From contig CAJXKB010000009.1 in the NCBI GenBank assembly GCA_913055825.1, positions 1 to 54,678 on the forward strand: a DNA stretch of 54,678 nucleotides. The letters are read 5' to 3'. Both the position numbers and the translations under genes were made by a program. How positions within the stretch are numbered: the first letter of the stretch is position 1; each line of letters opens with the position of its first letter. This document shows, in pieces, positions 1 through 54,678 of the stretch. Source of the stretch: an uncultured Bacteroidota bacterium (GTDB lineage: Bacteria; Bacteroidota; Bacteroidia; Bacteroidales; F082). The notes beneath the pieces are model-generated. The model did no database searches. It was not told the origin of the DNA and saw nothing but the letters and a program-made list of their open reading frames with translations.

Positions 1-639
1 ATAGGTGTTCATGATTTCCGCTGCGCTCCAATTCAAAGATACAAATCGAAACCGACGCAGGAGGTTCGCGAACTCCAATAAAAATTGACAATAACGTGAG
101 CAAAGCAATTCACAACCTTGCACCTTTTTAAATCCTGCTTGTCTTGCACGCTTTGCTGCATCTTGAAAATATTGTATTGTTTTCTTTATTTCCTTAGTAC
201 TCATTTCTACCGGTACAGCATCTCCATCTTGAAAAGGAATTGCACTAGGCGCGTAACACTGCCATCCAATCGCTGCTTTACCTTTCGCATTGTCATCTTT
301 CCGTGGGCGAGGCTTGCCTGCTTTTCTTCCTGCATGTGCTAATTGAATACCAGGAATGGAACCTTGTTTTTCAATAAAATTTGTGATTCGTTTTGAATAA
401 GGAATGTGTTCGTCTTTCCAAATACCGAGATCGTTAGGAGATATTCTACCTTCCGAACAAACAGCTATTGCCTCTGAGATTATTGCACCTGCCCCACCAA
501 CAGCTCTACTACCATAATGAACTAAATGCCAATCGTTAGCAAAGCCGTCTTCACATGAGTATTGGCACATTGGAGATAGAATAATTCTATTTTTTAATTG
601 GACATTCTTAATTTTGATGGGAGAAAATAAATTCGTCAT
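1..639 (-). CDS. Old Yellow Enzyme-type NADH:flavin oxidoreductase, partial, possibly disrupted
   Basis: The frame is open from an ATG at 639 to the window edge (213 codons). It starts like YqjM/NamA-type ene-reductases: SPMCQYS near residue 22 holds the Cys that in YqjM tunes the FMN, and LAHAGRKA near residue 100 is the family's flavin and substrate region. Similarity holds to about residue 170 (AGFK). The next 43 residues do not read as the expected IEIHAAHGYL...DEYGG segment, although the frame has no stop. This could be a frameshift, gene decay or poor sequence at a contig end. The family reduces activated C=C bonds with NAD(P)H. I am sure of the family for the N-terminal half and unsure whether the gene is intact. 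Confidence 0.7.
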   Translation of the reverse strand, partial: MTNLFSPIKIKNVQLKNRIILSPMCQYSCEDGFANDWHLVHYGSRAVGGAGAIISEAIAVCSEGRISPNDLGIWKDEHIPYSKRITNFIEKQGSIPGIQLAHAGRKAGKPRPRKDDNAKGKAAIGWQCYAPSAIPFQDGDAVPVEMSTKEIKKTIQYFQDAAKRARQAGFKKVQGCELLCSRYCQFLLEFANLLRRFRFVSLNWSAAEIMNTY

Positions 640-705
640 ATTTAATTACATAGTTTTTTATTTATCCTTACTTAAAGTATATTCATAGTGTTTTAATTCT
701 TGTCT

Positions 706-1683
706 CTATTTCTTTTTTCCTATCATTTGTGCAATACCTGCTTCTAACTCAACTTTCGCAATATCAGTGAACCCTGCATGTTTCAGCCATGTACTTACCT
801 CAGTTTCAGAATAACAATTACCGTCTTCAACACCTACTAACATATTTATAGAAAAAATGGCACCCTGTACAGGCTCTGTTTTAGCATCATTCATTATCCA
901 ATCCTGGATTACTATTTTACCGTTGGCATTTAATGAGTTATAACACTTTTTTACTAAATTCTGATTCGTTTCGTATGAATTGCTGTGTATAATAGCAGAC
1001 AGAAACATCAAATCAAAACCTTTAGGTAGTTCATCCACTGTGTAGTCTCCGCTATAAAATCCAATCTTACCGGAATAACCTTCTTTCTCAACGATTTTCT
1101 TTGAAATAGGAAGAACGTTGGGAAGATCGAAAATTGAAGTTCTTAACCTTGGCTTTCTATTTATAAACTCCATGCAGAAACACCCTGAGCCTCCTCCAAC
1201 ATCCAAAACAGATTCAACAGATTGTAAATCGATTTTTGAAATTTGAGAAGGTGCTTGCTTCATACCCCTGTCATGCATTGCATTAATAAATGCTTCCAGC
1301 CATTCTTCCCCTCGCTCATTAATATCAATATTATTGGCACTGATACCTGTTTTTACTACATCAGTTAAGTGGCTCCATGTATTCCATAGATGGTTTGTGT
1401 GCCTAAAACCGCCTATATAAGCAGGGCTTTTTTTCGACATAAACATAAAACCGTCTCTGGTATTGCTGTACATACCCTTTTTCTTTTCCATCAATTGCAA
1501 TGCAACCAAAGCATTTAACAATCTTTCGGTGGCATTAATATTTAAGTCCAATGCTTTTGAAATGGTTTCAGAAGAGTAACTATTCTCACCTATAAAAGTG
1601 AAAATATCCAGCTCATAAGCAGTTAATAATATCCTGCTTTTCTGAAACGCTGTTGCCATTTCTCTAAGTTCTTTAAGATTCAT
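706..1683 (-). CDS. SAM-dependent O-methyltransferase (plant COMT/acetylserotonin-type fold)
   Basis: A 325-residue protein with an N-terminal winged-helix dimerisation domain (about residues 10-85) and a C-terminal Rossmann methyltransferase domain. Motif I is VLDVGGGSGCF near residue 160, and GFDLMFLSAIIHS near residue 225 matches the motif around the substrate-proximal His in this family. Length and order are typical of O-methyltransferase family 2, whose members methylate hydroxyls on phenolic, polyketide or carotenoid-like small molecules. The substrate cannot be read from the sequence, and no biosynthetic cluster surrounds it. It stands alone between the Old Yellow Enzyme fragment and a long intergenic stretch, on the same strand as both neighbouring genes. 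Confidence 0.8.
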   Translation of the reverse strand: MNLKELREMATAFQKSRILLTAYELDIFTFIGENSYSSETISKALDLNINATERLLNALVALQLMEKKKGMYSNTRDGFMFMSKKSPAYIGGFRHTNHLWNTWSHLTDVVKTGISANNIDINERGEEWLEAFINAMHDRGMKQAPSQISKIDLQSVESVLDVGGGSGCFCMEFINRKPRLRTSIFDLPNVLPISKKIVEKEGYSGKIGFYSGDYTVDELPKGFDLMFLSAIIHSNSYETNQNLVKKCYNSLNANGKIVIQDWIMNDAKTEPVQGAIFSINMLVGVEDGNCYSETEVSTWLKHAGFTDIAKVELEAGIAQMIGKKK

Positions 1684-2196
1684 AATACCTTCGTTTATTA
1701 AAAACTATGACAAATTTAAAAAAATCTCATTTGTTTCTTTGTATTGTGAGAAATGTGGATATTCCGGTGATATTGTACCACTGATTCCGGGCATGTTGTG
1801 CCAGTGGAAAAGGGTGTAATTTCTACCCCAAATTTCTACATTAATTTGTTAAACTTGTTTAAAGTTAAATTATTTTTAGCATTTTTCTTTGGTCCACTGA
1901 CTTTTAACTTTAAACAACTTCTTATTGTAGTGTGTTTTGTTTTGCAACAGGGATGGCAGCGGCAGCTCCGGCCGGTGAAAGTAGATGTGGAGCAGGCGGG
2001 CGAATGCTGACAAAGGAAGCGCCTTGCCCGCCGTAGCGGAACACTACTTTTGGCGGCCGGACTAAAGCGGACAGCCCGGTGACACGCCTTAGCGTGACAG
2101 TTGCCCAAAAGATGAGTAAAGAAAAAATAATACCTTTCATCGAAGATATTACTTTTTGATGAAACGCCTCAGGGATAAGGATATTGGCATGACTTT
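1684..2196. other. Long intergenic region with a GC-rich palindromic element
   Basis: There is no convincing gene in these 513 bases. Short open frames on both strands run through the GC-rich part and look like artefacts of composition. The first 250 bases are ordinary AT-rich DNA. Bases 1950-2100 hold a GC-rich inverted-repeat element, listed separately. Confidence 0.6.
1950..2100. repeat. GC-rich intergenic palindromic element
   Basis: The GC-rich block contrasts sharply with its AT-rich surroundings. Arms at about 1967-1984 (CTCCGGCCGGTGAAAGTAG-like) and 2044-2061 (CTACTTTTGGCGGCCGGA) are nearly complementary. The outer ends read GGGATGGCAGCGGCAG and AAAGCGGACAGCCCGG. A smaller hairpin, CACGC-ctta-GCGTG, follows at 2083-2096. 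From memory, similar GGGAT...AGCGGA-AGCCCG elements recur between genes in Bacteroidota genomes; I could not verify this. It could act as an RNA hairpin at a transcript end or be a small non-autonomous mobile repeat. Confidence 0.55.
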
Positions 2197-2361
2197 TTAG
2201 GAGTGGCCGCCGGCTACAATACGAAGGATTTTAATGTTTAAAACCAGCCACCGCCACACCTGATAAGGCCAAAAGCGGCGCCAGTAAAGGGTGGCTTTGG
2301 TTGGCATGGGGGGATATGATTCTTCGGAATAGGCAATGGTCCTGCGTTCTTCTGTCTTCAT
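2197..2361 (-). CDS. 54-residue basic, aromatic-rich protein behind the SQR-like gene
   Basis: The reading frame runs from an ATG at 2361 to a TAA at 2197, 37 bases after the SQR-like gene and on the same strand, so the two are probably cotranscribed. The N-terminus is charged and hydrophilic (MKTEERRTIAYSEES), followed by PPMPTK. The middle is rich in Trp, Tyr and Arg (YWRRFWPYQVWRW). A hydrophobic amphipathic stretch (LVLNIKILRIVA) precedes GGHS at the end. This looks like a peripheral or short membrane-associated protein and may help the flavoprotein dock to the membrane; that is inference. I do not recognise a named family. Confidence 0.6.
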   Translation of the reverse strand: MKTEERRTIAYSEESYPPMPTKATLYWRRFWPYQVWRWLVLNIKILRIVAGGHS

Positions 2362-2398
2362 TTTCTTTTATCTTTTTTAAGTGATTATGACTTAATTA

Positions 2399-3856
2399 TT
2401 ACTCGGGTAACAGCCACCAAAATGGATAGCCTTTGGCTTTGTGGAGGAACATATAATGCATAAACCATTTCAGCCAATGGCCGGCCAGGCCGGCTTCGCC
2501 AACGGTATAGCGAATATCGCGGCCGTATTTGGGGTGTTTGTCCCAGTCCTGCACAATGGGATAAACCGTCATGGTGGCTGCTCCTCCTTTAAAGTGGCCG
2601 AAACCGGCCGAAATGATACAGGCAGCACCCATTTTGGCCATAGATGCTTTGTGTTTCATCAGCGGCTTTCCACTTTTAATCCAATCGATAATGTTTTGGG
2701 CAACTACTTTTCCGGTAACACCCGAGGGCATTCCTGTTCTCGGAGGGGCCGGCGATATGCTTGTGCCATTGGGACTAAACATGGGTTTTGAGATGGGATG
2801 CGGTGGCGCGAAGGCAATACCGGGAGCAAAAATATTTTTGTAGGTCGGATTCTGGTATATTGATGGCCAGTCGGCTGCTTTCCACTCTTCAAAGGGTTTT
2901 TTGGTATAATCGGCATCCACTTTTGTAAACCCGTTGGCAGCAAAAAGGGTACTGGTAATGTCTTCTCCTTTTTTGTTAAAAGCGGTGAGTCCGGGACCTG
3001 AAAAAGCAGGGATCAGCATGGCGAAATCGAAGGCTTCTTCATGCTCGCTTCCGTCAAGCAATTCGTAGAAAACCTTTTTGGGGCCTACTTTTTTAACACC
3101 TGCCCTTTTAATCCAGGTAATTCCCCGTTCTTTCAAAAACGATTCGGCAAAAGTTTTTGTAGAAGTAATATACCCGCCTCTTTTTATATAAGCACCACCC
3201 ATTCCAAAGTCGCCCAATTCAAACTCGTTGGTAATCCATTTTATATCAGCGAGGTGTGTTAGTTTTCGTTTTGCAATTTCGTAATGTACATTCAGTATGT
3301 ACTCAAAAGCTGCTCCCTGGCAGGTGGCCCCCGGATGACCGGTTCCGATCAGAAATTTTTGTTTTTCGCCTTTTTCCATTTTTGCGATGGACTCCTGTAG
3401 TTTTTCCCAGGCATGTGCTGCATGGTCGTATGAACAGACTGAAACAGAGTTTTTCCCCGGACCCAGTCCGGGTGTAGCTTCAAACTTTAATTTGGGGCCG
3501 GTGGCGTTAACAAGAAAATCGTAATCCACATCTTCTTGTTTACCAACCATATCGGGTTTGGTATATTCAATACGTACAAAAGCATTGTTGTTACTTTTAT
3601 CTCCTTCGGGATGAATGGAAACGGCTTTGGCCTGTTTAAAGATAATACCCGATTTTTTGTAGCGTTTGTCTAACCGGAAACGAACTTCATCAACACTCAT
3701 TTTGCCCACGCCAACCCAAATGTTGGAAGGCACCCATTGATAGTAGGCGGCAGGCGACACGACGATTACTTCATGTTTTTTGTTTAATTTTTTCCGAAGC
3801 CATGTAGAGGCAGTATGGCCAGCAATTCCGGCACCAAGGATAAGTATTTTTGCCAT
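2399..3856 (-). CDS. Sulfide:quinone oxidoreductase-like FAD flavoprotein
   Basis: A 485-residue protein with an N-terminal dinucleotide fold (ILGAGIAGHTAS, residues 6-17) typical of the NDH-2/SQR superfamily. Family members oxidise sulfide, or NADH, and pass electrons to the quinone pool at the membrane surface. Cysteines that could serve as the redox pair occur in SVCSYDHA, GATCQGAAFE and AACIISAG. The end is hydrophobic and aromatic (HWLKWFMHYMFLHKAKGYPFW spans it), fitting monotopic membrane binding. The length exceeds classical SQRs (about 400-430), as in the longer SQR subtypes. Sulfide as substrate is likely but not proven. A small protein gene follows closely. Confidence 0.75.
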   Translation of the reverse strand: MAKILILGAGIAGHTASTWLRKKLNKKHEVIVVSPAAYYQWVPSNIWVGVGKMSVDEVRFRLDKRYKKSGIIFKQAKAVSIHPEGDKSNNNAFVRIEYTKPDMVGKQEDVDYDFLVNATGPKLKFEATPGLGPGKNSVSVCSYDHAAHAWEKLQESIAKMEKGEKQKFLIGTGHPGATCQGAAFEYILNVHYEIAKRKLTHLADIKWITNEFELGDFGMGGAYIKRGGYITSTKTFAESFLKERGITWIKRAGVKKVGPKKVFYELLDGSEHEEAFDFAMLIPAFSGPGLTAFNKKGEDITSTLFAANGFTKVDADYTKKPFEEWKAADWPSIYQNPTYKNIFAPGIAFAPPHPISKPMFSPNGTSISPAPPRTGMPSGVTGKVVAQNIIDWIKSGKPLMKHKASMAKMGAACIISAGFGHFKGGAATMTVYPIVQDWDKHPKYGRDIRYTVGEAGLAGHWLKWFMHYMFLHKAKGYPFWWLLPE

Positions 3857-3889
3857 AATTTTATGGTTAGTTTAAATTAACGGACTTTG

Positions 3890-3897
3890 CAAATTTA
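3890..3897 (-). promoter_or_regulatory. Putative -7 box for the SQR-like gene
   Basis: Read on the minus strand this is TAAATTTG, a full match to the Bacteroidota -7 motif TAnnTTTG, about 33 bases upstream of the ATG at 3856. I see no clear -33 TTTG. Confidence 0.45.
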
Positions 3898-3974
3898 GCA
3901 TTATTTTTACTAATTACAAATAGCGATGAAGGTTGCTTCATTAATCATTAATTAGGTAGCGTGATAAAATTTCT

Positions 3975-3982
3975 TATTTTTG
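3975..3982 (+). promoter_or_regulatory. Putative -7 box for pssA
   Basis: TATTTTTG matches the Bacteroidota -7 motif TAnnTTTG and lies 20 bases upstream of the pssA ATG. A -33 element is not evident. Confidence 0.4.
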
Positions 3983-4002
3983 ATTGATTAATCTAAAACA
4001 AA

Positions 4003-4740
4003 ATGGGACTTAAAAAACACATTCCTAATTCGATTACTTTACTCAACTTAACTGCTGGTATCACATCTGTTTATTTTGGTGTAAAAGGGAGCCCGGCAGA
4101 CTTGGCAATGGCCGGTTTGTTTATTTTTATTGCAGCGGCTTTTGATTTTCTCGATGGGTTTTCGGCCAGGATGCTACATGCTAAATCTGATATTGGTTTG
4201 CAACTCGATTCTTTGTCTGATATGGTTTCGTTCGGGCTTGCGCCCGGATTTATTTTGTATCAGATGATTGGTATGAGCCATGGTAATCCACTGGAAGATA
4301 TAGTTGCCATAAATGTTCTCCCTTATTTTGCAATCATGGTGCCCTGGATGTCGGCTTTAAGATTGGCGAAGTTTAATATAGATGACAGCCAGACATACTC
4401 ATTTAAAGGGCTTCCAACTCCTGCTTTGGCAATTTTTACTGCATCCCTGCCACTAATCCGGCAGGAATTATATAACGATCGGGGGTTGTTTTACATGCTT
4501 ATTACCAATACTTATTTTCTGTTGATTGTGGCTATTTTCGGTTCGTTGTTGCTTGTTTCCTCTTTTCCGATGTTTTCTTTAAAATTCAGGAATTACAGGT
4601 TGAGTGATAATATCATTAAGTATGTTTTCCTGCTTGTTTCTTTGTTGTTGTTAATTTTCCTGCAGGTAACAGCAATTCCGTTTATTTTTCTTTTTTACCT
4701 TTTTTTATCGTTGGTTATTTACCTGACGGATATCCAGTAA
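4003..4740 (+). CDS. pssA: CDP-diacylglycerol--serine O-phosphatidyltransferase
   Basis: An integral membrane enzyme that makes phosphatidylserine from CDP-diacylglycerol and serine, the precursor of phosphatidylethanolamine. The CDP-alcohol phosphotransferase signature is complete: DG-xx-AR-x8-G-xxx-D-xxx-D appears as DGFSAR...G...DSLSD near residues 50-72. Several hydrophobic segments span the 245 residues, including a very hydrophobic C-terminal pair. Length fits the short Bacteroidota form. It converges with the lptB gene on the other strand. Confidence 0.93.
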   Translation: MGLKKHIPNSITLLNLTAGITSVYFGVKGSPADLAMAGLFIFIAAAFDFLDGFSARMLHAKSDIGLQLDSLSDMVSFGLAPGFILYQMIGMSHGNPLEDIVAINVLPYFAIMVPWMSALRLAKFNIDDSQTYSFKGLPTPALAIFTASLPLIRQELYNDRGLFYMLITNTYFLLIVAIFGSLLLVSSFPMFSLKFRNYRLSDNIIKYVFLLVSLLLLIFLQVTAIPFIFLFYLFLSLVIYLTDIQ

Positions 4741-4834
4741 GGTAATTGGATAACTGGTAATTGGGGATTGATTTTTGATGTTTGAAAAATGATGGCTGTT
4801 TTTACTTTCTGTAGTTTTTTCTTTTAGCAGGCTT

Positions 4835-5581
4835 CTATTTTACCACTCCATTTCCTTTTTTGCGGAGTTCAAAATTCTGGCCGAGGTAAACTTTCCGAAC
4901 ATGTTTGTCATTAGCCAGGTCTTCGGAAGTACCATATTTCATCACGGATCCTTCAAATAACAGATAAGAGCGGTCGGTAATCGACAAAGTTTCGTGAACA
5001 TTATGGTCGGTAATGAGGATACCTATATTTTTATCTTTTAGTTTGGAAACAATGTTTTGAATATCTTCCACAGCGATGGGGTCAACACCGGCAAAGGGTT
5101 CGTCAAGGAGAATAAATTTAGGGTTAACGGCCAGCGAGCGTGCAATTTCCACCCTACGGCGTTCGCCACCCGAAAGCTGGATACCTTTACTTTTACGGAT
5201 ACGTCGTAAACCGAATTCGTCCAAAAGCGACTCCAGCTTTTCCCGTTGTTCGTTTTTGGACATGCTTGTAAATTCCATCACTGCTTTCAGGTTGTCTTCC
5301 ACACTTAAATGCCTGAAAACCGAAGCTTCCTGTGCCAGATATCCAATACCCAATTGTGCGCGTTTGTACATAGGCATCCCGGTAATTTCGCGATTATCCA
5401 TAAATACCTTACCTTCAAAGGGTTTAATAAGGCCTGTAATCATATAAAAAGTAGTTGTTTTTCCAGCTCCGTTAGGGCCAAGTAAACCAATAATTTCTCC
5501 CTGGTTCACTTCGATGGAAACATTATTCACAACACTTCTGTTTTTGTATTTCTTGACTAAATCTTTTGTCCAGAGCCGCAT
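4835..5581 (-). CDS. lptB: LPS export ABC transporter ATPase LptB
   Basis: The cytoplasmic ATPase of the LptB2FG complex, which extracts lipopolysaccharide from the inner membrane. Walker A is GLLGPNGAGKTT (about residues 33-44), the ABC signature is LSGGERRR, Walker B is FILLDEP, and the switch His is in ITDHNV. GERRRVEIAR and DHNVHETL are typical of LptB rather than LivF/LivG. At 248 residues the length is standard. It is the last gene of a short operon with the AhpD-like gene and kdsD, linking Kdo synthesis with LPS export. Confidence 0.93.
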   Translation of the reverse strand: MRLWTKDLVKKYKNRSVVNNVSIEVNQGEIIGLLGPNGAGKTTTFYMITGLIKPFEGKVFMDNREITGMPMYKRAQLGIGYLAQEASVFRHLSVEDNLKAVMEFTSMSKNEQREKLESLLDEFGLRRIRKSKGIQLSGGERRRVEIARSLAVNPKFILLDEPFAGVDPIAVEDIQNIVSKLKDKNIGILITDHNVHETLSITDRSYLLFEGSVMKYGTSEDLANDKHVRKVYLGQNFELRKKGNGVVK

Positions 5582-5603
5582 GATTTTATAATTGGATAAC
5601 GGA

Positions 5604-5957
5604 TTAATTTTTTTCTTTTAGCTTTTCCCAAAATTCCATGGCACGTCGCGTATGAGGGATTACAATAGTCCCGCCTACAATATTGGCAATGCCAAAAATT
5701 TCCATCATTTCCTCTGTACTTACCCTGTTTTCATAACATTTTTCCAAATGATAATAAATGCAGTCATCGCATTTGAGAACCATAGAGGCAACCAGCCCCA
5801 TCATTTCTTTGGTTTTTGTGTCCAGAGCGCCGGGCATATAGGTATTGGTATCGAGGTTAAAAATTCGTTTAATGATTTTGTTGTTGGGGGCAGCCAGCAA
5901 TTTTTCATTCATTGTTGCCCGGTAGGCATCAAAATCTTTCGGGTTATCTACTTTCAT
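5604..5957 (-). CDS. Carboxymuconolactone decarboxylase / AhpD-like protein
   Basis: A 117-residue all-helical protein with the CxxC motif CDDCIYYH near residues 61-68 and a downstream His, as in AhpD-like peroxidase-cycle proteins. The CxxC suggests thiol-disulfide or alkylhydroperoxide chemistry, but the physiological role is not known. Its ATG shares one base with the kdsD stop (TAATG), implying translational coupling, and lptB begins 22 bases further on. Co-occurrence with Kdo/LPS genes may be only organisational. Confidence 0.85.
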   Translation of the reverse strand: MKVDNPKDFDAYRATMNEKLLAAPNNKIIKRIFNLDTNTYMPGALDTKTKEMMGLVASMVLKCDDCIYYHLEKCYENRVSTEEMMEIFGIANIVGGTIVIPHTRRAMEFWEKLKEKN

Positions 5958-6934
5958 TATAAAATACCTTCTTTTAAAATATCGTGTAAATGAATAATTC
6001 CCACATAATCGCTCTTGTCAAGAACGGGCAATTGTGTTATATTATTTTCTTTCATCAGTGTTAAAGCATCCACAACAAGGCTGTTTTTATGAATAGTGCG
6101 TGGGTTTTGCGTCATAATATCTCCGGCTTTCAGATTACCGATGTTATGATGTTTCTCCAACATGCGTCTCAGGTCGCCATCCGTAATCAGGCCGACAAGT
6201 TTTCCGTTTTGAATCACTGCGGTGGCACCCAAACGTTTTGAAGATATTTCAACAATAACCTTTTCCATATTTTCATCTATATTCACCCTGGGCACTTCAT
6301 TGTTTACAAATAAATCGGCGACCCTTAAATAGAGCCGTTTTCCGAGTGTACCTCCGGGATGGATTTGTGCAAAGTCGCCGGAAGTAAACCCCCGGAGTTC
6401 AAGTAAGCTTACTGCGAGGGCGTCACCCATAACCAATTGGGCAGTTGTACTGGAAGTGGGGGCCAGATTATTGTGGCAGGCTTCTTTATCTACACTTACA
6501 TCCAGCACTTTGTCTGCCTGCTTTGCCAGGAAAGATTTATTGTTTCCCACAATGGCTATTAACGGATTTCCGCGAAATTTTATCAATGGTACCAACACTT
6601 TTATTTCGGGGGTTTCCCCGCTTTTTGAGATGGCAATCACAATATCCTCCTTTCGCACGATGCCCAAATCGCCATGGATGGCATCAGCAGCGTGCATAAA
6701 AATAGCCGGTGTGCCGGTAGAATTAAAAGTAGCCACAATTTTGGATGCGATATGGGCACTTTTGCCAATTCCGGTAACAATTATCCGGCCTTTAGTATTG
6801 TAAATTAAATTTACGGCATCAATAAAGTTCTGATTGATTGAGCCTTTTAATTTTTCAATGGCAGTAACCTCCGTTTGAATCACCTGCCGGGCGGTTTGCG
6901 CAATTTTTTTTGTTGATATTAAATTTTTTCTCAA
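5957..6934 (-). CDS. kdsD: Arabinose-5-phosphate isomerase (KpsF/GutQ family)
   Basis: Interconverts ribulose-5-phosphate and arabinose-5-phosphate, the first committed step to Kdo for LPS. The protein has an N-terminal SIS sugar isomerase domain (VTGIGKSAHIASK, ISKSGETPE, LAPTSSTTAQLVMGDALA) and two C-terminal CBS domains (from about VADLF). I prefer a TTG start at 6934, giving MRKNLISTKK. The frame continues upstream to an ATG at 6982, but that ATG lies inside a TAAATTTG promoter box and family members usually begin near this point. kdsB lies elsewhere in the window. Confidence 0.92.
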   Translation of the reverse strand: MRKNLISTKKIAQTARQVIQTEVTAIEKLKGSINQNFIDAVNLIYNTKGRIIVTGIGKSAHIASKIVATFNSTGTPAIFMHAADAIHGDLGIVRKEDIVIAISKSGETPEIKVLVPLIKFRGNPLIAIVGNNKSFLAKQADKVLDVSVDKEACHNNLAPTSSTTAQLVMGDALAVSLLELRGFTSGDFAQIHPGGTLGKRLYLRVADLFVNNEVPRVNIDENMEKVIVEISSKRLGATAVIQNGKLVGLITDGDLRRMLEKHHNIGNLKAGDIMTQNPRTIHKNSLVVDALTLMKENNITQLPVLDKSDYVGIIHLHDILKEGIL

Positions 6935-6979
6935 TTTTATAATGAATTGTACGAGTTTATTATTACATTTGTAATAGAA

Positions 6980-6987
6980 CAAATTTA
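6980..6987 (-). promoter_or_regulatory. Putative -7 box for kdsD-ahpD-lptB
   Basis: On the minus strand this reads TAAATTTG, a full match to TAnnTTTG. It overlaps the upstream ATG candidate of kdsD at 6982, which is the main argument for the later TTG start. Confidence 0.4.
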
Positions 6988-7072
6988 CTAAAGCTATCTA
7001 ATTATTAATCAATGTTTGATGATAGGTTCAAGTGCCAAAAGTACTATAAATATTAATTTATCTGACTGAATA

Positions 7073-9277
7073 ATGGAAAGTAAAACCGAACAATACGACC
7101 TCCGTTCATTGATGAAAAGCTTTTTTGGTTTTTCAAAGTTTAAAGGAAACCAGGAAGAAATTATCAATAATCTGTTGGCCGGCCATAGCACCTTTGTTGT
7201 AATGCCTACGGGTGGAGGCAAATCGCTGTGTTATCAACTCCCGGCCCTGTTGAAGCCCGGAACAGCTATTGTAGTGTCTCCTTTGATTGCCCTGATGAAA
7301 AATCAGGTGGATATGATTCGGAATTTCGGTTCACAAACCGGTATCGCCCATGTGATGAATTCGTCACTTTCCAAGTCGGAAATGAACCAGGTTCGTGCTG
7401 ATTTGCTTTCAGGCAAAACCAAACTTTTGTATATGGCACCCGAATCGCTGACCAAAGAAGACAACATTCAATTTCTTAAACAAATTGAATTATCGTTTTA
7501 TGCCATCGATGAAGCCCATTGCATTTCAGAATGGGGCCACGATTTCAGGCCTGAATACCGTAAATTACGACCGATAATAAAGGCTATAGGCAAGGATATT
7601 CCGGTAATTGCCCTCACGGCTACAGCCACTTTAAAAGTTCAGGAAGATATTTTAAAAACCCTTGAAATTCCTGACGCCAAAGTTTTTAAATCCTCTTTTG
7701 ACCGGACTAATTTATATTATGAAGTCAGGCCTAAAACAAAGGATGTTATTAAAGACATCATCAAATACATTAAAACCCAACCCGGCAAATCGGGAATTGT
7801 ATATTGCCTGAGCCGGAAGAAGGTGGAGGAAATTGCTGAGACATTGATTGTCAATGGAATCAAAGCGTTGCCATATCACGCCGGACTGGACGCTGCCACT
7901 CGCCGTAGGAATCAGGATATGTTTTTGATGGAAGATGTAGATGTAATTGTGGCAACCATTGCCTTCGGTATGGGCATTGACAAACCGGATGTCCGTTTTG
8001 TAATTCACCATGATATACCGAAAAGTATTGAAGGGTATTATCAGGAAACAGGCAGGGCCGGTCGTGATGGCGGTGAGGGGAATTGTATTACCTTTTACAG
8101 TTATGACGACATCCAAAAGCTTGAAAAGTTTATGAAGGACAAGCCTGTGGCTGAACAGGAAATTGCAAAAGAACTTCTTTTTGAAACTGTAGCTTATGCC
8201 GAATCTTCGGTTTGCCGACATAAATTGCTACTTCACTATTTTGGAGAAGTTTACACCAAAGAGAATTGTGGTGCTTGCGATAATTGTTTAAACCCTAAAG
8301 AAAAATTTGAAGGAAAAGATGACATCCGACTTGTGCTGCAAACAGTAGAATTTCTGAAAGAGCAATATAAAGTAAAAATGATTGCCGATGTGATTGCCGG
8401 CAAAAAAAGCGGGGATGTAAAAGCCATTAAACTGGATAAATTGGATATTTTTGGCCGTGGAAAAGAAAATGACAGCTCATACTGGGTGATGGTCATCCGG
8501 CAAGCTTTAATTCAACGTTTTCTGGAAAAAGAGATTGAAAATTACGGAATTTTAAAACTGACTGATGCAGGTAGAGAATTTATTAAAAATCCTTATAGTG
8601 TTATGATTGCAAAAGATCATGAATATGCCCGGACCAATGATGATGGAATTCTTGTAAAAGGAAACGGACAAAAGGCCAGTGGTACGGATACGGTTTTATT
8701 TTCGATGCTGAAAGACCTTCGCAAAGAGATTTCGCGTGATGAGAATCTGCCTCCATTTGTGATTTTTCAGGACCCGTCACTGGAAGATATGGCCATTCAA
8801 TATCCGATTACCATGGATGAAATGCAGCAAATTGTCGGGGTCGGGGCCGGAAAAGCTGCAAAGTACGGGCAGCCGTTTATTGAACTCATTAAACAATATG
8901 TTGAAGAAAATGAAATTACGCGTCCTAACGATATCATTATAAAATCGGTGGTAAACAAGTCGGGGTTAAAAGTTTATATCATTAAAAGCATCGACAGAAA
9001 ATTGCCGTTGGATGATGTTGCCCATGCTAAGAAACTTAGTATGAGTGAAATGCTTACTGAGATCGAACGCATTGTTTCTTCCGGAACCCGTCTGGATATC
9101 AGTTATTATATTGATGAAAAAGTAGATGAATATCATCAGGAAGATATTCTTGATTATTTTTCAGAAGCTGAAACCGATTCGGTAGAAGAAGCATTAGAAG
9201 AGCTGGGAGAAGCCGAATACAATGAAGAAGAGATTCGTTTGATGCGTATAAAATACCTTTCGGAAGTTGGAAATTAG
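7073..9277 (+). CDS. recQ: ATP-dependent DNA helicase RecQ
   Basis: A superfamily 2 helicase of 734 residues acting in recombination and fork repair. Walker A is MPTGGGKSLCYQLPAL near residue 43, and the DEAH box sits in FYAIDEAHCISEWGHDFRPEYR, which includes the RecQ aromatic-rich loop. Helicase motifs V and VI follow (ATIAFGMGIDKPDVR, QETGRAGRDG). A zinc-binding Cys cluster (VCRHKLLLHYF, CGACDNC) begins the RQC region, and an HRDC domain lies near residues 545-615. The C-terminal 100 residues extend beyond E. coli RecQ, as in other Bacteroidota RecQ proteins. The next gene overlaps its end. Confidence 0.96.
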   Translation: MESKTEQYDLRSLMKSFFGFSKFKGNQEEIINNLLAGHSTFVVMPTGGGKSLCYQLPALLKPGTAIVVSPLIALMKNQVDMIRNFGSQTGIAHVMNSSLSKSEMNQVRADLLSGKTKLLYMAPESLTKEDNIQFLKQIELSFYAIDEAHCISEWGHDFRPEYRKLRPIIKAIGKDIPVIALTATATLKVQEDILKTLEIPDAKVFKSSFDRTNLYYEVRPKTKDVIKDIIKYIKTQPGKSGIVYCLSRKKVEEIAETLIVNGIKALPYHAGLDAATRRRNQDMFLMEDVDVIVATIAFGMGIDKPDVRFVIHHDIPKSIEGYYQETGRAGRDGGEGNCITFYSYDDIQKLEKFMKDKPVAEQEIAKELLFETVAYAESSVCRHKLLLHYFGEVYTKENCGACDNCLNPKEKFEGKDDIRLVLQTVEFLKEQYKVKMIADVIAGKKSGDVKAIKLDKLDIFGRGKENDSSYWVMVIRQALIQRFLEKEIENYGILKLTDAGREFIKNPYSVMIAKDHEYARTNDDGILVKGNGQKASGTDTVLFSMLKDLRKEISRDENLPPFVIFQDPSLEDMAIQYPITMDEMQQIVGVGAGKAAKYGQPFIELIKQYVEENEITRPNDIIIKSVVNKSGLKVYIIKSIDRKLPLDDVAHAKKLSMSEMLTEIERIVSSGTRLDISYYIDEKVDEYHQEDILDYFSEAETDSVEEALEELGEAEYNEEEIRLMRIKYLSEVGN

Positions 9278-9761
9278 AACGTTGCATCGGATTTTGCCCA
9301 TTGCCCTGCTTTTGCTGACTATATTTCCGAGCTGTTATAAAGAGCATAAACTGGAAACGGTTAAGCCTACCCATTTGATTACTCAGCAAAAGCTCACTCA
9401 AATTATTACGGATATGCAACTCATTGAAGCTGCGGTTGAATATGACAAAGTACACGGTAAATATCATAATCAGTTGGAAAAAGAGTATTACCATGTGCTT
9501 TCTCAGCGATATCAGGTCAGTCCGAAACAAATCAGGGAAAGTATAAATTATTATACTAACCAGGATGATGTGATGGCCAATATTTACGATAAAGTCCTTT
9601 CAAACTTATCGCAAAAGCAAGCTGTACTTGATCGTAAAAGAATTATAAAAGAAGCACAAGAGCAGTTTAAACAATTGGAAAAAGAATTCCGGCAATTAAA
9701 TATGGGCGGCTCATTTCGTGAAGACAGCATCGCACGCATCTGTTTCAATCCGATCATCTAA
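9267..9761 (+). CDS. DUF4296 lipoprotein
   Basis: A 164-residue protein with a signal peptide and lipobox ending at LTIFPSC near residue 23, so probably an envelope lipoprotein. The body is helical and charged and resembles DUF4296, a Bacteroidota family of unknown function (QLIEAAVEYDKVHG, later repeated Gln/Lys/Glu-rich helix). The start is TTG, either at 9267, overlapping recQ by 11 bases, or at 9282; there is no ATG. The overlap suggests cotranscription with recQ, but no functional link is known. Confidence 0.75.
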   Translation: MEIRTLHRILPIALLLLTIFPSCYKEHKLETVKPTHLITQQKLTQIITDMQLIEAAVEYDKVHGKYHNQLEKEYYHVLSQRYQVSPKQIRESINYYTNQDDVMANIYDKVLSNLSQKQAVLDRKRIIKEAQEQFKQLEKEFRQLNMGGSFREDSIARICFNPII

Positions 9762-9953
9762 TGTAAAAGTAAAATCAAGACGGTTGGTATTTACAAAAGA
9801 CCTACGAAAACGGAAGTTATCCGTATTTGGAAAGATATTTCACAATAGTAATGGGGGTATAACGTTACAATAAAGTTGAGTAAAAATATTTTTAAAGTTT
9901 ATCATGCTGTAGTTCAGTTGTTTGATGTTGCGTCTTATAATTATACTGAGAAA

Positions 9954-9969
9954 TGGCATAACAGTTGCA
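9954..9969 (+). promoter_or_regulatory. Candidate sigma-54 promoter
   Basis: TGGCATAACAGTTGCA contains the invariant GG and GC separated by exactly 10 bases and matches the -24/-12 consensus TGGCAC-N5-TTGCA at all but one position. It lies 25 bases before the ATG of the zinc-ribbon gene, giving a leader of about 14 bases. No TAnnTTTG box competes in this gap. Confidence 0.55.
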
Positions 9970-9993
9970 GCTGTAAAATTTTGATTTACTGTT

Positions 9994-10140
9994 ATGCCTG
10001 CAATTAAGAAATCCGATAAAAAGGTTAAAATAAAAGTTCATAAATATTATACATGCGAACGCTGTGGATATGTAACGATTGTAAAGGACTCATTTTGTCC
10101 TATTTGTGCAAAAGAAGGTGTTAAAATTAAACTCAAATAA
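9994..10140 (+). CDS. 48-residue zinc-ribbon protein
   Basis: ATG to TAA with the pattern YTCERCGYV...FCPICAKEG, two CxxC knuckles 13 residues apart as in a rubredoxin-like or zinc-ribbon fold. The flanks are Lys-rich (KKSDKKVKIKVHK), which could suit nucleic-acid contact. A candidate sigma-54 promoter lies 25 bases upstream, and the next small gene starts two bases after the stop, so the two form an operon. I do not recognise a named family. The ordered Cys spacing and tight gene packing argue that it is real. Confidence 0.65.
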   Translation: MPAIKKSDKKVKIKVHKYYTCERCGYVTIVKDSFCPICAKEGVKIKLK

Positions 10141-10142
10141 TT

Positions 10143-10340
10143 ATGGAATCATTATCATTGGAAATAAATCAAACTTTTTTGATAGAAGATTTGGCAAAAG
10201 CAGGCCTGAAACAGAGAGATATTAAAGAGCTTTCGGCTAAAGTTTTTGTAAAAGACGACAAAGTGTATTTTTTTGATGAATTGGATAGTAAATACTACCG
10301 TCTTTATTCAGTTATTAACAAGCGATCCTTTTTCCTTTAA
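10143..10340 (+). CDS. Small protein of unknown function, second gene of the zinc-ribbon operon
   Basis: A 65-residue protein starting two bases after the zinc-ribbon stop codon. The first half is predicted helical (IEDLAKAGLKQRDIKELSAK). The second is beta-like and aromatic (VFVKDDKVYFFDELDSKYY). No transmembrane segment or recognised motif is seen. A small hairpin (GGGTA-gcaa-TACCC) and then a strong terminator follow, closing the two-gene unit. Function unknown. Confidence 0.55.
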   Translation: MESLSLEINQTFLIEDLAKAGLKQRDIKELSAKVFVKDDKVYFFDELDSKYYRLYSVINKRSFFL

Positions 10341-10372
10341 TCGGGTAGCAATACCCACAAAAGCCCGCCATC

Positions 10373-10408
10373 AAAAACCCTGTGAAGTTCCTTTCGCGGG
10401 GTTTTTTA
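10373..10408 (+). terminator. Rho-independent terminator of the small-protein operon
   Basis: AAAACCCTGTGAA pairs with TTCGCGGGGTTTT around a short loop, with two G-U type pairs, and is followed by a T run. It lies 33 bases after the 65-residue gene. Confidence 0.7.
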
Positions 10409-10444
10409 GTTTACGAGTGGCAATACTGAATTTTATGGGCATAA

Positions 10445-10470
10445 AAAAAGCCGCTTTTTAGCGGCTTTTT
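10445..10470. terminator. Bidirectional terminator between the small-protein operon and tRNA-fMet
   Basis: AAAAAGCCGC and GCGGCTTTTT form a perfect 10-bp stem with A/T tails on both sides. It sits just downstream of the minus-strand tRNA, whose transcript it should end. Confidence 0.75.
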
Positions 10471-10472
10471 AG

Positions 10473-10544
10473 TAGCGGGGGCCAGATTCGAACTGACGAC
10501 CTTTGGGTTATGAGCCCAACGAGCTGCCACTGCTCCACCCCGCA
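10473..10544 (-). tRNA. Initiator tRNA-fMet (CAU)
   Basis: On the minus strand the sequence folds as a 72-nt cloverleaf without an encoded CCA. The anticodon CAT sits in loop CTCATAA, closed by the three G-C pairs (GGG/CCC) that mark initiator tRNAs. The T loop is TTCGAAT on a GTCAG/CTGGC stem. The acceptor stem GCGGGG/CCCCGC is complete except that position 1 (T) does not pair with position 72 (T). A 1-72 mismatch is another initiator hallmark. A terminator hairpin follows directly. Confidence 0.93.
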
Positions 10545-10744
10545 ATATATTTTATAATAGTAAAACAAAAAACAGTTACAAACATTAGTAAAATGGTTTG
10601 CCGTTTATGCTTTAGCTAATTGATTTACAATTGTTTTTAAGAACCCTAAAAGACCAGTAAGCCTTTTTTCTTTCCCGTTTTTAATTGGGAGTGCAAAGAT
10701 ATATTTTGTTTCTTTGCAAAACAAATAAATCTCAAAAAAATTTT

Positions 10745-11626
10745 ATGGGGCACAAAGCAGGCTTTGTCAATATCATTGGCTATCCAAATGTGGGGAAATC
10801 TACCCTTATGAATGCCATGGTGGGTGAAAAATTATCCATTATCACATCCAAAGCACAAACCACCCGGCATCGCATCATGGGCATTGTTAATGGTGATGAT
10901 TTTCAAATTGTATATTCCGACACACCAGGTATTGTTCGCGAACCGGCTTACAAGATGCACGAATACATGAATCAGTATGTAGAAAGCGCTCTGCTTGATG
11001 CTGATGTTGTGCTGCTTATGACCGAGGTGGGTTTACAGTTTAGAGAGAACTCGGTTATTGAGCGAATAAAAAAATCAAATGTGCCTGTAATTGTTTTGTT
11101 GAATAAAATTGACCTGTCATCACAGGAAAAGGTGGTAGCTGCAATGAGCCACTGGCAGCAAAACATCCCCCGGGCAGAGATAATACCTGTTTCGGCGCTG
11201 GAGGGTTTTAATATAAATAAGGTATTTGACAGCATCGTTGAAAAATTACCCGAACATCCTCCATATTATTCTAAAGACGAACTAACTAATCGCACCGAAC
11301 GTTTTTTTGTGTCGGAAATGATTCGCGAAAAAATATTCCTGAATTATAAAAAAGAGATTCCCTATTCGGCTGAAGTAGCCGTAGAATCGTTTAAAGAAAA
11401 TGAAAAGCTAATTAAGATTCATGCTTATATTTTTGTGGAGCGAGATTCACAAAAAGGTATTTTGCTGGGTCATCAGGGTAATGCCATAAAACGAACCGGC
11501 ACAATGGCCCGTGAGGAAATGGAGAAGTTTTTTGATAAAAAAATATTTCTTCAGCTTACGGTTAAGGTAAATAAAGACTGGAGAAACGATGAGAAAACAC
11601 TAAACCAATTTGGATACGACCATTAG
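10745..11626 (+). CDS. era: GTPase Era
   Basis: An essential GTPase that binds 16S rRNA 3' ends during 30S maturation. G1 is GYPNVGKST near residue 16, G3 is DTPGI and G4 is NKID. A C-terminal KH domain follows, with HIAYIFVERDSQKGI-like and GHQGNAIKR segments. The frame extends upstream to a TTG at 10685, but the ATG at 10745 gives the standard N-terminus (MGHKAGFVNIIG, 293 residues). The der gene follows by 36 bases, a common Bacteroidota pairing of the two ribosome-assembly GTPases. Confidence 0.95.
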   Translation: MGHKAGFVNIIGYPNVGKSTLMNAMVGEKLSIITSKAQTTRHRIMGIVNGDDFQIVYSDTPGIVREPAYKMHEYMNQYVESALLDADVVLLMTEVGLQFRENSVIERIKKSNVPVIVLLNKIDLSSQEKVVAAMSHWQQNIPRAEIIPVSALEGFNINKVFDSIVEKLPEHPPYYSKDELTNRTERFFVSEMIREKIFLNYKKEIPYSAEVAVESFKENEKLIKIHAYIFVERDSQKGILLGHQGNAIKRTGTMAREEMEKFFDKKIFLQLTVKVNKDWRNDEKTLNQFGYDH

Positions 11627-11662
11627 TTATGATTCGGATCTATTAAATGAATGTAAAACAAA

Positions 11663-12970
11663 ATGAATAATATTTTAGCTATAGTAGGCAGGCCCAATGT
11701 GGGTAAATCTACACTTTTTAACAGGTTGACACAAAGTAAGGAAGCCATTGTTGAGTCGGTGAGCGGTGTAACCCGTGACCGGATTTATGGAAACAGTGAC
11801 TGGAACGGTGTTGATTTTTCAGTGATTGACACGGGCGGGTTCGTGCAGGGCTCGGATGATGTGTTTGAAGAAGAAATCAGGAAACAGGTTCTTTTCGCAA
11901 TCGATGAGGCTGATGCCATTGTTTTCGTGGTTGATACGCGTACGGGGGTTACCCCTCTTGATGAAGATGTTGCCGAACTTCTGCGTCGATCGGGAAAAAA
12001 TATCTTTGTTGCAGCCAATAAAGTCGATGCCCCCAACCAGTCACATCTCATTGGCGAATTTTATTCGCTCGGGTTAGGCGAGGTTTTTCCAATTTCTGCC
12101 GAAAACGGAAATGGAACCGGAGATTTGCTGGATGAGGTGGTGAAAGACTTCGATCAATCTGAGGGGGAAGAAGATCCGGATATTCCCCGTATCGCGGTAA
12201 TTGGTCGTCCCAACGTTGGTAAATCGTCTCTCATCAACACTTTGCTGGGTGACGAACGGAATATTGTTACGCCGGTAGCGGGAACCACACGTGATTCAAT
12301 TTATACCCCTTTTAAAGGGTTCGGACATGAATTTATGTTGGTGGATACAGCAGGCCTGCGTAAAAAGGGTAAAGTTTATGAAGATGTCGAGTTTTATTCC
12401 ACTTTGCGAACTATTCGCTCTATCGAAAAAGCTGATGTTTGCCTTGTGATGCTTGATGCTAAACAAGGTATTGACAAGCAGGATGTCAGTATTTTCCATC
12501 TTGCTGAAAAAAACAGAAAAGGTATTGTGGTTGTTGTGAACAAATGGGACTTAATTGAAAAATCGAGTAATACCCATTTGGAATTTGAAAAGAAAATCCG
12601 TGCACGCTTTGCCCCTTTTAATGATGTACCGATTGTGTTTACATCTGTACACGAGAAACAACGGATATTTAAAGCACTTAATTTTGCAGAAGAGGTCTTT
12701 GTAAAACGGAACAAAAGAATTTCCACTTCCAAACTTAATGATTTTCTGTTGCCCATTATCGAACAAACACCACATCCAATGGCATCGCGCGGCAGATATA
12801 TTCGTATTAAATATGTGATGCAGTTAAAAACGAATTCTCCGCAATTTGTCTTTTTCTGCAATTTACCTGAGGAAGTAAAAGATCCGTACAAACGATTCCT
12901 GGAAAACAAAATCAGAAAGAATTTCGATTTCAGGGGCGTCCCCATTCAACTGTTTTTCCGAAAAAAATAA
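11663..12970 (+). CDS. der: Double-domain GTPase Der (EngA)
   Basis: A 50S assembly GTPase with two tandem G domains. The first has G1 GRPNVGKSTL (residue 8) and DTGGF; the second has GRPNVGKSSL near residue 180, DTAGL and NKWDL. A C-terminal KH-like domain follows. The length of 435 residues is standard. It sits between era and the S4-domain gene hslR, and all three act on ribosomes, so this is probably a ribosome-biogenesis transcription unit. Confidence 0.96.
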   Translation: MNNILAIVGRPNVGKSTLFNRLTQSKEAIVESVSGVTRDRIYGNSDWNGVDFSVIDTGGFVQGSDDVFEEEIRKQVLFAIDEADAIVFVVDTRTGVTPLDEDVAELLRRSGKNIFVAANKVDAPNQSHLIGEFYSLGLGEVFPISAENGNGTGDLLDEVVKDFDQSEGEEDPDIPRIAVIGRPNVGKSSLINTLLGDERNIVTPVAGTTRDSIYTPFKGFGHEFMLVDTAGLRKKGKVYEDVEFYSTLRTIRSIEKADVCLVMLDAKQGIDKQDVSIFHLAEKNRKGIVVVVNKWDLIEKSSNTHLEFEKKIRARFAPFNDVPIVFTSVHEKQRIFKALNFAEEVFVKRNKRISTSKLNDFLLPIIEQTPHPMASRGRYIRIKYVMQLKTNSPQFVFFCNLPEEVKDPYKRFLENKIRKNFDFRGVPIQLFFRKK

Positions 12971-12979
12971 ATCATTAAT

Positions 12980-13360
12980 ATGAACCCTATACGGATTGAC
13001 AAATGGCTTTGGGCGGTTCGATTGTTTAAAACCCGATCGCAGGCTGCTGATGCCTGTAAAGGTGGGAAAATACAAATGAATGGCGCTCATGTAAAAGCTT
13101 CGCGCGAAGTAAAAACAGGCGATATTATAGATATCCATAAAGATGGAATTGTTAAAAAAGTCAAGGTTATTAAACTGGTGAAAAACAGGGTAAATGCAAA
13201 AATGGTACCTGATTTAATAGAAGACCTCACCTCCCCTGAAGAATTGGAAAGGCTTGAAATGATGCGGAAAGTGAATTATGAAAGACGAGATCGCGGAACA
13301 GGACGTCCCACTAAAAAAGACCGCCGGACAATTGAGCGACTAAAGGATTTTGATAAGTAA
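12980..13360 (+). CDS. hslR: S4-domain RNA-binding protein, Hsp15 family
   Basis: A 126-residue protein starting with the S4 domain signature (IRIDKWLWAVRLFKTRSQA, residues 3-21; GGKIQMNG). Hsp15 binds 50S subunits carrying stalled nascent chains and recycles them. The C-terminus is basic (RRDRGTGRPTKKDRR), as in Bacteroidota members. It starts nine bases after der, so it is very likely cotranscribed with it. Confidence 0.88.
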   Translation: MNPIRIDKWLWAVRLFKTRSQAADACKGGKIQMNGAHVKASREVKTGDIIDIHKDGIVKKVKVIKLVKNRVNAKMVPDLIEDLTSPEELERLEMMRKVNYERRDRGTGRPTKKDRRTIERLKDFDK

Positions 13361-13470
13361 AGAGAGATAAAATAAAAATTTTGCCGGACGGTTTGCCCAC
13401 ATTTTGCACGGGGTTGTTTTTTTATTTCGCTGAACTTCAGGATGAGTTGCTGAATGCAACAGGATTTGTG

Positions 13471-13478
13471 TAGCTTTG
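13471..13478 (+). promoter_or_regulatory. Putative -7 box for the EEP-family gene
   Basis: TAGCTTTG matches TAnnTTTG fully. TTGC at 13447-13450 lies about 20 bases upstream and could serve as the -33 element. Confidence 0.5.
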
Positions 13479-13521
13479 CAGAAATAATAAGAAAAAACGT
13501 TTTCTTGAAATTTTTATTATC

Positions 13522-14577
13522 ATGAAGAAGTATATTCTAGGTTCGGTTGTTGTTATGGCTTTTCTGGCCTACTTTGCTGTTTCGTGCTCCAACCATCAGA
13601 TTAAAGATTTTTCGGTAGCATTCTATAATGTAGAAAACCTGTTTGACACTATTGATAATCCTAATACTCGCGATAACGATCATCTTCCTAACAGTAGAAT
13701 ACCTTGGAATACAGTCCGCTATAACAGAAAACTCAAACATATTGCCCGGGTAATGTCATCCATACAGTCAGGTGGGTTTCCATCCTTGTTTGGCCTTGCC
13801 GAGGTAGAAAACAGACAGGTTATTGAAGATTTAATTCATCAAAAGGACCTGGAAAAAGCAGGGTATAAAATTATACACAAAGACAGCCCGGATGAACGGG
13901 GTATTGACGTAGCCTTATTGTATCAACCAAACGTTTACAAGCCACTTAAAAACAGGTTTATCCGTTTGCGGTTTCCTTCCGAACCAAATAATCCAACCCG
14001 TGACATTCTTTATTCCAAAGGGCTTGTTTATGGAAAAGACACCCTGCATGTTTTTGTAAACCATTGGGTTTCGCGTTATGGTGGCAAAGAGAGAACAGAT
14101 GCCCTTCGTAGATATACTGGCCACTTATTACGCCTGCTTGCCGATTCTATTTTTAATGTTTCACCTTATGCTAACGTAGTGATTATTGGTGATTTAAATG
14201 ATGACCCCACCGATCCCAGCCTGACATCTGCTTTAGGCGCTGAAAATCCGGTGGCCCCATTTGCCAAAAAGCAGTTGTTCAATTTAGCTTACCAGCCTTA
14301 TAAAGCCGGCATCGGTTCTTTGTATTACCATGGCTGGGATTTGTTTGATCAGGTAATCGTAAGCACCTCCCTCGTAGCTGGTTATAATGGAATTAAAACT
14401 GATGAATTAAAAGAGGAAGTTTTCAAAAAACCCTGGATGTTATTTCAGCCTAAAAAAGGACCGGCTGTACCTAATAGAACTGCCGGGAAAAAATATTATG
14501 GTGGCTACAGCGATCACCTGCCTGTGATTGTAAAAATGAAAGTGGATTTAAGTGGTGAAATTTTCACTATAATCTGA
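13522..14577 (+). CDS. Endonuclease/exonuclease/phosphatase-family lipoprotein
   Basis: A 351-residue protein with a signal peptide and lipobox (FAVSC, about residue 22), so envelope-anchored or exported. The EEP fold is seen in AFYNVENLFDT near residue 33, GLAEVENR near residue 92 (metal-binding Glu), VNHWVSR near residue 180, IIGDLNDDPTDPS near residue 228 and the final GGYSDHLPV (catalytic Asp-His). These are the metal and general-base residues of DNase I-like enzymes. The substrate could be nucleic acid or a phosphate ester. It carries its own promoter. Confidence 0.85.
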   Translation: MKKYILGSVVVMAFLAYFAVSCSNHQIKDFSVAFYNVENLFDTIDNPNTRDNDHLPNSRIPWNTVRYNRKLKHIARVMSSIQSGGFPSLFGLAEVENRQVIEDLIHQKDLEKAGYKIIHKDSPDERGIDVALLYQPNVYKPLKNRFIRLRFPSEPNNPTRDILYSKGLVYGKDTLHVFVNHWVSRYGGKERTDALRRYTGHLLRLLADSIFNVSPYANVVIIGDLNDDPTDPSLTSALGAENPVAPFAKKQLFNLAYQPYKAGIGSLYYHGWDLFDQVIVSTSLVAGYNGIKTDELKEEVFKKPWMLFQPKKGPAVPNRTAGKKYYGGYSDHLPVIVKMKVDLSGEIFTII

Positions 14578-14623
14578 TAAAACCTCAGCGGCTAAAACTT
14601 TTTAAACGACAAACAATAGTGTG

Positions 14624-15097
14624 CTATTCCCATTTTGTAACGGGATGTTTTGAGAGTGCTGAATTGTAAAACCTGGAATCTCCTGTAACCTCTTTGCCTA
14701 ACCATCCCGGTTTGTCAAATGGCTGATCTTCAGTAGCGAGCTCTATTTCGGCCATAATTAACCCTTGGTTTTCACCGTAGAATTCGTCAACTTCAAAAAA
14801 CAAGTCATTACCCGCCGGGACAATAAATCGTTTTTTTTCGATAATCCCTGGTTCGCAAATTTTCAATAGTTCACGAGCTTCATTTACAGGAATCTCTTTT
14901 TCCCATTCGTAACGACTGATGCCTGTTAAATTGCTTTGTCCTTTTATGGTAATGAAAGCCCGATTGTCCCTGATACGAATACGGACAGTCCGTTGAGGAA
15001 CCGAAGACAGATAACCTTGACTTATACGGAAACTTTTCACGGCAAATTGTTTGAACGGACCTTTAACCAGGAATTTTCTCTCAATTTCGACGGACAT
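14624..15097 (-). CDS. CYTH-domain phosphohydrolase-like protein
   Basis: A 157-residue single-domain protein starting with the CYTH signature ExExK (IERKFLV, residues 4-10). Alternating basic and acidic tunnel residues follow: RTVRIRIRDNRAFITIKG, YEWEKEIP, FFEVDEFYG and LIMAEIELA. Members bind triphosphate compounds and many hydrolyse inorganic triphosphate or thiamine triphosphate. The exact substrate is unknown. It follows purA by 11 bases on the same strand and is probably cotranscribed with it. Confidence 0.88.
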   Translation of the reverse strand: MSVEIERKFLVKGPFKQFAVKSFRISQGYLSSVPQRTVRIRIRDNRAFITIKGQSNLTGISRYEWEKEIPVNEARELLKICEPGIIEKKRFIVPAGNDLFFEVDEFYGENQGLIMAEIELATEDQPFDKPGWLGKEVTGDSRFYNSALSKHPVTKWE

Positions 15098-15108
15098 GAT
15101 TACCTGTT

Positions 15109-16404
15109 TTATCGCATAATGGTTTGATTTCTGTTTGGACCTACCGATACAAGGCTTATTGGCACCCCAACTTCTTTTTCAATAAACCGGATAAAGGCTT
15201 TTAAATTTTCAGGAAGCTGTTCAAAATTCGTCAGATGGTCAATGGCTTCATCCCAGCTTGGAAATGATTTATAAACGGGCTCTATTTCGGCTTGTTCTGT
15301 GTTAGATGGGAATTGACGGCTCAATTTTCCATTTATGTTGTAGTGTGTAGCCACTTTTATCTCCTTAAAACCGGAAAGCACATCTGATTTCATCATTTTT
15401 AGTTCACTCACGCCGTTTAGCATTACAGCATATTTAAGTGCGGGTAAATCAAGCCAGCCACAGCGACGCGGCCGGCCCGTGGTAGCACCAAACTCATGGC
15501 CTTCTTGTCTTATTCTTTCTCCTGTTTCATCAAAAAGTTCAGTGGGGAAAGGCCCGCTGCCCACCCGGGTGCAATAAGCTTTAAAAATTCCAAAAACACG
15601 TCCGACATTTGAAGGGGCTATCCCTAAACCGGTACACACTCCGGCTGCCGTGGTGCTAGATGAAGTTACAAAAGGATATGACCCAAAATCTATATCCAGT
15701 AAGGTGCCCTGTGCACCTTCGGCTAAAATTTTCTTTCTTTCCCGAAGGGCATCGTTCAAAAAATATTCGCTGTCGATTTGTGAAAAAGCTTTCAGTAATT
15801 CCAGCTTCTCAAGCCATAGTTTTTCATAGGCCGGAAAGCTGTAGCCTTCAATTTTAATTGTTTCAAAATCAGCATTAAACAAACCGGCTAATTGCAGATG
15901 TCTCTGCTTTGCTTTTTGATACTTTTCCATAAAATCTTTTCGACCTATATCGCCAATGCGAATTCCGTTGCGGGCAGCTTTGTCGGTGTAAGCGGGGCCA
16001 ATGCCCTTAAGGGTAGAACCGATTTTTTGTTTGCCTTTGGCCTTTTCGTAAACGGCATCCAATAAGCGGTGACCGGGAAGTATCAGGTGAGCTTTACGCG
16101 AAATAAACACATTTGAGAGTATATCTATTCCTGACGATTTCAGGTGAGTAATTTCCTGATCAAAAATAACAGGATCGATGATAACACCATTTCCGATAAC
16201 ATTTTGCGTTCCCGGATTAAATATACCGGAGGGAATGGTATGCAGTACAAATTTTTGATTCCCGAATTCGATGGTGTGTCCGGCGTTGGGCCCTCCCTGA
16301 AAGCGGGCAACCACATCGTAAGCCGGGGTCAACACATCCACAATTTTTCCTTTGCCTTCATCACCCCACTGAAGTCCTAACAGAACATCTATTTTTGTGT
16401 TCAT
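15109..16404 (-). CDS. purA: Adenylosuccinate synthetase
   Basis: Catalyses the GTP-dependent condensation of IMP with aspartate, the first step from IMP to AMP. The N-terminus has the family GTP-binding loop (LGLQWGDEGKGK, residues 9-20, with catalytic Asp). GPNAGHT near residue 40 carries the catalytic His, and STLKGIGPAYTDKAAR, EGAQGTLLDIDFG and TTGRPRRCGWLD follow in the usual order. The length of 431 is standard. A hairpin with a T tail separates it from fur upstream. Confidence 0.96.
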   Translation of the reverse strand: MNTKIDVLLGLQWGDEGKGKIVDVLTPAYDVVARFQGGPNAGHTIEFGNQKFVLHTIPSGIFNPGTQNVIGNGVIIDPVIFDQEITHLKSSGIDILSNVFISRKAHLILPGHRLLDAVYEKAKGKQKIGSTLKGIGPAYTDKAARNGIRIGDIGRKDFMEKYQKAKQRHLQLAGLFNADFETIKIEGYSFPAYEKLWLEKLELLKAFSQIDSEYFLNDALRERKKILAEGAQGTLLDIDFGSYPFVTSSSTTAAGVCTGLGIAPSNVGRVFGIFKAYCTRVGSGPFPTELFDETGERIRQEGHEFGATTGRPRRCGWLDLPALKYAVMLNGVSELKMMKSDVLSGFKEIKVATHYNINGKLSRQFPSNTEQAEIEPVYKSFPSWDEAIDHLTNFEQLPENLKAFIRFIEKEVGVPISLVSVGPNRNQTIMR

Positions 16405-16416
16405 TTCTTTTGCATT

Positions 16417-16442
16417 AAAAAGCCCTGCTCAAATAACAGGGC
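16417..16442 (-). terminator. Terminator between fur and purA
   Basis: On the minus strand GCCCTG and CAGGGC form a hairpin followed by CTTTTT, 13 bases before the purA ATG. It probably ends fur transcripts or attenuates read-through into purA. Confidence 0.6.
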
Positions 16443-16510
16443 ATATTTCTTTGGAACAAAATTAAGGATACTTTATGAATGCAACAAAAAGTATTTGTTA
16501 ATTCTTTAAT

Positions 16511-16975
16511 TTAATTGTTGGAAATTTCCTGTCCCTTACATTTCCCGTAAAAAGTAAGAGAATGATACGCAACTTCCACGCCGAGGAGTTCTTCTACTGA
16601 TTTTTGTATTTCCTGGATGCGGGGATCGCAAAATTCCAACACAGTACCATCTTCCATGCAAACAAAATGATCGTGCTGTTTGTATTTAAACGAACGTTCA
16701 AATTGTGCACAATTATTTCCAAACTGGTGTTTGGTAACTAAATTACAATCGAGGAGAAGTTCAATGGTATTGTACAGTGTTGCACGGCTCACCCTGTATT
16801 TGTTGTTTTTCATCCGGATGTATAATGTTTCAATATCAAAATGCCCGTCGGTGGCGTAAATTTCTTTTAGAATAGTATAGCGCTCCGGAGTTTTTCGATG
16901 TCCTCTTGCTTCCAGATATTCGGTAAAAACTTTCTTCACCGCTTCGAAGGTATCTTTCTTGGTTTCTGTTTTCAT
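16511..16975 (-). CDS. Fur-family metal- or peroxide-responsive repressor
   Basis: A 154-residue winged-helix regulator. The DNA-binding half contains [14 protein letters not shown] and a recognition helix region [14 protein letters not shown]. The dimerisation half has the [17 protein letters not shown] metal-site motif, with HDHF and CxxxxxxxxxC. A CxxC zinc site at the usual place is not seen. I use the ATG at 16975 (MKTETKK); an upstream ATG would add 12 hydrophobic residues outside the family pattern. Whether it senses iron, peroxide or zinc cannot be read. It lies between purA and the RSH gene. Confidence 0.88.
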
Positions 16976-17112
16976 AGCCAATAATAAAAGTTTTGAGGTG
17001 TAAAAATACAAATTATATTAATACAGTTTAAATATAAATAAAAAAGTATAATGATGAAAATTAGGTCGGCAGTGGGCAAAAATTTGACGTGTAAATTTAC
17101 AAAAGTTGGTGA

Positions 17113-19317
17113 TTAAAATTTGTTCACACGGCTTACTTTAATCACTTCTTTTATTTTATTTAATTCGCTGATTAGTTTTTTTAGTGTGGAAGTATGGTCA
17201 ACATAAAGTTTTATTTCCATATGTGCCAGGCCTTCTTGCGATTGGATATTAATGGCACTCATATTGAGGTGGAACTTCATGGAAATAAGGTCGGTAACAT
17301 GGTTAACAAGTCCCAGTCTGTCTTTAGCATCAATTCGAAGAACAGCAAGATAGGTTATCCCTTCGGCTTGCTTCCATTTTCCTTTTACAATATTTCTGCC
17401 ATAAACCGACATAAGCTGCATGGCAGTGCTACAGTCGGTTCGATGAACCTGAATGGGCTCACCTGGAATTTGAATGGCTAAAACATCATCACCGGGTACC
17501 GGATTACAACATTTGGAAACTAAGTAATCATATTTATCCAATTTTAGAGAGGAAGAATTGTTCTGTGTTTGAGGGCCGTTGTCGGTACTTTTTACTGTGC
17601 GCGCCATAAAAGGAAACCGGAAACCTCTCAGCCACCCGGTTTTTTCGTCAGGGAGAAGTATTTGCCTTACTTCTTCCAATCCTATTTTCCCGGTAGCTAC
17701 CAAATAGTAAAAATCGATGGGGCTGTTTAGCTTACTTTCCCTTATTAATTTTTGTTTGTTTTGGCTGTTATTTTCAATGTGTAATTGCTTAAATATTTTT
17801 TGAAGTTTGTCTTTTCCTGCTTTTTTATATGTTTTTCTATTGTTTCTTATAGCTGTTTTTATTCTGGTTTTGGCACGGGCGGTTACCACATTTTTATACC
17901 AATCTTCCTGTGGTTTTTGTATCCTGGAAGTGATTATTTCAACCTGATCGCCGCTTCGGAGTTTATTATCAATGGATACTAAACGCCGGTTTACGTTTGC
18001 CCCTATGGCATGATTGCCGAGATCGGTATGAATAGCATAGGCAAAGTCGAGTACAGTAGCACCCGCAGGCAAGGTAAACATATCACCCTTGGGAGAAAAG
18101 ACATATATTTCATCAGCAAAAAGATTTTGCTTGAAAACGTCGATAAAACTTATAGATTCCTCATCGCTATCCATCAACAAAAGTTCTTTTGTTTTCTTCA
18201 GCCATCTGTCCAAGCTGCCTTCTGTTGAAGGGTCTGATTTATATTTCAGGTAAGCAGCATAGCCCTTTTGGGCAATTTCCTGCATACGGCGACTTCGGAT
18301 ATGGATATCAATCCAACGACCATTTTGTCCCATCACCGTGGTGTGTATGGCTTCGTATCCATTGGCTTTGGGCGTACTCATCCAATCGAGTAATTTTTTG
18401 TTGTTGGGTTTATATATCCGGGCAATGGCTGAATAAACGGCCCAGCATTGAAGGCTTTCACTTTCGTGGGCTGTATCTACAATAACATCGAGGCTAAACG
18501 TATTGTATATCTGCTCAAAAGGTAGCTCGGTGCGTTGCATTTTTCTCCAGACCGAGTAAGCGGTTTTTTGGTTAATGAGTAGTTCAAACGTCATACCCTG
18601 TTGCTCTAACGCATTTTGAATGGGCTGCATAAACTGATGAAGGTAAGCTTCGCGTTCAGGCTGTATCTCACTCATCTTTTGTTGAATATCCAGATAAATC
18701 TCATGCTGTGAGTACTTGAATGAGAGCTCTTCAAGTTCGCTTTTCATAGCAAAAAACCCCAGGCGGTAAGCCAATGGGGCATAAATGAATAGTGTTTCAG
18801 AAGCAATTCGCAATTGTTTTTCGCGCTGCATGATCTCTAAGGTACGCATGTTGTGAAGGCGATCGGCCAGTTTAACCAAAATTACCCTGACATCGTCCGA
18901 AAGCGTAAGGATAATTTTTTTTAAGGTAGCCGATTGTGCTGTGGAATTATTTTCCGAAATATTATCAATTTTGGTTAGTCCGTCAATAATACGGGAAACT
19001 TTTTTACCAAACATATTCTCAACATCTTCGAGCGTAATGTCAGTATCTTCTACAGTATCATGCAACAGGGCAGCAATAATAGAGGTGCGTCCGAGTCCCA
19101 TTTCTTCGGCTGCTATTGTGGCAACAGCAAGGGGGTGGTGTATGTAAGGCTCACCCGATTTACGGCGGACATCTTTATGGGCATCGGCTGCCATCCGAAA
19201 GGCGCGTCGTACGTCCCACAGGTCTTTGGTTTCTTTTCGTGTGGTCCATACTTCGATCAGGTGTCGGTATTGGCGCAGTATCTCCTGCCGTTCTTTATTT
19301 GCTGTAGTTGTATCCAC
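17113..19317 (-). CDS. RelA/SpoT-family (p)ppGpp hydrolase with degenerate synthetase domain
   Basis: A 734-residue long RSH with HD, synthetase, TGS and ACT domains. The hydrolase is intact: HHPLAVA (60-66), LLHDTVEDT with H86-D87, and RLHNMRTL near 153. The synthetase has changed at key sites. The usual YDLxAIR reads YNTFSLD (271-277, catalytic Asp to Asn), the ExQIR Glu is Asp (WIDIHIRS, D337), and the conserved AAHW reads AAYL. TGS (ADEIYVFSPKGD) and a Cys-containing region (KCCNPVPGDD) precede a C-terminal ACT. I infer a mainly hydrolytic SpoT-like enzyme. A TAATTTTG box lies 23 bases upstream. Confidence 0.9.
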   Translation of the reverse strand: MDTTTANKERQEILRQYRHLIEVWTTRKETKDLWDVRRAFRMAADAHKDVRRKSGEPYIHHPLAVATIAAEEMGLGRTSIIAALLHDTVEDTDITLEDVENMFGKKVSRIIDGLTKIDNISENNSTAQSATLKKIILTLSDDVRVILVKLADRLHNMRTLEIMQREKQLRIASETLFIYAPLAYRLGFFAMKSELEELSFKYSQHEIYLDIQQKMSEIQPEREAYLHQFMQPIQNALEQQGMTFELLINQKTAYSVWRKMQRTELPFEQIYNTFSLDVIVDTAHESESLQCWAVYSAIARIYKPNNKKLLDWMSTPKANGYEAIHTTVMGQNGRWIDIHIRSRRMQEIAQKGYAAYLKYKSDPSTEGSLDRWLKKTKELLLMDSDEESISFIDVFKQNLFADEIYVFSPKGDMFTLPAGATVLDFAYAIHTDLGNHAIGANVNRRLVSIDNKLRSGDQVEIITSRIQKPQEDWYKNVVTARAKTRIKTAIRNNRKTYKKAGKDKLQKIFKQLHIENNSQNKQKLIRESKLNSPIDFYYLVATGKIGLEEVRQILLPDEKTGWLRGFRFPFMARTVKSTDNGPQTQNNSSSLKLDKYDYLVSKCCNPVPGDDVLAIQIPGEPIQVHRTDCSTAMQLMSVYGRNIVKGKWKQAEGITYLAVLRIDAKDRLGLVNHVTDLISMKFHLNMSAINIQSQEGLAHMEIKLYVDHTSTLKKLISELNKIKEVIKVSRVNKF

Positions 19318-19339
19318 CGGTTTATCTAAATAGGGCTAA

Positions 19340-19347
19340 CAAAATTA
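19340..19347 (-). promoter_or_regulatory. Putative -7 box for the RSH gene
   Basis: On the minus strand this reads TAATTTTG, a full TAnnTTTG match 23 bases before the start codon. Confidence 0.45.
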
Positions 19348-19414
19348 GTGCTTTTTGATAAATATTTATAACTTCTTTTTCTCGATCAAGCCGAAGTAAC
19401 AAAATAAAAAATAA

Positions 19415-19447
19415 AAAAGAGGAGGTTTTGTCGAAATCTCCTCTTTT
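19415..19447 (-). terminator. Terminator of the microcompartment operon
   Basis: AAAAGAGGAG and CTCCTCTTTT form a perfect 10-bp stem around a 13-base loop. On the minus strand it is followed by TTTATTTTTTATTTTG, and it lies 55 bases beyond the deoC stop. Confidence 0.8.
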
Positions 19448-19501
19448 CTTAACGGGGCATACACTTTTTCAAATGGCCGCAGTTTGACTATTTTGTTGAC
19501 A

Positions 19502-20299
19502 TTAATAATTTTCGCTACCCGGGGCACTTTTCATAATGGCTACGCTTCCACCGGCTCCAATACGGGTAGCCCCGGCTTGTATCATGGCCACTGCGGTTTT
19601 AAAATCGTGAATTCCGCCACTGGCTTTTACACCCATTTTAGGACCAACGACACGGCGCATCAGGGCAACATCTTCAACAGTGGCTCCACTGCCTGTAAAA
19701 CCCGTACTTGTTTTTACAAAATCGGCACCTGCCTTTTTTGAAATCTCACAGGCCAGTATTTTCTCCTCTTCGGTTAGTAAAGAGGTTTCGATAATAACTT
19801 TCAGGATTGTTGTGCTTCGGCATACCCGTTTGATGGCACGGATATCCTCTTCAACCAATTTTAAATTCCCCGATTTAAGGGCGCCAATATTAATCACCAT
19901 ATCCAGCTCGTGAGCCCCGTTTGCAATAGCATTTCTGCCTTCAAACGCCTTACTTCTAGTATCCATTTCGCCCAACGGAAAACCGATAACAGAACATACC
20001 TTTACTGATGAGCCCCTTAGTTTTTTGGCTACAAATGGAACCCATGATGAATTTACACATACCGACTTAAACCGATATTGAATGGCTTCGTCACATATCT
20101 GCTCAAACTGATCTTTTGTAGCCCCCGGTTTTAACAAGGTGTGATCAATATAACCGGCTAATTCCTGAGGGGTAATCAATGCGGACGAAGGATTTTTTGC
20201 CTTTAAATTACCTTTCGCAGTATCACCGGATATCCCTGCTTTTTCAAGTTTCGAAAGAATCTCTTTCGTAATTTTTTCAATCAACTCGTTCTCTTCCAT
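19502..20299 (-). CDS. deoC: Deoxyribose-phosphate aldolase with microcompartment targeting extension
   Basis: Class I aldolase cleaving 2-deoxyribose-5-phosphate to glyceraldehyde-3-phosphate and acetaldehyde. Schiff-base Lys196 sits in FVKTSTGF, the helper Lys167 in LKVIIET, and Asp133 in ELDMVIN. About 42 extra residues precede the core (YIDHTLLKP, 50-58). Residues 5-20 (ELIEKITKEILSKLEK) form an amphipathic helix followed by a flexible Gly/Ala/Lys linker, as in BMC encapsulation peptides. The same pattern begins the aldehyde dehydrogenase of this operon. It is the last gene of the BMC operon, six bases after the RpiB-like gene, and supplies the acetaldehyde for that dehydrogenase. Confidence 0.95.
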   Translation of the reverse strand: MEENELIEKITKEILSKLEKAGISGDTAKGNLKAKNPSSALITPQELAGYIDHTLLKPGATKDQFEQICDEAIQYRFKSVCVNSSWVPFVAKKLRGSSVKVCSVIGFPLGEMDTRSKAFEGRNAIANGAHELDMVINIGALKSGNLKLVEEDIRAIKRVCRSTTILKVIIETSLLTEEEKILACEISKKAGADFVKTSTGFTGSGATVEDVALMRRVVGPKMGVKASGGIHDFKTAVAMIQAGATRIGAGGSVAIMKSAPGSENY

Positions 20300-20305
20300 A
20301 TCTAT

Positions 20306-20881
20306 TTACATTCTTTCAATTGAAGTTATTTTATTTATTCTTGGCCAATGTCTTCCGCCTTCAAATGGGGTCTCAAGCCATAATTTAGCCATGGACGCGA
20401 TGTCAGACACCGAATGTTGCAAAGCTCCAATTGTTAAAACATTGGCATTGTTGTGTATACGGCTGTTAACAATAGTTTCGGTACTCCAGCACAAAGCAGC
20501 GCGGATACCCTTTACTTTATTACATGCAATGGAAGACCCGATTCCGGCAGCATCAAGCATAATACCACGTTCACAGGTTCCACTCACTACTTTTTTAGCT
20601 ACGGCCAGTGCAAAATCAGGATAATCAACCTTGGTTGTACTGTTATCGGTTCCAACATCATAAACTTTATATCCCAGTGTTTCAAGATATTTCTTTAGTG
20701 CTTCTTTTGTTTCGAAAGCACCGTGATCAGCCCCAATGGCAACGCGTTTTACATGGTCTTTAAGCATATTATTTTGGTCAATCGTTATTTCTTTTTCTGT
20801 ACTGATAAAATTTTTTCTGTTGTGCATGGGCAGCTTTGCCGATTTTTCCCTATTGTAACTTCTTTTTACCATTTTTATCAT
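20306..20881 (-). CDS. RpiB/LacAB-type sugar-phosphate isomerase, microcompartment-associated, altered active site
   Basis: The core (about residues 45-190) is RpiB-like: VAIGADHGAFETKE, VDYPDFA, and HNNANVLTIG with the ring-opening His. The canonical CGTG active-site loop is replaced by LDAAGIGSS (residues 109-117), so the usual base Cys and partner Thr are Asp and Ala. Substrate or mechanism may therefore differ from ribose-5-phosphate isomerase. The ATG shares one base with the stop of the preceding BMC-P gene (TAATG). This supports the long start and a real 40-residue polar N-terminal extension; a later Met (residue 39) is possible. Genes of this type accompany deoC in sugar-phosphate-utilising BMC loci. 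Confidence 0.88.
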   Translation of the reverse strand: MIKMVKRSYNREKSAKLPMHNRKNFISTEKEITIDQNNMLKDHVKRVAIGADHGAFETKEALKKYLETLGYKVYDVGTDNSTTKVDYPDFALAVAKKVVSGTCERGIMLDAAGIGSSIACNKVKGIRAALCWSTETIVNSRIHNNANVLTIGALQHSVSDIASMAKLWLETPFEGGRHWPRINKITSIERM

Positions 20882-21147
20882 TACGCAATTTCATCAACAA
20901 TAGCGGCAATAACTGTTTTTACAGTTACTACATCGTCGTTTTGAAGGACTTGTCTCGCCGAATTCCCTTCTTCAATGGTCAGAACAACATCACCTACACC
21001 GGCCTGTACGGCATCAAAAGCCAAAAAGGAAGTGCCAGTAAAGATCCCGACAGGGTCAACAGGCTGAATAACAAGTATTTTTCTCGCTTCATAGCCTTTG
21101 GCCTTGACGGTTGAAACCACGGTACCGATAACTTTTCCTAACCTCAT
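20881..21147 (-). CDS. Microcompartment pentamer shell protein (BMC-P, EutN/CcmL family), copy 4
   Basis: An 88-residue protein of the EutN/CcmL family (MRLGKVIGTVVSTVKAKG start; IAAIVDEI end). Pentamers cap the twelve vertices of the polyhedral shell. It overlaps the preceding BMC-P gene by four bases (ATGA) and the following RpiB-like gene by one, so translation is coupled. It is closest to copy 3 beside it, suggesting tandem duplication. It is the shortest of the four copies and ends right after the last beta strand. Confidence 0.92.
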   Translation of the reverse strand: MRLGKVIGTVVSTVKAKGYEARKILVIQPVDPVGIFTGTSFLAFDAVQAGVGDVVLTIEEGNSARQVLQNDDVVTVKTVIAAIVDEIA

Positions 21148-21419
21148 TTTATTTTCAAAATATTCATGTCATCTACTATTCCCACAATGGCTGCATCGCA
21201 GGGGTTCATTTCCCTTTCAATAACACGGCTGGCCTCCTTGCTAACTTCGAAATAAATGGCCTGGCCAATATCTGCCTGTAGGGTATCCACAGCCACAATG
21301 GCATCACCAACCGATTCCATTCTCTCGTTAACTGGTTGGACTAACACAAGTTTTAAACCTTCAAAAGATTCTACTTTTTGTGTGCTGACAACCCTGCCGA
21401 TTATTTTACCTAATTTCAT
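21144..21419 (-). CDS. Microcompartment pentamer shell protein (BMC-P), copy 3
   Basis: A 91-residue EutN/CcmL-family protein (MKLGKIIGRVVSTQKVESFE; DAIVAVDTLQADIG; AAIVGIVDDM). It forms vertex pentamers in the BMC shell. The gene lies 11 bases after the aldehyde dehydrogenase gene and overlaps copy 4 by four bases. It shares the LGK-IG-VVST start and the VQPV motif with copy 4, unlike copies 1 and 2, so the four fall into two pairs. Confidence 0.92.
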   Translation of the reverse strand: MKLGKIIGRVVSTQKVESFEGLKLVLVQPVNERMESVGDAIVAVDTLQADIGQAIYFEVSKEASRVIEREMNPCDAAIVGIVDDMNILKIK

Positions 21420-21430
21420 TAATGAATTTA

Positions 21431-22846
21431 TTAAATGATTCTAAAATAATCTACCAGTGTGCAGCGTCTTTCGCGTGTAAAGGTCCTGGCACGTGTAACT
21501 CCTTCTCCGGTCGGGCTGGCAATCGTAAAAGACGCAAAACCAGCTCCTCCTTCACCCAATCCTGCATAACTGGGCCCGTTTTTAATAAAAATGGAGCAGT
21601 TCATGGCTTTTGCCATTTTACTAAGCTTGGCAATATTGAGCGAATGCATGATGGCTGTATGTCTGAAACCATGCTCACACCTGACAGCCAGATCAATAGC
21701 GTCATCTACATTGGGAACTCGGACCAGTGGCATAACAGGCATTAACTGTTCTGTCCAAACCAATGGGTGATATTCGTCCACTTCACAAAGTAACAAACGT
21801 GTGCTTTCGGGAACATTTAATCCAATTGCTTTGGCAATTTTAGCTGCATTTTGACCAACATAAGTTTTATTTGCAGCACCTTCGTGCCCCGGTCGGCCTG
21901 CATCAGCAATTACCAGTTCGGTGACCTGGCGAACTTGTTCCGGAGTCAGAAGATAAGCACCATTTTTTTGCATTTCGGCCTTCAAGGCATCTGCAACAGT
22001 ATCAACAACAATAGTTTCTTTTTCGCAAATGCAGATTAGATTATTGTCGAAACTGGCTCCGGCAACGATATCTTTACCTGCTTTGACAATATCAGCTGTT
22101 TCATCCACAACACAAGGAGGGTTTCCGGGGCCGGCGGCAATCACTTTCTTTTCCATTTTCATGGCAGCTTTTACCACGGCAGGGCCTCCGGTAACCACTA
22201 AAATGGATATTTTCGGATGGCCCATCATCTCTTGTGCTGATTCCAGTGTAGGAGTTTCAACAGATGTAATCAGGTTTTTAGGCCCTCCGGCTTCCACAAT
22301 AGCCTTGTTAAGCAGACTGATCAGCAAAACGGATACCTTTTTAGCAGCGGGATGAGTATTGAAAACAACTGAATTCCCCGCAGCAATCATTCCGATACAA
22401 TTGCTGATAATAGATGCAGTCGGATTGGTACTTGGAGAGATAGACCCAATAACACCATAAGGAGCATGCTCAACCAGTGCCAGACCATGGTCGTCGGAAA
22501 AAGCCTCAGGAGCAATATCCTCAACGCCAGGCGTTTTCCGGATAGCCAATTCGTTTTTTATAACCTTATCGTCCCATCGTCCCATACCGGTTTCTTCACT
22601 TGACATTTTCGAAACTAATTCGTTATTTTCTTCCGAAACTTTACGAATATTTTCAATGATACGTTTGCGGGTTTCCAAACTTAATTTCCCCAGTTCCTGA
22701 AAAGCCACTTCAGCAGCTTCAACAGCCTGATCGATGGTAGAAAATATACCCATCTTACTCTCTGCACTTTCTTTAATGCTGTTTAATTTGAGGTCTTGTA
22801 ATGCCTCACGAACCAATTGACGTATATTATCTTCTAAATGATCCAT
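21431..22846 (-). CDS. CoA-acylating aldehyde dehydrogenase of the microcompartment (PduP/EutE-like)
   Basis: Oxidises an aldehyde, here most likely acetaldehyde from DeoC, to the acyl-CoA with NAD+ and CoA. The nucleophile is Cys272 in FDNNLICICEKE, where EutE/PduP enzymes have NNLPC. GVIGSISPSTNP and AGPGNPPCVVD are family segments. Residues 2-21 form an amphipathic helix (DNIRQLVREALQDLKL) followed by a linker, the classic N-terminal encapsulation peptide. It aligns well with the DeoC helix. The 471-residue length is normal. It sits in the middle of the operon between shell genes and is the signature core enzyme of the BMC. Confidence 0.94.
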   Translation of the reverse strand: MDHLEDNIRQLVREALQDLKLNSIKESAESKMGIFSTIDQAVEAAEVAFQELGKLSLETRKRIIENIRKVSEENNELVSKMSSEETGMGRWDDKVIKNELAIRKTPGVEDIAPEAFSDDHGLALVEHAPYGVIGSISPSTNPTASIISNCIGMIAAGNSVVFNTHPAAKKVSVLLISLLNKAIVEAGGPKNLITSVETPTLESAQEMMGHPKISILVVTGGPAVVKAAMKMEKKVIAAGPGNPPCVVDETADIVKAGKDIVAGASFDNNLICICEKETIVVDTVADALKAEMQKNGAYLLTPEQVRQVTELVIADAGRPGHEGAANKTYVGQNAAKIAKAIGLNVPESTRLLLCEVDEYHPLVWTEQLMPVMPLVRVPNVDDAIDLAVRCEHGFRHTAIMHSLNIAKLSKMAKAMNCSIFIKNGPSYAGLGEGGAGFASFTIASPTGEGVTRARTFTRERRCTLVDYFRII

Positions 22847-22860
22847 TTAACTATTTATTT

Positions 22861-23424
22861 TTACATGAAGAAGGGTTTAATTTCTTTGTGTGGTTGGGGA
22901 ATGATGGTTTCCATACCGAGGAGGTTTTTCTCTCTCGCTTTTGAAGTTCCCGCTTTTATGGCAGCTTGTACAGCATCAAGGCTACCCATCATTTTAACAT
23001 ACGATTTCCCACCATAACCATCAGCCAGACGGATTTCTATAATTTTAACACCACCTTCTTTAGCCGCACGGTCTGCTGATTCGATTCCCGAAACGATAGA
23101 TAGCGTTTCAATTAGCCCGATGGTATTCCAATCGCCGCTATTGATAGTGTTTCCAATGGCCGGTATAACATCGGGATGTACCTGAGGAAGGAAAAGCCGA
23201 TCGACAAGATAATCTCCACCGGTTTCGCAACCGGCCCGATACGCATATTCCACCGAAGCCACATCACCGCTAAAAATGATTAGATATTTTCCGGAACTAA
23301 TGGTTCGTGCATCTATAATTAGGATTGGGGCTACTTTAACCATTTGGTCGAGGGCCTCCATGCCAATAACGATACTACTGTATTCCAGTGCGCCAAGAAC
23401 AATTATATTCCTTTTTTCTATCAT
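22861..23424 (-). CDS. Tandem-domain microcompartment trimer shell protein (BMC-T)
   Basis: A 187-residue protein with two BMC domains. The first holds LGALEYSSIVIGMEALDQMV and IIFSGDVASVEYAYRAG (residues 10-66), the second GLIETLSIVSGIESADRAA and GSLDAVQAAIKAG (about 102-160). Such proteins form pseudohexameric trimers in shell facets, sometimes with a metal or Fe-S site on the axis as in PduT. A Cys at residue 66 (RAGCETGG) could be considered for that, but I cannot place it at the pore. It overlaps the upstream BMC-P gene by four bases. Confidence 0.9.
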   Translation of the reverse strand: MIEKRNIIVLGALEYSSIVIGMEALDQMVKVAPILIIDARTISSGKYLIIFSGDVASVEYAYRAGCETGGDYLVDRLFLPQVHPDVIPAIGNTINSGDWNTIGLIETLSIVSGIESADRAAKEGGVKIIEIRLADGYGGKSYVKMMGSLDAVQAAIKAGTSKAREKNLLGMETIIPQPHKEIKPFFM

Positions 23425-23708
23425 TTTTTGTAAACCACTTTTCCGTTTTCATCAATTACATCGACAATGCCAACAACAATAGCATCGACAGCTTTGTTAC
23501 GGGTTGTCGGAGTTTCGCGCGCCGATGTGCTTTGAGCGATCATTACCATTTCGCCATTTCCTGCACTTACTAAATCAAGGGCCACCAGAAAATCGTTTTT
23601 TGTCTCGCCCTGCTTATTACATTTATTTATTAATAAATAGCGTCCACCCCTAATATCAGTATTATTTGAGCTGCTCGTAACAGTACCTGTAACTATCCCT
23701 AAAATCAT
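23421..23708 (-). CDS. Microcompartment pentamer shell protein (BMC-P), copy 2
   Basis: A 95-residue EutN/CcmL-family protein (MILGIVTGTVTSS; KNDFLVALDLVSAGNGE; DAIVVGIVDVID). It pairs with copy 1, sharing the MIL start, the KNDF segment and the extended NGKVVY / NGNIAY tail. The gene is nine bases after copy 1 and overlaps the BMC-T gene by four bases. A loop of Ser and Asn (SSSNNTDIRGG) replaces the usual Lys-rich turn. Confidence 0.92.
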   Translation of the reverse strand: MILGIVTGTVTSSSNNTDIRGGRYLLINKCNKQGETKNDFLVALDLVSAGNGEMVMIAQSTSARETPTTRNKAVDAIVVGIVDVIDENGKVVYKK

Positions 23709-23717
23709 TTTAAATGC

Positions 23718-24011
23718 TTAATTTTTTTGATAAGCAATGTTCCCGTTTTGCTCAATTATATCAACAATTGCAGTTACAGTGGCATCAGTAGGTAAATTTT
23801 TTGTGGTTTCAGCCATGCGGGCCCCACTTCCGGAAACGTAAAAAACAACCTCATCAATACCGGCACCAACTCCATCCATGGCAACAACAAAATCATTTTT
23901 ACCTTGCATTGTTACAGGATCAATTTTTTCAAGTAACAATAACTTGATTCCTTCCATTTTCGCGGTTTTCTGACTTGACACCACTGTTCCTTTTACCCTC
24001 GCTAAAATCAT
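23718..24011 (-). CDS. Microcompartment pentamer shell protein (BMC-P), copy 1
   Basis: A 97-residue EutN/CcmL-family protein (MILARVKGTVVSSQKT; KNDFVVAMDGVGAGIDEV; TVTAIVDIIEQNG). It is predicted to form vertex pentamers. It starts six bases after the second BMC-H gene and is the longest of the four copies. Confidence 0.92.
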   Translation of the reverse strand: MILARVKGTVVSSQKTAKMEGIKLLLLEKIDPVTMQGKNDFVVAMDGVGAGIDEVVFYVSGSGARMAETTKNLPTDATVTAIVDIIEQNGNIAYQKN

Positions 24012-24016
24012 ATTTC

Positions 24017-24316
24017 CTATTTTTGCTTTTTACGGCCTAAAGGCAAAGCACTGTCAACGTTGGCATGTGGCCTCGGAATAACATGACTCGAAACTATTTC
24101 GCCTACTTTTGCGGCAGCTCTGAGGCCGGCATCAACAGCAGCCCTTACCGACGCCACATCGCCACGGACAATGGCAGTAACATATCCTCCACCTGTTGAT
24201 TCAAATCCAATCAATTCTACTTTGGCGGCTTTCACCATTGCATCAGAGGCTTCTACCATGGCTGCAAAGCTGCGTGTTTCAATCATCCCAAGGGCATCTG
24301 TACTATAATCAGACAT
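24017..24316 (-). CDS. Microcompartment hexamer shell protein (BMC-H), copy 2
   Basis: A 99-residue single Pfam-BMC-type domain ([20 protein letters not shown], 8-27; [19 protein letters not shown]). It forms cyclic hexamers tiling the facets. The pore-lining turn is STGGGY, small and Gly-rich. It is almost identical to copy 1 across the core and differs mainly at the first eight residues and a few surface positions. The C-terminus is basic (LGRKKQK). Confidence 0.95.
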   Translation of the reverse strand: MSDYSTDALGMIETRSFAAMVEASDAMVKAAKVELIGFESTGGGYVTAIVRGDVASVRAAVDAGLRAAAKVGEIVSSHVIPRPHANVDSALPLGRKKQK

Positions 24317-24340
24317 AATTTTTTTCCTTTATTTTTATCA

Positions 24341-24979
24341 TTAATAATCGTCTCTTCCGGTGATTTCGGCCAATCGTTTTTCAACAATTGTTTTACATTC
24401 AAGCACTTCTGCTTCGTCACCACCAATGTAAACGCGTCCAAATTTACCAAAACCAACTACATCGATTATTTTGATGTGAGCCGCTTTTTCGGCTTCATTA
24501 GCAGCATAATAAGCATAACCGGCCGGTTCAATTTCCAACACGTAAAGTGTTTCGCCGCGCAACAGCATCATCCCTTTACGGCTACGGTTAATTAATTGGG
24601 CATGATGGTCGTCCACGTTTTTGATCAGTTGGCTGGTTAATATGCGCGGTTTCATCCGGTGATCTTCCGTTTGGTCAATCGCAGTTAAAACAGCTTCACC
24701 AGCCATGCGGGTGTCGCCCTGGTCGTCCGAATGGATTTCGAGCATGCCATAGGCACGTTCGACAATTTGCATGCCGGGTCTGATGTTGGTTGCTTTAATG
24801 GCTATATCGGTAAGGGCATTGATCTCGATACCGGGAGCAATTTCAATAATACACGCCGATTGGCCGCCAACCGGTAGAAATCCGCGTGAAACGGTTGAAA
24901 TATAGGAAGCCATTTGCGACTGTAGCGAATCAAGGAAAATATAGGTCCTTAAATCGATATGAGATTTAGAATCGTTCAT
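24341..24979 (-). CDS. CsoS1D-like tandem, circularly permuted shell protein (BMC-TDP type)
   Basis: A 212-residue protein that reads like the CsoS1D/CcmP family of carboxysomes: RTYIFLDSLQSQMASYI near the start, SRGFLPVGG, EIAPGIEIN, VERAYG (E74-R75), VLTAIDQTEDHR, PAGYAYYAANEAEKAAH, and GFGKFGRVYIGG. CsoS1D trimers stack in pairs and have a pore opened or closed by a conserved Glu-Arg pair, which VERAYG preserves. A gated pore for larger metabolites or cofactors is a fair inference. It lies between the two BMC-H genes. Confidence 0.9.
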   Translation of the reverse strand: MNDSKSHIDLRTYIFLDSLQSQMASYISTVSRGFLPVGGQSACIIEIAPGIEINALTDIAIKATNIRPGMQIVERAYGMLEIHSDDQGDTRMAGEAVLTAIDQTEDHRMKPRILTSQLIKNVDDHHAQLINRSRKGMMLLRGETLYVLEIEPAGYAYYAANEAEKAAHIKIIDVVGFGKFGRVYIGGDEAEVLECKTIVEKRLAEITGRDDY

Positions 24980-24988
24980 TTTTGTCTT

Positions 24989-25288
24989 TTATTTGGTGGA
25001 TTTTCTGCCCAAAGGAAGTGCAGTATCTACATTTTGATGGGGGCGTGGAATGATGTGTGACGATACAATTTCTCCCACTTTCTCAGCAGCCCGTAATCCG
25101 GCATCAACCGCCGCACGAACCGAGGCAACATCACCCCTGACAATGGCTGTTACATAGCCGCCGCCTGTTTTTTCATAGCCAACGAGTTCAACTTTAGCAG
25201 CTTTTACCATTGCATCAGAGGCTTCAACCATTGCTGCAAATCCACGGGTTTCAATCATCCCCAAGGCCATCATTTCGTTATTTTCCAT
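24989..25288 (-). CDS. Microcompartment hexamer shell protein (BMC-H), copy 1
   Basis: The first gene of the BMC operon, 99 residues with one BMC domain ([20 protein letters not shown], 8-27; [17 protein letters not shown]). It forms hexamers, likely the bulk facet tile. It differs from copy 2 mainly at the N-terminus (MENNEMM), the pore-adjacent EKTGGG and a few surface residues. A promoter-like TAACTTTG lies about 100 bases upstream. Confidence 0.95.
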
Positions 25289-25389
25289 AAGTTTGAATTA
25301 TTAAATGAATACTCTTTACCGGCAGGTTGTTTAACTCGGCCGGATTTCCCTTTTTATCTTCCCGTTAACCGGGATGCAAATTTGGAATG

Positions 25390-25397
25390 CAAAGTTA
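25390..25397 (-). promoter_or_regulatory. Putative promoter of the microcompartment operon
   Basis: On the minus strand this is TAACTTTG, a full TAnnTTTG match, giving a leader of about 95 bases before BMC-H copy 1. No clear -33 TTTG is seen, and I find no obvious operator. The leader contains only weak inverted repeats (CCCG-ttaac-CGGG). Confidence 0.45.
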
Positions 25398-25510
25398 ATA
25401 AATTATTCATCATGATGTTTAATAGGGCGTTTTTTCATGCAAGCTTCGCAGTTCATTATCAGCAGCAATGTGGCAAACTCGGGGCTGTTCCGTTTTTCCA
25501 TGAAATTTAT

Positions 25511-25518
25511 TAATTTTG
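25511..25518 (+). promoter_or_regulatory. Putative -7 box for yebC
   Basis: TAATTTTG matches TAnnTTTG and lies 40 bases before the yebC ATG. It is divergent from the BMC promoter 114 bases away. Confidence 0.45.
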
Positions 25519-25557
25519 CCACGCAAATTAGAAACACTCAATTAAAATAGAAATATC

Positions 25558-26304
25558 ATGTCCGGACATAGTAAATGGTCAACCATTAAAAGAAAAAAAG
25601 GCGCATTGGATGCCAAGCGATCTAAGATTTTTTCAAAACTGATTAAAGAAATTACGGTAGCAGTAAAAGAAGGGGGGCCCGATCCGGACGGCAATCCCCG
25701 TTTGCGCATGGCTATTGCCAATGCAAAAGGACAGAGCATGCCCAAAGACAACATTGAACGCGCCATTAACAAAGGGAAAGATAAAAACTCAGCCAGTTAT
25801 ACCGAACTTACTTACGAAGGCTATTTGCCTCATGGCGTGGCTGTGTTTTTGGAGTGCACGACCGACAATACCCAGCGTACGGTTTCCAACGTGCGTGCTA
25901 TTTTTAACAAATATGGTGGCAGCCTGAGTACCAATGGCTCTTTGAGCTTTTTGTTCGACCGAAAAGGGATTTTTGTGGTTCCCAAAGGAGATCTTGACCA
26001 GGAAGAATTTGAAATGGAGTTGATTGATGCCGGTGCCGAAGATCTTGAACTGGATGAAGATGGATTTTTTCATATTACCACCTCGATGGAAGACTTTGGA
26101 AATATGATGAAAAAGCTGGAAGAATTAGGCATTGAACCCGAAAGTGCCGAATTGGAAAGAATTCCCAATGATACCAAAACACTTGAGCTGGAAGAAGCCC
26201 AAAAAATCATGAAAGCCATTGATCTGTTTGAAGATGATGATGATGTTCAGAAAGTTTTCCATAATCTTGAGCTCACCGATGAAATGATGGAAGATATGGA
26301 ATAG
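25558..26304 (+). CDS. yebC: YebC/PmpR-family protein
   Basis: A 248-residue cytoplasmic protein with the family start GHSKWSTIKRKKGALDAKR and the NIERAINKG segment near residue 62. YebC proteins have been called transcriptional regulators; more recent work, as I recall it, implicates them in translation of proline-rich stretches. The C-terminal 40 residues are very acidic. It is divergent from the BMC operon, but family members are near-universal, so no functional link is implied. Confidence 0.94.
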   Translation: MSGHSKWSTIKRKKGALDAKRSKIFSKLIKEITVAVKEGGPDPDGNPRLRMAIANAKGQSMPKDNIERAINKGKDKNSASYTELTYEGYLPHGVAVFLECTTDNTQRTVSNVRAIFNKYGGSLSTNGSLSFLFDRKGIFVVPKGDLDQEEFEMELIDAGAEDLELDEDGFFHITTSMEDFGNMMKKLEELGIEPESAELERIPNDTKTLELEEAQKIMKAIDLFEDDDDVQKVFHNLELTDEMMEDME

Positions 26305-26343
26305 AAGCGATGTAGTTAAACCAACATATTATAAAAACCTAAA

Positions 26344-27090
26344 ATGAAAAAAATAAAACAGACAGCACTACTAATTTTAATTGTAGTTGTTTTAATCAAT
26401 GGTGCTGGTTGTAAAAAAAAGCCACAAATACCTGACAACCCACTCAATGGCAGGACAACAGCAGTTTTCAACCCAAATAAAACCTATGGAACGGTTACAG
26501 ACATTGACGGAAATGTTTATAAAACCATTGTGATAGGCAACCAGACTTGGATGGCTGAAAACCTGCGCACTATCCACTACCAAAATGGCGATGAGATACC
26601 CAATGTAACCGATAATACAGAATGGAAAAACCTAACCACCGGTGCTTACTGCAATTACAACAACACGACCGATTTAGACACCATCGCTACTTATGGTCGT
26701 TTGTATAACTGGTATGCGGTGAACGACAGCAGGGGATTAGCCCCAAAAGGCTGGCACGTACCAGACATAAACGACTGGCTGATACTCATTGATTACCTTG
26801 GCGGTGACACTATTGCCTCAAAACATCTGAAAGAAGCCGGCGACCTTCACTGGGTACGCTACAATGAAGCAGACAACAGCAGTGGATTTACTGCGCTTAC
26901 TGCTGGCAGGCGTTACTTATCTAAAAATACAAATAATATGGGATTTTATACTGATTACTGGGCTTCTACTGAATATAACTCTTCATCGGCGGCATTTTTG
27001 TATTTGTTCGTCTATGATACCAAAGTATGGAAAGGGTTTAACTACAAGCAAAACGGATATTCCGTACGTTGCATAAAAGATAAAAATTAA
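26344..27090 (+). CDS. FISUMP-domain lipoprotein
   Basis: A 248-residue exported lipoprotein with lipobox GAGC at about residue 23. The body matches the Fibrobacter succinogenes major paralogous domain (TIGR02145): TVTDIDGNVYKTIVIGNQTWMAENL spans the start, then YGRLYNWYAV, APKGWHVPD, ASKHLKEAG, YWASTEYN and SVRCIKD near the end. Such proteins are surface-exposed and of unknown function, common in Bacteroidota. It follows yebC by 39 bases but has an unrelated role. Confidence 0.88.
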   Translation: MKKIKQTALLILIVVVLINGAGCKKKPQIPDNPLNGRTTAVFNPNKTYGTVTDIDGNVYKTIVIGNQTWMAENLRTIHYQNGDEIPNVTDNTEWKNLTTGAYCNYNNTTDLDTIATYGRLYNWYAVNDSRGLAPKGWHVPDINDWLILIDYLGGDTIASKHLKEAGDLHWVRYNEADNSSGFTALTAGRRYLSKNTNNMGFYTDYWASTEYNSSSAAFLYLFVYDTKVWKGFNYKQNGYSVRCIKDKN

Positions 27091-27123
27091 TCATACTCAT
27101 CCCCGTTTGTAACGAGGAGGGTT

Positions 27124-27240
27124 TTATACTGAACACTTAAAATGTTCTTCAAGGCGTATAACGGCTGCGGCTCTATACCGTAACCGGTTTTGCTGTATTT
27201 TCTTAATGTTTTCAATGGCTAATTTTACAACTAACTTCAT
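27124..27240 (-). pseudogene. Possible remnant or tiny ORF downstream of higBA
   Basis: A 38-codon frame on the minus strand from an ATG at 27240 to TAA at 27124 (MKLVVKLAIEN...RYRAAAVIRLEEHFKCSV). The same frame stays open upstream to about the higA stop, reading LPTALHTPLPGSYFG before the Met, so it looks like the tail of a longer sequence. I recall RAAAxIRLEEHFKCSV-like tails between genes in other Bacteroidota but could not check this. It may be part of a dispersed element and not a gene. Confidence 0.3.
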
Positions 27241-27295
27241 GCCGAAGTACGAGCCTGGCAATGGTGTATGAAGTGCTGTTGGCAACCGTACTTTC

Positions 27296-27664
27296 TCATC
27301 GCGACAATTGATAATCTCTAATTAATAATTCAGCCGATAGATTCAATTTATTTGCTAGTCTTCTTATCATACCAACCGTCAATTTACGCTTGCGATTCAA
27401 AACCTCTGAAACTCTACTTTTCCCTCCAATCTCCGGAACTAAATCAACTTGTTTTAGTTGCATTTCTTCCATTCGAATTTTAATAGCTTCAATAGGGTCA
27501 GGAGCATCAATCGGAAAATATGTTTTCTCATAATCATCAATCATTAGTCCAAGAATATCAGCTTCATCACTTTCAGCGGTTCCAATTGGGGCATCAAATA
27601 TTTTATTGAGTCTGTCTAAGGCATTTTGATAATCTAAATCTGTTTTTATTAGTTTAATATCCAT
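27296..27664 (-). CDS. higA: HigA-type antitoxin with HTH domain
   Basis: A 122-residue protein with an acidic N-terminal half and a C-terminal XRE-type helix-turn-helix (MQLKQVDLVPEIGGKSRVSEVLNRKRKLT, about residues 72-100). Long HigA antitoxins of this form bind the HigB toxin and repress their own promoter. It starts 12 bases after higB in the usual toxin-first order. Confidence 0.9.
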   Translation of the reverse strand: MDIKLIKTDLDYQNALDRLNKIFDAPIGTAESDEADILGLMIDDYEKTYFPIDAPDPIEAIKIRMEEMQLKQVDLVPEIGGKSRVSEVLNRKRKLTVGMIRRLANKLNLSAELLIRDYQLSR

Positions 27665-27676
27665 GACATTAAGTTT

Positions 27677-27973
27677 TTAAATTGTATTTGAGTCAATTTT
27701 ATCATACTCAGCATGAGTTCCAATGAAACGAATAAAAGCCCATTGTTTCTCAAAATTAAATTTAACAATTAATCGGTACGAATTTCCCTTAATATTAAAC
27801 ACAATCCGTCCAATTTTAAGAATACTTGCATTTGCATAAGTTTGTTTAACATCATTTGGCGTCTTCCAATCTGAACTCATTGCTGTGTCAAACCATGTTT
27901 TTAAATATTGTTCAATATCAGGATGGTTTTCCAAGTATTCTCTTAATGTACTTTTTGCAAATATTCTTTTCAC
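27677..27973 (-). CDS. higB: HigB-type mRNA interferase toxin
   Basis: A RelE-fold toxin with the HigB pattern: FAKSTLREYLENHPD at the start, then WKTPNDVKQTYANASIL, GNSYRLIVKFNF and AFIRFIGTHAEYDKID. HigB cleaves mRNA on ribosomes when not neutralised. I use a GTG at 27973 (MKRIFAK), the usual family N-terminus; the frame continues to a TTG at 27994, which lies within the promoter's -7 box. The pair lies between the BMC and acetate operons and may be a mobile insertion. Confidence 0.9.
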   Translation of the reverse strand: MKRIFAKSTLREYLENHPDIEQYLKTWFDTAMSSDWKTPNDVKQTYANASILKIGRIVFNIKGNSYRLIVKFNFEKQWAFIRFIGTHAEYDKIDSNTI

Positions 27974-27991
27974 TTTCAAGTTATCGATGTG

Positions 27992-27999
27992 CAAAGATA
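27992..27999 (-). promoter_or_regulatory. Putative -7 box for higBA
   Basis: On the minus strand this is TATCTTTG, a full TAnnTTTG match 19 bases upstream of the preferred GTG start. HigA probably autoregulates here, but I see no clear palindrome. Confidence 0.5.
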
Positions 28000-28070
28000 A
28001 TAAATAATTCGCAATTTGGGAACTTTATTTTATAAGTGGCTTTTTTAGTATGGATGCCAAGGGTAAAATA

Positions 28071-28101
28071 AAAAAACCTGCCCAAATTGAGCAGGTTTTT
28101 T
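28071..28101. terminator. Terminator downstream of ackA
   Basis: AAAAAACCTGC and GCAGGTTTTTT form a perfect 11-bp stem with a nine-base loop, 26 bases past the ackA stop. A/T tails on both sides make it usable in either direction. Confidence 0.8.
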
Positions 28102-28126
28102 TATTGAAACTAATTGCAAAGACTGA

Positions 28127-29320
28127 CTATTTCACAATTTCATAAGTGTCAACAGCAATCATTAATTCCTCTTTTGTGGGAACCACAATCACTTTCACCG
28201 GAGAATCGTCAGTAGAGAGGATAATCTCTTTTCCACGAACTTTTAGTTTTTCAGGATCGGTTTTGATGCCTAAAAATTCAAGTCCGTTGAGTATATTGGC
28301 ACGTGTTTCAGTATCGTTTTCGCCGATACCGCCGGTAAAAATCAATACATCCACTCCACCCAAAGCAGCCGCATAGCCTCCAATGTATTTTTTAACATGA
28401 TAGGCAAACATCTCAAGCGCTACTTTTGCGCGATGATTTCCCTTTTCGGCAGCTTCTTCAATGTAGCGCATGTCAGACGATACACCTGAGATTCCCAACA
28501 TTCCCGAAAACTTATTAATCAAGGTGCGGGTATATAAAATACTGGTTTTTTCTTTTTCAGCAATAAAAAGCAAAGCACCGGGGTCGATATCTCCGGTACG
28601 CGTTCCCATAATTAGTCCTTCGGTAGGAGTCATCCCCATGGAAGTATCATATGATTTTCCGTCTTTGATGGCAGTAATAGAAGCCCCGTTTCCCAAATGG
28701 CAACTTATAATTTTTTGATCTTTAAAGTTCAGGTTTAAAAGATCACATGCCCGTTTGGAAACATATTTATGACTGGTGCCATGAAAACCATAGCGCCGAA
28801 TTTTATATTTTTCGTAAAGTATGTAAGGGATACCATACAGATACACATGTTCGGGCATGCTCTGGTGGAAAGCCGTGTCGAAAACACCTACCTGAGGGAC
28901 ACCCGGGAGCAATAATTTCATTGCATAAATCCCTTTTAGGTTCGGCGGATTATGAAGAGGGGCTAACTCGGATGATTTTTCAAGTGCATCAATCACCTTG
29001 TCATCAATTAACACACTGCCGCTAAATTCTTCGGCACCATGTACTACCCTGTGACCAACCGCATTAATTTCCTCTAAACTTTTCAGGCTGCCGTACTCTT
29101 TACTACTCAGTACACCGAGGAGGTATTCAATACCCTGGTTATGATCCAAAATCTCACCTTCAATTTTTACCTCGGCTTCATTGCCTCTTTTATGTTTGAT
29201 GGCACTTCCCTTCAAGCCGATTTTTTCTACAATGCCTCTCGCTAAAACCTCTTTGGAGGGCATATCAAACAATTCGTATTTGATGGACGAACTACCACAA
29301 TTTAATACAATAATTTTCAT
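28127..29320 (-). CDS. ackA: Acetate kinase
   Basis: Makes ATP and acetate from acetyl-phosphate. Signatures are present in order: VLNCGSSSIKYELF (residues 4-17), GHRVVHGAEEFS, YGFHGTSHKYVS, HLGNGASITAI, GMTPTEGLIMGTRTGDIDPG and FTGGIGEND. The length of 397 is typical. It is the last gene of the pta-hbd-ackA unit, followed by a terminator. It could drain acetyl-phosphate derived from the microcompartment product acetyl-CoA, as well as serve general fermentation. Confidence 0.97.
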   Translation of the reverse strand: MKIIVLNCGSSSIKYELFDMPSKEVLARGIVEKIGLKGSAIKHKRGNEAEVKIEGEILDHNQGIEYLLGVLSSKEYGSLKSLEEINAVGHRVVHGAEEFSGSVLIDDKVIDALEKSSELAPLHNPPNLKGIYAMKLLLPGVPQVGVFDTAFHQSMPEHVYLYGIPYILYEKYKIRRYGFHGTSHKYVSKRACDLLNLNFKDQKIISCHLGNGASITAIKDGKSYDTSMGMTPTEGLIMGTRTGDIDPGALLFIAEKEKTSILYTRTLINKFSGMLGISGVSSDMRYIEEAAEKGNHRAKVALEMFAYHVKKYIGGYAAALGGVDVLIFTGGIGENDTETRANILNGLEFLGIKTDPEKLKVRGKEIILSTDDSPVKVIVVPTKEELMIAVDTYEIVK

Positions 29321-29339
29321 TTTTTTCTAACGTTAAGCA

Positions 29340-30350
29340 TTATTTGATGATGGCACATGATATGGTATTTCCGATGGGTTTTCCGTTCCCTTTATAATTA
29401 TAAAAACCTTTTTTGGTTTGTAAACCAAGGAAATTTGCCCGTACCAAGCGTTTTATAATAGGAGAGGCTTTGTATTTTTTGTCACCATATTCCATATACA
29501 GGTTATCCATATATTTCAAAATTTTATCCAACCCAATCCTGTCGGCAATCTCGAAAGGGCCATAAACATAACCCGTGGTTTCTTTCATTGTTTCATCAAT
29601 GTCTGAAACCGACGCTACACCTTCCATCAATATTTCACAAGCTTCATTAATAAGAGGTATTAATATACGAGTTGAAATATTGCCTGGCGACTCATTAATT
29701 AAAATAGCTTTTTTATTAATCATGCGAACGAAACGGTTTACTTTTCCATAAACCTCATCGGACGTGTGGCGTCCTTTAACCACCTCAACAATATTTGTTT
29801 TATCAATGGGCTCGATAAAATGAATACCAATAGCCCTTTCGGGATGTTTCAACACTCTTGCAAGGTCGGAAATAATTAAAGTGGACAAGTCAGAAGAAAT
29901 AATACAATTTTCACGGACAACGGCTTCCACTTTTTTAAATAACTCCTGACGAAGGCCAAGTAAGGTGCCTTTTTGTCTTGAGCTAATGGTCTCTATTACC
30001 AAATCACAGTTGCTCAAATCCTCGAAACGGGTTGTGGCTTTAATGCGCGACATGATAAGTTTTTTCTCACTTGATGTAATACCCCAGTGTGCGATAACAT
30101 CATCCAGCTGGGCTTCAATATCAAGCATGATTTCTCTGTTTCTTTCATCGGAAACATCCAGAAAAGTAACATCCATACCGTATTGTGCCGCTATACGTGT
30201 TACAACCTGTCCGACACTACCACATCCGATGATGCCCACACATTGTATATTTCCTTTGGGTTTAAGCCTGCCTCCCAGGCTAAATTGAACTAATTCGCTC
30301 ATGGTTTTATAGCTTTTATCGTTAAATATTTTATTCGGCATTAATACCAT
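29340..30350 (-). CDS. 3-hydroxyacyl-CoA dehydrogenase (3-hydroxybutyryl-CoA dehydrogenase type)
   Basis: A 336-residue NAD(P)-dependent enzyme with a Rossmann motif (VGIIGCGSVGQV near residue 37) and the active-site-type segment IGIHFIEPID...VEVVKG. The C-terminal helical domain holds GFYNYKG near the end. It would interconvert 3-hydroxyacyl-CoA and 3-oxoacyl-CoA, giving a possible NADH sink. The ATG at 30350 overlaps pta by 20 bases; a second ATG at 30302 (MSELVQ) would avoid the overlap and is equally plausible. Its placement between pta and ackA is unusual outside Bacteroidota. Confidence 0.88.
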   Translation of the reverse strand: MVLMPNKIFNDKSYKTMSELVQFSLGGRLKPKGNIQCVGIIGCGSVGQVVTRIAAQYGMDVTFLDVSDERNREIMLDIEAQLDDVIAHWGITSSEKKLIMSRIKATTRFEDLSNCDLVIETISSRQKGTLLGLRQELFKKVEAVVRENCIISSDLSTLIISDLARVLKHPERAIGIHFIEPIDKTNIVEVVKGRHTSDEVYGKVNRFVRMINKKAILINESPGNISTRILIPLINEACEILMEGVASVSDIDETMKETTGYVYGPFEIADRIGLDKILKYMDNLYMEYGDKKYKASPIIKRLVRANFLGLQTKKGFYNYKGNGKPIGNTISCAIIK

Positions 30351-31341
30351 TGGCCTGATTGGCTGTTATGGCAATCATATTAATGATGTCGTTAACAGAG
30401 CATCCCCTCGAAAGGTCGTTAATTGGAGCAGCAAGTCCTTGTAAAACAGGACCTACCGCTTCGGCGCCTGCCATACGCTGAACTAATTTATAAGCAATGT
30501 TGCCTGATTCAAGCGAAGGGAACACCAATACATTGGCTTTGCCTGCAATTTCCGAGCCGGGGGCTTTTTTCTGTCCGATAGCTTCTATAATAGCTGCGTC
30601 AGCTTGTAGTTCGCCATCTATTTTAAGTTGGGGATTCATGTCCAGTGCAAGTTTAGTGGCTTCAACTACTTTATCGACTTTTTCGTGTTTTGCACTACCT
30701 TTAGTCGAAAAACTCAACATGGCCACGCGAGGCTCAATACCCGCTATATTTTTGGCCGTCTTTGCTGATTCTACAGCAATTTCTGCCAATTCGCGAACGC
30801 TTGGATCAGGGTTTACAGCACAATCGGCAAACACCAAAACGCCGTCATCACCAAAAGTTTTATCTTTCAATATCATGATAAATGCACCGGAAACAGCACT
30901 GACCCCGGGTAAGGTTTTGATAATTTGAAAAGCAGGACGCAATACGTCGCCTGTAGCATGTTCGGCACCACTTACTTCACCGTCAGCTTTTCCGTCTTTT
31001 ATTAATAATGTGGATAAATACAAGGGATCTTCAACAAGCTGCATGGCTTGTTCCAGGGTCATTCCTTTTTTCTTGCGAATATCGGCCAGCATCCGGGCAT
31101 AATATTCTTTTTGAGGATGATCTACAGGATCGATCAAAGTTGCTTTTTCGATGTTTTTTAACTCGAAATTTTTGCTCTTCTCAAGAATAAGCTGTTTGCT
31201 ACCCAGCAAAATTACAGAAGCCAAACCGTGCTCCAGTGCATAGTCGGCAGCACGTAAATTACGCTCTTCAGTGCCTTCGGGCAGGACAATTGTTTTGCCT
31301 GCCTGACGGGACATCTCGTGAATTTTATTAATTAAGTCCAT
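30331..31341 (-). CDS. pta: Phosphate acetyltransferase
   Basis: Converts acetyl-CoA and phosphate to acetyl-phosphate and CoA. This is the short single-domain Pta (336 residues), without the N-terminal DRTGG domains of E. coli Pta. Typical segments are VLPEGTEERNLRAA (20-33), SGAEHATGDVLRPAFQIIK near 123, FADCAVNPDP and the final GLAAPINDLSRGCSVNDI. First gene of the pta-hbd-ackA operon. No PduL-type phosphotransacylase is present in the BMC operon, so this soluble enzyme is the obvious partner. Confidence 0.96.
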   Translation of the reverse strand: MDLINKIHEMSRQAGKTIVLPEGTEERNLRAADYALEHGLASVILLGSKQLILEKSKNFELKNIEKATLIDPVDHPQKEYYARMLADIRKKKGMTLEQAMQLVEDPLYLSTLLIKDGKADGEVSGAEHATGDVLRPAFQIIKTLPGVSAVSGAFIMILKDKTFGDDGVLVFADCAVNPDPSVRELAEIAVESAKTAKNIAGIEPRVAMLSFSTKGSAKHEKVDKVVEATKLALDMNPQLKIDGELQADAAIIEAIGQKKAPGSEIAGKANVLVFPSLESGNIAYKLVQRMAGAEAVGPVLQGLAAPINDLSRGCSVNDIINMIAITANQANGINAE

Positions 31342-31369
31342 ATATGATTTGAATTAAAAATATTTTCTG

Positions 31370-31377
31370 CAAAAGTA
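31370..31377 (-). promoter_or_regulatory. Putative -7 box for pta-hbd-ackA
   Basis: On the minus strand this is TACTTTTG, a full TAnnTTTG match 28 bases upstream of the pta ATG. Confidence 0.5.
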
Positions 31378-31405
31378 TTACTAATTTTGTTGCCGATAGG
31401 CCTAT

Positions 31406-31435
31406 TGTGATATTTTTAACACAAAAAATATCACA
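31406..31435. promoter_or_regulatory. 30-bp perfect dyad upstream of pta
   Basis: TGTGATATTTTT at 31406-31417 is repeated inverted without mismatch as AAAAATATCACA at 31424-31435, around six bases. It lies 28-58 bases upstream of the pta -7 box and 28 bases before the divergent DUF4271 frame. The TGTGA/TCACA ends recall CRP/FNR-family half sites, but the spacing is wider than usual. It could also be an RNA hairpin. Confidence 0.5.
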
Positions 31436-31463
31436 TTAATGACCTTATCAATGTCAACACGCC

Positions 31464-32300
31464 ATGATGCTATTTATGAAAATGTTTTCGGACAGTGTTT
31501 TTCTATCGTCAAACTCTTTAAACCGGGTGGAAGGTTCATTGAATATGTCCGATATAAAGAGTTTTCCTTCCGTGCCGGCAGGACATGTTTTTTCAGGGGG
31601 TTCTTTTTTAGGCCACAAGCCTGTAACCATCAATATTCATCAAATTATCCCAACATCGGACAACTGGATTTTTTATGTCCTTTTTGCCTCACTGGCATTT
31701 TTATCCATCCTTCGATATTATTATCCGGTACCATTGGCGAAATTGCTCTCCTTTTCGTCGCGCATAAGAGTAACGTATTCCAAGGAAGACAACAAAGGCA
31801 CATCGGGTATTTTAGTTCCTTTTTTTCTGTTTTTGAATTTTTTGATTGGTTTAAGTTTGCTGGTTATCGCGTTGGCAAAATTATATTCTATTGAACTTCT
31901 GAAGATGTCATCTGCCCGGTTTTTAATTCTTATTATGGGCTTGATTTTGGGATTTTATCTTTTAAGACAATCACTTGTTTTATCAGCCGGCTTTTTATTT
32001 GATACCCGTAAAGCGGCTCTCCGGCATGTGCAAACCACTACTACTACGGTTTATTTTTCCGGTTTATTTTTAAGCCCTATGATGCTGGTCTATTTTTATA
32101 CACAAATGCAATTTTTTATTTATCTAACACTTTCAATCCTAATATTGTTATGGATGATTAAGTGGTTTAAGGTGATTAAAATAGGCTTGGCTGTAAGAAA
32201 ATTCAATACCCTTCATATTTTTTTATATCTTTGCACCGTCGAATTTTTACCATTGTTGCTATTGGTAAAAGTGGGAATTGAACAGCTGAAGTTGATGTAA
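31464..32300 (+). CDS. DUF4271 membrane protein
   Basis: A 278-residue inner-membrane protein with a polar N-terminal region of about 65 residues, then six or so hydrophobic segments (WIFYVLFASLAFLSIL; FLNFLIGLSLLVIALA; FLILIMGLILGFYLL; VYFSGLFLSPMMLVYF; FIYLTLSILILLWMI; LHIFLYLCTVEFLPLLLL). It matches the Bacteroidota family DUF4271, usually found just before a uroporphyrinogen-III synthase gene as here. The role is unknown. Starts at codons 1, 2, 5, 7 or 28 are possible. Confidence 0.8.
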   Translation: MMLFMKMFSDSVFLSSNSLNRVEGSLNMSDIKSFPSVPAGHVFSGGSFLGHKPVTINIHQIIPTSDNWIFYVLFASLAFLSILRYYYPVPLAKLLSFSSRIRVTYSKEDNKGTSGILVPFFLFLNFLIGLSLLVIALAKLYSIELLKMSSARFLILIMGLILGFYLLRQSLVLSAGFLFDTRKAALRHVQTTTTTVYFSGLFLSPMMLVYFYTQMQFFIYLTLSILILLWMIKWFKVIKIGLAVRKFNTLHIFLYLCTVEFLPLLLLVKVGIEQLKLM

Positions 32301-32355
32301 GAACACAGTAGTAGTCGAAGTTTTATCATTTTTGGGGATTTAAAAACAAGGGAAA

Positions 32356-33126
32356 GTGAAGATAAAGAACATTTTAATTTCGCAGCCAAAACCGGCCGAC
32401 ATCACTAAATCTCCCTATGGTGAATTAAGCCATAAATTTAATTTAAAAATTGATTTTGAGAAATTTATTTCCATCGAAGGAATTTCTGCTAAGGAATTCC
32501 GGATGAATAAAAATTCTCTCAACGGGCATACGGCAGTTATTTTAACCAGCAGGCATGCTGTGGATCATTTTTTCAGAATTGCTAAAGAATTGCGTCGTGA
32601 AATTTCTGATTCCCTGAAATATTTTTGCATTTCCGAATCAACAGCTTACTATCTTCAAAAATATGTGCAATACCGCAAAAGAAAAATATTTTTCGGCAAA
32701 CAAAATTTCAATGATCTCCTTGAATTGATTAAAAAGCACAACGAAGAACATTTTCTGGTGCCATCGTCTGATGTGCCTAACCAAAAAATGTTTGCCCTGC
32801 TCGACAAAGAAAAAATTAATTATCAAAGGGGAATCATATATCGTACAGTTCCCAGTGATTTGTCGAAATTGGATGTGAAAAAATACGATATGCTGGTATT
32901 TTTCAGCCCTGCCGGAATTCATTCATTGATGACTAATTTCCCTGATTATGTGCAGGGCGATCAGTTAGTCGCTGCTTTTGGGCCGGCTACCAAAAAGGCT
33001 GTAAAAGAAGCAGGAATGAAACTGAATGTTGCTGCTCCCACACAAACCGCTCCTTCAATGGCCATGGCTATTGACGAATTTATTACCAAAGTGGAAAAGG
33101 AAAAACGTAAGCGGAAGAGAAAATAA
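32356..33126 (+). CDS. hemD: Uroporphyrinogen-III synthase
   Basis: A 256-residue protein of the HemD fold that closes and rearranges hydroxymethylbilane to uroporphyrinogen III in heme and corrin synthesis. Two alternating domains are visible: VILTSRHAVDHFF near residue 55, FLVPSSDVPNQK near residue 131, and FFSPAGIHSLM plus AAFGPATKKAVKEAG in the second half. HemD is weakly conserved, so the call rests on pattern, length and the DUF4271 neighbour. The start is GTG. The C-terminus is a Lys/Arg tail. Confidence 0.85.
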   Translation: MKIKNILISQPKPADITKSPYGELSHKFNLKIDFEKFISIEGISAKEFRMNKNSLNGHTAVILTSRHAVDHFFRIAKELRREISDSLKYFCISESTAYYLQKYVQYRKRKIFFGKQNFNDLLELIKKHNEEHFLVPSSDVPNQKMFALLDKEKINYQRGIIYRTVPSDLSKLDVKKYDMLVFFSPAGIHSLMTNFPDYVQGDQLVAAFGPATKKAVKEAGMKLNVAAPTQTAPSMAMAIDEFITKVEKEKRKRKRK

Positions 33127-33134
33127 TTGTTATT

Positions 33135-33941
33135 TTACAAAACAAAACACCATCTTTGTTTAGGCTGTAACTCTTTATGCAGCAATGGTTTTTGCTTAAA
33201 AATTCCAAAAACAGCCGAACCACTGCCACTCATTGAAGCATAAACGGCTCCCGATTTCATTAACTCTTTTTTCACTACTGCAAGTTGCGGAAATTTCTCG
33301 AATACCAAGGGCTCAAATTGATTGATCAGGGAATCTTGCCATTGTTCAATCGGACTATCTTGCCATTTTTTAAACGAAAAACCACTTTCGCCCGGCCTGA
33401 CCTGCGCATAAGCCCAAGCTGTGGATACAGGCTGTTGTAAAAAAACAATACACAAATAATATCCCTTTAAAAAAAGAGAAATTTCCTGAAACAATTCTCC
33501 TTTTCCTGTTACATATGCAGGTGCCGAATGAATAAAAAACGGACAATCACTTCCAATTTGTTCTGCCAATTCAAGCAACATTTGAAACGACAATCCCAAA
33601 TGGAAATAAGTATCCAGGCCTTTTATAAAAGTTGCCGCATCGGAGGATGGCCCTCCAAGACCCGATCCGGGTGGAATGTTTTTTACCAGCCGTACGGCTA
33701 ATCCGGGTAAACCGAAACGCAATTTCATCAATTGATAAGTTTTCCAAATGGTATTTTCCCGAAGTGTTCCCGGAATATGATACCCCTCGGTTTTAAGGCT
33801 AAAATCCTCAGCTTTTGTGAATTCCAATACGTCGTACAACGGAACCGGATAAAGGATGCTTTCGATGGTATGAAAACCATCCGGCCTTTTATCATAAATG
33901 TACAAGCCTAAATTAATTTTTGCCGGTGCGTATCGAATCAT
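33135..33941 (-). CDS. ispE: 4-diphosphocytidyl-2-C-methyl-D-erythritol kinase
   Basis: A GHMP kinase phosphorylating CDP-methylerythritol in the non-mevalonate isoprenoid pathway. The N-terminus is the IspE pattern APAKINLGLYI (5-15), and the ATP loop is PPGSGLGGPSSDAA, where most homologues have GLGGGSSDAA. The end has MSGSGSAVFGIF, the GHMP C-terminal motif. I prefer the ATG at 33941 (268 residues); the frame extends to 33989 with residues that do not fit the family. It converges with hemD, eight bases apart. Confidence 0.93.
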   Translation of the reverse strand: MIRYAPAKINLGLYIYDKRPDGFHTIESILYPVPLYDVLEFTKAEDFSLKTEGYHIPGTLRENTIWKTYQLMKLRFGLPGLAVRLVKNIPPGSGLGGPSSDAATFIKGLDTYFHLGLSFQMLLELAEQIGSDCPFFIHSAPAYVTGKGELFQEISLFLKGYYLCIVFLQQPVSTAWAYAQVRPGESGFSFKKWQDSPIEQWQDSLINQFEPLVFEKFPQLAVVKKELMKSGAVYASMSGSGSAVFGIFKQKPLLHKELQPKQRWCFVL

Positions 33942-34075
33942 CAACAGTTTTAAAACAAAAGTACATAATTCACGAATTCTTAATTGCATTTAGCCTATCG
34001 AGTTCATCGTAGCCCGGTTTTATATCCAAAATCTTTTTAAATTTGGCTTTCACTTTTGGCATCAAGAACAAATCC

Positions 34076-35590
34076 ATGGCGATTATTAATTCCGTACTGA
34101 GTTGGCTGATTAAGAAGCGAATGCATCAGATTGACCTGTTTATCAAGTACCCTCATGATGTACAGAGGGAATGGCTTAGCCGTTTGCTGAACACTGCTGC
34201 TACAACCCAATGGGGAATAAAATATGACTTTAAGACCATCCGAAGTGCCGAAATATACAGAGAACGGGTTCCGGTTAGCACGTATGAAGAGATGAAACCT
34301 ATGATTGACCTCCTGCGACAGGGAGAGCAAAATATTCTTTGGCCCGAGGAAATTAAGTGGTTTGCCAAATCATCGGGAACTACCGATAGTAAAAGTAAAT
34401 TTATTCCCATTAGCCAGTCTACCATCGAAGAATGTCATTTTAAGGCAGGAAAAGATGTACTCACGCTTTACCTTAATAACTATCCCGATTCGGGTATATT
34501 CCAGGGAAAAGGCCTGCTCATGGGTGGAAGCCAGAATATTCAGGAGGTGAACAACCGCACCTATTATGAGGGCGATTTGTCGGCTATCCTGATTCACAAC
34601 ATGCCTTATTGGGCACAAATAATGCGGACACCATCGTTGGCTATTGCCCTTATGGATGAGTGGGAAAGCAAGTTAACACTAATGGCCGAATCAACAATTG
34701 ACCACAATGTTACAAGCATTTCAGGGGTTCCTTCGTGGACACTGGTATTGCTTCGCAAAATCCTGGATTTGTCAGGTAAAAGCAATATCCTCGATGTTTG
34801 GCCAAACCTTGAAGTATTTTTTCATGGTGGTGTGAGTTTCGATCCCTATCGCAATCAGTTTGCAAGCCTGATTGCCGGAAATCAAATGCATTACTTTGAA
34901 ACTTATAATGCCTCCGAAGGCTTTTTCGGCATCCAGGACCAGGCCGGATCGAACGATTTGTTGCTAATGCTCGATTATGGTATTTATTATGAATTTGTAC
35001 CACTTGACCAGCTGGGGATGCATTTTCCAAAATCACTGACACTGGACCAAGTAGAAACAAACACAGTTTATGCCATGGTAATCACTACAAATTCAGGACT
35101 TTGGCGGTATTTGATTGGTGACACAATTCAATTTACTTCCCTGTCTCCATACCGCATAAAAATTGTGGGGCGGACAAAAAATTTTATTAATGTTGTGGGA
35201 GAAGAGTTAATGGTCGACAATGCCGAAAGAGCCCTTGCTATTGCTTGTGAGAAAACAGCAGCCGGAATACGCGATTACACCGCCGCACCTTTGTACGAAG
35301 ACGATGGTATCAGGCATGAATGGCTGATTGAATTTGAAAAATTACCAGAACATTTGGATTATTTCACAGCCTGTTTCGACCAGGCACTTCAGAATTTGAA
35401 TTCCGACTACGAAGCAAAAAGATATCACAACATGGTGCTTAAACCACCTTTGATAAAAACTATTGCCAAAGGTACTTTTTACCGCTGGATGAAACAACAT
35501 AACAAGCTGGGGGGGCAGCATAAAATACCCAGGCTTTTTAATAGCCGTGATTTTGTGGATCAAATCGCGCAAAATATTACCGAAGTATAG
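34076..35590 (+). CDS. GH3-superfamily acyl-adenylating protein
   Basis: A 504-residue member of the GH3 (auxin-responsive) family, whose plant members adenylate carboxylic acids and conjugate them to amino acids. Visible blocks are WFAKSSGTTDSKSKFIP (ATP P-loop-like motif), HNMPYWAQ, FETYNASEGFFGIQD, LMLDYGIYYEFVP and GLWRYLIGDTIQFT. Bacteroidota carry one such gene widely, and its substrate is unknown. The ATG at 34076 is preferred over the upstream TTG at 34043. It heads a plus-strand run of housekeeping genes (dNK, kdsB and onward). Confidence 0.87.
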   Translation: MAIINSVLSWLIKKRMHQIDLFIKYPHDVQREWLSRLLNTAATTQWGIKYDFKTIRSAEIYRERVPVSTYEEMKPMIDLLRQGEQNILWPEEIKWFAKSSGTTDSKSKFIPISQSTIEECHFKAGKDVLTLYLNNYPDSGIFQGKGLLMGGSQNIQEVNNRTYYEGDLSAILIHNMPYWAQIMRTPSLAIALMDEWESKLTLMAESTIDHNVTSISGVPSWTLVLLRKILDLSGKSNILDVWPNLEVFFHGGVSFDPYRNQFASLIAGNQMHYFETYNASEGFFGIQDQAGSNDLLLMLDYGIYYEFVPLDQLGMHFPKSLTLDQVETNTVYAMVITTNSGLWRYLIGDTIQFTSLSPYRIKIVGRTKNFINVVGEELMVDNAERALAIACEKTAAGIRDYTAAPLYEDDGIRHEWLIEFEKLPEHLDYFTACFDQALQNLNSDYEAKRYHNMVLKPPLIKTIAKGTFYRWMKQHNKLGGQHKIPRLFNSRDFVDQIAQNITEV

Positions 35591-35618
35591 AAATCTTTTA
35601 AATAAAAAATAATAGAAA

Positions 35619-36230
35619 ATGCATATTGCTATTGCAGGAAATATCGGATCGGGTAAAACAACGTTGACCCGGAAATTATCAAAACATTACGGATGGAAAG
35701 CCCATTATGAGGACGTTGACCATAACCCATATCTTCAAAGTTTTTATGAAGATATGCAACGTTGGTCTTTCAACCTTCAGGTTTATTTCTTAAACAGTCG
35801 TTTCAGGCAGGTCGTCGATATCAGACAAAGCGGTAAAAAAGTAATACAGGACCGCACCATTTACGAAGATGCGTACATTTTTGCAACAAACCTGCATGCC
35901 ATGAACCTTATGTCAACCCGCGATTTTGAGAATTATATTTCTCTTTTCGAGTTGATGAGTTCTTTCATTCAACCCCCCGATCTACTCATTTATTTGCGGG
36001 CCTCCGTTTCAACCCTCGTTGAGCAGATTCAAAAAAGAGGACGCGATTATGAAGAATCCATCCGTCTGGATTATCTCAAATTGTTAAATGAACGTTATGA
36101 AACATGGATTAAAAATTATAAGCTGGGTAAGTTGCTTATAATCAATGTTGACACACTCGATTTTACAAAACCCGAAGATATTAGCGTGGTTATTGAAAAG
36201 GTTGAAGCAGAATTGTATGGTTTATTCTAA
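35619..36230 (+). CDS. Deoxynucleoside kinase
   Basis: A 203-residue kinase of the dCK/dGK family. The P-loop is AGNIGSGKTTL (5-15), the substrate region is WSFNLQVYFLNSRF near residue 50, the ERS/DR motif is QDRTIYEDAYIF near residue 83, and the LID Arg region is QKRGRDYEESI. It phosphorylates deoxynucleosides for salvage; which base it prefers is not readable. Its link to the deoxyribose-phosphate BMC in this window is only thematic, since the genes lie 10 kb apart in a housekeeping cluster. Confidence 0.9.
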   Translation: MHIAIAGNIGSGKTTLTRKLSKHYGWKAHYEDVDHNPYLQSFYEDMQRWSFNLQVYFLNSRFRQVVDIRQSGKKVIQDRTIYEDAYIFATNLHAMNLMSTRDFENYISLFELMSSFIQPPDLLIYLRASVSTLVEQIQKRGRDYEESIRLDYLKLLNERYETWIKNYKLGKLLIINVDTLDFTKPEDISVVIEKVEAELYGLF

Positions 36231-36241
36231 ATAACTGATTT

Positions 36242-36994
36242 ATGAGAATTCTGGGTGTGATTCCGGCGCGTTACGCATCTTCCCGCTTTCCGGGGAAACC
36301 TTTAGCTGATATATGCGGCAAAAGCATGATTCAACGGGTTTACAAACGGGTTACTGCCACACCGGTTCTGGATCACGTTGTGGTTGCCACCGATGATGAA
36401 CGTATTGTTGCACATGTAAACGATTTTGGCGGAAACTGCTTGCTAACCCGTACCGATCACCGCAATGGAACTTCCCGATGCCTCGAAGTGGTTCAGATTT
36501 TAGAACAACAACATGATTATTTTGATGTGGTTGTGAATATTCAGGGTGACGAACCTTTCATCAAACCGGCTCAAATAGAACAGTTGGCGGTTTTGTTTAA
36601 TGATGAAAATACACAAATAGGAAGCCTGATTAACCGTATTACCGATACCAATGACCTGTGGAACTCAAATGTGGTGAAAGTGGTACGTAACCTGAACGGA
36701 GAAGCTATATATTTCAGCCGTCAGCCCATTCCTTTTTTGCGTGATATACCTGCCGATGATTGGCCGAAAAAGGCAACTTTTTACCGGCATATGGGGTTGT
36801 ACGCATACCGGACTGATATTTTGAAAAAAATTAATCAACTGACACCCACATTTCTCGAACAAAGCGAAAAGCTGGAACAACTGTGTTGGCTTGAAAATGG
36901 ATATAATATTAAACTGGGGGTTACCGATTACAGCGGTATCGGAATTGATTCCCCGGAAGATTTAGCAAAACTTATTAACAATCCTTGTGATTGA
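36242..36994 (+). CDS. kdsB: 3-deoxy-manno-octulosonate cytidylyltransferase
   Basis: Activates Kdo as CMP-Kdo for lipid A glycosylation. Key segments are VIPARYASSRFPGKPLADI (6-24), VATDDERI, TRTDHRNGTSRC, NIQGDEPFI, FSRQPIPFLRD, YRHMGLYAYR and GIDSPEDL. The length of 250 is standard. It starts 11 bases after the deoxynucleoside kinase gene. With kdsD and lptB in the window it supports a Kdo-containing LPS. Confidence 0.96.
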   Translation: MRILGVIPARYASSRFPGKPLADICGKSMIQRVYKRVTATPVLDHVVVATDDERIVAHVNDFGGNCLLTRTDHRNGTSRCLEVVQILEQQHDYFDVVVNIQGDEPFIKPAQIEQLAVLFNDENTQIGSLINRITDTNDLWNSNVVKVVRNLNGEAIYFSRQPIPFLRDIPADDWPKKATFYRHMGLYAYRTDILKKINQLTPTFLEQSEKLEQLCWLENGYNIKLGVTDYSGIGIDSPEDLAKLINNPCD

Positions 36995-37051
36995 GCCCGA
37001 TAGTGTTTATCTTAGCAGGTTCAAACAGCCACTCGTAATATTAAATATAAA

Positions 37052-38359
37052 ATGAAGATAGCGAGATACATCGGTGATTTATTGTATGACTACGAATGTA
37101 TAGTGATACCGGGACTGGGTGGTTTTCTCACTAACGAAAAGCCTGCTTCCATTCATCCGGTGACCCATCATTTCCGTCCACCCTACAAACAAATTCTTTT
37201 TAATTCTTTTTTAAAAACTAACGACGGGCTTTTATTAAACTATATTGCCCGTGAAGAAGGCATTTCGTATAAAGAAGCCAAAGAACAACTTGACCATTTT
37301 GTGCTGCTTTGCCACAACGCCCTTAAAGAAGGGAAACGCATTAATTTTCACAAGGTAGGTTTTCTTTACTTAAATCAAAATGAGCAACTTAGTTTTGAAC
37401 AGGATAACAGCGTAAATTATAATTCTGACGCCTTTGGCCTAAGTACTTTTGTCTCACCGGCTATCCAAAGGACTAGTGCCGAGGAAAAATTACGCGATTT
37501 GGTGAAAAAAGAACCCGCACAATCAGTTCCTAAAAAAGAACCAAGAAAAGTCAGGAAAGAAAATCAGGGTCATCCGGTAAAACCTGCATCGCATCCTAAA
37601 ACACTGCAGGCCAGTCGTCGAAAATCGCCCTATCGTGTACAGCTGGCTTTTTTGACATTACTGATATTAGCCATGATGGTCGGCTGGGGTTTTATGAACA
37701 AGGAAACTGTAAGCAGTTATTACAATAATTATTCTTCTGTAATCCCTTTGTTCTATTCCAATCCCAATGCCTACTTAATTAATAATGTGGACCGGGTTCC
37801 CATCTCTAAGCTTAGCAACAGCAGTACCGGCTTGTGGATTGTGAACCTTTTTGAGAAACTGAACAAAAAATCACCAAAGGAAAACATCGGTGCTACAAAA
37901 AAATCGGTTAGCCCGAATAAACCCGTAGTAAAAAAAACAGACAACAATCTGATGGAAGTAAAGCCTGTAATAGCTGAAACCAAAACTGGCAAACGCCGTG
38001 AACCTGAATATGCCCAACCCGTAAACAAATCGCCGGTAAAACCAATGGTTAATAAAAAGGTAGAAACCTCTGCAGCCTCTTTGCCCGAATTATCAAAAAA
38101 TAATAATCCGAAGATTGTTGTTCGTTCAGCAAAGCAGTATTACATCATTGCGGGGGCATTTAAGCGTTCGCAAAATGCACGGAAATTGATCATCCGGTTA
38201 AAAGCCAAAGGATTTAATAATGCCACTGAAGCCGGATTAACTACTGATGGATTACATCGTGTTGCTTTTGCCGTTTTTGAAAATCGCATGGCGGCTGACA
38301 AACAATTGTTGGCTATCCGGCAAAGGGAAAATAAATCAGCCTGGATACTCGAGAAATAA
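37052..38359 (+). CDS. HU-CCDC81-domain and SPOR-domain membrane protein
   Basis: A 435-residue protein with an N-terminal pair of HU-like (CCDC81-type) domains (YIGDLLYDYECIVIPGLGGF, residues 5-24; GKRINFHKVGFLYL). A Lys/Arg/Pro-rich linker follows, then one transmembrane segment (LAFLTLLILAMMVGWGF, about 202-218). After a long polar linker comes a C-terminal SPOR domain (YYIIAGAFKRSQNARKL, about 359-433) that binds denuded peptidoglycan. The arrangement suggests a link between nucleoid or cytoplasmic partners and the septal wall. It is a typical Bacteroidota protein of unproven role. Confidence 0.85.
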   Translation: MKIARYIGDLLYDYECIVIPGLGGFLTNEKPASIHPVTHHFRPPYKQILFNSFLKTNDGLLLNYIAREEGISYKEAKEQLDHFVLLCHNALKEGKRINFHKVGFLYLNQNEQLSFEQDNSVNYNSDAFGLSTFVSPAIQRTSAEEKLRDLVKKEPAQSVPKKEPRKVRKENQGHPVKPASHPKTLQASRRKSPYRVQLAFLTLLILAMMVGWGFMNKETVSSYYNNYSSVIPLFYSNPNAYLINNVDRVPISKLSNSSTGLWIVNLFEKLNKKSPKENIGATKKSVSPNKPVVKKTDNNLMEVKPVIAETKTGKRREPEYAQPVNKSPVKPMVNKKVETSAASLPELSKNNNPKIVVRSAKQYYIIAGAFKRSQNARKLIIRLKAKGFNNATEAGLTTDGLHRVAFAVFENRMAADKQLLAIRQRENKSAWILEK

Positions 38360-38377
38360 TGTTAAAACAATGTTGTA

Positions 38378-39088
38378 TTGGCAAATAAGAATAAATTACA
38401 ACGTTTTGCAGAGAATCTGACTTTCCAAAATCTTTTTCAATATCGTTACGAAGAAGTCATTCGTGGGTTTCCACTTAAGGGAAAATGGCATGAGAAATTT
38501 TTCAAAAATAAAGGTGATATTGTGGTTGAAATGGGTTGTGGAAAAGGTGAGTATACCGTTGGCCTTGCCCGAAAGTTTCCGGATAAAAATTTTATAGGTG
38601 TCGATATTAAAGGGGCCAGGATGTGGCGTGGCCTGAAAACCACACGGGAAGAAGATCTGAAAAATGTTGCCTTTATCAGAACACGTATCGAATTGATTCC
38701 CTTTTATTTTGATACTGACGAGGTGAGTGAAATCTGGATTACTTTTCCCGATCCGCAAATCAAAGCCATCAAAGAAAAAAAAAGACTGACTTCACCACGG
38801 TTTTTGTCACGGTACAAACAGTTTTTACGTCCCGGGGGGCTCATTCACCTAAAGACAGATGCCCTTTTGCTGTACGATTACACGTTGGAAGTAATTGAGC
38901 AGGGGGGGCATAAACTTTTATACGCCGATGAAGATATCTATGGCTCAGGACTAGATAACGAAGTGACACAAATCCAAACTTTCTACGAAAAAAAATGGCT
39001 GGAATATGACACTCCGATTAAGTATATTAAGTTTAGCTTAAACCCTGACTTTATCCCTGAAAAATTATTTTATGGAAAACCAAAATAG
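38378..39088 (+). CDS. trmB: tRNA (guanine-N7-)-methyltransferase
   Basis: A 236-residue SAM enzyme methylating G46 in tRNA variable loops. Motif I is VEMGCGKGEYTVGLA near residue 50. NFIGVDIKGARMWRG, IWITFPDPQIK (the catalytic PDPW-type loop with Q for W) and PGGLIHLKTD follow. The start is TTG at 38378 (MANKNKLQRFAENL), which matches the family N-terminus; no in-frame ATG is near. It overlaps the next gene by 17 bases. Confidence 0.92.
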   Translation: MANKNKLQRFAENLTFQNLFQYRYEEVIRGFPLKGKWHEKFFKNKGDIVVEMGCGKGEYTVGLARKFPDKNFIGVDIKGARMWRGLKTTREEDLKNVAFIRTRIELIPFYFDTDEVSEIWITFPDPQIKAIKEKKRLTSPRFLSRYKQFLRPGGLIHLKTDALLLYDYTLEVIEQGGHKLLYADEDIYGSGLDNEVTQIQTFYEKKWLEYDTPIKYIKFSLNPDFIPEKLFYGKPK

Positions 39089-39416
39089 TTTCTTTGAAAA
39101 AGTATATGAAGTGGTACGCCGGATTCCTTACGGAAGAGTAACAACCTATGGCATTATTGCTGAATATCTGAGTTCCAAAGGCTCGGCACGTATGGTAGGC
39201 TGGGCACTCAACAGCAGCAAATATCACCTCGATGACATTCCGGCACACCGGGTAGTTAACCGAAAGGGTTTGCTCACCGGCAAAAAATATTTTGGCGGCC
39301 ATCATACCATGGCCGATTTGTTACAAAGTGAGGGTATTGAAATTGTAGACGATTGTATCCAACATTTAGAACGTGTCCTTTGGGTTCCGGGAACCGACAC
39401 TAAGCCTATGGATTAG
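39072..39416 (+). CDS. Alkyltransferase-like protein (MGMT family, no acceptor Cys)
   Basis: A 114-residue protein matching the C-terminal domain of O6-alkylguanine-DNA alkyltransferases (YEVVRRIPYGRVTTYG, 12-27; ARMVGWALN). The acceptor motif PCHRV reads PAHRV (Ala58), so it cannot accept an alkyl group. Such ATL proteins bind O6-alkylguanine and flag it for nucleotide excision repair. The DNA-binding Tyr and Arg finger region (TTYG, ARMVGWAL) is intact. It overlaps trmB by 17 bases and is probably cotranscribed with it. Confidence 0.88.
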   Translation: MENQNSFFEKVYEVVRRIPYGRVTTYGIIAEYLSSKGSARMVGWALNSSKYHLDDIPAHRVVNRKGLLTGKKYFGGHHTMADLLQSEGIEIVDDCIQHLERVLWVPGTDTKPMD

Positions 39417-39510
39417 AAATTCTATGAATAAAAATCAAATTAACAATTTTTAAATCTCTAATGCATTTTTAAATCCGGCAGTTTCATTTATTTTAGCAAA
39501 AAATTATTGA

Positions 39511-40251
39511 ATGAACAAAGCGCTTGTTATTATTCCTACTTATAACGAAAAAGAAAATATTGAAAGTATTATCAGAACGGTGTTTTCATTGGAAACTTCA
39601 TTCGACATCCTTGTTGTGGAAGACAATAGTCCGGATGGGACTGCATCCATTGTCAAGAAATTAGTTAAGGAATTTCCTCAACGTCTGTATATTCTTGAGC
39701 GGCAAGGAAAGAAAGGATTGGGAACCGCCTATATTGACGGATTTAAATGGGCAATGGAACGCAAGTATGATTTTGTTTTTGAGATGGATGCCGACTTTTC
39801 ACATAATCCTTTCGATTTAGAGCTGCTTTACAGAACTGTCCAGCAGGACGGTATAGATGTGGTTGTCGGTTCCCGGTATATCACCGGTGTAAATGTGGTT
39901 AACTGGCCTATGGGCCGTGTGCTGATGTCGTATTTTGCTTCAGCCTATGTACGTCTGATTACCGGTTTAAGTATTCGTGACACAACCGCCGGTTTTATTT
40001 GCTGGACAAGAAAAGTACTGGAAGCCATTGACTTTGATCGAATTAAATTTGTGGGATATGCTTTTCAGATAGAGATGAAATATACGGCAGTAAAAATGGG
40101 TTTCAATGTAGTTGAAGTGCCGATTATTTTTACCGACCGTACCCGCGGGGAATCCAAAATGAACAAAAGTATCTTTCGTGAAGCAATTTTTGGAGTAATG
40201 GATTTACGGTTACGAAGCTTCACGGGTAAAATAAAGGCACGAAAAAACTAA
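39511..40251 (+). CDS. Polyprenol-phosphate mannosyltransferase-like glycosyltransferase (GT2)
   Basis: A 246-residue GT-A enzyme like dolichol-phosphate mannose synthase DPM1: VIIPTYNEKENIESII (6-21), VEDNSPDGT, FEMDADFSHNP (DxD) and GSRYITGVNVVNWPMGR, ending without membrane helices. It transfers a sugar, probably mannose or a related hexose, from the nucleotide donor to a polyprenyl phosphate. Lipid-linked sugars of this type feed Bacteroidota surface protein O-glycosylation and other envelope glycans. pyrC follows by eight bases. Confidence 0.92.
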   Translation: MNKALVIIPTYNEKENIESIIRTVFSLETSFDILVVEDNSPDGTASIVKKLVKEFPQRLYILERQGKKGLGTAYIDGFKWAMERKYDFVFEMDADFSHNPFDLELLYRTVQQDGIDVVVGSRYITGVNVVNWPMGRVLMSYFASAYVRLITGLSIRDTTAGFICWTRKVLEAIDFDRIKFVGYAFQIEMKYTAVKMGFNVVEVPIIFTDRTRGESKMNKSIFREAIFGVMDLRLRSFTGKIKARKN

Positions 40252-40259
40252 ATATTGCT

Positions 40260-41618
40260 ATGACACCGGTAAACTATTTAATTAAAAATGCCCGGGTTGT
40301 AAATGAAGGGCAGGAGTTTAAAGCGGATGTCTATCTGCGAAATGGTCTTATCGAAAAAATAGCTACAGTTTCGGGGTTAAACTCTAAAGGAAATTATAAA
40401 CTTATCGATGCAGAAGGTTTGTATTTATTTCCGGGTGTTATTGACGATCAGGTGCATTTCAGGGAACCTGGTTTGGAATATAAAGCCGATATTTACTCCG
40501 AAAGCAAGGCTGCCGTGGCCGGTGGCACTACCAGTTTTATGGAAATGCCCAATACCAACCCGCCGGTCTTAACACAGGAATTGCTGGAAGAAAAATATGC
40601 TTTGGCTAAGGAAAAATCACTGGCCAATTATTCTTTTTATATGGGTGCCTCAAACGATAACCTCGAAGAGGTTTTAAAAACTGATCCCGCGAAAGTTTGT
40701 GGGGTAAAAGTATTTATGGGCTCTTCCACAGGAAATATGTTGGTTGACGATGATGATGTACTGGAAGCTATTTTCTCAAAAGTACCCATGCTCATTGCCA
40801 CACATTGTGAAGATGAGACTACCGTTCAGGCCAATAATCAGAAATATTATAAAAAATTGGGGATGAAAGCTACTGCGGCAGTTCATCCGCTTATCAGAAC
40901 GGCTGAAGCTTGTTATTTGTCATCTGCAAAGGCAGTCGGCCTGGCAAAAAAATATGGTGCACGCCTGCACATCCTTCATCTGTCTACTGCCCGCGAAATG
41001 GCCTTATTTGATGGAACGATACCCCTGGAGGAGAAGAGGATTACTGCCGAGGTTTGTGTTCATCACCTATGGTTTTCCGATGAAGATTATTCCCGGAAAG
41101 GGAATTTTGTAAAATGGAACCCTGCCATAAAATCGAAACACGACCGAGAAGCTTTACTTGGAGCATTACTGAATGGGCGTCTGGATGTGGTAGCTACCGA
41201 TCATGCACCCCATACGCTGGAAGAGAAACAAAGGCCCTATTTTAAAGCACCGTCCGGTGGCCCTATGGTTCAGCATTCGCTGGTAGCCATGCTTGAGTTA
41301 GTGCACAAAGGAAAATTAAAAACGGAACAGGTGGTTGAGAAAATGTGCCACAATCCGGCTACTATTTTTCGGGTAAAAAACCGCGGGTTTATCCGTGAAG
41401 GTTATGCAGCCGATTTAGTCCTGGTTGATATGAATAGCCCGTGGGAAGTCAATAAATCAAACATTTTATACAAATGTGGTTGGTCGCCCATGGAGGGAGA
41501 AACTTTTCATTCGCAAGTGATAAAAACTTTTGTGAATGGTCATCTTGTATATAACAAGGGCATATTTCACGAAAGTAAAAAAGGCCAACGACTTCATTTT
41601 AAACCACACAACCACTAA
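40260..41618 (+). CDS. pyrC: Dihydroorotase (Bacteroidota type)
   Basis: A 452-residue amidohydrolase expected to form dihydroorotate from carbamoyl-aspartate in pyrimidine synthesis. The barrel motifs are present (TSFMEMPNTNPP, KVFMGSSTGNM with the carboxylated Lys, ATHCED, LHILHLST, VVATDHAPHT). The first metal motif HxH reads QVH (Q64-V-H66) within DDQVHFREPG, lacking one usual ligand. I remember this as common in Bacteroidota enzymes annotated as dihydroorotase, so the call stands, with slight doubt about the substrate. Confidence 0.88.
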   Translation: MTPVNYLIKNARVVNEGQEFKADVYLRNGLIEKIATVSGLNSKGNYKLIDAEGLYLFPGVIDDQVHFREPGLEYKADIYSESKAAVAGGTTSFMEMPNTNPPVLTQELLEEKYALAKEKSLANYSFYMGASNDNLEEVLKTDPAKVCGVKVFMGSSTGNMLVDDDDVLEAIFSKVPMLIATHCEDETTVQANNQKYYKKLGMKATAAVHPLIRTAEACYLSSAKAVGLAKKYGARLHILHLSTAREMALFDGTIPLEEKRITAEVCVHHLWFSDEDYSRKGNFVKWNPAIKSKHDREALLGALLNGRLDVVATDHAPHTLEEKQRPYFKAPSGGPMVQHSLVAMLELVHKGKLKTEQVVEKMCHNPATIFRVKNRGFIREGYAADLVLVDMNSPWEVNKSNILYKCGWSPMEGETFHSQVIKTFVNGHLVYNKGIFHESKKGQRLHFKPHNH

Positions 41619-41680
41619 GCACCTTTGTTGAAACCAACTGTGGTTACTTTGTCACAATATCCCAAAAAAATATCTCGGCA

Positions 41681-43333
41681 TTAACTGGCACAACAACTTA
41701 GTGTTGCAACATCTTTTCCAAAAGTAATGGCTGCCAGCTTAATACCTTCTCCCATAGTAAGGTACGGATACATGTTTTCGGCCAACTCATTGACCGTAAT
41801 CCCATATTTTATGGCCATACTCAGCGCCTGGATAAGTTCGCCTCCTTCCGGGGCAACTATTCTGGCACCAATAAGTTTATCCGATTCGGTGTTTCGGATT
41901 AGTTTGATAAAACCACGGGTATCGCGAGCAGCAATGGCCCTGGGGACATCTTTCAACTCCAGTTTAGAAACTTCAAACGGGATATTTTGTGTTTTTGCCT
42001 GTGCTTCATCCAGTCCGACTCCGGCTACCTGGGGATCGGTGAAAACCACCCAGGGAAGGGCTGAATAATCTGCTGCTTTGCCTGCTCCGGTAAAAGCATT
42101 CTCAATAGCAATTTTTCCTTCAAAAGCAGCGGTGTAAACATAGGATGGAGTATTGACAACATCACCCGCGGCATAAATATGAGGAATGTTGGTTTCCATT
42201 TCTTCATTTACTGCGATGTGGCCGTCCCCGGAAAGTTGCACCCCTGTGTTTTCCAATTTTAATTTTCTTGTATTGGCTTTTATACCTGTAACCACAACAA
42301 TTTTTCCCGTTTCAACCATTTCGGTGAGCTCGCCAACTGAATTTTTAGCATGAATGATTATCTTATTTCCTCTTTTTTCAAATCGAACTGCCCTGAAATT
42401 TGGCATGATTTCAATGCCTTCGCTACGCATATGTTTTTCTAATTCTTCACTGATGTCAGGTGTTTGGCTTCTTAACACCCGGTCAGTAAACTCTATGATG
42501 CGGACTTTAACTCCAAGCCGGTTATATGCCATAGCTATTTCGCAGCCAATATAGCCGGCGCCCATAATCGTCAGACTTTCGGGATATTCTTCCAGATTAA
42601 ACAAAGAAATATTGGTTAGATATCCGATATCATTTAACCCTTCGATATTCGGAATATTTGTACTTGCTCCCGTGGCAATCAGGAATTTTAAAGCCGTAAA
42701 AGTTTCTTTACCGTCCACACGGATGGTTTTATCATCAACAAATTCAGCACGGCCTTTGAGCAGCGTCAGGTTTTCGAAATCACTAACTACATCCATGTAT
42801 TTTTTTTGTTGCAACGTAGCAACCAACTGTTTTTTATCTTTGATTATCTGTGCAAAATCAAAAATGGCACCTTTGGGCCGTACGCCTGCAAAATTGGAAT
42901 GTGTGGCATGCCAGGCTGTTTCAGCAGTGCGGATAAGCGTTTTGGAAGGGACACAACCCACATTCACACAGGTTCCGCCAAAATCGAGCCCGGCATTTAC
43001 CATAAGTGTTTTTAGCCCCAGACTTTCGGCTTTTATAGCTGCCGAAAAGGCTGCCGAGCCACCGCCAACAATGATTAAATCATACTGTTTTGTAACCGGT
43101 GTTCCGGCTTCGGGAATAATCTCACCAGCAACCCGGTAGTGCTCAGTATCATTAATTGTTTTTATAATTTCATCTTTGGATATTACATTTTCATCGAAAG
43201 TAAATATTCCATTCCCCTTCGGGTAGGAAACTTTCTTTTCCACAATACCTGCTTTATTTTGAAATTGCCTCTCAATGGTTGTTGCACAATGGTCACAGGT
43301 CATCCCTTTTATTTTTAGTTTTATAATTTTCAT
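41681..43333 (-). CDS. merA: Mercuric reductase
   Basis: A flavoprotein disulfide reductase that reduces Hg(II) to Hg(0) with NADPH. A 70-residue N-terminal HMA domain carries GMTCDHCAT (9-17), which binds Hg(II). FAD motif IIVGGGSAAFSAA follows, then the redox pair in GGTCVNVGCVPSK and AAGDVV. The C-terminal Cys-Cys pair (LSCCAS) receives the metal, as in Tn501 MerA. The length of 550 residues fits. It is the last gene of the arsR-merTP-merA operon. No merB is present, so organomercury breakdown is not expected here. Confidence 0.96.
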   Translation of the reverse strand: MKIIKLKIKGMTCDHCATTIERQFQNKAGIVEKKVSYPKGNGIFTFDENVISKDEIIKTINDTEHYRVAGEIIPEAGTPVTKQYDLIIVGGGSAAFSAAIKAESLGLKTLMVNAGLDFGGTCVNVGCVPSKTLIRTAETAWHATHSNFAGVRPKGAIFDFAQIIKDKKQLVATLQQKKYMDVVSDFENLTLLKGRAEFVDDKTIRVDGKETFTALKFLIATGASTNIPNIEGLNDIGYLTNISLFNLEEYPESLTIMGAGYIGCEIAMAYNRLGVKVRIIEFTDRVLRSQTPDISEELEKHMRSEGIEIMPNFRAVRFEKRGNKIIIHAKNSVGELTEMVETGKIVVVTGIKANTRKLKLENTGVQLSGDGHIAVNEEMETNIPHIYAAGDVVNTPSYVYTAAFEGKIAIENAFTGAGKAADYSALPWVVFTDPQVAGVGLDEAQAKTQNIPFEVSKLELKDVPRAIAARDTRGFIKLIRNTESDKLIGARIVAPEGGELIQALSMAIKYGITVNELAENMYPYLTMGEGIKLAAITFGKDVATLSCCAS

Positions 43334-43386
43334 ATCTTTTCTATTTTAACGTTTAAGCAAATTCTTAATTAATTGATGTAAAAAAA

Positions 43387-44007
43387 TTAGTGACCCAATG
43401 AGTCTCCTATAACTTTATAACTGGTAGCATCAATAGATTTGATGATTTTTTTTGGTGAAGTTTTCGATTTGTCAAATTTCACTACCGCTTTGCCCGTGTG
43501 GAAATCTGCTTTTGCATTTATCACCCCAGGCACCTGATAAACTGCATTCTCAACGTTGTTATCGCAGGCAGAGCAAGTCATTCCCTGAACATTAAGATGC
43601 AACGTCTGGATATCATTTTGCTTAACAACGACGACCTCCTTATTGTTATTTGGATAAAAAACTGATCCATAGTAGGGAAAAGCCATCATAAGCACAGCAA
43701 AAATAGTCACTATGGTCAAAAATCTTTTCGACTGCCAGAATGATAATTTTGTTTCATCCTCACAATCACAAGCTATTTCATCAGCCTTATATGGCTTTAG
43801 TTTTTGAATCCAGGCGAAAGCCAGGACGATAATTGTTATTCCGATAAGGTATGGACGGTAAGGTTCAATCCACGAAAAAGCCGAGGCAGCTCCTGCAGCT
43901 CCCGAAATAAGTGCCAACACCGGGGTGATGCAGCATAAAGAAGCAGTTATAGCCGTTAAAATACCTGCTCCGGCCAATTTGGTTGTATTTGATTTTTTGA
44001 AATTCAT
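43387..44007 (-). CDS. merTP: Mercuric ion transporter MerTP fusion
   Basis: A 206-residue fusion. The first 130 residues are a MerT-like membrane transporter with Cys pair SLCCITP in the first helix (residues 24-26), and a second cytoplasmic Cys pair (ACDCEDE). The last 70 residues are a MerP-like HMA domain (GMTCSACDNN). In most Proteobacteria MerT and MerP are separate; fused forms occur in Bacteroidota and others. It moves Hg(II) to MerA in the cytoplasm. The start overlaps the arsR stop by four bases (ATGA). Confidence 0.92.
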   Translation of the reverse strand: MNFKKSNTTKLAGAGILTAITASLCCITPVLALISGAAGAASAFSWIEPYRPYLIGITIIVLAFAWIQKLKPYKADEIACDCEDETKLSFWQSKRFLTIVTIFAVLMMAFPYYGSVFYPNNNKEVVVVKQNDIQTLHLNVQGMTCSACDNNVENAVYQVPGVINAKADFHTGKAVVKFDKSKTSPKKIIKSIDATSYKVIGDSLGH

Positions 44008-44381
44008 ACAAGTTCCTCCTTTGGTTTTACTCCAATAATATGGCTGAAAATTACTTTGAGCAAGTCTAAATGCCGGGTTTTAAGCGAATAAAAAAGTGTT
44101 TGCCCCTCCCGCCTCATAGTCACGATGTTTCCGTCCTTCATTTTGCGTAAGTGCTGTGAAACAGCCGGAACGCTCATGCCCAAAATATCCGAGAGGTCAC
44201 AGGGACATAATTCCGGCTCTTCATGTAAAAGAAATATAATTTTTAACCGCACTTCGTTCCCGGCCAAAGCCAGGACACTACTCAGCTGGTGGATGGGAGT
44301 TGCTTCCACAGTCAGTCTTTCTTTACATTTATCGATTTTTTTTCTATCGGCAAATAGCCTGATACACGATTGATTGCTCAT
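44004..44381 (-). CDS. ArsR/SmtB-family metal-responsive repressor of the mer operon
   Basis: A 125-residue winged-helix repressor with metal motif ELCPCDLS (Cys59, Cys61) at the alpha-3 helix, plus N-terminal Cys6 and Cys19. This arrangement resembles CadC, where four Cys bind thiophilic metal. The recognition helix is VPAVSQHLRKMKDG. I use the ATG at 44381 (MSNQSC); an upstream ATG at 44411 lies in the promoter's -7 box. It presumably senses Hg(II) in place of the usual MerR. A palindromic operator overlaps its promoter. Confidence 0.92.
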   Translation of the reverse strand: MSNQSCIRLFADRKKIDKCKERLTVEATPIHQLSSVLALAGNEVRLKIIFLLHEEPELCPCDLSDILGMSVPAVSQHLRKMKDGNIVTMRREGQTLFYSLKTRHLDLLKVIFSHIIGVKPKEELV

Positions 44382-44410
44382 GGTTGTATGTTTTAAGATG
44401 AATAATGGCA

Positions 44411-44418
44411 CAAAGATA
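44411..44418 (-). promoter_or_regulatory. -7 box of the mer operon
   Basis: On the minus strand this is TATCTTTG, a full TAnnTTTG match 30 bases before the preferred ATG of the repressor. TTGC inside the palindrome lies about 20 bases upstream and is a plausible -33 element. Confidence 0.65.
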
Positions 44419-44429
44419 CATAATTTTGC

Positions 44430-44453
44430 TTATTTAAGCAATTGCTTAAATAA
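44430..44453. promoter_or_regulatory. Operator: perfect 24-bp palindrome in front of the mer operon
   Basis: The 24 bases are exactly self-complementary, with central TAAGCAATTGCTTA and A/T-rich arms. Length and symmetry fit ArsR/SmtB operators. It covers the predicted -33 region, so bound repressor would block polymerase and metal would release it. Confidence 0.75.
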
Positions 44454-44537
44454 TTATAATTATTTAGTCGTTCTTTATCAACCAAAATTTAGAATAAATT
44501 GCTTTTAATTTTGTAACATTTTGATATTTAACCGGTA

Positions 44538-46370
44538 TTACTGCTTTTTCAGGATTAAAGCAGTCAGCGGTTTTATTTGTACAATTTGATTGTACACATC
44601 GCCATTTAGTAAATCGACATAGTGATCAAATGCCGGCAAAATAAAGGGCTGTGGAGTATTTTCAAGATTAAAAAGTACATAAATTTCATTTGTTGCATCA
44701 AATCTTTTGTAAGCCAATACTTTTCCTGATGCTTTAAGAAACTGGATATCCCCTGTGCTGAGTACCGGATTTTCTTTTCTGATTTGAATCAGTTTTTTGT
44801 AAAAAAGGTATTGGGATTTATTAAAACCAACACTGTCGTATTTTTTGGGTACAGGCTGGATGTTCGTCCGTGTTTCCGGTTGAAAATGATATTCGGGCCA
44901 CCACAGGGGTTTGCGGCAATCGGGGTCATCGGCGCCCCACATACCCATTTCATCACCATTCCAAATTTGAGGAGCCCCCACATTCGTAAATTGATGGATA
45001 AGATATAGATCAACCCTTTTATAGGTTTCCGCATCCGGTTTTCCGGTACGATAATCAGGGTTCTCATTGGGTTTTGCGTGATATTTATATTTCCCCGGAT
45101 TATAAAAACTACTCAGTAGACGTGGGGTATCGTGAGTAGCAGCCACATCCATCATGGCATACCGGAATGGCTTTGCAAGACGGTTCCATTGAAATTGCAA
45201 ACTGTCAACGAATTGTTGTGCTGTAATGGGGAAATTTGTTTTGGCAAAAAATGACCTTGCCGGACGATAAATCTGATAAAACATAACGGCATCAAAAACA
45301 TCTCCTTTAAGGTAAGGGGCAGGATTCATAAGTACATCGGGCCAGTGCGTCCACCAAATTTCACCAACAAGGTATGCTGTCGGTTTCACCGATTTCACAA
45401 ACTTGCGATAGTCGCGCCAAAAGCCCATAGGAATCTGGTCAGCGACATCTAATCTGTAACCATCAATTCCATTGGTAGTATTTCCATCAGGCGCAAGCCA
45501 ACGTTTTGTTACTGCAAAAATTTGCTTTTTGGCACCTGTGTTGATATTACCTTCATACGGATAGCCGTATTCGTGTTTTCCTTTTACGTTTATCTTTTTA
45601 ATTTCCGGCAGGCTCATAATATTTAGCCACCCTTTATATTTAAACTCATTTTGTGGTGTGGCCGGATTGTCAAACGAAAGAATGGTATACCAATTTTTAT
45701 ATGGTGAATTTTGTTGATTTTTTTTAATGTCTTTAAATGCCCAATATTCGACCCCTGTGTGGTTCCACGAATAATCAAGGATAATCTTCATGCCCCTTTT
45801 ATGAACCTCACGAATGAGTTTTAAGAATAATTTGTCGGCAGCAGTCCATTTCCAGGTGGCTGGGTCGCCAGGATCCTCAGAGGCCATTATTTTATTGTCA
45901 CCAACCGGATCGGGGCCAAAATTGACATCCACGTGTCTGTAATTTCTGGCATCATATTTATGCAGTGAAGGGGCGTCATTAACAGGATTTAGATAAATGG
46001 CTGTAATACCTAAATCACTAAGATAGTTAAGCTTATCCAGTACTCCTTGCAGATCACCTCCATAACGCCGATATTGAAGGTTTGGATAAAACGATTTGCC
46101 ATCTGTTTTGGCCCAGTCGTCTTCGGTATACCAATCTTGGGTCCATGGAGTTATTCTCCAGTGGGGAGGTATAGGGTCTGATGAGGCGGAATACATATTT
46201 TGAGGTTTGGGGTCGTTGGTTGTATCTCCATTATAGAAGCGCTCGACAAATATTTGGTACCAGACTACTTTTTTTGCCCAGACGGGAGGAAGGCTTGTTT
46301 GTGATTTAACAGTTTGTGCCCGGAGGCCAACTGTTAGAGCAAATAAGAGGAGGAAGAGTATTTTTTTCAT
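44538..46370 (-). CDS. Secreted GH13 alpha-amylase-family enzyme
   Basis: A 610-residue glycoside hydrolase with an N-terminal signal peptide (MKKILFLLLFALTVGLRAQ). GH13 conserved regions appear in order: AIYLNPVNDAPSLHKYD, ILDYSWNHTG, GIDGYRLDVAD (nucleophile Asp), LVGEIWW (acid/base Glu) and ATHDTPRL (third Asp). A C-terminal beta domain follows (YVLFNLENTPQ). No lipobox is evident, so it is probably periplasmic and acts on imported maltooligosaccharides as SusA-like enzymes do. It follows susE after a terminator and has its own promoter box. Confidence 0.92.
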   Translation of the reverse strand: MKKILFLLLFALTVGLRAQTVKSQTSLPPVWAKKVVWYQIFVERFYNGDTTNDPKPQNMYSASSDPIPPHWRITPWTQDWYTEDDWAKTDGKSFYPNLQYRRYGGDLQGVLDKLNYLSDLGITAIYLNPVNDAPSLHKYDARNYRHVDVNFGPDPVGDNKIMASEDPGDPATWKWTAADKLFLKLIREVHKRGMKIILDYSWNHTGVEYWAFKDIKKNQQNSPYKNWYTILSFDNPATPQNEFKYKGWLNIMSLPEIKKINVKGKHEYGYPYEGNINTGAKKQIFAVTKRWLAPDGNTTNGIDGYRLDVADQIPMGFWRDYRKFVKSVKPTAYLVGEIWWTHWPDVLMNPAPYLKGDVFDAVMFYQIYRPARSFFAKTNFPITAQQFVDSLQFQWNRLAKPFRYAMMDVAATHDTPRLLSSFYNPGKYKYHAKPNENPDYRTGKPDAETYKRVDLYLIHQFTNVGAPQIWNGDEMGMWGADDPDCRKPLWWPEYHFQPETRTNIQPVPKKYDSVGFNKSQYLFYKKLIQIRKENPVLSTGDIQFLKASGKVLAYKRFDATNEIYVLFNLENTPQPFILPAFDHYVDLLNGDVYNQIVQIKPLTALILKKQ

Positions 46371-46392
46371 AAATTTTAATAAAGTTAATTTT

Positions 46393-46400
46393 CAAATATA
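46393..46400 (-). promoter_or_regulatory. Putative -7 box for the GH13 gene
   Basis: On the minus strand this is TATATTTG, a full TAnnTTTG match 22 bases before the ATG and downstream of the susE terminator, giving the enzyme separate control. Confidence 0.5.
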
Positions 46401-46430
46401 CGAACAATTACAATGGTGCTTTTAGACAAA

Positions 46431-46460
46431 AAAAGGCCGGACTATATTGGCCCGGCCTTT
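46431..46460 (-). terminator. Terminator downstream of susE
   Basis: AAAGGCCGG and CCGGCCTTT form a strong stem, with a run of seven T residues on the minus strand. It lies 16 bases past the susE stop. Confidence 0.75.
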
Positions 46461-46476
46461 AATTGAAGAATAACCT

Positions 46477-47541
46477 TTAGTTCTTTTTCACGTTGTAGCG
46501 ATAAACGGTATGGCTTAAATCTAACGTAATGGTATAATTACCGGCAACATCAATATGAATATTGGCGCCGTCTTGATCCAGTTTACCATTTTGGTTGTTG
46601 CTGCCATAGTTTAAATCCCATGCACTATTTGCCCTGAATTTGATATCAGCAGCATTCAGATCGAGCGTAACCGTCCACAATTGAGTGTCAGGATTATATG
46701 TCATGGGCGTATCAGTATCCCATCCGCCGGGCGTGGCATCGCCAATCAAACCCCATGTGGTTTTCAAATAAGTCCAGGTGAGATCGTTTGTGTTCACATT
46801 AAATTTATAGAAACCTGCCTCGGGGACACTTAAGTTACCGGCACCACCATCAGTACTTAACGTTCCGGGGGTACCACCGTCACCATAATTGATACCATTC
46901 CAATCGCGCTCGCTGGTAAATTTAAATTCACCGGGAGCGTCCATATAGATATAACCTTCAAAATTTCCATCGCTTTTGAGTGAACCAATCGAATCGGCAG
47001 CATCAGGTGCCCATCCCTGGTAAGCACCTGGGACATACAACTGGGGATAAACAATGGGAACGGTGTAAGGGGTAAAAGTAATGTTTACCACTTTTGAATA
47101 AATATCATCTACCTGACTGCTGATGTTTGCCACAACCCGGAATGCAATATTCAAGGGTGTTGCCACTTCAGGGTCAGCTTCCATAAGCAATAATTTATTG
47201 TTCAAATCTCCAAGGCTTACTTCAAGTGTTGTAGTACTTTTTGTTGTTCCTAAAGTAGTAGGATTACTAAAATTATTGCCTTCGAGGTCCATTTGAACCG
47301 AGTAGTTAATGGCTGTATTAAAACCATAATTAGCAGCTTTCCAGCTAAATAAAACGGTGCTGTCCTGGTTTGTTTTTGTGATAACCACAGATGTTCCATC
47401 AGCTGAAGCATCTATAACAGGCGCTGTTACTTTAGCAGGGTCCAGGACAACTCGGTTTTCATCTTTTTTACAAGAATAAAAACCGATCATGGTTGCCAGG
47501 ACAATTATTAATATTGAAATTCTTTTCATCATTGTATTCAA
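46477..47541 (-). CDS. SusE-like surface starch-binding lipoprotein
   Basis: A 354-residue lipoprotein (lipobox FYSC, Cys24). An N-terminal SusE Ig-like domain spans about residues 30-155. Two starch-binding modules follow at about 165-260 (YVPGAYQGW, INYGDGG) and 261-352 (WGLIGDATPGGWD, FRANSAWDLNYG). Such lipoproteins hold starch at the outer face next to SusCD. The two modules are close relatives of those inserted in the SusD of this operon. It lies 11 bases after susD. Confidence 0.9.
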   Translation of the reverse strand: MNTMMKRISILIIVLATMIGFYSCKKDENRVVLDPAKVTAPVIDASADGTSVVITKTNQDSTVLFSWKAANYGFNTAINYSVQMDLEGNNFSNPTTLGTTKSTTTLEVSLGDLNNKLLLMEADPEVATPLNIAFRVVANISSQVDDIYSKVVNITFTPYTVPIVYPQLYVPGAYQGWAPDAADSIGSLKSDGNFEGYIYMDAPGEFKFTSERDWNGINYGDGGTPGTLSTDGGAGNLSVPEAGFYKFNVNTNDLTWTYLKTTWGLIGDATPGGWDTDTPMTYNPDTQLWTVTLDLNAADIKFRANSAWDLNYGSNNQNGKLDQDGANIHIDVAGNYTITLDLSHTVYRYNVKKN

Positions 47542-47552
47542 AATTTAAAAGA

Positions 47553-49757
47553 TTAATAACCGGGGTTTTGTGTTAAATTAGGATTGGCCGTCAGGTCAGA
47601 AGACGGGATAGGGTAGAGGTTGTATTTGCTATCGGTTGCCACACCGGCTTTTACACCACCTTTCCATGGCCATAGATAATTGCCACCGGTAAATTTACCG
47701 AAACGAATTAAATCGGTACGGCGTGTAGCTTCCCAATATAATTCACGGGCTCTTTCGTCGAGTATGAAATCGAGGGTTAAATCGGCAGCTTTGATATTCC
47801 CCGAATTATCACCATAAGCTCTTTCTCTTAACAGATTGACGTAATTAACAGCTGTGGCCATGTCGCCACCTGCACCGCCTCTTACAACAGCTTCAGCATA
47901 CATTAAATATACATCAGCCAAACGGAACATGGGGAAGTCGGTATCGGGAAATGTCAGGTCTGATCCGGGAACTCCGGTTGAGGTAATGTTTTTGAATTTT
48001 GTAATGGCATAGCCTTGTTCAAATTTGCCAACATCATCAATGTCAAGTGATTGGCCGTCAGTCCAGAACATCGCCCGGTGATCATATGCTTTTCGTGTAA
48101 TGGTGTATGTGTAATCAGGGGCTCCCAGTTTTAGAGTAATAATATAAGTACCTGCCTCCGGGATAGTAATGTTATCGCCACCAGCATCTAGTACGCCATC
48201 GGCGCCAGTATCACCATAGTTAAGGTCCCAACTATCATTGGCACGGAATTTAATCTGACCGGCAGTCAGATCGAGGGTAGCTGTCCAAAGTCCGGTAGCA
48301 GGATCGAAAGTCATATTTTGGTCAGAATCCCAACCATTAGCAGTAGCATCGCCAATAATACCCCAGGTGGTTTTTACTGTGGTATAAGTAAGGTTTTTTA
48401 AGTCAACATTAATCTTGTAATATCCTGCATCAGGAACGGTAATGTTGGCACCACCCGGATCAAGGGTCCCATCAGCGCCGTTGTCTCCCCAATCGGGATC
48501 ACCCCATGCCGTTCCATTAATAAATTTAAACTGTGCTCCCGCATCGGCAAAATATAAATAACCTTCATAAGTACTGTCGTTGTTCACCGAAGCAATCACG
48601 GTAGAGTCATTGGATGGATCCCATCCCTGGTACGAGCCGGGGACATGTAATACGGGATAATCGGCTTTTACGTCTTTATGTTTTGGGGAAATTACCGGTG
48701 AAGTGAGGTCGGGATAGAATTTTTTAACCAGTGCGCTGGTTGTTCGTAAACCGGCCCAACCGCCGTCAATACCAAATGCAGCCGGATCCATGGTGCCCCC
48801 AACGGAAGCATGGATAATAAACGTGGTCCCTCCCCAGGTTTTAGTATGCACACCATCGAAATTCACGGAGAAAATAGTTTCGTTGTTGTTCACGTTATTA
48901 TCAGCCAGAAAGAGGTTTTGATATTTCGGTTCTAATGAATAGCCTGCATTGATAATTTTGTTACAGTATGTCAGGCATTCCGTGTTTTTATCCTGACCGG
49001 TATAAACTTTAGCATTCAAATATAATTTGGCAAGTAGCGTCCAATCGGCAGCTTTATCGGCACGTCCATATTCATTTTGTCGTGGGTCGGCCAAATCGGG
49101 TTCAATGGCTTTTAACTCTGTTTCGATAAAAGTAAACAGATCTGCCCGACTGATTTGTTTAGGTAAAAATGAGCCCACCGGATCGTCTTCGGTAACAAAA
49201 GGTACGCTACCAAATTCGTCCAATGCATGCCAATAACTCAGGGCACGTAAAAAACGGGCTTCGGCACGATATTGCTTAATCTGAGCTTTTAACTGATCGT
49301 CCACGCCACGTGCTGCAAGTTTAGCATCGGTGGTCTGGCGAAGAAATTCGTTACAGAGGGCAACCTGATAAAAAACGCGATAGTAAAATGCCTTGATAAA
49401 TACATCATTGGCATCCCACGACATATTATGAAAATCTTTCACTGTTTGGTCGTTCCACGAAATAACGGCTTCATCGGTAGGGAATTCCTGAAGATACCAA
49501 TAGCCTCTCAGGTACTGGCCAAAACCTTCGTCGATGCCACTAATATCAGCATTTCCGGCAGGGCCTTCCTGTCCTGAAACGGCAAGACCTGCATAAAGTT
49601 TTGCCAGTGCGCTTTTATAAGCGGCAGGGCTGTCGAAAACAGTGGCCGAAGTCAGTGTTTTCGGGTTCAGGGGTATGGTGTCCAGGTCTTTTGTACAAGA
49701 CGAGAGTACAAAGACAAAGCTGGCCACGAGCATGATTTTTAAATATAATCTGTACAT
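47553..49757 (-). CDS. SusD/RagB outer-membrane lipoprotein with inserted starch-binding modules
   Basis: The surface lid of a SusCD glycan importer. Lipobox LSSC puts lipid on Cys21. Typical SusD segments are FRLADVYLMYAEAV near residue 611, LDERARELYWE near residue 667 and LYPIPSSDL near the end. Residues about 365-556 (bases about 48090-48665) are not SusD but two starch-binding modules (HVPGSYQGWD; WGIIGDATANGWD, RANDSWDLNYGD), very similar to those in the following susE. Without them the protein would be about 540 residues, normal for SusD. The frame is intact on both sides, so this is an in-frame fusion, probably derived from susE. Confidence 0.93.
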   Translation of the reverse strand: MYRLYLKIMLVASFVFVLSSCTKDLDTIPLNPKTLTSATVFDSPAAYKSALAKLYAGLAVSGQEGPAGNADISGIDEGFGQYLRGYWYLQEFPTDEAVISWNDQTVKDFHNMSWDANDVFIKAFYYRVFYQVALCNEFLRQTTDAKLAARGVDDQLKAQIKQYRAEARFLRALSYWHALDEFGSVPFVTEDDPVGSFLPKQISRADLFTFIETELKAIEPDLADPRQNEYGRADKAADWTLLAKLYLNAKVYTGQDKNTECLTYCNKIINAGYSLEPKYQNLFLADNNVNNNETIFSVNFDGVHTKTWGGTTFIIHASVGGTMDPAAFGIDGGWAGLRTTSALVKKFYPDLTSPVISPKHKDVKADYPVLHVPGSYQGWDPSNDSTVIASVNNDSTYEGYLYFADAGAQFKFINGTAWGDPDWGDNGADGTLDPGGANITVPDAGYYKINVDLKNLTYTTVKTTWGIIGDATANGWDSDQNMTFDPATGLWTATLDLTAGQIKFRANDSWDLNYGDTGADGVLDAGGDNITIPEAGTYIITLKLGAPDYTYTITRKAYDHRAMFWTDGQSLDIDDVGKFEQGYAITKFKNITSTGVPGSDLTFPDTDFPMFRLADVYLMYAEAVVRGGAGGDMATAVNYVNLLRERAYGDNSGNIKAADLTLDFILDERARELYWEATRRTDLIRFGKFTGGNYLWPWKGGVKAGVATDSKYNLYPIPSSDLTANPNLTQNPGY

Positions 49758-49777
49758 AACTTTTTTTATTTTTTCGG

Positions 49778-52700
49778 TTAAAACTGGAGATTAATACCTA
49801 ATACATAAGTAGTTGGCCTTGGATAAATATTATTATCAATACCGTTACTTACTTCGGGGTCAAGTCCTGTGTAATTGGTAATAACAAAGGCATTGTTTAT
49901 CGTAAACGACAAACGCAGGTTAATTGGAGTTTTGTCCTGGTTCACTTTGTTCAGGTTACGGAAAACATAACTTAGAGCCATATTGTCCATTCTAAAAAAT
50001 GAAGCATTCTGGATATAATAGTCAGATAAATACTGAGGATTAACGAAACCAGATTTGGCTGCATCGGTACTAATATTAGCAATGTAGGGGCCTTCAGGAT
50101 GATATAAGTACCTGAACACACCTATATTGGAACTTACGTTGTTGTAAACATAGTTGTTAAAATTTGCCCTTCCTGAGAAAGAGAAATCCCAGTTTTTAAT
50201 TTGAAGATCGGAAGAAATGCCAAAGAAAAAGTTGGCAGCAGGATCTTTGTAATGATACCTGTCGGCATTGGTAATTTGGCCATCACCATTACGGTCAACA
50301 TAAAGGCCTTCGATGGGTTTGCCATCCTGGGCATAAACCTGCTGATAAACGAAAAATGAATTGGCAGGATAACCTACACTGTGAATTTGGATGTTGTTGC
50401 CTACACCGCCCGAAATGCCACCGGTTTCAACACCAAGATAATTGGGATCGTTAGAAGCCGTCAGGCGCGTAATTTTGTTCTTGTTGTATGAACCATTGAA
50501 ACCGATTGACCATGTGGTATTTTTGGTTGAAACTGCACGTCCATAAATAGAAAATTCAAGACCTCTGTTCTCCAAATCACCAACATTGGATAAAAGGTAA
50601 TTGGTGAGGTTGGCCCCTGCGGGTACCGGAATGAAGTTCAGCAAATCTTTGGTTTTTCTGTAATACACGTCAATTGAACCGTAGATACGATCCTGCAAAA
50701 AACCGTAATCGACACCGACATTATAAGTGGTAGTTTCTTCCCACTTGATATTGGCATCATAACCTTCGGGACGAAGTGTAAGATAAAAAACATTGCCCAA
50801 CTGGTAAGCCGCATTGTTTTGACTGTATGTGTAACGCGGCAAGTAGGGATAGTCGCCCTTGTTGATATCCTGTTGACCGGTTATACCATACCCCAGTCTG
50901 AGTTTTAATTGTGAGAAAGTGTTGCTGTTTTTCATCCAGGGCTCATTCATCATTTGCCATGCAAATGCCACAGAAGGGAACAAGCCCCAACGGGTATCCG
51001 GTGAAAAACGAGAAGTTCCGTCATCTCTTAAAGTAAAGGTCAGTAAATATTTATCTTTGTAAGAATAATTAAATCTGCCAAAGAAAGAAACGAGGTAGTT
51101 TTCGGTGGGATTATTGATGGTGTCGAGATCCCTTGTATGACTGTAATTGCCATTTTCCGAGTAATCTTTTCTCCAGAAATGTTGCCACGAATAACCAATC
51201 ATCGTGTTAAAACGACTATGGATTTTCTTAACGTTCTTATCATAGTTAAAGTAGAAATCCAATAAATCGTTTTTCTTCTGCTGTGTATAGTTGTTATATA
51301 TACCACCGCCATAAACCGGATCATATGTCCACGAAGCATATTCGGGAACGATTAATGATCCTGTACTTTTAGAATGATCATAAGCTAAATTCAAGTGGGC
51401 ACTTAGCTCGGGCAAACCATGGAATTTGTAATCCAGCTTTAAATTTCCAATCAAACCGTTTACGTTAGAATGGTCATCGGTAAGGTTGAGCAGGGCAACT
51501 GGGTTAACAGCCCCTAAACTAACGGGAGAACCGTTGGCCTGTGTACGTGTAAAATATCCACCGTAATTAGTGGTTGTAGAGTCAGGTGTCCCGTCAGGAT
51601 GGTTGTAATAAACGGTATAGTTTGAATTAGATTTTACCGGTTGGGTAGGATCAAATTGAGTGGCTGCACCAATGGCACCCCTATTGGCAAAATGATTGTT
51701 TACAAAAGTACCTTTTACATTTAACGTTACCTTTAAATGATTTTTAAAGAAACTTGGATTTAACGAAGTCGATAATGTGGTACGTTTCAGATTGTCGGTT
51801 TTCAATATACCGCTTTGGTCAGAATAACCGGCAGAAAAACGATAAGGTAGGTATTTTGAACCGCCCGATGCGCTAATAAAATGATCCATCCCGAATGAAT
51901 TCCTGAAAATTTCACTTTGCCAGTCTGTTTGACTATTGCCAAGTAATTTTAAAACATTATCCTGTCCGGCATATCGTTGTTCCATAAGGTCTTTATATGC
52001 TTTTGCACCATACACATTTACCTTTCTTGGAGCGGTATAAAAAGAGAAATTACCATTATAATCCAGTTTGATTTTCTGGTTAGTTTTTCCTCTTTTGGTA
52101 GTGATAATAATAACCCCGTTGGATGCCCTTGATCCGTAAATAGCTGTTGCCGAAGCGTCTTTCAAAACGGTAAATGTGGCAATATCGTTAGGGTTAATAC
52201 TGTTCAAAGGGTTCCTCATACCGGCAATGCCGTTATTATCCAAGGGAACACCATCCACCACAATCAAAGGATCGTTGCTGGCCGATAAGGATGAACCACC
52301 ACGGATACGAATGGTAGCACCGCTTCCTGGGGCACCGCCATCACTTGTAATTTGAACCCCGGCTACTTTTCCTGCCAATAAGTCGGTAGGCGAAGTAATT
52401 GCCCCTTTATTGAATTTTTTGGAGCTGATAGCCGTTACCGAACCGGTAGCATCTTTTTTCTTTTCCACACCATAACCAATCACTACCAGTTCATTTAAAT
52501 TGGCAGCGGTCGGTTTTAATTGAATGTTGAGCGTAGTGTTTGCCCTGACTTGTTTTTCCTGGCTCTGGTAACCAATGTATGAAAATACAAGCGTGGCTCT
52601 TCCGTTAACCTGAATGGAATATTTTCCATCCAGATCAGTTACGGTACCTGTAGTTGTCCCTTTTACCTGGACGGTTGCTCCGGGTAGCGGGGTGCCATTC

Positions 52701-52813
52701 GATGCGTCAACAATGGTACCTTTTACAAGGCCATTCTGCGCAAAGACAGTTGAAACTCCCATAAATAATAGCAGTGTCAACATAATGAGTTTAGAAAACA
52801 ATTTTCTCATCAT
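49778..52813 (-). CDS. SusC/RagA TonB-linked outer-membrane transporter
   Basis: A TonB-dependent barrel importing oligosaccharides captured by SusD. After the signal peptide (FMGVSTVFAQ) comes a carboxypeptidase-regulatory-like domain (VKGTIVDASNGTPLPGATV). The plug follows (VVIGYGVEKKKDATGSV, IRIRGGSSL, PLIVVDGVPLDNN), then a large beta barrel ending in a C-terminal aromatic (GINLQF). I place the start at 52813 (MMRKLFSKL); an upstream ATG at 52861 would add 16 polar residues before the signal. First gene of the susC-susD-susE operon. Confidence 0.95.
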   Translation of the reverse strand: MMRKLFSKLIMLTLLLFMGVSTVFAQNGLVKGTIVDASNGTPLPGATVQVKGTTTGTVTDLDGKYSIQVNGRATLVFSYIGYQSQEKQVRANTTLNIQLKPTAANLNELVVIGYGVEKKKDATGSVTAISSKKFNKGAITSPTDLLAGKVAGVQITSDGGAPGSGATIRIRGGSSLSASNDPLIVVDGVPLDNNGIAGMRNPLNSINPNDIATFTVLKDASATAIYGSRASNGVIIITTKRGKTNQKIKLDYNGNFSFYTAPRKVNVYGAKAYKDLMEQRYAGQDNVLKLLGNSQTDWQSEIFRNSFGMDHFISASGGSKYLPYRFSAGYSDQSGILKTDNLKRTTLSTSLNPSFFKNHLKVTLNVKGTFVNNHFANRGAIGAATQFDPTQPVKSNSNYTVYYNHPDGTPDSTTTNYGGYFTRTQANGSPVSLGAVNPVALLNLTDDHSNVNGLIGNLKLDYKFHGLPELSAHLNLAYDHSKSTGSLIVPEYASWTYDPVYGGGIYNNYTQQKKNDLLDFYFNYDKNVKKIHSRFNTMIGYSWQHFWRKDYSENGNYSHTRDLDTINNPTENYLVSFFGRFNYSYKDKYLLTFTLRDDGTSRFSPDTRWGLFPSVAFAWQMMNEPWMKNSNTFSQLKLRLGYGITGQQDINKGDYPYLPRYTYSQNNAAYQLGNVFYLTLRPEGYDANIKWEETTTYNVGVDYGFLQDRIYGSIDVYYRKTKDLLNFIPVPAGANLTNYLLSNVGDLENRGLEFSIYGRAVSTKNTTWSIGFNGSYNKNKITRLTASNDPNYLGVETGGISGGVGNNIQIHSVGYPANSFFVYQQVYAQDGKPIEGLYVDRNGDGQITNADRYHYKDPAANFFFGISSDLQIKNWDFSFSGRANFNNYVYNNVSSNIGVFRYLYHPEGPYIANISTDAAKSGFVNPQYLSDYYIQNASFFRMDNMALSYVFRNLNKVNQDKTPINLRLSFTINNAFVITNYTGLDPEVSNGIDNNIYPRPTTYVLGINLQF

Positions 52814-53159
52814 AACGTAGTTGTTTAAATAATACTTATTTGGATTGTAATTTTTCTGCACTTAAAATAAGGGCAATGATTTTTTTTACCGGTAACCAGT
52901 AGCGTCATCTTGTTTTTTAGGATGCCCGTTTTGATGTTAAAGGTTTTGTCCATCACCACAAATTTTAAGCTGTGCGAATATACGTATAATTTGACCTTAG
53001 TGTATTTTAACTTTTTTTTGCATTTACTACCTTAATTCCTAAGGTAATACTTAGTGTTTGTCAGTATGTATGTAAGTTTGTGATTTTCAATCCAACAGAT
53101 TAACAATAAATTAATAGGTAAAATTAACAAATATGTGAGAATATTTTTATGTTTTATTT

Positions 53160-53175
53160 ACGCAAACGTTTGAAT
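53160..53175. promoter_or_regulatory. LacI-family operator-like site 1
   Basis: ACGCAAACGTTTGAAT has the central CG and the 10-bp palindrome CAAACGTTTG typical of LacI/GalR/PurR operators. It lies about 350 bases upstream of susC. Confidence 0.45.
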
Positions 53176-53404
53176 TTTGAGTTTTTTCAATGTCTGTAAC
53201 AAATTAAGCTAATAAGTTATTTAAAATTATGATTGGAAGAGAAAAAAGGTTAAAACAACTCGCCCGAGCTTTCCAAAGTGCTCTTGTTTTGCATCAAAAA
53301 TAATTTAAAAATGTGTTTATGGGAAAAAACCAGGATATTTTGGAACAAAATCCTGTTGCTAAAAGCAAGTTTACTTCCTTTGATGGACTTTAGCGTTAAA
53401 AGTC

Positions 53405-53416
53405 GCAAACGATTGC
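53405..53416. promoter_or_regulatory. LacI-family operator-like site 2
   Basis: GCAAACGATTGC has the same central CG and half sites as site 1, with one mismatch between arms. The two sites are about 240 bases apart in the same intergenic region, which could allow looping. Confidence 0.4.
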
Positions 53417-53606
53417 AATATGCCATACGCGCACAAAGAAAACAAGATGAGGCTGTACTTTGCTATATTTCAGTATTATTAACATATTAAAAGGCCTTTT
53501 TTGCCCTACTTTTGCAAAATGATATTTAATTTTTTGTTCCAGATTTATACTTAAAAAGTATGGACGCATAAATTATGTTAAACAAATGTTAAAATTTATT
53601 TACCTG

Positions 53607-53638
53607 TTTGATTTTAAGCATAAAATGTGTTAGATTTG
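53607..53638 (+). promoter_or_regulatory. Promoter of the T9SS starch-binding gene
   Basis: TTTG at 53607-53610 and TAGATTTG at 53631-53638 are separated by 20 bases, a complete Bacteroidota -33/-7 promoter. The leader to the ATG is about 55 bases. Confidence 0.6.
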
Positions 53639-53698
53639 CGAATTAACAGTAATTGACAATTAAAAATTATTTATTTATTTATTTAAAATTTTATTATT

Positions 53699-54670
53699 AT
53701 GAAAAAAATTCTACTTAGTGTGCTTGCTCTCTTTTTGTCAGCAGGCTTATTTGCACAAACCGGAAATGTCACGTTTTCGGTAAACATGAAGGCAGACACT
53801 GCCTTTAATCCTAAGGTGGACAGTGTTTTTGTCACCGGAGATTTTGCCGGATGGACACAACCAGGCACGGATACTGCATTAATGATGATACCTAATAGTG
53901 ACTCAACTTCTTACAGCTTAACTGTTGATAGCGTTGCTAATGGGGTGATCCAATACAAATATTTTATTATAAATAATGGCCCCGACTGGAATCAGGGAGA
54001 ATGGGGTGGTGATCCTAACCGTCGTGCTTTTGTGAATGGGGATGTTACCTTGGATAATACCTGGGCAAACAAACCTTTCCAGGTTACGTTTAACGTAGAC
54101 GTTACGGCTATCAAGGATAGCATTGTAAGTTCAAAAGCTGCCGTTTACCTTGCCGGAGACTTTAAAAACGGATCAGTATGGGCTATGCCCGGATCATTTG
54201 CCCCGCTGCAACTTACCCCCAACAGCGATACAACACAGTTCAGCCTGACTTTGTGGCTTTACAAAGGAGAAATTCAGTATAAAAACTTCCTTGTTTTCGA
54301 TAGTACAGCGAGCTGGAGCTATGGAGAATGGGACGGGGGTGACAACAGAGTTGATACGCTCATGATGACGGATACATTAAACACCGTTTGGGGAGATTTG
54401 GGATTTACCGGCATTCCGACAAACAATGCAGTACAACCCAACTTTAGTTTTTCTCCTAACCCTGTCCATGATGTACTTTACATCAACAACCTGGAAAATG
54501 CCAGCCGCATCGATATTTTCAATATGGTCGGACAAAAAGTTCGCGAAATTCGTAATATTGACAGGAAAAAGCTTACCATCCAAACCGGAGATTTGAACAA
54601 GGGTGTTTATGTTATTTCCGCCTATGGCAAGAACAGTGTGTTAAAATCCATGAAGTTTATTAAACAATAG
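53699..54670 (+). CDS. T9SS-secreted protein with two starch-binding-like domains
   Basis: A 323-residue exported protein with a signal peptide (FLSAGLFAQ). Two repeated beta domains follow, about residues 22-120 (VTFSVNMKAD, VTGDFAGW, YKYFIINNGPDW) and 123-235 (VTFNVDVTA, LAGDFKNG, YKNFLVFDSTASW). They resemble CBM20/CBM48-like starch-binding folds, with aromatic residues placed to bind glucan. The last 75 residues are a type A type IX sorting domain (FSPNPVHDVLYI; GVYVISAYG), so the protein is exported by T9SS and released or anchored. It is divergent from the sus operon and probably part of the same glucan-scavenging locus. Confidence 0.85.
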   Translation: MKKILLSVLALFLSAGLFAQTGNVTFSVNMKADTAFNPKVDSVFVTGDFAGWTQPGTDTALMMIPNSDSTSYSLTVDSVANGVIQYKYFIINNGPDWNQGEWGGDPNRRAFVNGDVTLDNTWANKPFQVTFNVDVTAIKDSIVSSKAAVYLAGDFKNGSVWAMPGSFAPLQLTPNSDTTQFSLTLWLYKGEIQYKNFLVFDSTASWSYGEWDGGDNRVDTLMMTDTLNTVWGDLGFTGIPTNNAVQPNFSFSPNPVHDVLYINNLENASRIDIFNMVGQKVREIRNIDRKKLTIQTGDLNKGVYVISAYGKNSVLKSMKFIKQ

Positions 54671-54678
54671 GATGGCGA

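Follow-up and report, generated by a model that had tools for sequence, protein, structure and literature searches.

An SPU-type microcompartment operon that mostly excludes ordinary deoC in Bacteroidales and encodes a possibly misnamed RpiB

A microcompartment operon in an uncultured Bacteroidota bacterium

We analysed a window of 54,678 nucleotides from an uncultured Bacteroidota bacterium (contig CAJXKB010000009.1). On its minus strand, positions 19502-25288 hold eleven packed genes, with intergenic gaps of at most 24 bases or short overlaps, that encode two BMC-H, a CcmP-like and a PduT-like BMC-T, four BMC-P, a EutE-like dehydrogenase, an RpiB-fold protein and DeoC. The features, all on the minus strand and given from upstream to downstream, are:

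25390..25397: candidate Bacteroidota -7 promoter box, TAACTTTG; consensus match, 109 nt upstream of the first gene
24989..25288: BMC-H 1 (99 aa); PF00936; 62% identity to E. coli EutM; pore motif EKTGGGY
24341..24979: CcmP-like double-stacked BMC-T (212 aa); NF053796, 283 bits (below the equivalog cut-off of 340); motif QIVERAYG in translation
24017..24316: BMC-H 2 (99 aa); PF00936; 84% identity to BMC-H 1; pore motif ESTGGGY
23718..24011: BMC-P 1 (97 aa); PF03319, 85.5 bits
23421..23708: BMC-P 2 (95 aa); PF03319, 74.6 bits
22861..23424: tandem BMC-T, PduT-like by HMM (187 aa); PF00936 in both halves; TIGR02526, 106 bits (below the cut-off of 250)
21431..22846: EutE-like acylating aldehyde dehydrogenase (471 aa); NF011927, 683 bits (cut-off 403); N-terminal helix LEDNIRQLVREALQD
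21144..21419: BMC-P 3 (91 aa); PF03319, 85.4 bits
20881..21147: BMC-P 4 (88 aa); PF03319, 74.2 bits
20306..20881: RpiB-fold protein (191 aa; 153 aa from an internal ATG); PF02502, 165 bits; DAAGIGS
19502..20299: deoxyribose-phosphate aldolase DeoC (265 aa); TIGR00126, 286 bits (cut-off 117); N-terminal helix ELIEKITKEILSKL
19413..19449: intrinsic terminator; 12-bp stem and U tract

A preliminary description of this DNA had proposed an eleven-gene microcompartment operon tightly packed on one strand, and the open reading frames and HMM matches bear this out. PF03319 (EutN_CcmL) recovers all four BMC-P at 74-86 bits (cut-off 25), and PF00936 recovers both BMC-H and the 187-aa BMC-T; chance open reading frames or an artefact are ruled out by the HMM matches together with syntenic relatives. 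The 212-aa protein, which has no Pfam match, had rightly been called a tandem BMC-T, but its CsoS1D-like label is corrected to CcmP-like by the NF053796 match; we take its QIVERAYG to be the gate motif. The two BMC-H pores differ in that Ser in the second replaces Lys in the first.

The promoter-like box noted earlier corresponds to the candidate -7 box, read from 25397 to 25390 and matching TAnnTTTG, which we take to be the Bacteroidota-type -7 motif. TAnnTTTG lies upstream of the operon at -67 to -183 in 10 of 16 relatives tested, one relative having an additional copy at -259, and is missing in the other six; a sigma-70 scan gave no excess of sites (12 versus 14.5 in shuffles). The terminator is as strong as first described, folding at -14.6 kcal/mol (z -3.9) with 0 of 200 shuffles equally good.

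We compared 76 related loci, 38 from Bacteroidota and 38 from other groups. All eleven genes occur in the window's order in 24 of the 38 Bacteroidota loci and six of the 38 others, the remainder being cut by contig ends, without a detectable copy or differently ordered. Where the CcmP-like, dehydrogenase, RpiB-like and DeoC genes are all present, the backbone order is kept in 26/26 loci from Bacteroidota and 22/28 from elsewhere. Outside Bacteroidota, a DeoR-type regulator adjoins 21 of 38 loci, and a PnrA-like nucleoside-binding lipoprotein lies in the fetched flanks of nine.

By its genes the operon belongs to the SPU microcompartment type, as had been proposed, and is thus a kind already known: BMC-H, BMC-T and BMC-P genes lie within one locus, and the DeoC-type aldolase (PF01791, 72.7 bits), RpiB-type protein and aldehyde dehydrogenase fit the signature enzymes (pfam01791, pfam02502 and dehydrogenase) given in the SPU passages of PMC4207490 and PMC8217296, with the catalytic residues of the RpiB family replaced.

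DeoC and the chromosomal slot of ordinary deoC

The pairing of DeoC with the acylating dehydrogenase as the likely enzymatic core holds up on several lines of evidence. The DeoC catalytic residues C47, D102, K167 and K201 (E. coli numbering) are kept in 55/55 aligned relatives, the dehydrogenase shares 51% identity with E. coli EutE, and both proteins carry conserved N-terminal helices of the encapsulation-peptide type, amphipathic in the window proteins. In the published SPU type this dehydrogenase is of the acetaldehyde (EUT1) branch, to which the window enzyme may belong, given its identity to EutE. Ordinary Bacteroidales DeoC, of the E. coli-like subfamily, has the same four catalytic positions, is expected to catalyse the identical reaction and shares a chromosomal slot with the operon in relatives, but is only 27-34% identical to the window DeoC (20 compared). 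The N-terminal helix sets BMC DeoC apart from it, as does position 172, which is Lys in ordinary DeoC (20/20) and Phe in BMC DeoC (55/55).

The operon mostly excludes ordinary deoC, and in relatives it occupies the chromosomal slot of that gene. In counts compared by Fisher test, ordinary DeoC is present in 0/10 genomes with the operon versus 119/139 without it in the family sample, in 0/10 versus 18/19 within the four genera concerned, and in 1/13 versus 333/376 in the order sample, where twelve operons overlap in part with genomes among the 58 aligned relatives. Exclusion is incomplete: five loci (L017, L024, L025, L026 and L040) carry ordinary DeoC within the fetched stretch, and some Spirochaete loci (e.g. 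L036, L037, L048 and L053) have a second DeoC nearby. The slot and its neighbours in the window are:

7073..9277, plus strand: recQ, slot neighbour; PF09382, PF16124; synteny
9267..9761, plus strand: DUF4296 gene, slot neighbour; PF14129; synteny
9762..10025, unstranded: empty former deoC slot; ordinary deoC or operon between the same flanks in sister genomes
10026..10410, unstranded: flanking small-ORF block; DNA homologue directly upstream of deoC or operon in relatives

Several relatives have the operon in the slot next to recQ-DUF4296, where sister genomes carry ordinary deoC; the slot of the window is empty, with the operon located elsewhere. A tblastn search with one ordinary DeoC as query found no deoC remnant in the empty slot. 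Replacement of ordinary deoC says nothing on the direction of flux.

We propose, with a probability of about 0.8, that the operon encodes an SPU-type microcompartment in which the cell's DeoC reaction takes place, with 2-deoxyribose-5-phosphate (dR5P) converted through acetaldehyde to acetyl-CoA within an assembled shell. The dR5P would enter the shell, perhaps via the gated CcmP-like pore, and the RpiB-fold protein may prepare its open-chain form for DeoC. DeoC would then yield acetaldehyde within the shell, and the co-encapsulated dehydrogenase would capture this as acetyl-CoA, both pulling an unfavourable cleavage and containing a volatile aldehyde. Acetyl-CoA and NADH would be handled outside the shell or by other means, and the housekeeping Pta-AckA pair could turn the acetyl-CoA into ATP.

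The RpiB-fold protein

The RpiB-like gene had been read as an isomerase, and here the family assignment stands while that of an ordinary isomerase is not supported. The 153-aa form, modelled with AlphaFold (pLDDT 94.8), superposes on RpiB 3he8 with a TM score of 0.92 and an rmsd of 0.9 A. Where E. coli RpiB has CGTGVGI, however, this protein has DAAGIGS, so that Cys66 becomes Asp, Thr68 Ala and Ile72 Ser (E. coli numbering) in 58/58 aligned sequences. The ring-opening His99 and His134 and the phosphate ligands Arg133 and Arg137 are each kept in all 58 RpiB-like relatives, Asp9 and His10 are likewise common to RpiB and the window protein, and a D-x-A-G-I-G-S motif is invariant across aligned loci from Bacteroidota, Spirochaetes and candidate division KSB3. 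According to the active-site passages of PMC4783025, from which these residue roles are taken, Thr68 is a proposed proton shuttle between O1 and O2, and RpiB is inactive when its Cys is mutated to Ser or Ala. Ordinary RpiB-family copies from the window's family have Cys66 in 32/32 cases; most have Ser at position 68, and therefore the loss of Thr68 alone tells little. Judged by these residues, the protein is probably not an ordinary RpiB.

The RpiB-like protein is not absent from loci L027 and L031, where a single open frame encodes it as a fusion with DeoC and contains a DGAGIGS motif; L062 has DeoC and the dehydrogenase and no RpiB match. A single-protein query confirmed no RpiB-like relative on viral contigs, and 690 plasmid records matched, none reaching 60% identity; of the 15 matches listed, those that carry an annotation are called rpiB.

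Because the residues that bind and open a furanose 5-phosphate are kept and the two that move protons across C1, C2 and O2 are lost, we infer, tentatively, a ring opener for dR5P. DeoC enzymes such as that of E. coli function without an RpiB-like partner. The need for a ring opener is further weakened because dR5P ring opening is, in a passage of PMC5975929, said to be non-rate-limiting for DERA. It is possible, if doubtful, that the RpiB of SPU microcompartments in general is misnamed, being a new RpiB-fold enzyme that binds and opens cyclic dR5P and feeds DeoC within the shell without isomerising, and that in Bacteroidales the whole eleven-gene organelle is an alternative allele of the single cytosolic deoC at its slot.

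The protein might instead be a true aldose-ketose isomerase with Asp as its base, acting on another sugar phosphate, in which case the organelle would have a further or different substrate in addition to dR5P; this reading, too, we regard with some doubt. The Asp is invariant rather than decayed and the predicted fold is intact. That the base of M. tuberculosis RpiB is Glu75 and not Cys, as stated in PMC4783025 and PMC3755991, is consistent with an acidic base here. Against an isomerase, the M. tuberculosis glutamate presumably sits four residues beyond the Cys66 position, the proposed shuttle Thr68 is lost as well, DeoC requires a 2-deoxy aldose, which cannot be obtained from a ketose by C1-C2 isomerisation, and dR5P is the substrate indicated by the exclusion of ordinary deoC.

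That the protein is catalytically dead and serves as a scaffold or in assembling the core is improbable: the missing catalytic Cys, the inactivity reported for Cys mutants and the two DeoC fusions would fit such a role, but the invariance of the substrate-binding and ring-opening residues and of the D-x-A-G-I-G-S motif suggests selection for chemistry. Two further roles were set aside. For a triose-phosphate isomerase acting on the glyceraldehyde-3-phosphate product, geometric reasoning suggests that, with the phosphate site kept, C1-C2 of this sugar phosphate would miss residue 66; for a phosphopentomutase stand-in, DeoB over cut-off is likewise missing from the 19 BMC-negative genomes of the same genera, 18 of which encode DeoC.

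Substrate, products and known microcompartments

As first proposed, the deoxyribose may come from DNA, although the route that would supply dR5P is unproved, because DeoB over cut-off and PYNP_C were each found in 0/29 genomes searched; PF01048 nucleoside phosphorylase/nucleosidase-type genes occur in 29/29. On the product side, PduL (PF06130) has no match in the window's genome, and the eleven genes include no PTAC and no alcohol dehydrogenase. The window does encode:

28127..29320, minus strand: acetate kinase ackA; TIGR00016, 518 bits; present also in BMC-negative relatives
30331..31341, minus strand: phosphate acetyltransferase pta; TIGR00651, 389 bits; present also in BMC-negative relatives

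We rejected these as operon-specific partners, as they adjoin yebC in BMC-negative relatives too. Synthetic operation, in which acetyl-CoA would be reduced to acetaldehyde and joined to glyceraldehyde-3-phosphate to give dR5P, is very improbable: DeoC thermodynamics favour the aldol direction and acylating dehydrogenases are reversible, but the DeoR-type regulators and PnrA-like proteins beside some non-Bacteroidota loci point to catabolism.

Another known relative of the system is the E. coli ethanolamine (EUT) microcompartment, whose EutE, EutM and EutN-type vertex proteins are matched in the operon; here, in contrast, the aldehyde source would be DeoC, and no EutD or EutG homologue lies among the eleven genes. 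PMC8217296 reports SPU compartments in 26 phyla. Among the papers listed by our literature search we found no experimental study of them, their functions being proposed from gene content. The CcmP-like double-stacked BMC-T, a feature that PMC8217296 gives for SPU2, SPU3 and some other types, would make SPU2 or SPU3 the candidates among the seven subtypes. Unlike the SPU descriptions in these sources, the eleven genes include no PduL, PduS or regulator; in the sections concerned, PduL is present in the 2014 SPU members except Marinimicrobia and is not required for the published type (PMC4207490), and Marinimicrobia SPU loci have an aldolase-isomerase fusion and lack PduL (PMC4207490, PMC8217296).

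In their SPU passages, Sutter 2021 (PMC8217296) names the RpiB as the type that isomerises ribose-5-phosphate, and Axen 2014 (PMC4207490) as an RpiB-like sugar isomerase, perhaps of low specificity; the member in our operon, by contrast, is without the catalytic Cys. Its loss would remove an awkward step of the published scheme, because dR5P lacks a 2-hydroxyl and is no substrate for ordinary C1-C2 isomerisation, and it offers a directly testable enzyme. Relative to the SPU accounts in the main passages of PMC4207490 and PMC8217296, the catalytic loss in RpiB, the exclusion of ordinary DeoC and the shared deoC slot appear to be new, the latter two forming a separate line of evidence for a deoxyribose-phosphate role. 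Sister genomes in which the locus carries a single cytosolic gene in some and the entire organelle in others provide a natural comparison of the benefit of encapsulation.

Organization and phylogenetic spread of the operon

The microcompartment cluster comprises BMC-H, CcmP-like BMC-T, BMC-H, BMC-P, BMC-P, BMC-T, aldehyde dehydrogenase, BMC-P, BMC-P, RpiB-like and DeoC genes, in that order, and its borders are marked by the following features:

19502-25288, minus strand: eleven-gene operon
19449-19413: terminator hairpin bounding the operon
25397-25390: candidate Bacteroidota promoter box at the other operon border

The window corresponds to contig 9 in an assembly of 3.1 Mb (145 contigs, 96.9% complete), in which PF00936 matches occur at four places, every one within the operon. 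The second BMC-H (24017-24316) has Ser in its pore motif, ESTGGGY, and shell permeability may differ; among relatives, 60 of 70 Bacteroidota copies have Lys at the equivalent position and none of the 70 has Ser. Elsewhere in the window, two small genes at 27296-27994 look, by eye, like a HigB/HTH toxin-antitoxin pair, homologues of which lie directly past the dehydrogenase in one related locus (L021), at the expected place of shell genes. An endonuclease/exonuclease/phosphatase family protein (PF19580) at 13522-14577 has the same neighbourhood in BMC-negative relatives too.

Scanning genome contigs with the CcmP-like protein identified 76 related loci (L handles). Half of them (38) come from MAGs bearing a Bacteroidota, Bacteroidales or Chlorobiota label; the other 38 are mostly from Spirochaetes, with KSB3 and UASB270. 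The full eleven-gene set occurs in the window's order in 24/38 Bacteroidota-group loci and 6/38 others; in many of the rest, the PduT-like BMC-T was undetected, additional genes intervene, or the locus is cut by a contig end. Among loci holding the CcmP-like, dehydrogenase, RpiB-like and DeoC genes, an eight-gene backbone is ordered in 26/26 Bacteroidota-group and 22/28 other loci. A dehydrogenase tree was built from the window and 41 of the 61 usable loci. A branch with support 98/96 sets its 23 Bacteroidota rows apart, and midpoint rooting nests them among the others, a pattern that fits one entry into the phylum.

Individual loci depart from this layout. The CcmP-like BMC-T and BMC-H genes are duplicated in L024, L025, L026 and L028, and one Spirochaete MAG carries two such loci on a single contig (L060 and L062, JAJSAL010000008.1), the second with DeoC and dehydrogenase and no RpiB-like match. 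L047 (CP070841.1) has a CcmP-like BMC-T, a BMC-H and a DeoR-type regulator, with no core-enzyme match in 20 kb. Flanking families were named by Pfam for one representative each and by phmmer to that representative for the others, and because flank lengths vary the counts are lower bounds: outside Bacteroidota, 21/38 loci encode a DeoR-type regulator no more than about 1.4 kb away from the CcmP-like gene, 11/38 contain a PduS-like protein, and 9/38 have a PnrA-like protein in the fetched flanks, while the same search found none of the three in the 38 Bacteroidota loci.

Core enzymes and an altered RpiB-like protein

The operon encodes a DeoC that keeps C47, D102, K167 and K201 (E. coli numbering) in 55/55 loci whose DeoC match reaches at least 250 bits, and a dehydrogenase 51% identical to EutE. 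Both bear a conserved N-terminal helix, as read by eye; that of DeoC is ELIEKITKEILSKL-like and that of the dehydrogenase LEENIRQLVREAL-like. In the window proteins the hydrophobic moments of these helices exceed those of 98% of shuffles. The N-terminus of the window's RpiB-like protein, a variable stretch ahead of residue 39, did not pass that 98% level; by eye, such helices do occur on some RpiB-like proteins outside Bacteroidota (for example L041, L056 and L072). Operon DeoC has Phe at the position of E. coli Lys172, a residue suggested as a possible acid in DERA (PMC5975929) and kept in 20/20 ordinary Bacteroidales DeoC proteins. Since the three PDB relatives shown for operon DeoC also have Phe here, the substitution is typical of a DeoC subfamily and not of the organelle.

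No PduL match was found in the genome. Among 29 genomes searched (10 with the operon, 19 without), Pta-type genes are present in 28 and PF01048 in all 29; DeoB (TIGR01696, over cut-off) and PYNP_C were each found in none, while control genomes gave matches to both.

A separate RpiB-like match of at least 180 bits is present in 58/76 loci. Two more encode it fused to DeoC in one frame of about 425 aa (L027, 14214-15488; L031, 13817-15094), with an encapsulation-type helix between the two domains. The other 16 lack a full RpiB-like gene, mostly at contig ends; L047 and L062 have none in 20 kb, and in L021 the dehydrogenase is followed by other genes. The AlphaFold model (pLDDT 94.8) superimposes on RpiB 3he8 with a TM-score of 0.92 and an rmsd of 0.9 Å. 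In E. coli RpiB numbering, Cys66 is replaced by Asp, Thr68 by Ala and Ile72 by Ser in 58/58 proteins; His99, Asn100, Arg133, His134 and Arg137 are kept in all 58, and Asp9 and His10 in the 51/51 rows with letters at those positions. Both fusions show the same motif, which recurs in twelve operons sampled across the order, a set that shares some genomes with the 58. Ordinary RpiB-family copies of the window's family have Cys at position 66 in 32/32 cases (L111-L131 supply 21, including one from operon genome G032, and L162-L172 supply 11, all from operon genomes), and most have Ser, not Thr, at position 68. In a 149-genome family sample, operon-type RpiB-like proteins score at least 298 bits in nine genomes, all operon-bearing, and the next score is 122 bits.

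In RpiB, the Cys takes the C2 proton, a proton passes between O2 and O1 by way of the Thr, and the phosphate is bound by arginines; replacing the Cys with Ser or Ala abolishes activity (PMC4783025). The proposed proton donor to the ring oxygen is His102 (E. coli His99). His138 (E. coli His134) is the proposed acceptor of the O1 proton in M. tuberculosis, and mutation of its equivalent in T. cruzi pointed to binding (PMC4783025). Read against these roles, the conservation pattern shows that the two isomerising residues are gone, with those for ring opening and binding retained. 2-Deoxyribose-5-phosphate (dR5P) has no 2-hydroxyl, the group that the lost Thr would touch. This sugar phosphate is 99.8% furanose, and DERA is described as lacking a counterpart to the His with which phosphoglucose isomerase opens the ring (PMC5975929).

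Exclusion of ordinary DeoC and the chromosomal slot

BMC genes occur in 10 of the 149 family genomes, and none of these 10 has an ordinary DeoC match; the operon's own DeoC is visible in eight, the contigs of G032 and G080 ending inside the operon, and G068 also has a PF01791 protein (217 bits) from a different subfamily. Among the 139 BMC-negative genomes, 119 have a PF01791 match scoring 40-89 bits, the range of DeoC; phmmer confirmed 21 of these loci as ordinary DeoC, and the rest are assigned by HMM score. Within the four genera concerned, ordinary DeoC is present in 0/10 BMC-bearing versus 18/19 BMC-negative genomes. An order sample of 393 genomes was searched with the DeoC protein, an operon being called by an RpiB-like gene adjoining DeoC and not by a shell search. 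Of 13 verified operon genomes, the window's included, only G350 has a second DeoC, adjoining the operon; 333 of 376 remaining genomes have a DeoC match, four with operon-like DeoC in unverified context (G251, G392, G397, G409) being set aside. Fisher p values are 2.8e-8 (family), 5.5e-7 (four genera) and 2.4e-10 (order), for genomes that are not independent. Exceptions among the 38 Bacteroidota loci are L017 (partial), L024, L025, L026 and L040, whose fetched stretches hold an ordinary DeoC.

In several relatives, the operon occupies the chromosomal slot that holds ordinary deoC in others. The flanks of deoC in BMC-negative G054 and G063 are DUF4296/recQ on one side and a GTPase gene on the other, and in G043 the operon occupies that gap in the same orientation. 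The operon of G068 is split over two contigs whose outer flanks are those holding deoC in G002 and G018. A window block (10026-10410) matches DNA directly upstream of the operon in G043, G068, G080 and G021, and directly upstream of ordinary deoC in G054, G018, G002, G077, G084 and G033. A second genus has four genomes (G015, G029, G041, G061) that carry the operon inverted in the same neighbourhood, between two genes that adjoin deoC in sister genome G052; G032 has no slot gene on its contig. The window has nothing in this slot; its operon is found instead between relA/spoT and yebC. Six relatives resemble the window on either side of that site but have no operon there. This gap (window 19318-25557; L236, 5306-10040; L240, 6225-10890) is a variable site in the genus: it spans about 0.2 kb in G054, and in G002 and G018 it holds two large ORFs of about 880 and 550 aa. 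Two histories fit the shared slot: exchange by recombination, or an ancestor with deoC and operon side by side followed by loss of either. The two still stand side by side in L024-L026.

Relation to known microcompartments

The preliminary description assigned the operon to an SPU-like (sugar phosphate utilization) type, and comparison with the published parts of this classification available to us bears this out: the locus belongs to the SPU type, an already published kind (PMC4207490, PMC8217296). The main texts of these papers do not contain 'Bacteroidetes' (PMC4207490) or 'Bacteroid' (PMC8217296), though their figures and supplements may well list Bacteroidota. In the portions of the SPU literature accessible to us, we found no mention of the RpiB catalytic-site change or of the exclusion of ordinary DeoC by the operon. 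Lysine-lined BMC-H pores are described in another SPU-like locus (PMC9052549), and the Lys of the operon's first BMC-H fits that description.
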